From the IMG/VR virus record IMGVR_UViG_3300026253_000007, positions 1 through 25,825 of that record: a stretch of DNA of 25,825 nt. One strand, written 5' to 3'. Every line of letters begins with the position of its first letter. The first letter of the stretch is position 1. Of the stretch, positions 1 to 25,825 are shown in pieces. Under the pieces are notes generated by a model, which saw only the letters and a list, made by a program, of their open reading frames with translations, was not told where the DNA came from and did no database searches. Origin of the DNA: a virus. The position numbers and the translations under genes were made by a program.

Positions 1-1
1 C

Positions 2-3000
2 ACCATCAAGCGCATCGATGAAGAGTATGACCAAGCTACCGCTCCAGGGGTCCTGATTACCAAGAAGACCTCGCCGGCCTTGCAGCATGCGATTCTGGTG
101 AACAAGGAATCCCTGTTTGATTCCCGCTCGGACATTCTATCGCTCAAGCTTTCGGCGCTGGCTAAGCTGGCCCGCCATGATACGGCCCGCGTTACTCTGC
201 AGAAGGTCGGCGAAGGATCGTTGAACCTGAAGGGCTATGTGCCGGTTGACTATGAAGGCAAGGAGGTCGCGGCGGACAAGGCGGATGTGATTCGTACCGC
301 CCGCGCCAACATGAACATTGTCGGGGCCCGCTATGCCAAGCGCGGCTTCAGGACCCGCCAGGCGGCTGAGGACTTCATCAAACAGCACCCGTCGGTCTTT
401 GCCGATCTGTTCTGGCCGGATGCCGATGGCAAGCCGACTGATCAAATCATGGTGCATGAACTGGAACAGGAAGCCGGGGGCCGCTGGACGGTGCCGGGTG
501 ACCTGATCGAAGAAACCCGCATTCCGTCAGGGGCTTATGCTTCGCACGGCTTTGTGCGGCTGATGGACCCGGCTTCGAAAGGCTTCCGCAAAAACAATAT
601 CTCGATTACGCCGGAAGGGATCCGCATTGCCAAGGGCGAGGACTTCGATGGTGACAAAGGCTTTGCGCTGCTGTTCAACAAGGTGGTCGATACCCGCATC
701 CTGGATGGGCGCTATGTGATCGAGGTCGGAGCCAACGGTCGCAAGAAGCTGATCGATACCGGCAAGGGCCAGTACAATCTGGCACATGCGTTCTTTGATC
801 CGAGCCAGGCGCAGGAACCCGGCCGCGAACTGCTGGACACCTTCCTTGGTATTGGTCCGGCGGAAGAGGGCTACCTCGAATCCATGAACCGAGCCCTGAG
901 CCTCGACCACATGGCCTGGATCCATCCGAGTAATTATCACCTCTACAATGTCTACGGCGATATTCCCAAGGGGGCCTTTGACCAGGAGCTAGTCGATGAG
1001 TTGCGCATTCAGCACCCGCTGCTAAAGGAAATCAACCTGAGTACGCCGCGCGGCATTGCAGCGGTGACCAGTATTTACCGGGTTCGCGCTAAAGCAATCG
1101 GGGCGCTGGCTTCCAACAACTCGATGTATTCGCTACTGGCTTCGGCTGGGCAATCGCTGACCCTGAATCCAGAGATCGGCTTTTCCATTACGATCAAACC
1201 CAAGGCCGTCAAGGCCGTCCAGAAAGCCTATGCCGCCTTCCGGGTAGAAATCAAAACCCACCCATCGATCGCGGGTCATTACTTAGCCGAAATCTTCCTG
1301 CCGCTGGCCGGCAGTGAAGTACAGGGCATGCAGATACCCGAAGCCTTTGACTTCAAAGCCTATGGTCCGGTTAAGCGCCTGATTGATACGATGCTCAACA
1401 TTGCATTGGATGACGGCAAGGATCCGCGCCTGGCTTTCATGAACCTCAATGCTAACACCAGTGGCATCGCAACCATGTTGTTGATGGGTAACATCAAGGC
1501 CACTTCGATTCCGGCCAACAATGCCGAGATCAAACCTGGCAATCAGGCCTACGAGGAAGCGCTGCAGGTGCTTCAGTTCCTGAACAGCGAGAGCATGCTG
1601 AAATATGCCGAGCTCAAGGAGGACGATAAGGGTTTCCCGGCACCCCTGCTGCGGGAAATCAACAAGATAGACCCTGGAGGAGCGGCGGTTTTCATTACGG
1701 CGCTTGATATCGCACATGGCCGGATTCGCAGCATTGCAAAACTATTTGATGCAACCGACCGTTCGATCGACGGACTGACCGGCGTCATGAAGCTGATTGC
1801 AGCGCGGCTTGATCTTGAGACCGGCCTCAATGGGGTCTTCAATATTGAACAGATCAACCAGGCCTTTTCCTCCAAGGATGGCAAGAACTGGGGCAGCCCG
1901 ATCATGGAAGTGGCGGACGCGGTTTACCAGAAAGCGATGGAAGCCCTGCTGGATACCCCATATGGCCAGGTAATGCAGACGGTACTGACTGAGCAATTCG
2001 GTGATATGCAATTGGCCCTGACCGATGAGGCGGTGCGCAAGCAACTGACGAAGGCCGAACACGGCATGCGCAAGGGCATAGCAATCTCGGCCATTCGCGG
2101 CGAGCGAGTCACAGCTGACTATATCCGGGCACAGGTAGCACGGGTGATTGAAATGATCGGCAGTAGCGAGTTCAAGGAGAACCGCCTGATCAACCAGCTG
2201 ATAGTACGGCCCGCCAAAGGGAAGCGGCCGTCAGCCCCCAGCTTGTCGGTACTCTTTTCCAGCCGTGATCTGACGCAAGAGGACATCACACTGCGCCAAG
2301 AAGCCTTCGAATCGCTGAGTGAGACAGACCAGGAAGCGTTGGCGGTGGCGGCGTATGCCCTTTACGGTACCGGTACCTCCAACTGGAATGGTAGCTGGGC
2401 TGGCTTTATCTCAGACCGCTATTCCAAGAAACTCAATGGCCGCATGAAGATCGGCGTCCAAAGCATTGCCAGCTGGAATGAGTTCCAGCAAGTCAGCGAG
2501 GATCTGCTCAGCTTCAACCAGCAACCGGGTGCCAGCAAAGAAACGAAACCCGAAGCGACCGAGGAGCATGTGCTGCTTCCGGCCGGCAAACGCGAGAATG
2601 ACGTACACAGGATCGATGCCAAGACCGCACCCGCAGTTGAGACAAAAGGATGGGCAAGGCATTCCGAGAATGGCTACGAAGTATCGTCAAAAGGCGACAG
2701 ACGTTTCAGTGCCATGTACGCCAAGCTTTCCGATGGCCGCACTATCGAGCAAGCCTACCAGGAAGCCAAGGGGTCGGGTAAAGGACAGCCGGCCACCGCT
2801 CCGAATTTTGATTACTGGGGAACCTATCTTAATCTTTGGAAGCAATGGGCCAAAGAGAATCCCAAGCTCATTGAGATCCTCCGCAAGGAATCTGCAGGCA
2901 AGGTTCTCACCGATCGTTTTGCTAATACGGAAAACAATCAGGCCAGAGCACTTGCAACCATCCTCGAGATCGATGCCAAGACCGCACCCGCAGCGATACA

Positions 3001-6000
3001 GTATAAAGGGGGGTTCGACGGAGCAGGAAAAGGATCTCCCACGGGTGATGGAAAAGACAAAGCAATGCGGGCGGTTGCCGACTCCGCCATTGTTGAGCTT
3101 TCTTCCAGCTATCGAGCCTCTTCAAGCAAGACCACAAAGGAAGAGCTTGGTGATCCTGACGAGAATAGTCGAATCGTTATGTTGGCAAGAAATGGAACCC
3201 TTAACGGCAAGCCGCTTCGCGATGAAACGAAAGGGCTGATTAAGGATCTCGTAGAAAACCTGCCGCACATCGAGTTTATTACGGGCGATATGCCCAGCGT
3301 TGATACCGCCTTTATGGATTACCTTGATGAACTTGGAAAGGGCTATACGATTTATCACACAGGCCAGGACAGCCGTGTTAAGCGCGTAGTAAAGGGTGAC
3401 AGCCAGGCATCCCCGCAAAAAGCGCCTGAGAAGGCCGTGAAGAAGGCTTCACCGCAAGAGGCAATGAATATACTGCGTGAGCTGTCAGACGTTTCAGCGC
3501 ATTCCTACAAGGGTATTTCTTATGGACTCGATTCGGGCCTGAAAGACAAGGACGGCAATCCGGTCGCGGCCCGCTATTACCGCAAGACCAACAAGATGGC
3601 TTTGAATATTCCAGCCATTGCGCAGAAGTTTAACGAACAAGCCTGGACCAAGGCCCGCACCGAAGGCGTAACGCCGCTGCCGGTCGACACCTTCCAGACC
3701 ATTGGCCAATGGACCGCCTTTGTCCTGGAGCATGAGTATCAGCATTCGCTCAGCGAACGGCGCGAAGGCGAGACCGACGGCCAGTATGAAGACCGCATGA
3801 ACCAGGCGGCGCTCAAGAACCTCGGACTAGATAGCCAAATAACCTATAGCGTAGCATCGCTCGGCGCAGCCACTGTCAATATTAGCAAGGCCGGCCAAGC
3901 TACCGCGATGGAGGCAAAAGGGGAAAGCAAGCGTGAGATCTGGCATCAAACCGGATTCTGGCGCGGACACGAAAACAAGTGGCGCTTCGAGGTGGATGAC
4001 TATGGAATGCGGCTCAAGCTCAAGCGCGGCCAACAGCTGGGCGACCTGCTTGCCGGAAAATCAAGCAGTGATCCAGAGGTTCCGGGCACCGTGTTCCCGA
4101 AGCTGTCCGAGATTATTAAACATAAGAAGCTCTTTATCGCCTATCCGCAGCTCAAGGATATCGTTGTATATCCGATAGATTCGGAGCCGGACACCATGGG
4201 CCAGTGGAATCCAGTTGAAAACAAGATCGGCATCAATATCCACCTGGCCAACGGTCAGCCGGAACTGACTCTGATTCACGAAATACAGCACGCCATTCAG
4301 ACCATCGAAGGCATGAGTCCAGGTTCCAATCCGGACCACGAGGGAAAGCGAAGGAGAACGGCCGCAATCAGCTATGTGGACTTCATCGATGCTTATATTG
4401 AACTCATGGCCTTTAATGGCGAAGGGCTGCCCGCCGATCTAACCATCGGGGAGGTCGAAACAATCCGCCGCGAGGAACGCGACAGGCTGCCCGCAGATAT
4501 CCAGACCGCCTATGCCAAGCGCGTGAAGTATATCAAGAAGATTAGCAGCGTTAGCATTGGGAGCGAGTTTGCTCAAGTAGGGAAGTGGGCGTTTCGCGAC
4601 TATGTCATGAGTGAAGGCGAGATCGAGGCCCGCGTTACCTCCGCACGACTAAAGTTATCCGGACGGGATCGTCGTTTATTTGCTCCATGGGAAACCGAGG
4701 AAGAAATACTGCGCGAAGCCGGGCTGGTTAAGCCGGGGCAGACGGTGGAAGAGGCCTTGGGCAAATACAAATACGACCTCATGCCGCCGGTCACGAGCTT
4801 CTCGGCTCAGCTCCTGCCTGCCTTAGCATCGATTGAATCTGCTCAGTTGCCGCTTTTGACGCCTTCCTTGCGTCGTGCACTTGCCGGTTCGCAAACCTTG
4901 CCTGATGCCCTGCTCCAGCGCTTGATCAAATACGGTGCTAAGATACAGGGCGACGGTGATGCCGTTCATTACAGCACCATTTACGAAGCTTTGCGGGGCG
5001 AGGATCGCCGACAGCAGTCGTACCATCCGTTGCCTAAGCGTTCCGGCGAAGAGGGGCGGGCTGCCAAACGAACGGTGACCGAGGTGGGCAAAGCCCGGTT
5101 CAAGCTTCCGCAGCTGGCGGAGCTGCCAGGGGATGTGCAGACTTCGGTCGTCCTGAACCACAGCTTTATCAAGAAGCCGGTGCTGGATCTGATCAATGCC
5201 CAAAACTTTGCCGACGCTTCCGCTCAGCTGTTGCTCATAAAAGAAGACTGGGCAGATGCGCTGGCGGACAACTTGATCCAGCATGTGGCTTTGCGCGAAA
5301 CCGCTTCAGCCATGCAAAAGGATCAGGCCCCCTCGGTCTTCCTGAAGACCACCAGTACCCAGGGACTCAACCGGCTCGGCTTGTATGCCTACATTGCTGA
5401 AGCCGATCTCGACATACAGTTAACCGAGACCTCGGTTACGGTGCAGCAGCTGATGTCCGCTTCGGCAGCGGTGCAGTTCCGGGCTTTGAAGGAACTCGAT
5501 CAACACGGCAATCACCCGCTGACTTCGCAGGCTCGCAAATTGATCCGCATTACCAACGGGGTCCCGACCAAGCATGATTTGCAGACCGGATCCAAGATCG
5601 AAGCGCCCGAAGCCACCCAGATCAGTTACTCGGTAGCGCTGTTGCACGAGGTTGATCAAATCCCGCCAAACATCGGAACCGAAGCCATGCATCGCGAGCT
5701 CAAGTCCGCCAGCCGTGGCAGCCGCGATATCATTCATCAAGGCAACACCCGCAAGAACAAGTTGCTGCGAATGACCGCTGGTGCAAACTTTTACAGCGAG
5801 GATGGTGAAAAGAAGATCCGCACTACGTTGGCCGGCCGCAATGCCGGCAAGAAATTCCGGACCGTCTTGACCTACTTAGTCGAACTGTATCCGGACGGGG
5901 TCACCGATAGCAGCTGGCGATTCCAGCAGATTGCCACGCACCCCGATCACCTGATTAAGCTGTCGGAGCGCGCCAAGGACGGCAGTCGCTTTGCGTTCTC

Positions 6001-8476
6001 GGATGACGCCCCGACGCTCGGTCAGCTGGCCGATGAATATTCTAAATGGCAACGCGAAGCCAAGGCCGGCCACCTGTTCTCGGTGGCGAATATGAATGAG
6101 GCCATCTTGGCGACCCGCGAGCTGCTGAGCGAACAGCGCGAGGCGCTCAACCAGATGGCCTCCACCATTGACCCGGAATGGATCAAGGAGTGGACCGACA
6201 GCGGCTACATCTCGCATCATTATCCGAAGGAACAGCTCGAGCAGTTGTTCGGGACCCTGTCCGAGACCGCCCGCCAGGAAAAGAAACGCTCGTTCAAGAC
6301 CTATATCGAAGCTTCCTTGGTGTCAGGACTGGTACCCCAGAATCCGGATGCGGCCTGGATCTTGGAGCGCTATGTGCATGACACGGCCCGAGTCGCGCGG
6401 GACCGGGTTAGCACTTCCATGATGGCCCTAACCTTGGACGAAGACCTGATGCCAAACATGCTGTTTGAGGGCATGGAGGAACTGGGGATCATTACCGATA
6501 GCGTAGCTGGCAGGCTGGCAGACCATCTGGAGACAGCACTGGGTTATCTGGACCCTAAGTTCAGCTTTAAGACTAAGCGCGTTCAGAGCGGCTTTGCGCG
6601 ACTGAATGGCATGCTCGGTGAAATCAACCTGAAGGACTATGGCTACGTTCAGATCCCGACGGAGTACAAGAGTATCAAGACCGCCTGGGTTAAGGAAGGT
6701 ACTGCCCACGCACTGGCCAAGCATATCTTCGGTGATCAAAAGGAGTTCGAGCACAAGTGGGCGAAGAAAGCCTTCGACCGGGTACTGGCCTTCAACCACG
6801 CAACCAAGTCAGCGGCGATTTATATGTCGGCCTTTCACCCGATCGCGCTGGTCGAATCCTTCATTGCGATTGATGGCCTGGCCGGACTCGACGGTAAGGG
6901 CAACCTACTCCTGCATCCAATCCGGACCTACCGCGCGTTGCGCAAGGAATACCGCAATTCGATCATGGATCCGAAGTATGGCCAAGAGTGGGTCGGCGCG
7001 GGACTTAGCTACGATATCGGGCGGGCCCCGGATCTGGAATACGTCAAGGAACGCGAAGCGATGCTAAGGTTCTCGAGCCGGCTGATCAACAACGGCGGCC
7101 TGAGCCGGGCGATCGGCGTTCCGATGAAGGCCTTTGCCGGCTTCAAGCAACACACCGATGCCATCCTGTGGGAGAAGATGCTGCCGTCGATGAAGCTCTA
7201 CTCAGCCAACCGCCTGATGACCGCTGAACTAACTCGCGCGGCTGATGCCAACGAAGAAATCAACGAGAAGGAACTGCGCGAAAAGATCAGCGTCTATGTC
7301 AATGATGCCTTTGGCGGCCAGGAATGGGAGCAGTATGTCTGGGCTAATCCGCGCACCCGCAAGTGGTTGCACATGCTGTGGTTCGCACCGGACTGGACCC
7401 TGAGTGCCCTGAATATTTCGGGCCTGACCCATATGCCGGGCTTGAACAAGATTATCAAGTCACCCAAGAGCAAGCTGCATGCCCGCAATCGCATGGATCA
7501 ATACTGGCCGGCCTTTATGATGATCGTGCTGACGGCCATTCCGAACATGCTGCAGGCGACGTTCTATAGCCTGGCCAAGGCGCTCGGCGAGGACGACGAA
7601 GATGACAAGATGTTCTCCTTCCAGAACGAGATACACCATAAGTTCGAAATCGATATCTCGCCGATGATTCGCCTGATGAATCTGGAATACGGCAAGACCA
7701 AGAAGCGGCGGGTGTATATTCGCTTCGGCAAGCAGGCCTACGAAGTCTTCGATGGCTGGCTCGGTGGGCTGGAAGGCTTCCGCGATACGGCGCTCGGCAA
7801 GTCCTCGATTGCAATCAAGGTACTGCAGGAACAGATCTTTAATCAGGTCAAGCCCGGCTGGGATACACCGTGGGCTGACAAGGGTCTGATGGAATCGTTG
7901 TTTCAGGTGGAGGGCAAGCCGTGGGATGGACGCCTTGCCGCGATCGCCAAGAAGTTCATGCCGATGTCGATTACGCCGGTGCTTGATGAGCTCTCGACTC
8001 CCGGCAGCGGTCGGCCGTCAGCCTTCATTGCGCCAGCACGACTGGGCATGAGCCAATTCGCGGCCACGCACGAGGTTGCCAGCGTCATGCGGCTCTATGT
8101 CGAGGGCGGTATACGGGCCGAACTGAACGGCATTCCGAAGAAGCAGACCAACCTATGGAAGCTGGTGCGCGATATCACCCATGCGGCCGAGATCAACGGC
8201 TACGATCCGGAGAGGGTCTTTAGCGAAGGCCTGTCGAAGGCACGCGGCTTTTACTATTCGCAAATGTTCGAGGGGCTCGATAGACAGAACCACACCAAGA
8301 TGGCCAAGGCCGGCGAAGCGTTGTATCTGCTCGAAACGAAGTTCAAGAACCTTGAGAAATCGATGACCGGCCGTATGAGGACACAGGGCCAGAAGCGGCT
8401 GTATCGCGATCAGAAGTTTGACCTGAAGGATGCGTGGTACGAAGGGATGCGCCGTGCGGCCAAGGCCAAGCGTTAG
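2..8476 (+). CDS. Giant polyvalent phage protein with RNAP-like DFDGD motif, two zincin domains and LPD38-like C-terminus (5' partial)
   Basis: The frame is open from base 2, so the true start lies left of the window; at least 2824 residues are present. Residues below count from the TTG at 80. Residues 1-500 carry an RxP segment followed by GEDFDGDK (D188, D190, D192), the metal-binding signature of double-psi-beta-barrel RNA polymerases. Downstream are AKAIGALASNN and MNLNANTSG segments that I recall from the phage DFDID/DFDGD polymerase-like family. Residues 845-971 hold two IDAKTAPA repeats flanking a small module (RFSAMYAKLSDGRTIEQAYQ). A second module follows, with VMLARNG, GDMPSVD and TIYHTG, possibly SLOG/Rossmann-like. 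Two zincin-like motifs are HEYQH (1218-1222) and HEIQH (1400-1404), the latter with a later GEIEAR segment typical of polyvalent metallopeptidases. The last ~900 residues include FAPDWTLSALN and a hydrophobic stretch near 2476, resembling LPD38. The likely role is a virion protein injected with DNA; polymerase activity is inferred, not shown. Confidence 0.85.
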   Translation, partial: TIKRIDEEYDQATAPGVLITKKTSPALQHAILVNKESLFDSRSDILSLKLSALAKLARHDTARVTLQKVGEGSLNLKGYVPVDYEGKEVAADKADVIRTARANMNIVGARYAKRGFRTRQAAEDFIKQHPSVFADLFWPDADGKPTDQIMVHELEQEAGGRWTVPGDLIEETRIPSGAYASHGFVRLMDPASKGFRKNNISITPEGIRIAKGEDFDGDKGFALLFNKVVDTRILDGRYVIEVGANGRKKLIDTGKGQYNLAHAFFDPSQAQEPGRELLDTFLGIGPAEEGYLESMNRALSLDHMAWIHPSNYHLYNVYGDIPKGAFDQELVDELRIQHPLLKEINLSTPRGIAAVTSIYRVRAKAIGALASNNSMYSLLASAGQSLTLNPEIGFSITIKPKAVKAVQKAYAAFRVEIKTHPSIAGHYLAEIFLPLAGSEVQGMQIPEAFDFKAYGPVKRLIDTMLNIALDDGKDPRLAFMNLNANTSGIATMLLMGNIKATSIPANNAEIKPGNQAYEEALQVLQFLNSESMLKYAELKEDDKGFPAPLLREINKIDPGGAAVFITALDIAHGRIRSIAKLFDATDRSIDGLTGVMKLIAARLDLETGLNGVFNIEQINQAFSSKDGKNWGSPIMEVADAVYQKAMEALLDTPYGQVMQTVLTEQFGDMQLALTDEAVRKQLTKAEHGMRKGIAISAIRGERVTADYIRAQVARVIEMIGSSEFKENRLINQLIVRPAKGKRPSAPSLSVLFSSRDLTQEDITLRQEAFESLSETDQEALAVAAYALYGTGTSNWNGSWAGFISDRYSKKLNGRMKIGVQSIASWNEFQQVSEDLLSFNQQPGASKETKPEATEEHVLLPAGKRENDVHRIDAKTAPAVETKGWARHSENGYEVSSKGDRRFSAMYAKLSDGRTIEQAYQEAKGSGKGQPATAPNFDYWGTYLNLWKQWAKENPKLIEILRKESAGKVLTDRFANTENNQARALATILEIDAKTAPAAIQYKGGFDGAGKGSPTGDGKDKAMRAVADSAIVELSSSYRASSSKTTKEELGDPDENSRIVMLARNGTLNGKPLRDETKGLIKDLVENLPHIEFITGDMPSVDTAFMDYLDELGKGYTIYHTGQDSRVKRVVKGDSQASPQKAPEKAVKKASPQEAMNILRELSDVSAHSYKGISYGLDSGLKDKDGNPVAARYYRKTNKMALNIPAIAQKFNEQAWTKARTEGVTPLPVDTFQTIGQWTAFVLEHEYQHSLSERREGETDGQYEDRMNQAALKNLGLDSQITYSVASLGAATVNISKAGQATAMEAKGESKREIWHQTGFWRGHENKWRFEVDDYGMRLKLKRGQQLGDLLAGKSSSDPEVPGTVFPKLSEIIKHKKLFIAYPQLKDIVVYPIDSEPDTMGQWNPVENKIGINIHLANGQPELTLIHEIQHAIQTIEGMSPGSNPDHEGKRRRTAAISYVDFIDAYIELMAFNGEGLPADLTIGEVETIRREERDRLPADIQTAYAKRVKYIKKISSVSIGSEFAQVGKWAFRDYVMSEGEIEARVTSARLKLSGRDRRLFAPWETEEEILREAGLVKPGQTVEEALGKYKYDLMPPVTSFSAQLLPALASIESAQLPLLTPSLRRALAGSQTLPDALLQRLIKYGAKIQGDGDAVHYSTIYEALRGEDRRQQSYHPLPKRSGEEGRAAKRTVTEVGKARFKLPQLAELPGDVQTSVVLNHSFIKKPVLDLINAQNFADASAQLLLIKEDWADALADNLIQHVALRETASAMQKDQAPSVFLKTTSTQGLNRLGLYAYIAEADLDIQLTETSVTVQQLMSASAAVQFRALKELDQHGNHPLTSQARKLIRITNGVPTKHDLQTGSKIEAPEATQISYSVALLHEVDQIPPNIGTEAMHRELKSASRGSRDIIHQGNTRKNKLLRMTAGANFYSEDGEKKIRTTLAGRNAGKKFRTVLTYLVELYPDGVTDSSWRFQQIATHPDHLIKLSERAKDGSRFAFSDDAPTLGQLADEYSKWQREAKAGHLFSVANMNEAILATRELLSEQREALNQMASTIDPEWIKEWTDSGYISHHYPKEQLEQLFGTLSETARQEKKRSFKTYIEASLVSGLVPQNPDAAWILERYVHDTARVARDRVSTSMMALTLDEDLMPNMLFEGMEELGIITDSVAGRLADHLETALGYLDPKFSFKTKRVQSGFARLNGMLGEINLKDYGYVQIPTEYKSIKTAWVKEGTAHALAKHIFGDQKEFEHKWAKKAFDRVLAFNHATKSAAIYMSAFHPIALVESFIAIDGLAGLDGKGNLLLHPIRTYRALRKEYRNSIMDPKYGQEWVGAGLSYDIGRAPDLEYVKEREAMLRFSSRLINNGGLSRAIGVPMKAFAGFKQHTDAILWEKMLPSMKLYSANRLMTAELTRAADANEEINEKELREKISVYVNDAFGGQEWEQYVWANPRTRKWLHMLWFAPDWTLSALNISGLTHMPGLNKIIKSPKSKLHARNRMDQYWPAFMMIVLTAIPNMLQATFYSLAKALGEDDEDDKMFSFQNEIHHKFEIDISPMIRLMNLEYGKTKKRRVYIRFGKQAYEVFDGWLGGLEGFRDTALGKSSIAIKVLQEQIFNQVKPGWDTPWADKGLMESLFQVEGKPWDGRLAAIAKKFMPMSITPVLDELSTPGSGRPSAFIAPARLGMSQFAATHEVASVMRLYVEGGIRAELNGIPKKQTNLWKLVRDITHAAEINGYDPERVFSEGLSKARGFYYSQMFEGLDRQNHTKMAKAGEALYLLETKFKNLEKSMTGRMRTQGQKRLYRDQKFDLKDAWYEGMRRAAKAKR
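2611..2993 (+). repeat. 26-bp exact direct repeat bounding a module inside the megaprotein gene
   Basis: The 26 bases at 2611-2636 recur exactly at 2968-2993, 357 bp (119 codons) downstream and in the same frame. Both encode IDAKTAPA. They bracket one compact module (residues 853-963); a second unrelated module follows the second copy. This looks like a linker duplicated when a domain cassette was gained by recombination. By eye, the DNA from about 2640 to 3400 is more AT-rich than its flanks, which fits acquired modules. Confidence 0.9.
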
Positions 8477-8484
8477 GTCGGGGT

Positions 8485-8514
8485 AAAAAAAAGGAAGGGC
8501 CCGAAGGCCCCTCC
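8485..8514 (-). terminator. Rho-independent terminator of the leftward gene block
   Basis: Arms GGAAGGGCC (8493-8501) and GGCCCCTCC (8506-8514) enclose a 4-base loop. Read leftwards, the hairpin has a TTCG tetraloop and one G-U pair, and runs straight into eight T (8485-8492). It lies just after the stop at 8520 of the last leftward gene. Read rightwards it follows the megaprotein stop and has a short T-run (TGCTTTT), so it may work in both directions where the two units converge. Confidence 0.85.
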
Positions 8515-8519
8515 TGCTT

Positions 8520-8999
8520 TTACTTCTTGGTCAGTCCTATCTTGCGGCACAGGGCTTGGCTGATATAGGCGGTGCGCTCCTCGGCTTCCTCGAAGTGTCC
8601 TTTCAGTAGCTCGGGCGGTTCCAGGAAATAAACCGTGCCGGTCGGTACACCGGGCTGGCCGTCTTCGGTTTCTACCAAGGCGATCTTGGTATCCCCCAGC
8701 CGCTTGATGCAATCAACGCACCAACCAATGCCGCTCTTGACTGGTTCACCCGGCTTGAGCTCAAGCATAGTGAATGACTCCGTATCCTGCGCACAGCTGT
8801 TGCATTTATAGATACCTTGCTCGCTCTTCTCGGGTTCGCCGTAATGCACAAAGCCGCAAGCTGGGCAGATATACTTATAGTTCTGCATCCCCATTGGCAC
8901 CATGCCGAGCGTGTATTCCGTATTGCAAATACCGCAAAGTTCCAAGGCCTTGCGTAGGTTAATGCCCAGTTTCGGATGCGGTGGTATTTCTTCAGCCAT
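8520..8999 (-). CDS. Zinc-ribbon protein with four CxxC motifs, unknown function
   Basis: A 159-residue protein. I chose the ATG at 8999 because GGGGAG stands seven bases upstream; a longer reading from 9068 lacks such a site. It carries CGIC and CPAC in the N-terminal half, then CNSC and CVDC, enough for two zinc ribbons. The C-terminal third is basic and ends in KK. This is the last gene of the leftward block, directly before the terminator. Zinc ribbons in phage proteins often bind nucleic acid or RNA polymerase, but no specific family is recognised, so a DNA/RNA-binding or regulatory role is only a guess. Confidence 0.8.
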   Translation of the reverse strand: MAEEIPPHPKLGINLRKALELCGICNTEYTLGMVPMGMQNYKYICPACGFVHYGEPEKSEQGIYKCNSCAQDTESFTMLELKPGEPVKSGIGWCVDCIKRLGDTKIALVETEDGQPGVPTGTVYFLEPPELLKGHFEEAEERTAYISQALCRKIGLTKK

Positions 9000-9100
9000 T
9001 GTGTTCTCCCCATAGCCAGCCATGTAGCGTTTCGCAGGTTCGTTCAAACCATCTGAGCCGCATGGCAATGATGTTGATTGATGCCGTCCATTCCATGGAA

Positions 9101-9481
9101 CTATTTCGAAGCATCGGGATCATAGTGCAGCTCCCAGTTTTGATTGTATTCGCGCTCGGTAACCTCGATCAGCTCATAGCCGTGCCGCCGGTTATCGGCC
9201 AGTCCATCAATCATACGTCGTGCTGTGCTCCGGTTGACGCCCATCTTGTCGGCCGCCATGCGGAGTGACGCATAATAGATGACCCGCTTCAGCCGCAAGC
9301 CAATCGATTTGCAGCGACGGTAACTGTGCACCCGCATCTGCGGGCGATCATAGCGCTTGACCTTGGCCAGACTCACTTCGCCGTTCTTGCCCATCACCAG
9401 ATGGCGGCAATCGATGCACAGCTTACCGGGATGCAGCATCAGCGTTTTAGCTCCGCAGCTTGAACATAGTAGATTGGGCAT
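9101..9481 (-). CDS. Small zinc-ribbon plus helix-turn-helix protein, probable DNA-binding regulator
   Basis: A 126-residue protein. The ATG at 9481 is preferred because GAGG lies five bases upstream; an ATG at 9502 would add seven residues without an obvious site. Near the N-terminus CSSC and CIDC form a zinc ribbon. Around residues 75-100 the segment LRMAADKMGVNRSTARRMID has the pattern of a helix-turn-helix, as in resolvase or sigma-like recognition helices. The middle is very basic (RRCKSIGLRLKR). It follows a PD-(D/E)XK-like gene with one base between stop and start. A transcriptional regulator or DNA-binding accessory protein is the best guess; no exact family is identified. Confidence 0.8.
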   Translation of the reverse strand: MPNLLCSSCGAKTLMLHPGKLCIDCRHLVMGKNGEVSLAKVKRYDRPQMRVHSYRRCKSIGLRLKRVIYYASLRMAADKMGVNRSTARRMIDGLADNRRHGYELIEVTEREYNQNWELHYDPDASK

Positions 9482-9482
9482 C

Positions 9483-9884
9483 TTATCCTCGCTCCGTAAC
9501 AATTAATTCACCATCCGGGCCGATACTAAAATCAGCTACCCGAGGTTTCCATCTCATTGCTTTGCCGTACCCGCCGCCTTGCAACTTGAGCTTGCATCTT
9601 CGCCAGCCCCAGAGTTCTAGCGGGGCATGCTTGATCCATTCGTAGACCGCTTCATTGCGCTCTTCCGTCAGCTTCTTGACATGCCCGCTGAAATCCTGCC
9701 CACAGGACTGGATAGCAACGATGCCCTCCTCCGGGTCGATGGCAATGATGTCGATAAAACCAAACAGGTCCTGCCGAATCCCAAACTTGCCGCCATACTG
9801 CTGAAACTTTTCCACGATGCCGCAGGTGCGACCCTGCTCCCGCATCGCTTTCAAGGTACGTTGTGTTGGACTTAATCCTGCCAT
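9483..9884 (-). CDS. PD-(D/E)XK nuclease-like protein
   Basis: A 133-residue protein. The ATG at 9884 shares its A with the TAA stop of the upstream gene, with AGGA eight bases ahead, so translation is probably coupled; an ATG at 9941 is less likely. Residues 12-60 read as a compact alpha/beta core: VEKF, then RQDLFGFIDIIAID (D39, D45), then EEGIVAIQSCG. That order matches a widespread phage family with a restriction-endonuclease-like fold. In it the usual E/D-x-K of the second strand is often Q-x-x; here it is Q59, with no lysine two residues later. Catalysis may therefore be altered or lost. It could be a Holliday-junction or VRR-NUC-type nuclease helping recombination. Confidence 0.75.
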   Translation of the reverse strand: MAGLSPTQRTLKAMREQGRTCGIVEKFQQYGGKFGIRQDLFGFIDIIAIDPEEGIVAIQSCGQDFSGHVKKLTEERNEAVYEWIKHAPLELWGWRRCKLKLQGGGYGKAMRWKPRVADFSIGPDGELIVTERG

Positions 9885-10213
9885 TATCTTTTTCCTTTCT
9901 TCTTTTTCGGCGGTTCCCAAGGCTGACTGCAGGTCGGACACCGAATCGTCTGGCCTTCCTCGCTGACGTGCTCGGGGATACCTTTAACCGGTTGCCCGTA
10001 GTATTCCTTAACGACCTGCCGCACTTGTTTCAGTACCTCCGGGCACTGGTATTGCAGGATTGTCATCACACTGCCCAGGACGTGCCTCTCCCAGGCCGCC
10101 GACGGCATAACGCTCTTCATACCCATCAGGTCGGTAAAGCGCGAACAGAGCCCCTCGTAGGAGGCCAAGGTCGTATCCGAGCTGGTTAAGGGTTGTTTCT
10201 TTTTTCGTCCCAT
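9884..10213 (-). CDS. Small basic protein with one CxxC, unknown
   Basis: A 109-residue protein starting at ATG 10213, directly after the TAG of the upstream gene (TAGATG), with GAGG five bases ahead. The N-terminus (GRKKKQP) and C-terminus (PPKKKKGKR) are strongly basic. A single CPTC sits near residue 93, which is half a zinc site, so a metal site would need a dimer or other ligands. The middle is helical and mentions no recognised motif. Tight coupling to the PD-(D/E)XK-like gene downstream suggests joint expression. Function unknown. Confidence 0.75.
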   Translation of the reverse strand: MGRKKKQPLTSSDTTLASYEGLCSRFTDLMGMKSVMPSAAWERHVLGSVMTILQYQCPEVLKQVRQVVKEYYGQPVKGIPEHVSEEGQTIRCPTCSQPWEPPKKKKGKR

Positions 10214-10687
10214 CTAAGCCTCAACCAGTTCGACGGCTTCATCTTTGCGCATAATGCCAATCACTTCGGCAATGGTCAGCGCCAGGATGGCTACCAGATC
10301 GGCTTGCTCCTCCTCTGGTGCACACGGTAGCGCCGGCATTTCCTTGTAGACTTCGACCGAACGACCTTCCGAGGTGATCAGGGTCATATCTGACTCAATC
10401 GAACCCCGGATCCGCCAGCGCAGGATGCTATTAACGGCATGCACCGTCTCGTGCAACAGCGCTCGCTTAAAGGTACATGGATCCGATTCGTTGTTGAGGA
10501 AGACATGCACCGCCGGCTCAGTCGTGGAAACGGTTAGCCCAGCCAGCTTCGAGCTGTCCGAGAATTGCGCTAACGTCTGACTGGTTCGGGGGTCGGTGGT
10601 AGACACACTTTTTAAGAGCTCCTCGCCCGTTGCCGCTAAATGGACATAGACCGAGGGCGAGTTTTTGATCTGCAACTTCGCATGCAT
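10214..10687 (-). CDS. Small HExxH metallopeptidase-like protein
   Basis: A 157-residue protein with ATG at 10687 and AAAGGA upstream. The motif LLHETVHAV places H79, E80 and H83 in a zincin HExxH helix, and an acidic EEEQ segment near residue 128 could give the third zinc ligand, as in minimal gluzincins. No signal peptide or membrane segment is visible, so it would act in the cytoplasm. The target is unknown; phage proteins of this kind are often called putative metallopeptidases without tested activity. The first 170 bases overlap the end of the upstream gene in another frame. Confidence 0.75.
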   Translation of the reverse strand: MHAKLQIKNSPSVYVHLAATGEELLKSVSTTDPRTSQTLAQFSDSSKLAGLTVSTTEPAVHVFLNNESDPCTFKRALLHETVHAVNSILRWRIRGSIESDMTLITSEGRSVEVYKEMPALPCAPEEEQADLVAILALTIAEVIGIMRKDEAVELVEA

Positions 10688-11021
10688 TATGATTTTTCCT
10701 TTCGTTGTTGATAAACTCTGGGTTCCGCGAAGGAACCACCGAGCGTCGTTTGGCCAGATAGGCGGGATAACCAGCGGCGATCAAGCAGTCATGAATGATC
10801 GTTTCCGAAATGCACGGGTCCATGAGTTCCTGACTGAATCGCTTCAGCGCGTCCTTCATAAACTTCGGGCTCTTCTTATCGGTATCGCTGTAAAAATCCC
10901 ACCACACGATGGCAATGGTTTTATCTCTGGTTGCGGGGCATTTGATCGGGGCCAGCAGTTCCTTCCACTTCTTGCTGCTGCGTTGCTTCAGTTTCGAAAG
11001 GATGCTTGGTTTTTGGCCCAT
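10518..11021 (-). CDS. Unknown phage protein with a long 3' overlap into the next gene
   Basis: A 167-residue reading starting at ATG 11021, one base after the TGA of the helicase gene, with GGAG nine bases upstream. The first ~100 residues look like a real protein (KKWKELLAPIKCPATRDKTIAIVWWDFYSD, later GYPAYLAKRRS) and are rich in aromatics. The last ~56 residues are read across the whole 5' end of the metallopeptidase gene in another frame and look less protein-like. A small hairpin (10721-10737, GGTTCC arms) lies just before that overlap. The natural stop may have been lost. No family recognised. Confidence 0.65.
   Translation of the reverse strand: MGQKPSILSKLKQRSSKKWKELLAPIKCPATRDKTIAIVWWDFYSDTDKKSPKFMKDALKRFSQELMDPCISETIIHDCLIAAGYPAYLAKRRSVVPSRNPEFINNERKNHNACEVADQKLALGLCPFSGNGRGALKKCVYHRPPNQSDVSAILGQLEAGWANRFHD
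10721..10737 (-). other. Short hairpin near the start of the overlapping metallopeptidase gene
   Basis: Arms GGTTCC (10721-10726) and GGAACC (10732-10737) with a five-base loop, six perfect pairs. No T-run follows on either strand. It lies 34 bases upstream of the ATG at 10687, where an intergenic mRNA hairpin would be expected if the upstream gene ended near residue 95. Confidence 0.4.
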
Positions 11022-11022
11022 C

Positions 11023-12399
11023 TCATTTGGCTCCGGTTTGCAGTTTCTTTTTGTACTTCTCGAATTCTAGGAACGAGAGGAATTTATTGTACGGCTTATG
11101 AAACTGCATATGGATATCGCCGGTGCACCCGCCCCGGTTGGCCGCAATGCGTATCGTGCATTGTTCGACTCCCGGATGCATCCAAGAAGGCATGCTGTCT
11201 ATCTTGGTCGTCGGGGGTCCGATAAACATGATGATGTAAGCATCCTGCTCAATCGCCCCCGAATCCTTCAGGTCATGCATCTGCGGCATCGGTGCTGGCT
11301 GTCCCGCTGTTTCAAAGCTCTTCGGTGGCCGCGAAATCTGCGACAGCAACAACACCGCTACCCCGGTCTCCTTGGCCACGATCCGAATCTGGTTGGTCAT
11401 ATGCTGAATCTCGTAGGTCCGACTCTGAAACTTGGCATTCAGCGACGACGATATGATCTGCAGATAATCGATAATGACAAACCGCACGCCCTTTTCGGTG
11501 GAATACTCGCGGATCTTGGCACAGATTTGCTCCACCGTTTGACCGGGATGATCTTCGACAAACAGCGGAGCGCGGCTAATGGTTGCCGGCCCCTCCATCA
11601 CGAAGGTTTCAATCTCCTCCGCCGACATTTGCCCCAGCTTGAGGCGCATGTTATCGGTTTCGGTGATATCGGCTCCGGCCTTTTCCAACAACTCGTCCTC
11701 GTCCATCTCCAAGGAGAAGAATGCGGTCGGTACCTTGTTGACCAACGCGGTATAGACCGCCTCGTTCAGGGCCAGCGTGGACTTGCCCATCTTAGGCCGT
11801 GCGCCGAGTACCGTAATCTTGCCGAATGGATAGCCTGCCGTGTTGCTTTGGATCTGGTTCCAGCGCGATTCGATGCCGGAGCAGCCCTTGTGGCGAATGT
11901 TGCAATACCGATGCACCATCAGCTTGAGCCGCTCCTTCTTTGACAGCATGTTGCGCTTGGATCGCCCAAATTTAGCCAGTGAGTGCTTAACTGACGCCAA
12001 GGTGCTCTCTAACTCATCTCCAGAGTCAATGGCCAGTACGGCGTCATGCAGTAGCTCCTTGGCCATGCGCTTGGTATGCTTCTCCATCACCGTTGCAATA
12101 TGCAGCGGCAGATTCTTCGGCGTGGTCGCAATGGTCATCGACGCAAAGACGGTCGCGGAAGCCGCTTCCGTATCAATGTGACGGCCGTCCCGCTCAATAC
12201 CTTCAATGATGGAAGCCGCATCGACTTCGTGTCCTTTGGCAAACAAGACCTCGGCCATTTCCCAAATGGTTTTCGAGGTGCTGTGTTCTAAGTGCTTCGA
12301 TTCCAACCCAGTATCCAGAGCCATCCGGCGGGTGTGTGGGTAGTCTTTAACTAAACATCCGATAATGAATTTTTCGGAAGTGATTGAGAATTCGGTCAA
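11023..12399 (-). CDS. dnaB: DnaB-like replicative DNA helicase
   Basis: A 458-residue protein, about the normal length for the family. Residues 1-110 match the DnaB N-terminal primase-interaction domain (IIGCLVKDYP, IWEMAEVLFAKGHEVD). The RecA-like core follows: Walker A GARPKMGKST near residue 200, the SLEMDEDEL strand-helix, Walker B VIIDYLQIISS, and LLLSQISRPP and DLKDSGAIEQDA segments typical of DnaB. It would unwind the fork as a hexamer in the cytoplasm. The start is TTG at 12399, with AGGGGAG six bases upstream; no ATG is better placed. A strong hairpin/T-run sits only 21 bases upstream. Later leftward genes follow within a few bases. Confidence 0.95.
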   Translation of the reverse strand: MTEFSITSEKFIIGCLVKDYPHTRRMALDTGLESKHLEHSTSKTIWEMAEVLFAKGHEVDAASIIEGIERDGRHIDTEAASATVFASMTIATTPKNLPLHIATVMEKHTKRMAKELLHDAVLAIDSGDELESTLASVKHSLAKFGRSKRNMLSKKERLKLMVHRYCNIRHKGCSGIESRWNQIQSNTAGYPFGKITVLGARPKMGKSTLALNEAVYTALVNKVPTAFFSLEMDEDELLEKAGADITETDNMRLKLGQMSAEEIETFVMEGPATISRAPLFVEDHPGQTVEQICAKIREYSTEKGVRFVIIDYLQIISSSLNAKFQSRTYEIQHMTNQIRIVAKETGVAVLLLSQISRPPKSFETAGQPAPMPQMHDLKDSGAIEQDAYIIMFIGPPTTKIDSMPSWMHPGVEQCTIRIAANRGGCTGDIHMQFHKPYNKFLSFLEFEKYKKKLQTGAK

Positions 12400-12420
12400 T
12401 TTCTTCTCCCCTTTCGTTGT

Positions 12421-12463
12421 AAAAAAAAACGGTAGTCGAGTATGTCAAACATACCCGGCCACC
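12421..12463 (-). terminator. Strong terminator-like hairpin just upstream of the helicase gene
   Basis: Arms 12431-12445 (GGTAGTCGAGTATGT) and 12449-12463 (ACATACCCGGCCACC) pair over 15 positions with one mismatch and a three-base loop. Read leftwards it is followed by one G and nine T (12421-12429). It follows the Sak-like gene (stop at 12503) and leaves only 21 bases before the helicase TTG, which includes the ribosome binding site. A separate promoter cannot fit in that space, so it should reduce, not abolish, helicase expression. Confidence 0.85.
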
Positions 12464-12502
12464 ATTCCGGTTATTAGCGTTCGCCTATGGGGCTAGCTTA
12501 TA

Positions 12503-13246
12503 TCAATTCAACTCCTTGCCTGCAAGAAAATCTTTGACAGAGTAGTCAGATCCTTTCAATTGGAGCTGGTGATAGGTCTTCAGCAGCTTGCGCCGATCCT
12601 GCATGGTCCACGAGCGATGATCGCCGGCTTGTCGTTCCAGATCCCACACTTCCACCCCCAGTTTATCAAAGGCGGCAATGATAGCATTGAATTGGACCTC
12701 GCTCAGCTTGACGTTGTCCGACAAGTCGGGTTCCGGTGCCCTGACCGATACTGCTTCTGGTTCCTCCCGCACTACTGCTTCCGGTGCCGTTTTGACCGGG
12801 GCATTTCCCGGCTCCGATTTCTTGGGTTCCGGCGGACGCGGCGTTGCTTCAGGCTTTTCCGGCAAATCCTCACCGGCATAGATGTAAGCACCCAGTCCGA
12901 ACATCATCATGTTCTTCACCAGACAACGCATCATGGTCTTGTTGATATCGAAGGTGGTCGGCTTCTTGATTGACTGGTTGCGGAAGTCCATCACGGGCAA
13001 CCACATTTCATGCGTCTCTTCACCGACGGTTATTTCGGTGTAGCACATCCAGCCGGTTTCGACATCGCCGAAGCAGGGCAACCCGCTTTCAGGATTCTTT
13101 TGGATCCGGTAGCTGGCGCTCGGGCAGTTCTTCTTGAAGGTATCCCAAGCCCAGGCCCAGCTGAGGTAGGACAGGCCGTTCTTCTGTTCCACATGATCGT
13201 TTACGTCGATCTGGGACAGGCGGTCATAGAGGGGTATCTGTTCCAT
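12503..13246 (-). CDS. Sak/DUF1071-like single-strand annealing protein
   Basis: A 247-residue protein with ATG at 13246 and AAGGAG seven bases upstream. Residues 20-125 carry the marks of the DUF1071 (Sak-type, Rad52-related) annealing proteins of phages: NGLSYLSWAWAWDTFKK, MCYTEITV, WLPVMDFRNQSI, and DINKTMMRCLVKNMMMFGLGAYIYAGEDLP. A proline/acid-rich linker (about 130-175) joins this core to a C-terminal helical tail. The protein would coat and pair complementary single strands in phage recombination and replication repair. It lies next to the helicase and two genes from the Cas4-like nuclease, a plausible nuclease-annealase pair. Confidence 0.88.
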   Translation of the reverse strand: MEQIPLYDRLSQIDVNDHVEQKNGLSYLSWAWAWDTFKKNCPSASYRIQKNPESGLPCFGDVETGWMCYTEITVGEETHEMWLPVMDFRNQSIKKPTTFDINKTMMRCLVKNMMMFGLGAYIYAGEDLPEKPEATPRPPEPKKSEPGNAPVKTAPEAVVREEPEAVSVRAPEPDLSDNVKLSEVQFNAIIAAFDKLGVEVWDLERQAGDHRSWTMQDRRKLLKTYHQLQLKGSDYSVKDFLAGKELN

Positions 13247-13520
13247 TTGCTATCTCCTTTTTTAGCTCTTGCAAGAGCCGTTCTTTTAATGATGCATAGA
13301 TTGCCTTTGGGCGGGTCTCTATGAATTCACGTCGCAGTCGGTGCCGCGCCTCCAGTTCGAAGGCGTTCAACAGCACCCACGCTTCGTTGCGTTGGTCTTT
13401 GTCGATGTGGGTGACTTTGTTTAACAGCAGCTTAGCCTGACTGAGGTATACGATATCCTCAGCCAGGTCCAAAGCCTCGGCCGCCACCGTCTCAACATAC
13501 AGCAGCCGATTGTCTCCCAT
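13224..13520 (-). CDS. Small helical protein, unknown
   Basis: A 98-residue protein with ATG at 13520 and GGAG seven bases upstream. Its last 23 bases overlap the start of the Sak-like gene, which carries the latter's ribosome binding site, so the two are probably coupled. The sequence is almost all helix (VAAEALDLAEDIVYLSQAKLLLNK, RLLQELKKEI) with heptad-like spacing, suggesting a coiled coil or helical bundle. No cysteine pairs or catalytic motif. Position suggests an accessory to the annealing protein; no family recognised. Confidence 0.75.
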   Translation of the reverse strand: MGDNRLLYVETVAAEALDLAEDIVYLSQAKLLLNKVTHIDKDQRNEAWVLLNAFELEARHRLRREFIETRPKAIYASLKERLLQELKKEIANGTDTPL

Positions 13521-13522
13521 GG

Positions 13523-13945
13523 TTATTCTCCGGGGAAACCGTCGTCTGAGTTCGTTGCTACAGCCGGTACCAGCTCGTCAATCACTTCTGCCAGCCAGCC
13601 AACTATGGCAATCGCTTCCTTGCTAGAGATACCGGGCCCGACTTGGTTGTTGTCGATCGATACCTGAAAGGCATTGGTCTCTAGCTTGTGAGCAATGACA
13701 CGGTCCGATTTGTCGAACTTAACTTCGGTAACCGGTGCGCGATCGGCACCTTTCACCTTTTCATTATACATGCCGTCGATGATGCGCTTCTGGCTGATCG
13801 AAAGCTCCGGGCGCTGCTCGATCGGAGAGGAAGGACGTTCAGCATTTGGGTCGCCAAACATGAAGCCTTTTTCCCAATCGTTCAGCTGGTCCTCGTGCTG
13901 TTTGATTTCTTCAATCTTACTGAGGTAATCTTGTTCAATGGCCAT
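13523..13945 (-). CDS. Unknown phage replication-block protein
   Basis: A 140-residue protein with ATG at 13945 and AAGGAG seven bases upstream; two bases separate it from the next gene. The N-terminal half (HEDQLNDWEKGFMFG, then LSISQKRIIDGMYNEKV) has a pattern I have seen in small phage proteins beside annealing or single-strand-binding genes. The C-terminal half holds GPGISSKEAIAIVGWLAEVIDEL and an acidic tail (DDGFPGE), reminiscent of acidic tails on single-strand-binding proteins, but no OB fold can be assigned. Function unknown; a DNA-metabolism accessory is likely from position. Confidence 0.75.
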   Translation of the reverse strand: MAIEQDYLSKIEEIKQHEDQLNDWEKGFMFGDPNAERPSSPIEQRPELSISQKRIIDGMYNEKVKGADRAPVTEVKFDKSDRVIAHKLETNAFQVSIDNNQVGPGISSKEAIAIVGWLAEVIDELVPAVATNSDDGFPGE

Positions 13946-14047
13946 TACTAATCTCCTTTGGTTTTTGTTTTAAGATCCGGTAGGCGACGTTAGCGCCGTC
14001 CTTGCCGGAATAGATTTTATTGAATTGTAATTCTTAGCAAACCTCCT
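13935..14047 (-). other. Orphan ribosome binding site and start-less small reading frame
   Basis: A perfect AGGAGG (14042-14047) overlaps the end of the Cas4-like gene, but no ATG, GTG or TTG follows at a workable distance in any frame. At six bases, where ATG is expected, stands AAG (14033-14035). A protein-like frame of 32 codons runs from 14033 to a TGA at 13935-13937 inside the next gene (FNKIYSGKDGANVAYRILKQ). It looks like a small gene whose start has mutated, been shifted out of frame, or is non-standard. Confidence 0.45.
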
Positions 14048-14981
14048 AGAAGGCTGGCTTGATCGTTTCCCGAAATTGGCTGCAGAAGGGCGCGGCCTTA
14101 CAATAGCCCCGCTCACAGCGCCGGCTCTCGCCCCGACGGTATTCGATTTCCAATTCATCCTGATCCTTGCGACCAGCCATAAAGATTAGTGCTTCGGATC
14201 GGTTGCGAAACGACGTGGCTCGTGGTAACGCCTTCTTGTATCCACTCACACCAACCTTGCCGTTGGTTTTCACCACCGCCCAACGATCCGGATCAGCCCA
14301 ACGCTCATCCTCTGAGCATAAAGGCAGGTCATCATCTTCGAGTTCCTCGCACTCGGCAAAGAGCCGGATGCGTTCCTCTAGAAATTCCTTGGTCTTGGCA
14401 GTGCTCCACATGGCCACCGGAATCACCGCACACTGCGCGGCTGGATAGCCGTGTTCCCGCAACGATTCGGTAAAGCGCCAGTCCCGCGCAATCACTTCCA
14501 GCTTAATCGCCGTCACCTGAATGTTGGCCAGGTGCAAGAGATAGGCATAGATGTTGAGTTGCTTGGTCCATTCTTTTTTGACGTTGCCGTTCAAGGCACT
14601 CTTGAGCGCATAAACCGACGTGACCTTAAAGTCGCGCAGGGTCCAGGTGCCCGGTATATCCTCGTTCGGCAATAGCAGGTCCGGCTTAAAGCTGATCTGC
14701 TTCCCATTGACTTCCTCGATGAACCGTTGCTCGGCAATGGCTTTCGGACTCGCGTTGCGTTCGGCGATTAAATGCGCCATGTTGCCAAAGAAGATCCACA
14801 GCAAATCCGATACATCTTCGATGATCTCATCACTGTGTCGTTCGGTTAATAGTTTGGCACGGGGCGAGTCAATCAGGGTGGTGACGGACTTCCAGCCGAC
14901 CTTGTCATACTCGCTGGCAAAGCCAACGATGGCATCATACAGCGAGCTTGACAGACCTGTCTTGTTAGTATACTTACACAT
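14046..14981 (-). CDS. Cas4/RecB-like PD-(D/E)XK nuclease with probable Fe-S cysteines
   Basis: A 311-residue protein with ATG at 14981 and AAGGAG eight bases upstream. The RecB-type nuclease motifs appear in order: GNMAH (H70), FKPD (D101), LRDFKV (D117, K119) and QLNIY (Q141, Y145). The C-terminus has C289, C294 and C300, and C2 is the second residue; one N-terminal plus three C-terminal cysteines is the Cas4/AddB pattern for a 4Fe-4S cluster. It would trim DNA ends to give single strands. No CRISPR genes are nearby, so the link is to the Sak-like annealing protein and helicase downstream. Nuclease identity is strong; the cluster is inferred. Confidence 0.9.
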   Translation of the reverse strand: MCKYTNKTGLSSSLYDAIVGFASEYDKVGWKSVTTLIDSPRAKLLTERHSDEIIEDVSDLLWIFFGNMAHLIAERNASPKAIAEQRFIEEVNGKQISFKPDLLLPNEDIPGTWTLRDFKVTSVYALKSALNGNVKKEWTKQLNIYAYLLHLANIQVTAIKLEVIARDWRFTESLREHGYPAAQCAVIPVAMWSTAKTKEFLEERIRLFAECEELEDDDLPLCSEDERWADPDRWAVVKTNGKVGVSGYKKALPRATSFRNRSEALIFMAGRKDQDELEIEYRRGESRRCERGYCKAAPFCSQFRETIKPAF

Positions 14982-15018
14982 CTAAACATCTCCTTTCGAT
15001 GTTTGCGTTTGGTTATAG

Positions 15019-15048
15019 TCCTGTCTCGGGTTGGTCTCCGAGACAGGA
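15019..15048. other. Stable 11-bp hairpin between nuclease and VWA genes
   Basis: Arms TCCTGTCTCGG (15019-15029) and CCGAGACAGGA (15038-15048) pair perfectly with an eight-base loop. Read rightwards it is followed by ATTGTTTTATC, a weak terminator tail; read leftwards, the expected direction here, there is no T-run. It is more likely an mRNA-end, processing or stabilising element after the VWA gene than a strong leftward terminator. Confidence 0.7.
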
Positions 15049-15085
15049 TTGTTTTATCTCTACTCCTCGGCTCGGGCTTTGGCAA

Positions 15086-16429
15086 TCAAACCTCAACTTC
15101 GATTATCCGCAGTTGCTTGGGTCTCACTCCCCCGATCTGATCGATCGGTGTATTGGCCGGCAGATGCGGAGCAAAACAGGTCCGATAAACACTCAAGACC
15201 AAGCACGGCACCTTCGGTTTCCACTTCGTGAAGGCGTAGGAATCACAGGGAATCAGATCCGTCAGCATAATGATGCCGCTCGGATTTAATCCTTCTGCAT
15301 ACTTCACCGCCGGCATAAAGAGCGTGCCGCCATAGCCGGCCCGCTTGCGATCCATATCCTTGATCGGGACGTTGGAGGCATCGAAGATCTTGATCGAATC
15401 CTTGAAGACCTGAGCATCGAACGGCACCAGATGAATCTTAGTGCCGGGCTTGGCTCGAATGATATCACTAATGTGATCAAACACGGTAGTGACCGCCTGG
15501 TCTGACATGGAACCCGAAACATCCAGCAGTAGCACGATCGTCCGGTCTTCCCGATCCTTGTTGCACGGAAAGATAATGTTGGAATCCTGAAAACGCCGAT
15601 TCGGTTTACGATAGTGCGGCCGCGAGCGGGTATACTGCGCCATGAAATTCTGCAGCTCGACTCGCCAGTTCAGCGCGGCCGGTGCTTCATGACCTGTAAT
15701 CAGCGCCTGCGCAGTCCTACACTCCCTGCCCGCCGCCTTGGAGGCAACGCTGGCCGAGGCAATCATCTTGATCGCCTCCTGCTGGGCCTTTTGCATATCT
15801 TTTTCCGGTGATTCATACACCTTGCCAAAGTCGGCTCCTTCGATGTCGGTGATCTCAGTAAATTGCCTCTCGCTCTCGCCCTCCCCTTGATCGCCCGCTC
15901 CACCACCAGTCTCCTGCATAGCTTGCTGCAGGCTTTGCGGCAAGTCATCGAAGGTATCCAACAGCTCCTTGAAATAAGCCTCGGCACTCTGGTTGGTCTC
16001 AAAGAGCCTAAACTTGCCATACCCCGGAATGCAACCGGCCATCAGGATTTCACTGTTGCGCCAGGTATCTTCTTGATGCTCCAACAGCAGCGAGTTGATC
16101 GCCAGGTCTGCCGCAATGTTAAAGGTCTCGTGCATATCAATGCCCATTTCTTTACAACGGGGCCCGTAGCTTTTCCTGAGCTCGACCAGACGTATGTGAT
16201 GCTGATAGGCCACATGCATGGCCTCGTGCTTCAGGATTTCACGGATATCGGTTTCACTGATTTGATCGACCAGGTTGGGGTTAAACATTAGGTTCTTGCC
16301 ATCGGTACCCATTATCGCTGGGAGCTGTGGGTTCTCCACAATCTCATGCTTCAGGATAATGGTGGTATAGAACGGACTGTCGTTCATGACTGCCACGATC
16401 CCTTTGCTTATTGCTTTTCGTGCATTCAT
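15086..16429 (-). CDS. VWA-domain protein with N-terminal metallopeptidase-like domain (MoxR partner)
   Basis: A 447-residue protein with ATG at 16429 and AAGGAG six bases upstream. The N-terminal third has HEAMH (H68, E69, H72) followed by FNIAADLAIN, as in the DUF2201 putative metallopeptidase domain. A low-complexity Gly/Glu linker (about 174-190) follows. The C-terminal third is a von Willebrand A domain with an intact MIDAS: DVSGS (D303, S305, S307), GGTLFMP and MLTDL. Proteins of this layout (YwdH/CobT-like) work with MoxR-type AAA+ ATPases to remodel or insert metal into targets. The ATPase is encoded about 3 kb upstream in the same leftward block. The target is unknown. Confidence 0.9.
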   Translation of the reverse strand: MNARKAISKGIVAVMNDSPFYTTIILKHEIVENPQLPAIMGTDGKNLMFNPNLVDQISETDIREILKHEAMHVAYQHHIRLVELRKSYGPRCKEMGIDMHETFNIAADLAINSLLLEHQEDTWRNSEILMAGCIPGYGKFRLFETNQSAEAYFKELLDTFDDLPQSLQQAMQETGGGAGDQGEGESERQFTEITDIEGADFGKVYESPEKDMQKAQQEAIKMIASASVASKAAGRECRTAQALITGHEAPAALNWRVELQNFMAQYTRSRPHYRKPNRRFQDSNIIFPCNKDREDRTIVLLLDVSGSMSDQAVTTVFDHISDIIRAKPGTKIHLVPFDAQVFKDSIKIFDASNVPIKDMDRKRAGYGGTLFMPAVKYAEGLNPSGIIMLTDLIPCDSYAFTKWKPKVPCLVLSVYRTCFAPHLPANTPIDQIGGVRPKQLRIIEVEV

Positions 16430-16445
16430 AATTGCTCCTTCTTCA

Positions 16446-16832
16446 TTACCAGTCTCCTAATTTGGTCAGTGCAGCCTCAACCTTGATCCAATAAGGATCC
16501 AGATCGTAGTCCTTCTGTTCCATACGGCGGAAGCCAGTTGGACCTCGGTTATACATCAGGGCTAGTTCCTGATAAGTCGGCCTGCGGCCTTCGTTCATCT
16601 CAAAACGAGCGGAGTAATAGATCAACCAAATACGAGCCATCTCCATGCTTTTCATCCGATCAACTCGGTCGGTATCGAAGTAAAACTTTTCTCCCAGAAT
16701 CAGGTTCACATCCTCCACGAAGATAGGGTGAATTTGCAAACACCCCACCGCCTGGCCCTTGTCTCCAGTGGCCTTGTTGTCTCCGCCACTCTCCACGGCT
16801 ATCAGGGCCGCAATCAATACTGATATGTTCAT
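16446..16832 (-). CDS. Small lytic transglycosylase / lysozyme-like endolysin
   Basis: A 128-residue protein with ATG at 16832 and a full AAGGAGG seven bases upstream. The start reads directly into the SLT-type fold: AALIAVESGGDNKATGDKGQAVG, where E14 is the expected catalytic acid, then CLQIHP, and later ALMYNRGPTG. It would cleave the glycan of peptidoglycan. The length fits a single catalytic domain without cell-wall binding modules. No cleavable signal peptide is apparent, so it needs a holin, or acts as a virion enzyme. It is unusual to find it inside a replication/remodelling block, next to the VWA gene. Confidence 0.85.
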   Translation of the reverse strand: MNISVLIAALIAVESGGDNKATGDKGQAVGCLQIHPIFVEDVNLILGEKFYFDTDRVDRMKSMEMARIWLIYYSARFEMNEGRRPTYQELALMYNRGPTGFRRMEQKDYDLDPYWIKVEAALTKLGDW

Positions 16833-16874
16833 TGTGCTACCTCCTTATATGAATTTGAGCTGTTAAATAGAATG

Positions 16875-16903
16875 CGCCGACCGTCCCCGAAGGGAGGCCG
16901 ACG
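16875..16903 (-). terminator. Hairpin after the DUF3150-like gene (weak terminator)
   Basis: Arms CGCCGACC (16875-16882) plus TCCC (16884-16887) pair with GGGA (16892-16895) plus GGCCGACG (16896-16903), with one bulged G. Read leftwards the loop is TTCG. Only CATTCTATTT follows, so any termination is probably partial. It lies six bases beyond the stop at 16909. Confidence 0.6.
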
Positions 16904-16908
16904 ACTTG

Positions 16909-17772
16909 TTATATTTTCAGTCCGGCCAGTCGGTCCTGCACTGATCCAGTCGCTGAGGCGATATGATCGCGCACGATCGGGGTGGTCTTGATGGCTTCCG
17001 GCGACCACTGGGAGATATCCTCCTTGATGGTCTTGCAGGCTGCCTTGATGGCATCGTTACCGGTGACGTTCAACTTTTCAGCTGTGTCCGCCAGATGCTG
17101 CAGGTTTTCTAGACTGCGCGTATATTTCTTGGACTTTTGATCCGGATCCGCCACGCGAGCGCCGATATCCTCGGCTGCTTCAGTCAATCGCTTAGCGAGT
17201 TCATTCAACCCGGCATCCACCTGCTCGCCATACTGCTTCTTCATGTCGTCACTGATGCGCTTGCGTTCCACCGTATCGATGCCCTGAATGCGGATATCGT
17301 CCGGTGAAGCCACCTGGCCGACCTTGTATTCAATGTTGAAACGATCGACGATTGCCTGCTTTTCTGGAAACTCAATATCCAGCTTGCCAATCTGACTCTT
17401 GAAATGCTGTTCCAGCCCATCATAGCCTTTGACATAGCATTGATAAAAGCCGTCCTTGGCATCACGGATACGCCGCTCCAGATCACTTTTGAAGCCTTGC
17501 CAAGCTGTCACCGGCACCACTCGCCAGTTGCCCTTGTCCCATGGCAGACTTTCGTTCAGGTAATATTTTCGCAAGGTACTGACTGCCGAGGTAAACTCGG
17601 ACGTTAAGCACTTGGGAATGACTACCACCCCGGTCCGCATAGCTTTGATCTCGGTTTCTTTCTTTTCGTGAATGATACGGGACATCTCGGCACTGGCCCG
17701 ATACCCGGTATCATATTCAATGCTCAGTTTGACCATGATCAGGTCGTTGATGATGGTATTATTGGTCGCCAT
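16909..17772 (-). CDS. DUF3150-like protein of the MoxR/VWA set
   Basis: A 287-residue protein. The ATG at 17772 follows AAGGAGG by six bases; an upstream ATG at 17865 would overlap the preceding gene without a site. The sequence is mostly helical. It has a GxxxxPKCLTSEFTSAVSTLRKYY segment, a WRVVP...W...F...L region and a long C-terminal coiled-coil-like part (SRSLENLQHLADTAEK-type). By size, composition and location it resembles DUF3150 proteins, which I recall beside phage MoxR and VWA genes; the family match is a memory-based inference. It may be the third part of an AAA+ remodelling machine. No catalytic motif is visible. Confidence 0.75.
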   Translation of the reverse strand: MATNNTIINDLIMVKLSIEYDTGYRASAEMSRIIHEKKETEIKAMRTGVVVIPKCLTSEFTSAVSTLRKYYLNESLPWDKGNWRVVPVTAWQGFKSDLERRIRDAKDGFYQCYVKGYDGLEQHFKSQIGKLDIEFPEKQAIVDRFNIEYKVGQVASPDDIRIQGIDTVERKRISDDMKKQYGEQVDAGLNELAKRLTEAAEDIGARVADPDQKSKKYTRSLENLQHLADTAEKLNVTGNDAIKAACKTIKEDISQWSPEAIKTTPIVRDHIASATGSVQDRLAGLKI

Positions 17773-17810
17773 CGGGTCCTCCTTCGGTTGCGTTTGATTT
17801 GTAAAAGGGT

Positions 17811-17829
17811 ACCGGGCCTTGCTCCCGGT
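17811..17829 (-). other. Small GC hairpin between genes
   Basis: Arms ACCGGG (17811-17816) and CCCGGT (17824-17829) with a seven-base loop. Read leftwards it is followed by ACCCTTTTAC, so it could act as a weak terminator after the gene ending at 17837. Confidence 0.45.
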
Positions 17830-17836
17830 TGGATTG

Positions 17837-18403
17837 TTAGCGAGCCTTGAGCATCGCGTCGACATATATATATGCCCGTTCAGCCATCATAGCCGGTTCG
17901 ATAAACGGATATAAATTCTCAGGCTTGGCGATCAGGGCGGTCAGGACCTGCAGCGCCATGTCATCGCGCTTCTGGTCGAGAATTAGCGGCAACTTATCCG
18001 GTACAGGCTGCGGTACATGCTCTCGGATAACTGCGGCGGGTTTAGCGGGCACTGCTTCCGCTTCGGTTGAACCGTGGGACCAGCTGCGGCAGGCCTTTTC
18101 GTAGTTGGTCAACCATTCCACAAAGACCTGCTCGGAATCCCGCGAGACGCCGCGAATATTAGTGATACTACTCCGACCTCTGAAGGCCTGTCGCAGGGCC
18201 TGGGCCAGCGGTCCGCCATGGCTTGGGTAAAAATTAGCATCTACGCTGTGAATCCGAAGCAGACCGCGTATAGCTACGCTGCTGACCGTCATCGGCAAGA
18301 TGCCTGTTCCCATCGGTAATTGATATGAAGCCGAGCGTATCATTTCCTCGCGCGGGTTGGCTTTATGGATGGCCCAGTAGGCCGGGTGAATGCTTTCTTT
18401 CAT
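17837..18403 (-). CDS. Unknown 188-residue protein
   Basis: ATG at 18403 follows AAGGAA by about seven bases. The N-terminal two-thirds (PREEMIRSASYQLPMGTGILPMTVSSVAIRG, GGPLAQALRQAFRG) looks like a folded domain. A Pro/Ala-rich linker around residues 115-130 leads to a helical C-terminus (ALQVLTALIAKPENLYPFIEPAMMAERAYIYVDAML). No signal peptide, membrane helix or cysteine pair. The gene lies directly before the DUF3150-like gene in transcription order, with 64 bases between. No family recognised. Confidence 0.7.
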   Translation of the reverse strand: MKESIHPAYWAIHKANPREEMIRSASYQLPMGTGILPMTVSSVAIRGLLRIHSVDANFYPSHGGPLAQALRQAFRGRSSITNIRGVSRDSEQVFVEWLTNYEKACRSWSHGSTEAEAVPAKPAAVIREHVPQPVPDKLPLILDQKRDDMALQVLTALIAKPENLYPFIEPAMMAERAYIYVDAMLKAR

Positions 18404-18430
18404 GGTTAATGTTCCTTTTTTGGTTTGGTG

Positions 18431-18613
18431 TTATCGCGACGTGATGCGGGCCAGAAAGCCTTCACACTGAAAATGGACCACTACATCATTGACTCGGATA
18501 ATCTTGGGATCGAACTCGATCCAGCTTTGATGTGCACCGGCTGGGGCTTGCTGACGCCAGCAACGATCGGCTCGAGGACAGGTTTCAAAACTGCACTTCT
18601 GGATATTAACCAT
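18431..18613 (-). CDS. Tiny cysteine-containing protein, unknown
   Basis: A 60-residue protein with ATG at 18613 and AAGGAG eight bases upstream. Cysteines at 7, 12, 18 and 50 (KCSFETC, DRCW, QCEG) could bind a metal ion. The 5' 133 bases overlap the 3' end of the upstream gene in another frame. The clear ribosome binding site and cysteine spacing support it being real; the long overlap is unusual. Function unknown. Confidence 0.6.
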   Translation of the reverse strand: MVNIQKCSFETCPRADRCWRQQAPAGAHQSWIEFDPKIIRVNDVVVHFQCEGFLARITSR

Positions 18614-18873
18614 TGCTCTTTCTCCTTAATTTTCATTATACCATCGGTCCGCAGTGGAACCGCTATAAAGCGCACCCAGCTCCAATGGTTGTTTAACAGT
18701 TCAAGATCATCGGGATTGCCGTTCAGCACGGCTGTGTCCCAGTCAAACTTAGGCGGTCCCTCCTGTTGGCGTAATGGCACATACAGCACCGTACCGGCCG
18801 CTGGACTTAGCCCAATATCGCCTGCCAGATTGCAGATTCCCTTGCTCATGGTTTGTTTCATTTGGTCAGTCAT
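18481..18873 (-). CDS. Unknown 130-residue protein with long 3' overlap
   Basis: The ATG at 18873 shares its A with the TAA of the upstream frame and follows AAGGAGG by about five bases, so the start is very well supported. Residues 1-85 look like a normal small globular protein (ICNLAGDIGLSPAAGTVLYVPLRQQ, DLELLNNHWSWVRFIAVPLR). The remaining ~45 residues read through the ribosome binding site and first 133 bases of the next gene. The natural end may have been near residue 88, where an alternative frame stops just before that site. No family recognised. Confidence 0.65.
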   Translation of the reverse strand: MTDQMKQTMSKGICNLAGDIGLSPAAGTVLYVPLRQQEGPPKFDWDTAVLNGNPDDLELLNNHWSWVRFIAVPLRTDGIMKIKEKEQWLISRSAVLKPVLEPIVAGVSKPQPVHIKAGSSSIPRLSESMM

Positions 18874-19034
18874 TAATCCTCCTTCGGCAGCAAGACCGTG
18901 GCGTAACCTTCGTTGTAATCAGACTTAGCGAGATCAGGCACTTGCCTGTCGTCGCAAGTCTTATCATTGATGGCATCGTCTGCACCCAAGTAGAAGGCGT
19001 TCAGACGTTGTGCTTCATTTTTAATGCGCTCAAT
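18873..19034 (-). CDS. Small acidic phage protein with no standard start codon
   Basis: A frame of up to 53 codons ends in TAA at 18873-18875, sharing a base with the next gene's ATG (TAATG). The translation looks real: KNEAQRLNAFYLGADDAIND, then SDYNEGYATVLLPKED, similar in style to many small phage proteins with AFYxGxxDAxN and YxxGY. No ATG, GTG or TTG stands near its 5' end; ATT at 19034 is used here as a placeholder and ATT at 19049 is another choice. It overlaps the end of the preceding gene in a different frame, so a frameshift from that gene is possible. Confidence 0.45.
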   Translation of the reverse strand: MERIKNEAQRLNAFYLGADDAINDKTCDDRQVPDLAKSDYNEGYATVLLPKED

Positions 19035-19204
19035 TCGTTCACCGGAAATAGACTTCCCCGGAGTTTTCCTTCGTAGATATCGACCACAGCGTCTGTGATT
19101 ACAAACCCCGGTGGTGGTGTAGTGTACAGGTGGACAAACGTCTCTTCGGTTTGCACAAACACGGACGAGACATATTCGTTAGGGAAGTTATATTGAATAA
19201 TCAT
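19001..19204 (-). CDS. Small unknown protein
   Basis: A 67-residue protein with ATG at 19204 and AAGGAG seven bases upstream; a reading from 19282 is longer but lacks a site. The sequence (MIIQYNFPNEYVSSVFVQTE, then PPPGFVITDAVVDIYEG) suggests a small beta-rich domain. It ends in KMKHNV, overlapping a second frame that continues downstream without a standard start. Function unknown. Confidence 0.65.
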   Translation of the reverse strand: MIIQYNFPNEYVSSVFVQTEETFVHLYTTPPPGFVITDAVVDIYEGKLRGSLFPVNELSALKMKHNV

Positions 19205-19229
19205 GTTAATTCTCCTTGGATTTAAAAGG

Positions 19230-19286
19230 TGCATTGTTTTTGTTGGCTGCGCCGGCCTCGAGGTTAACGCTTCGGAGAACAATGCA
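19230..19286. repeat. 9-bp inverted repeat in the gap after the MoxR-type gene
   Basis: TGCATTGTT (19230-19238) and AACAATGCA (19278-19286) are perfect inverted repeats, 39 bases apart, in the 104-base gap between the ATPase stop (19309) and the next start (19204). They could form a large stem-loop in mRNA or a split operator. No T-run follows. Confidence 0.55.
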
Positions 19287-19308
19287 AAACTCCACTTCCA
19301 CGCGGAAG

Positions 19309-20382
19309 CTAGGTCACCAGATCGACATTACGATCAAAGTGCTCAATGTATTCTTTGGTAGTCACCGCTTGCGGATAGGCCTCTTCGATCAAACGAGCAG
19401 CCCAGACCTGAATCTCGGGCGGTGCCAGACTAATCAGCCTAAAGGCTGGTCCAGCCGCTTCATGATGCAGATCGACATAGGAAGCCACGGCAATCGACAG
19501 CATGAAGGTCAAGTCGCTGCGCTTAAACACCTCATGGCCTTCATAGGCCGCTGGATCCTCCAGCATGTCCTTAATGTTAGGCAACTTGTCCTGAATCTCG
19601 ATAAAGGCCAGCAATTCATTGGCTGCCCCACTACCGATCACGCCACTCAAGCACGGCAACAGAATATCATCGGTCCGGAATGAGGCCTTTTCAACCGCAT
19701 CCAGCAAACGCCCGGCCATATCGCGTGAGCGAAAGGTCATCAGGGCCTGTTCGGTGAAGGTTTCATGCCGTTCAATCAGATCGGTGCGACAGTGGGCAAA
19801 AGCCCGGATCGTATCATTGATGCCTACCTTGCGTGCATACTCATCCCAGTTTTCCAGATTGCCAAAGGCATGTGAACTCAGAAATAGAGTACAGACCCGG
19901 TTACGGGCTGCTTCCGACAAAGGCGTCGTATAACGATCCGATTCGCCGTTCATAGCTAGCACCACATAGGCGTTCTCCGAGATCTTGTTGCCGTGAATCT
20001 CACGACCCAGCAAAATCTGGTTAAAGGCGTTCTGCACATCCGGCGGGGCACGGTCATATTCATCCCCAAAGATGATACCCGGCGCATTCGTATTGTACGG
20101 CAGCGTGGCAGGCGGTGCATAGTTCAGCTGACCGTTTTCAGCCCGGTATGGAATACCCCCGACCTCGGTTGCATCGATCAGGCCCAGAAAAACCTTCCAT
20201 AGGTTAAAGCCGTCACCCTTGAATTGCTCGGAGGCATTCAGTTTTTCTACCAGTGCTTCGACCGCCGTTGTCTTGCCACAACCCACGCCGCCAATGATGC
20301 AGGCTGGAATATCGGCCAGCCACAGCAGTAGCAGCGAACGGCCGAGCTGGTCGTGATTGATGTATTGAATCATGTTACTCAT
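19309..20382 (-). CDS. MoxR-type AAA+ ATPase
   Basis: A 357-residue protein with ATG at 20382 and AAAGGA upstream. AAA+ motifs are complete and in order: Walker A GGVGCGKT (residues 31-38), Walker B GIIFGDEYDRAP, sensor-1 VLAMNGE, and an arginine-finger-like AARNR. The spacing and the DEYDRAP form match the MoxR/CobS/RavA branch. Such ATPases use ATP to remodel complexes together with a VWA partner, which is encoded about 3 kb downstream (15086-16429). A small membrane protein gene overlaps its start by eight bases. The C-terminal ~130 residues are helical. The substrate is unknown. Confidence 0.92.
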   Translation of the reverse strand: MSNMIQYINHDQLGRSLLLLWLADIPACIIGGVGCGKTTAVEALVEKLNASEQFKGDGFNLWKVFLGLIDATEVGGIPYRAENGQLNYAPPATLPYNTNAPGIIFGDEYDRAPPDVQNAFNQILLGREIHGNKISENAYVVLAMNGESDRYTTPLSEAARNRVCTLFLSSHAFGNLENWDEYARKVGINDTIRAFAHCRTDLIERHETFTEQALMTFRSRDMAGRLLDAVEKASFRTDDILLPCLSGVIGSGAANELLAFIEIQDKLPNIKDMLEDPAAYEGHEVFKRSDLTFMLSIAVASYVDLHHEAAGPAFRLISLAPPEIQVWAARLIEEAYPQAVTTKEYIEHFDRNVDLVT

Positions 20383-20542
20383 GGTTGTATCCTTTCTTGC
20401 GTTTGAATTTATTGCACTTGGTCAGACCCATATTAGCTTGGCGCATCATGCGCAGCACCTCTTTGCGACCCTCGTGCCAGCCAGCCGCAAAGCCGATAAA
20501 AAAAGCCACGATTACTATAACCAACCCCACAACGTCCTGCAT
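20375..20542 (-). CDS. Small single-pass membrane protein
   Basis: A 55-residue protein from ATG 20542, with AAAGGAG six bases upstream, to TAA at 20375-20377, overlapping the ATPase start by eight bases. Residues 4-21 (VVGLVIVIVAFFIGFAAG) form one clear membrane helix. The rest is basic (KFKRKKG), so the tail should face the cytoplasm. It is the first gene of this part of the leftward block. It could anchor the MoxR complex, or be a small holin or spanin-type protein; nothing distinguishes these. Confidence 0.75.
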   Translation of the reverse strand: MQDVVGLVIVIVAFFIGFAAGWHEGRKEVLRMMRQANMGLTKCNKFKRKKGYNHE

Positions 20543-20581
20543 ACTGAACTCCTTTATTTGCCATTTAAGGCATTATTTGTT

Positions 20582-21310
20582 ATGACACGAATCATGGATA
20601 TCTTACCAGACCCAATAACGTATCGATATGACGGCCCGCTCCGGATCACCCTGCTGCCCGATGGTGGCGAGCAACCGGAAGACCTGATTGAATTTCTGCA
20701 ACGCATGAAACTCGCTAAGGATCTCCTTTGGAACGATCTGGAACGGGCCGATAAAGAGGTGCCGCTGTTCGATGAAGCGCGGCGCAACCGCAAAAACATT
20801 AAGCAAGCACTCGAAGGCATTGCCGCCGGTGGCGGGATGAAGAAAGTGACCCGCTTGGCAGGCTTTCCCTACTGGGGTGACTTTGAAACCTTTGGGATCC
20901 GTCGCGCTCCGTGTATTCGGCGCTTGTATGAGCTGGCCAAAGAAGAGCGGGCACTCGGTCGATTGAACGATGCCGAGGATGCGCTGTACGAACGCGCGGT
21001 GGAAGGAGTCGATGAACCGATCATCAACCATCTCGGTCAAATCATTGGTTCCAAGAAGAAATATTCCGACTCCTTGCTGGCCTTGCAACTCAAGGCGCTC
21101 AATCCGAGGAAGTATGCCGATCGTGGCAACCAGGTAGCCGAAGGGCTGGTGGTGCACGTTAACATGGATCTGGCTGGCAATGGCTCCGTGAAGTCCGCTC
21201 AGGAGGTCGAGGAGGTTGCCAAGTACAATGGCATGGCTTCCTACCTCGATGATGCCCAGAGCGATGCCAGCAAGCTCGGCCTGCCAGAACCGGATGACGA
21301 TGAACTTTAA
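20582..21310 (+). CDS. Terminase small subunit-like protein
   Basis: A 242-residue protein; the ATG at 20582 is used, with a weak AAGG about eleven bases upstream, and ATG 20594 is an alternative. An upstream extension to 20372 would run antisense through two other genes and is rejected. The C-terminal half has the segment YSDSLLALQLKALNPRKYADRG, which closely follows the D-x-L-x-x-x-x-L-K-A-x-x-P-x-x-Y pattern of phage small terminases. Upstream lies a basic helical part (RRNRKNIKQAL). It would recognise phage DNA for packaging by a large subunit not present here. It is the only rightward gene between 8.5 and 24.8 kb. Confidence 0.75.
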   Translation: MTRIMDILPDPITYRYDGPLRITLLPDGGEQPEDLIEFLQRMKLAKDLLWNDLERADKEVPLFDEARRNRKNIKQALEGIAAGGGMKKVTRLAGFPYWGDFETFGIRRAPCIRRLYELAKEERALGRLNDAEDALYERAVEGVDEPIINHLGQIIGSKKKYSDSLLALQLKALNPRKYADRGNQVAEGLVVHVNMDLAGNGSVKSAQEVEEVAKYNGMASYLDDAQSDASKLGLPEPDDDEL

Positions 21311-21885
21311 TCGTCATAGGGCTGATCCCAGTTGGTACCCAGCAGCTCGGTTAACAGCGCGCGCTTGACCCGGGTATCGGTCCCTTCCAATATATCACAC
21401 CGTTGCCATTGGCCTTTCTTCAGGCTGCCCTGGCCAAAGTTGATGCCGGTGTCCTCTTCGGCCCATTTAATCAACAGCTCATGCTGCGGAAAACGCTGGG
21501 ATAGATGATGATAAAAGGAGCCCGGCATGCTCCAGGCGGTATCAAAGTAGGCGACGTCTACATGGGTCTCAATATTGTAGGCATTCCATTTGGTGCCCCA
21601 ATGTTCGAGCCGCCATTCATGCCAGTTATCAAAGCCATAGATTTGCTTGAGCCGCGCCCGGTCATCAAATTCGAGATGCTCCTGTTCGATGCGTTCTTCG
21701 ACCGGGGCCAGATCATCGCGGGTTTCATAGATATCCAGCTGATCGTTGGTATAGCTCGGAGCCATCATCAGCTCTTCCGGCGTCTGAATAATCTTTTCAA
21801 AGTCAATCTGCTGATCGACGCTGCCGGCCAGAAAGGCAATCACTTCCGGGTCGGTCGTTAATATATTGCGGACATGATTAGGCAT
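21307..21885 (-). CDS. Api92/YubB-like ferredoxin-fold protein
   Basis: A 192-residue protein with ATG at 21885 and GAGGA upstream. It begins MPNHVRN, and the middle holds GFDNWHEWRLEHWGTKWNA followed by FDTAWSMP. This matches the Api92-like/DUF1281 family (YubB ferredoxin-like domain) found on plasmids and phages, whose role is unknown. Its stop overlaps that of the rightward terminase-like gene by three bases (tail to tail). About 470 bases without genes lie upstream of it. Confidence 0.85.
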   Translation of the reverse strand: MPNHVRNILTTDPEVIAFLAGSVDQQIDFEKIIQTPEELMMAPSYTNDQLDIYETRDDLAPVEERIEQEHLEFDDRARLKQIYGFDNWHEWRLEHWGTKWNAYNIETHVDVAYFDTAWSMPGSFYHHLSQRFPQHELLIKWAEEDTGINFGQGSLKKGQWQRCDILEGTDTRVKRALLTELLGTNWDQPYDD

Positions 21886-21925
21886 AATTTAATTCCTCGG
21901 TGGATGGATTCGAAAGCCTTTTTAC

Positions 21926-21945
21926 GTTTCTCACAAAAGAGAAAC
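21926..21945. other. Hairpin GTTTCTC/GAGAAAC
   Basis: Seven perfect pairs (21926-21932 with 21939-21945) enclose the loop ACAAAA. A similar hairpin with the same ACAAAA element occurs at 22160-22180. It immediately precedes a dispersed repeat copy (21956-21974). Confidence 0.6.
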
Positions 21946-21955
21946 CCAAGCAGGA

Positions 21956-21974
21956 GTACGCGACGAAGGAGCAA
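21956..21974. repeat. Dispersed intergenic repeat, copy 1
   Basis: A 19-bp core (GTACGCGACGAAGGAGCAA) is identical to 24233-24251, and about 12 further bases upstream are similar in both copies (GAAACCCAAGCA against GAACCCGAGCA). Both copies follow a hairpin and lie in gene-free DNA. Confidence 0.75.
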
Positions 21975-22044
21975 AAAGTGACGTTGCTCGCTCAAAAGGT
22001 CGATCGTATAACTCGTTGGCGTTCAATCGTTAGAAATTAAAGCC

Positions 22045-22071
22045 TTGACAGGCTTAAAATCTTGTTACAAT
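22045..22071 (+). promoter_or_regulatory. Sigma-70-like promoter, rightward
   Basis: TTGACA (22045-22050) matches the -35 consensus exactly; TACAAT (22066-22071) is one base from the -10 consensus. The spacing is 15 bp, shorter than the ideal 17, so strength is uncertain. No rightward gene follows; transcription would run into the structured island and antisense to the leftward genes. Confidence 0.5.
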
Positions 22072-22089
22072 GTCTCATTCCGATGAGAC
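22072..22089. other. Perfect hairpin directly after the promoter
   Basis: GTCTCAT (22072-22078) and ATGAGAC (22083-22089) pair over seven bases with a TCCG loop, beginning one base after the -10 element. It would sit at the 5' end of a transcript or overlap the start site as an operator. A second, looser inverted repeat follows (GGAAAGC 22103-22109 with GCTTTCC 22133-22139). Confidence 0.6.
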
Positions 22090-22159
22090 GAGCAAGGAGC
22101 AGGGAAAGCTTCGCTACGCGCTGGTTCCGCTCGCTTTCCGCAACGGCTGAGTGAAGTTT

Positions 22160-22180
22160 AATTTTCCACAAAAGAAAATT
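22160..22180. other. Hairpin AATTTTC/GAAAATT
   Basis: Seven perfect pairs (22160-22166 with 22174-22180) enclose a loop containing ACAAAA, like the hairpin at 21926-21945. The two could be related regulatory elements. Confidence 0.5.
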
Positions 22181-22354
22181 GAGCTGGAGCTGGCACCGCT
22201 TAGCTCGAGCCAAGCCGACACCCGCTCCGGACGGGCAGGACAGACTCAGACCTATAGGGTCTTCGTATGCCCTCCGTCCACCTTCGTTCGCAGTGGCTCA
22301 CGGGTTCCCGGCCTGTTTCGCTACGCTCACAGTCACCCGGCCTGCGCTCCCTTC

Positions 22355-22564
22355 TTAGGAAGCCTTCTCAAACGAAGGCATGTGGGGGTGATCCATATAG
22401 TGTTCAGCTAACACCTCCACCGTCATTCCTATCTTATTGAACTTGCGGACATGATCGTTCAGAAGCCATTCGGCTCCACGAACACTCGATGACGTATTGC
22501 CCTCTCCGAGCAATTGGCCCTCCTCCGAATAATACCGCACCGTCAGATAACAATACTCCTTCAT
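22355..22564 (-). CDS. Small unknown protein
   Basis: A 69-residue protein with ATG at 22564 and AAGGAG six bases upstream; a GTG one codon earlier is less well spaced. The sequence (KEYCYLTVRYYSEEGQLLGEGNTSSS, then AEWLLNDHVRKF) suggests a small alpha/beta domain, ending in a polar tail. Its start lies three bases after the upstream stop. No family recognised. Confidence 0.7.
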   Translation of the reverse strand: MKEYCYLTVRYYSEEGQLLGEGNTSSSVRGAEWLLNDHVRKFNKIGMTVEVLAEHYMDHPHMPSFEKAS

Positions 22565-22567
22565 CAC

Positions 22568-22738
22568 TCACTCCTTCTTTAATTGCTTTAATTCCTTCAA
22601 CTTCTTTAACGCTTGAACTCGACGAGCGTGACTCATCGAGACAAATCGAGCCTCATCATGGCACTCATCATACCGCGCTCGTCTGGTACGATTCCGATCC
22701 CACTCCTCATCATCAAGGTGTGCTTCATAGTCATTCAT
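22568..22738 (-). CDS. Tiny charged protein, unknown
   Basis: A 56-residue protein with ATG at 22738 and GGAGG seven bases upstream; a reading from 22774 would overlap the previous gene without a site. It is highly charged (DDEEWDRNRTRRARYDECHDEARF) with a Leu/Lys helix at the C-terminus (ALKKLKELKQLKKE), likely a coiled coil. The next stop and start are two bases apart on either side, typical of a tightly packed phage operon. Confidence 0.7.
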   Translation of the reverse strand: MNDYEAHLDDEEWDRNRTRRARYDECHDEARFVSMSHARRVQALKKLKELKQLKKE

Positions 22739-22740
22739 GA

Positions 22741-23034
22741 TTAAACCTCCTCTCCGCGCTGTTTCTGCGCCCAATCGATAAAGGTATCCCAGCCGTGATA
22801 TTCCACTAGGTTAGAAGCAAAGGCTTCCGTTGTATGCTGGATGACTTGGCTTTGCGTGGCCGGCTCAAAGGCATGCCACCACACCATTAACCACTCAATG
22901 CAGTCCTCCCCGTAAAGATAACTCTCGGATAGACAGTAGCGATGGGCTGCTAGTACCATCCGCTGACCCTCGCGTCCATTCAGCGGAGCGGCCATCTGCT
23001 TGACCGCATCAACGATTTCCTGCTGATCATTCAT
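22741..23034 (-). CDS. Small unknown protein
   Basis: A 97-residue protein with ATG at 23034, overlapping the upstream stop by eight bases, with GAGG directly ahead and AAAGGA further up. It is tryptophan-rich and helical (CIEWLMVWWHAFEPATQSQVIQHTTEAF, then WDTFIDWAQKQRG). No cysteine pairs, signal peptide or membrane helix. Function unknown. Confidence 0.72.
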   Translation of the reverse strand: MNDQQEIVDAVKQMAAPLNGREGQRMVLAAHRYCLSESYLYGEDCIEWLMVWWHAFEPATQSQVIQHTTEAFASNLVEYHGWDTFIDWAQKQRGEEV

Positions 23035-23179
23035 CCTCAGATTCCTTTACTTTAATTTCAAAGTATTTACCGCCGCAGTCTTCGCAGCGTACCTCGTTTA
23101 AACAACCGTCCTCCGGCAAGGCTCGCACCTCACCGCATTGCCGACATTCCAGCACAGTCTTCCATGTTACTTCGTTCAT
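23027..23179 (-). CDS. Tiny zinc-ribbon protein
   Basis: A 50-residue protein with ATG at 23179 and AGGAG six bases upstream; a longer reading from 23374 would span two other genes. CRQC and CEDC, 19 residues apart, form a classic small zinc ribbon, with an acidic C-terminus (KESEDE). Such single zinc ribbons in phages may bind nucleic acid or a protein partner. Its 3' end overlaps the next gene by eight bases. Confidence 0.75.
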   Translation of the reverse strand: MNEVTWKTVLECRQCGEVRALPEDGCLNEVRCEDCGGKYFEIKVKESEDE

Positions 23180-23187
23180 ACTATCTC

Positions 23188-23319
23188 CTATTTGAAACTC
23201 AAAGCAGCCGGCCTGGACCCTGCGCCCAATACCGGACAGCGATCTACACAATAGCCGAGCGTGATGCCCGCTATCAACAAGACGTACAGCACAGCATACA
23301 GCCAGAGCAATGCTCTCAC
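23188..23319 (-). CDS. Tiny single-pass membrane protein (GTG start)
   Basis: A 43-residue protein from GTG 23319 to TAG 23188-23190. The start overlaps the upstream stop by four bases (GTGA), a standard coupling arrangement, and AAGGA stands eight bases ahead. Residues 4-20 (LLWLYAVLYVLLIAGIT) form one membrane helix, followed by GYCVDRC and a short polar tail. The stop lies just before the next gene's ribosome binding site. It may be a holin-like or other membrane-acting peptide; nothing decides this. Confidence 0.7.
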   Translation of the reverse strand: MRALLWLYAVLYVLLIAGITLGYCVDRCPVLGAGSRPAALSFK

Positions 23320-23591
23320 AGTGACCGTCCTTCGGTGCCGAACGAAGACCCTTCTTCCAAACGTACCACCTCATCCGGCAACAGGATCAGCCGTGCTTCA
23401 TGCTGCTCAGCTGCCGACATAAAGCCAAAGGCCTCCGCGAAGGGACGCTCTTTGCCAAAGCATTGCTTGCAGCCTTCCAACAGCTGAACCACCGTACAGT
23501 CGAGCTGAAGTAGATGCAGCCCGTCCGCACGCTCCGCACGCAGCTCCATCTTTCCGTCCTCGAGTTCATTGAAATGTACCTCATGCGTCAT
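23316..23591 (-). CDS. Small unknown protein
   Basis: A 91-residue protein with ATG at 23591 and AAGGAG six bases upstream. It starts with a beta-rich part (EVHFNELEDGKMELRAERADGLHLLQL), includes two cysteines five residues apart (EGCKQCFG) and ends with a helix and acidic stretch. It is the first gene after the terminator at 23719, so it probably heads its own transcript. Function unknown. Confidence 0.7.
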   Translation of the reverse strand: MTHEVHFNELEDGKMELRAERADGLHLLQLDCTVVQLLEGCKQCFGKERPFAEAFGFMSAAEQHEARLILLPDEVVRLEEGSSFGTEGRSL

Positions 23592-23718
23592 CGTCTTCTC
23601 CTTGGTTAAAATAAAGCGGGCTGTTCAATCCTGGCACACCCCGCAAAGCCACTCGGCAACCCTCCTGCCGAGCAGAGCTGAACCATCGTTTATATCCCGC
23701 TCATGTTCAGTATGCGGT
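23592..23718 (-). promoter_or_regulatory. Leader between terminator and next leftward gene
   Basis: These 127 bases lie downstream of the leftward terminator and upstream of the gene starting at 23591, so a promoter is expected. TATAAA near 23690 (leftward) is a possible -10 but no good -35 is visible. A perfect 7-bp hairpin follows: CTCGGCA (23652-23658) with TGCCGAG (23666-23672); in leftward RNA its loop reads GGAGGGT. The hairpin may be a regulatory or unusual promoter element. Confidence 0.4.
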
Positions 23719-23769
23719 AAAAAAAAACGGAGCGCCTTCGGCTTTAGGTAAAGCCTGATTGCTAGCGCT
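23719..23769 (-). terminator. Leftward terminator with nested stems
   Basis: Read leftwards, an outer stem (GCGCT 23765-23769 region with AGCGC 23731-23735) encloses a six-pair inner stem (AAAGCC 23750-23755 with GGCTTT 23740-23745), then CCG and nine T (23719-23727). It ends the transcript of the gene at 23865-24161. The tail, G followed by nine T then AC, is the same as at the terminator before the helicase gene. Confidence 0.75.
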
Positions 23770-23825
23770 TCTCGATCGCTCTCAGTGTAAAGCCCGATTG
23801 CTAGCGCTTCTTGATCGCTCGCAGT
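23748..23825. repeat. Tandem 39-bp direct repeat, two copies
   Basis: Copies at 23748-23786 and 23787-23825 agree at 36 of 39 positions, abutting with no gap. Each holds the palindromes GCTAGC and, in the first, CGATCG, and an AGCG/CGCT pair able to form a small hairpin. The first copy supplies part of the terminator stem. They lie in the 3' untranslated part of the gene at 23865. Confidence 0.85.
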
Positions 23826-23827
23826 TA

Positions 23828-23860
23828 AGCAGAGCCCACCCTTTCGGATGGACTCCTGCT
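23828..23860 (-). other. Long hairpin just after the gene at 23865
   Basis: Arms 23828-23841 and 23846-23860 pair over 14 positions with one bulge and two wobble pairs in leftward RNA, closed by a GAAA tetraloop. It begins four bases past the stop codon. No T-run follows, so it may protect the mRNA end or aid the terminator further on. Confidence 0.65.
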
Positions 23861-23864
23861 CTAG

Positions 23865-24161
23865 CTAAGCCAGCGTGTTCTTGCTGCCGCTACCGCCCGT
23901 CCGCTTCTTGATAACGATTACGCTACCATTCACGAACGCCGTCAGGTTGTGATCTGCTATCCCAGCCTGGATGCTCGATGCATCGTAGCCTTCTCCTCCG
24001 CCTCCTAGATACAGCGCGGATAAAACTCTAGACTCATGACCGTTGGACATCACTGCAATGCCCTCCTTCGTCTTCAGTACATTGATGAACTGATACGCAA
24101 CCACTTCGTTGTCTTCGTTGAACGGTACTCGTACCGGCTTTACTGCTTGGGTATTCGGCAT
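23865..24161 (-). CDS. Unknown 98-residue protein, first leftward gene
   Basis: ATG at 24161 follows AAGGAG by about seven bases. The sequence starts MPNTQAVKPVRVPFNEDNEVVAYQF and contains a glycine-rich loop (YLGGGGEGYDASS), then a beta-strand-rich end (LTAFVNGSVIVIKKRTGG). It looks like a small all-beta domain. It is the most upstream gene of the leftward set and therefore probably expressed early from the 24.2-24.8 kb region, with its own terminator after it. Function unknown. Confidence 0.75.
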   Translation of the reverse strand: MPNTQAVKPVRVPFNEDNEVVAYQFINVLKTKEGIAVMSNGHESRVLSALYLGGGGEGYDASSIQAGIADHNLTAFVNGSVIVIKKRTGGSGSKNTLA

Positions 24162-24232
24162 GGCTATCTCCTTGGGCTATGAACTACCGATGGGCTTTGC
24201 AATAGCTATCGCAAATAAGAACCCGAGCAAGG

Positions 24233-24251
24233 GTACGCGACGAAGGAGCAA
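24233..24251. repeat. Dispersed intergenic repeat, copy 2
   Basis: Identical over 19 bases to 21956-21974. It follows a small stem (TTTGC/GCAAA near 24195-24215), as copy 1 follows a hairpin, and GGGTAC recurs on both sides of it. Confidence 0.75.
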
Positions 24252-24415
24252 CCGAAGGGTACAACGCTGGCAACAACAGGGGCTTGCAAGTACAACCAGC
24301 CGTAGTCCAATCGATAGAGAACGGAGAGGACGTCGTCTCCAACGCAGAAGCAGGGGTTAGTAGAACGCTAGACTGCTGTGGTCCCCCCCATGGGTGAGCT
24401 CGTACTTTATCACGT

Positions 24416-24466
24416 CGATAGGGGGTCCCTACGGCCTGCACTCCTTTTCCCCTGACCCCCCTATCG
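24416..24466. repeat. Perfect 10-bp inverted repeat with G5/C5 tracts
   Basis: CGATAGGGGG (24416-24425) and CCCCCTATCG (24457-24466) are perfect inverted repeats with 31 bases between. A three-base extension (GTC-type) pairs after one bulged C. This could extrude as a cruciform or act as a protein-binding site. Confidence 0.7.
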
Positions 24467-24478
24467 GCCAACAGCTAG

Positions 24479-24505
24479 TTGAGGGTAAAGCTATTATTAT
24501 ATATA
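24479..24505 (+). promoter_or_regulatory. Possible divergent promoter pair
   Basis: Rightward: TTGAGG (24479-24484), 15 bp, TATATA (24500-24505). Leftward: a perfect TATAAT occupies 24501-24496, but no good -35 stands 16-18 bases upstream. Either could drive the flanking genes at 24800 (right) and 24161 (left). These are pattern matches in AT-rich DNA and may be chance. Confidence 0.4.
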
Positions 24506-24799
24506 GGCCCCTAGTCTTACGGCTAACCCCTACCCCATTTGGATGGCTATCGCTTCCCCTGCATATCCTTACGTTACTACACCGTGTAGCGCCTTGAAGG
24601 CTTCAGATGGGTCGTTACTCACCTTTGACCCCCTAGTGGACCTACGGCACCGTTAGCGGGCATTAGCGACTATGCTCTCAGAATAATGGGAAAACAGAGC
24701 CACACCCCTTTTTGTACTTGGGTACCAAAAACTAGCTTGCAAGGCATTGAGTATCGCGTTATCCTACATTCTGACTAATTCAAGTTAAGGGCTTTTGGT

Positions 24800-25162
24800 A
24801 TGCCGTTTAGATATCAGTGCATGGAATGCGATCAGGTATTTTGGAGTGAGCGCTATGAATCGGTTTGCCCGGACTGTGAGGAGGAGGGTGTGCTGGAGAT
24901 GGATGAGCCGGCTTTGAAGGGGGCCCCGGACCAGGCGGCAGCGGACTGGGGTCAGGCGATTGAGTTAAAAAAAAATAGCGTAGATATTGGGAGGGGGGCT
25001 GTATGTGCGCATTGTTTACAGCTGCTGGGAGACGAAGAGGATGATGAGCTGGCTACGGCCCGCTTTGAGACCGGAGCGGAGGAGCATCAGCGCAGTGCTT
25101 TTAATCCGGGACGGAGCGGGGGCGGACCTCGGCTCTGCCGGCGCTGTGACGGGGGTCAGTAA
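24800..25162 (+). CDS. Zinc-ribbon protein with four CxxC motifs
   Basis: A 120-residue protein with ATG at 24800 and AAGGG about eight bases upstream. CMEC (7-10) and CPDC (23-26) form an N-terminal zinc ribbon; CAHC and CRRC later form a second, split by a polar acidic linker. Layout resembles the four-CxxC protein at 8520-8999, though sequence similarity is low. The gene has a run of nine A (24967-24975) coding LKK; the CxxC motifs after it keep the frame, so it is not a break. First rightward gene after the control region; likely regulatory, unproven. Confidence 0.75.
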   Translation: MPFRYQCMECDQVFWSERYESVCPDCEEEGVLEMDEPALKGAPDQAAADWGQAIELKKNSVDIGRGAVCAHCLQLLGDEEDDELATARFETGAEEHQRSAFNPGRSGGGPRLCRRCDGGQ

Positions 25163-25253
25163 AGCGTTTGGAACCCGGTACGGAAAGATTGACAACGGAG
25201 CCTGAAAAAGGCATAAGACACTCACCGCAAGGAAGTACGGCAAACATTGCGGT

Positions 25254-25283
25254 GGGGCTCCTTCGGGGGCCCCATGTTTGTTT
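25254..25283 (+). terminator. Rightward hairpin terminator
   Basis: GGGGCTCC (25254-25261) and GGGGCCCC (25266-25273) pair over eight bases (one G-U) with a TTCG tetraloop, followed by ATGTTTGTTT. The T-run is interrupted, so termination is likely moderate. It lies about 90 bases after the zinc-ribbon stop and 34 before the next ATG. Confidence 0.65.
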
Positions 25284-25307
25284 AAAGGGATGATGAAGGA
25301 GCAATGG

Positions 25308-25825
25308 ATGGAAACAGTATATTTGGATCTGACGGCCCCTCACAGCGACGAAGCGTCGTATGGGATGGCTTTATTCGAAGCCTATGTTCCGCGCTTTGCC
25401 GGACTGCTTAATTTATTCAACTACGGTATGAGCGGGCTGTGTTGCGGCGAGGAGGCCCCGCTATCGACCGAGGACTTGTTTATCATTGCCCATGGCATTG
25501 TATCGCTGCCGGACTTTAACGAGGCGGGCCCACCGCAGTTGTCCGAGAGCGGCAAGCTGGAGTGTCTGATCGAATCATCGCAACCTTCATCGATGCCCAT
25601 TGGCTACCGGTTGGTGCTGCGCGGTCTCTTTACCGCCCTGGTGGAGGATGGAACCCGGGAAGGACTGGGCGAGATAGCCATTGCCGCCTGCAGTACGCTG
25701 GCGGAAGCGGGCTATGTGCCCTTTCCAGGCTCCGCTGAGACCCCGCCGCTGTTGCTACGCAATGTATCGATGAGCTCAGTCGGCACCGATGCCCTGATCG
25801 AACTCACCATCGATGCTCATAAACG
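25308..25825 (+). CDS. Unknown protein, 3' partial
   Basis: A frame open to the right edge, at least 172 residues, from ATG 25308 with AAGGAG six bases upstream; ATG 25304 is in another frame that soon stops. It starts METVYLDLTAPHSDEASYGMALFEAYVPRF-like and contains GLCCGEE, a helical middle and a beta-rich later part (LLLRNVSMSSVGTDALIELT). No signal peptide or membrane helix is clear. Codon use matches the neighbours. Not recognised; it could be a virion or host-takeover gene of the rightward unit. Confidence 0.75.
   Translation, partial: METVYLDLTAPHSDEASYGMALFEAYVPRFAGLLNLFNYGMSGLCCGEEAPLSTEDLFIIAHGIVSLPDFNEAGPPQLSESGKLECLIESSQPSSMPIGYRLVLRGLFTALVEDGTREGLGEIAIAACSTLAEAGYVPFPGSAETPPLLLRNVSMSSVGTDALIELTIDAHK

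Follow-up and report, generated by a model that had tools for sequence, protein, structure and literature searches.

Two-barrel RNA polymerases are central to ideas on the origin of the cellular RNA polymerases. To our knowledge, two-barrel polymerases of the virion occur in few phage groups only, namely the crAss-like phages, the P23-45-like phages and the jumbo phages. The crAss-like virion RNA polymerase (vRNAP), represented by gp66 of Cellulophaga phage phi14:2 and gp50 of crAss001, is a single-chain two-barrel enzyme that resides in the virion and serves the early genes (PMC7886860; PMC10172136). In P23-45, gp96 is a vRNAP fused to the tape measure together with a metallopeptidase domain (PMC10770324). 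The N4 vRNAP of the Schitoviridae likewise unites a polymerase and a zincin/metallopeptidase in a giant injected polypeptide, in keeping with the concept of polyvalent proteins (PMC5512222), and two proteins of crAssphage ZA are annotated as 'RNAP catalytic subunit fused' and 'RNAP associated protein fused to zincin protease' (QAU03811, QAU03812). The concept of a vRNAP/zincin fusion is already known. How, then, does a megaprotein that carries an RNA-polymerase-like DFDGD motif in an unclassified bacterial virus compare with these systems?

The window analyzed here is a stretch of 25,825 bases that constitutes the complete IMG/VR record IMGVR_UViG_3300026253_000007. The megaprotein coding sequence (2..8476, plus strand; 2,824 codons) has an open 5' end, cut off at the left edge of the record, so that the N-terminal part is indeed absent, as the initial annotation had stated. 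Because the DFDGD motif is found at residues 214–218 here and at residue 1979 in a 3,553-residue relative, roughly 1,700–1,800 N-terminal residues are estimated to lie outside the record, and these would include the second, lysine-bearing double-psi-beta-barrel (DPBB-B). We propose, with a probability of about 0.88, that the coding sequence in the window specifies the C-terminal part of a megaprotein of the virion, and that this protein includes a DNA-dependent RNA polymerase of the crAss-like virion type, with two barrels in a single chain. On this reading of the sequence, the barrel with DFDGD (DPBB-A) and the bridge/trigger region would fall within the window, and DPBB-B beyond the contig end.

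All of the motifs named in the initial annotation for the polymerase region are present, and the features of the megaprotein given below lie on the plus strand. The DPBB-A-like catalytic region (134..691, residues 45–230) is delimited by homology to three other contigs and to the crAss vRNAPs. It includes ARVTLQKVG (185..211), the counterpart of PRVMMQKIS in the relatives and of the AxQVS segment in the crAss vRNAPs, and further on the RxP segment ETRIPSGAYASHG (512..550), which contains RIP (518–526) and an SH that are both invariant and which aligns to GYRIPTEG..S of the crAss enzymes. The sequence KGEDFDGDK (632–658) follows, in which DFDGD (641..655) aligns with the crAss DFD[IV]D and is predicted to form the Mg2+-binding aspartate triad. 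Downstream of the barrel, AIGALASNN (1094..1120) corresponds to GKLIGI.AN.NTF of the crAss vRNAPs and would represent the bridge-helix region, and LNIALDDGKDPRLAFMNLNANTSG (1394..1465), which ends in the NANTSG block (~1448–1465), aligns with VDAVKDPV...N.NT.T, within the broader pattern VDAVKD.VL...N.NT.T.DA. No other segment of the window matches a crAss hidden Markov model (HMM) as well as LNIALDDGKDPRLAFMNLNANTSG. Both correspondences agree with the initial annotation, which had likened the AIGALASNN and NANTSG segments to phage DFDID/DFDGD proteins. The double-psi fold of this region is predicted from these sequence comparisons; two AlphaFold2 models built with only 3–4 sequences had mean pLDDT values of 40 and 37, too low to bear on the fold. 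As a separate observation, the insert between the DPBB-A parts (302–460, residues ~101–153), which is among the better-predicted stretches in both models, showed a recurrent weak match in the PDB to ribosomal protein eL20 (E 0.003–0.08), a resemblance that is probably due to chance.

From its composition, the 2..8476 reading frame is expected to contain DFDGD by chance 0.0013 times. Across large collections, GEDFDGD arises by chance in many unrelated reading frames, and a contig scan for GEDFDGDxG returned 24 matches, all of them chance occurrences in unrelated reading frames. The motif alone is therefore weak proof, and its conservation is the real test. Scans recovered relatives on three IMG/VR contigs, G001 (43 kb, L003), G002 (35 kb, L002) and G003 (33 kb, L082/L086), which around the motif share ~50% identity with one another and ~30–35% with the window. 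The elements E[ST]RIP, SH, RL, N.S..P, K and EDFDGD.G are invariant in all four related sequences. The relatives also carry the downstream AVD/N.NT block.

The four-sequence family profile was compared with a crAss profile built from twelve diverse phi14:2 gp66 homologues aligned with gp66. The two profiles matched with P = 8e-10 and a probability of 96.5%, collinear over ~825 columns at ~15% identity, with RIP placed on RIPT, DFDGD on DFD[IV]D and the candidate active-site lysine of the relatives aligned with that of crAss within ~1 residue. The match persisted when DFDGD was masked (P 2e-8) and was found in each half separately (2e-5 for the N-terminal part with the DPBB-B half, 4e-7 for the C-terminal part with the DPBB-A half). 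When ten crAss sequences were aligned independently, P was 6e-9, and leaving out in turn each family member, or each of four crAss sequences tested, gave values from 2e-9 to 4e-7. By comparison, the reversed family profile gave 0.63, the best of 20 column shuffles 0.12, and unrelated profiles, taken from further proteins of crAss or of the family contigs, 0.018 to 0.8. Removal of the window worsened P from 8e-10 to 4e-7, which indicates that the window carries a signal of its own; since the window by itself is weak (hhalign P 0.011), the assignment to the crAss type rests on the family. The RNA-polymerase reading of DFDGD put forward in the initial annotation thus finds its support in profile homology to the crAss-like virion two-barrel polymerases.

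Searches in both directions gave further matches. Built from crAss sequences alone, an HMM detected the G001 megaprotein within its own 43-kb contig at E 1.5e-5. An HMM of the same kind, run on 486 sequences, gave the first four ranks to G1, G2, the window and a duplicate of the window (L001), in that order; the window was not picked up at the first pass of the genome search with the crAss profile. In the reverse search, the family profile located crAss-like phage cr53_1 inside its RNA polymerase gene (E 0.00125), the only hit among 13 crAss-type records, with none in three controls. An HMM ranking of the DPBB-A core against DFDGD-bearing decoys gave no separation. No relevant match was obtained by tblastn with the window region and two relatives' regions against phages, or with the window region against plasmids; searches of PDB sequences gave chance-level matches only, and residues 1–533 yielded nothing relevant in Pfam and PHROGs. 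It was also observed that the RNA polymerase genes of the crAss-like phages in L093, L099 and L101 contain 8, 9 and 14 in-frame TAG codons, respectively, in the portions covered, in line with the TAG reassignment described earlier (PMC7886860).

A two-barrel enzyme would require a partner for the DFDGD barrel, and the absence of a lysine-bearing barrel upstream is what the initial annotation had said would count against its reading. In two-barrel polymerases this barrel is marked by a DG.G...K segment. Inspection of the relatives, which extend further upstream than the window, reveals a candidate DGQ...KG in all three: HGN[YF].SYK....D..KR..Q..TPG lies ~490 residues before DFDGD, DGQ[GA] followed by M/F-S lies ~450 residues before it, and KG follows ~47 residues further on, with LDGQA replacing DGQG in G003. 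The upstream DGQ...KG region is thus a candidate for DPBB-B, as expected for such an enzyme, and the motif order in the family reads HGN..YK...KR...TPG, DGQ, KG, RIP, DFDGD, G..ASN and AVD. An HMM of the upstream segment, from which DFDGD is excluded, scored highest on a YonO homologue at DGQGLIS, on a second YonO-like reading frame and on phi14:2 gp66. The second of these, a decoy in that run, was matched outside its DG.G. The gp66 match fell at FTLNSILAS...FTGDPANYKNMVDFFKR, at a similar distance from the aspartates, and it is this match that provided crAss-like phages as a lead. In G001 (L070, minus strand, 5531–6475 and 6610–16236) the megaprotein is split into frames of 314 and 3,208 residues, compared with the single 3,553-residue frame of G003, which may reflect a real break, a sequencing error or an insertion.

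Downstream of the polymerase region, the chain has the makings of a polyvalent protein. A region matching PHROG 9995, of unknown function (2651..2968, E 2.6e-31), is followed by a first zincin-type HExxH motif, HEYQH (3731..3745), by the large polyvalent protein associated domain LPD23 (3845..4000, Pfam E 8e-13) and by a second HExxH, HEIQH (4277..4291), inside a weak match to the DUF6782 metallopeptidase. Zincin domains had been claimed for this chain in the initial annotation, and the two motifs agree with this; both are absent from the three relatives. Polyvalent (injected) proteins in the sense of Iyer et al. 2017 are recognized by several disparate enzymatic domains and LPD domains within one phage chain, and the window chain combines the RNA polymerase region, two HExxH motifs and LPD23. 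The LPD38-like tail proposed at the same time was not recovered, as a Pfam search at E ≤ 1 returned no LPD38; the C-terminal ~700 residues are homologous to the tails of the relatives' megaproteins (6266..8287, 28% identity over 695 residues, E 2e-55).

Descent from a two-barrel RNA polymerase need not mean that the protein still is one, and the barrels could now serve the ejection apparatus in binding DNA or in a structural role. The strong divergence from the crAss vRNAPs in the profile alignment, the LDGQA of G003 where DGQG would be expected and the extra zincin-type motifs joined in the window chain are all compatible with such a loss. We nevertheless consider it unlikely, as the three aspartates, RIP and the KG lysine of the relatives have been kept in surroundings of only ~30–50% identity. 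Moreover, when the 3,553-residue G003 protein is compared with G001 and G002, the RIP and DFDGD blocks rank among the most conserved 20-residue stretches of ~3,500 residues, and a dead enzyme should lose such blocks first.

A two-barrel polymerase akin to YonO or to the Thermus P23-45 enzymes is somewhat less likely again. YonO of SPbeta and its relatives are single-chain two-barrel RNA polymerases with DG.G, KG, R.P and D.DGD motifs; DG.G...K can be seen in YonO relatives as well as in gp64 and gp96 of P23-45. Local resemblances are the DGQGLIS of a YonO homologue and, in gp64, GADYDGDIGY and an AVD segment. P23-45 gp96 is moreover a virion megaprotein fusion with a metallopeptidase and a DFDGD motif (PMC10770324). 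Against crAss at 8e-10, however, the family profile reached only a nominal P of 0.005 with YonO, in the wrong register and with DFDGD unaligned, and this match was rejected. The comparison with gp96/gp64 gave P 0.007 with DFDGD in register, short of significance with profiles this shallow. The architectures differ as well, since YonO and its relatives are stand-alone proteins of ~840–940 residues, and the gp96 polymerase is N-terminal on a siphovirus tape measure, whereas no tape measure was recognized here. Least probable, and very much so, is a chance DFDGD in an unrelated structural protein: despite the many unrelated reading frames with GEDFDGD and the uncertainty of the predicted fold, such a coincidence would hardly produce a collinear match of ~825 columns that persists with the motif masked.

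Other phage megaproteins came to notice during this comparison. Those in L028 (3242–13279, plus strand), L045 (3–6230, minus strand), L018 and L043 are incomplete, measure 2,000–3,300 residues or more and contain RFPAT...LLQGEDFDGDLNGYF. Their group profile gave P 2e-4 over 440 columns with YonO relatives and P 0.07 with crAss, and the L028/L045 group is possibly an unrecognized megaprotein-fused polymerase of the YonO type. An incomplete reading frame of 1,670 residues in L085 (2–5011, plus strand) contains NRDP...MYADFDGDIGYLL and has no obvious kinship to the crAss-type or YonO-like megaprotein families.

The polymerase of crAss type proposed above resembles the crAss vRNAPs in a two-barrel, single-chain architecture, as judged by the order of the family's motifs (GD/GN..YK..D..KR, D[AG]Q, K, RIP, DFD.D, N.NT) and in its location within a very long late or virion reading frame. 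It differs in having DFDGD where crAss has DFD[IV]D, in the low aligned identity, in the two HExxH motifs of the window chain and in a genomic background that shows no detectable similarity to the crAss capsid, portal or terminase. In crAssphage ZA the two annotated functions lie in two adjacent genes, whereas the catalytic core and the zincin motifs share one chain in the window. The N4 enzyme, in turn, has a T7-type fold, and the T7-type RNA_pol domain of Pfam (PF00940) had no match in the window megaprotein; a search of all four records was empty, in a run whose control was also without a match. Three things are new here: the lineage of the phages, the DFDGD form of the motif and a single chain in which a crAss-type core is joined to two HExxH motifs.

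In G001–G003 the megaprotein is the last gene of the late block, directly after the structural genes. The block holds, one after the other, putative terminase, portal, scaffold, capsid and tail genes, named from size and order without database matches, and 3–4 further proteins, so that the position of the megaprotein would resemble that of podovirus ejection proteins. The window itself has no capsid, portal or terminase genes. On the strand opposite to the megaprotein it encodes functions in replication and recombination, namely a DnaB helicase, a Sak-like annealing protein, an exonuclease and an ATPase; the helicase and one further gene are shared with G001. Two tandem copies of a 39-nt repeat, 92% identical to each other, were noted in the small-gene region (23748–23825); a search of early-region repeats for promoter candidates gave nothing convincing.

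The capsid, portal and terminase candidates of G001–G003 had no confident match in Pfam or PHROG and no significant similarity to their crAss counterparts (major capsid protein P 0.13, portal 0.015, C-terminal part of the large terminase 0.59). The internal crAss controls gave 8e-7 for the portal and only 0.0036 for the capsid, so weak a value that remote capsid kinship could escape detection. Comparison with isolates found none that is close. Sequence evidence of this kind suggests that a phage lineage outside the recognized Crassvirales probably has a crAss-type vRNAP as part of a megaprotein that is ejected. A bolder version, to which we give about even odds, is that a deep, unrecognized lineage with capsid and packaging genes unrelated to those of Crassvirales uses a crAss-type vRNAP within one ejected polypeptide, to which the window lineage adds two protease-like motifs.

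We infer the following course of infection. The megaprotein would be made late and packaged into the head, the last in a series of internal or ejection proteins. It would then be forced into the host cell before or together with the DNA and refold. The three aspartates would hold Mg2+, and early genes would be transcribed independently of the host RNA polymerase. The attached zincin-type domains would probably cut a host protein or the megaprotein itself during entry. If this is true, a single molecule would deliver both host-independent early transcription and cleavage of host protein, and these phages are predicted to begin infection without the host RNA polymerase. The glycine of DFDGD is as in the cellular enzymes and may help to trace the divergence of two-barrel enzymes. 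The occurrence of a crAss-type enzyme in phages whose structural genes are unrecognizable suggests a polymerase of greater age or mobility than the Crassvirales.
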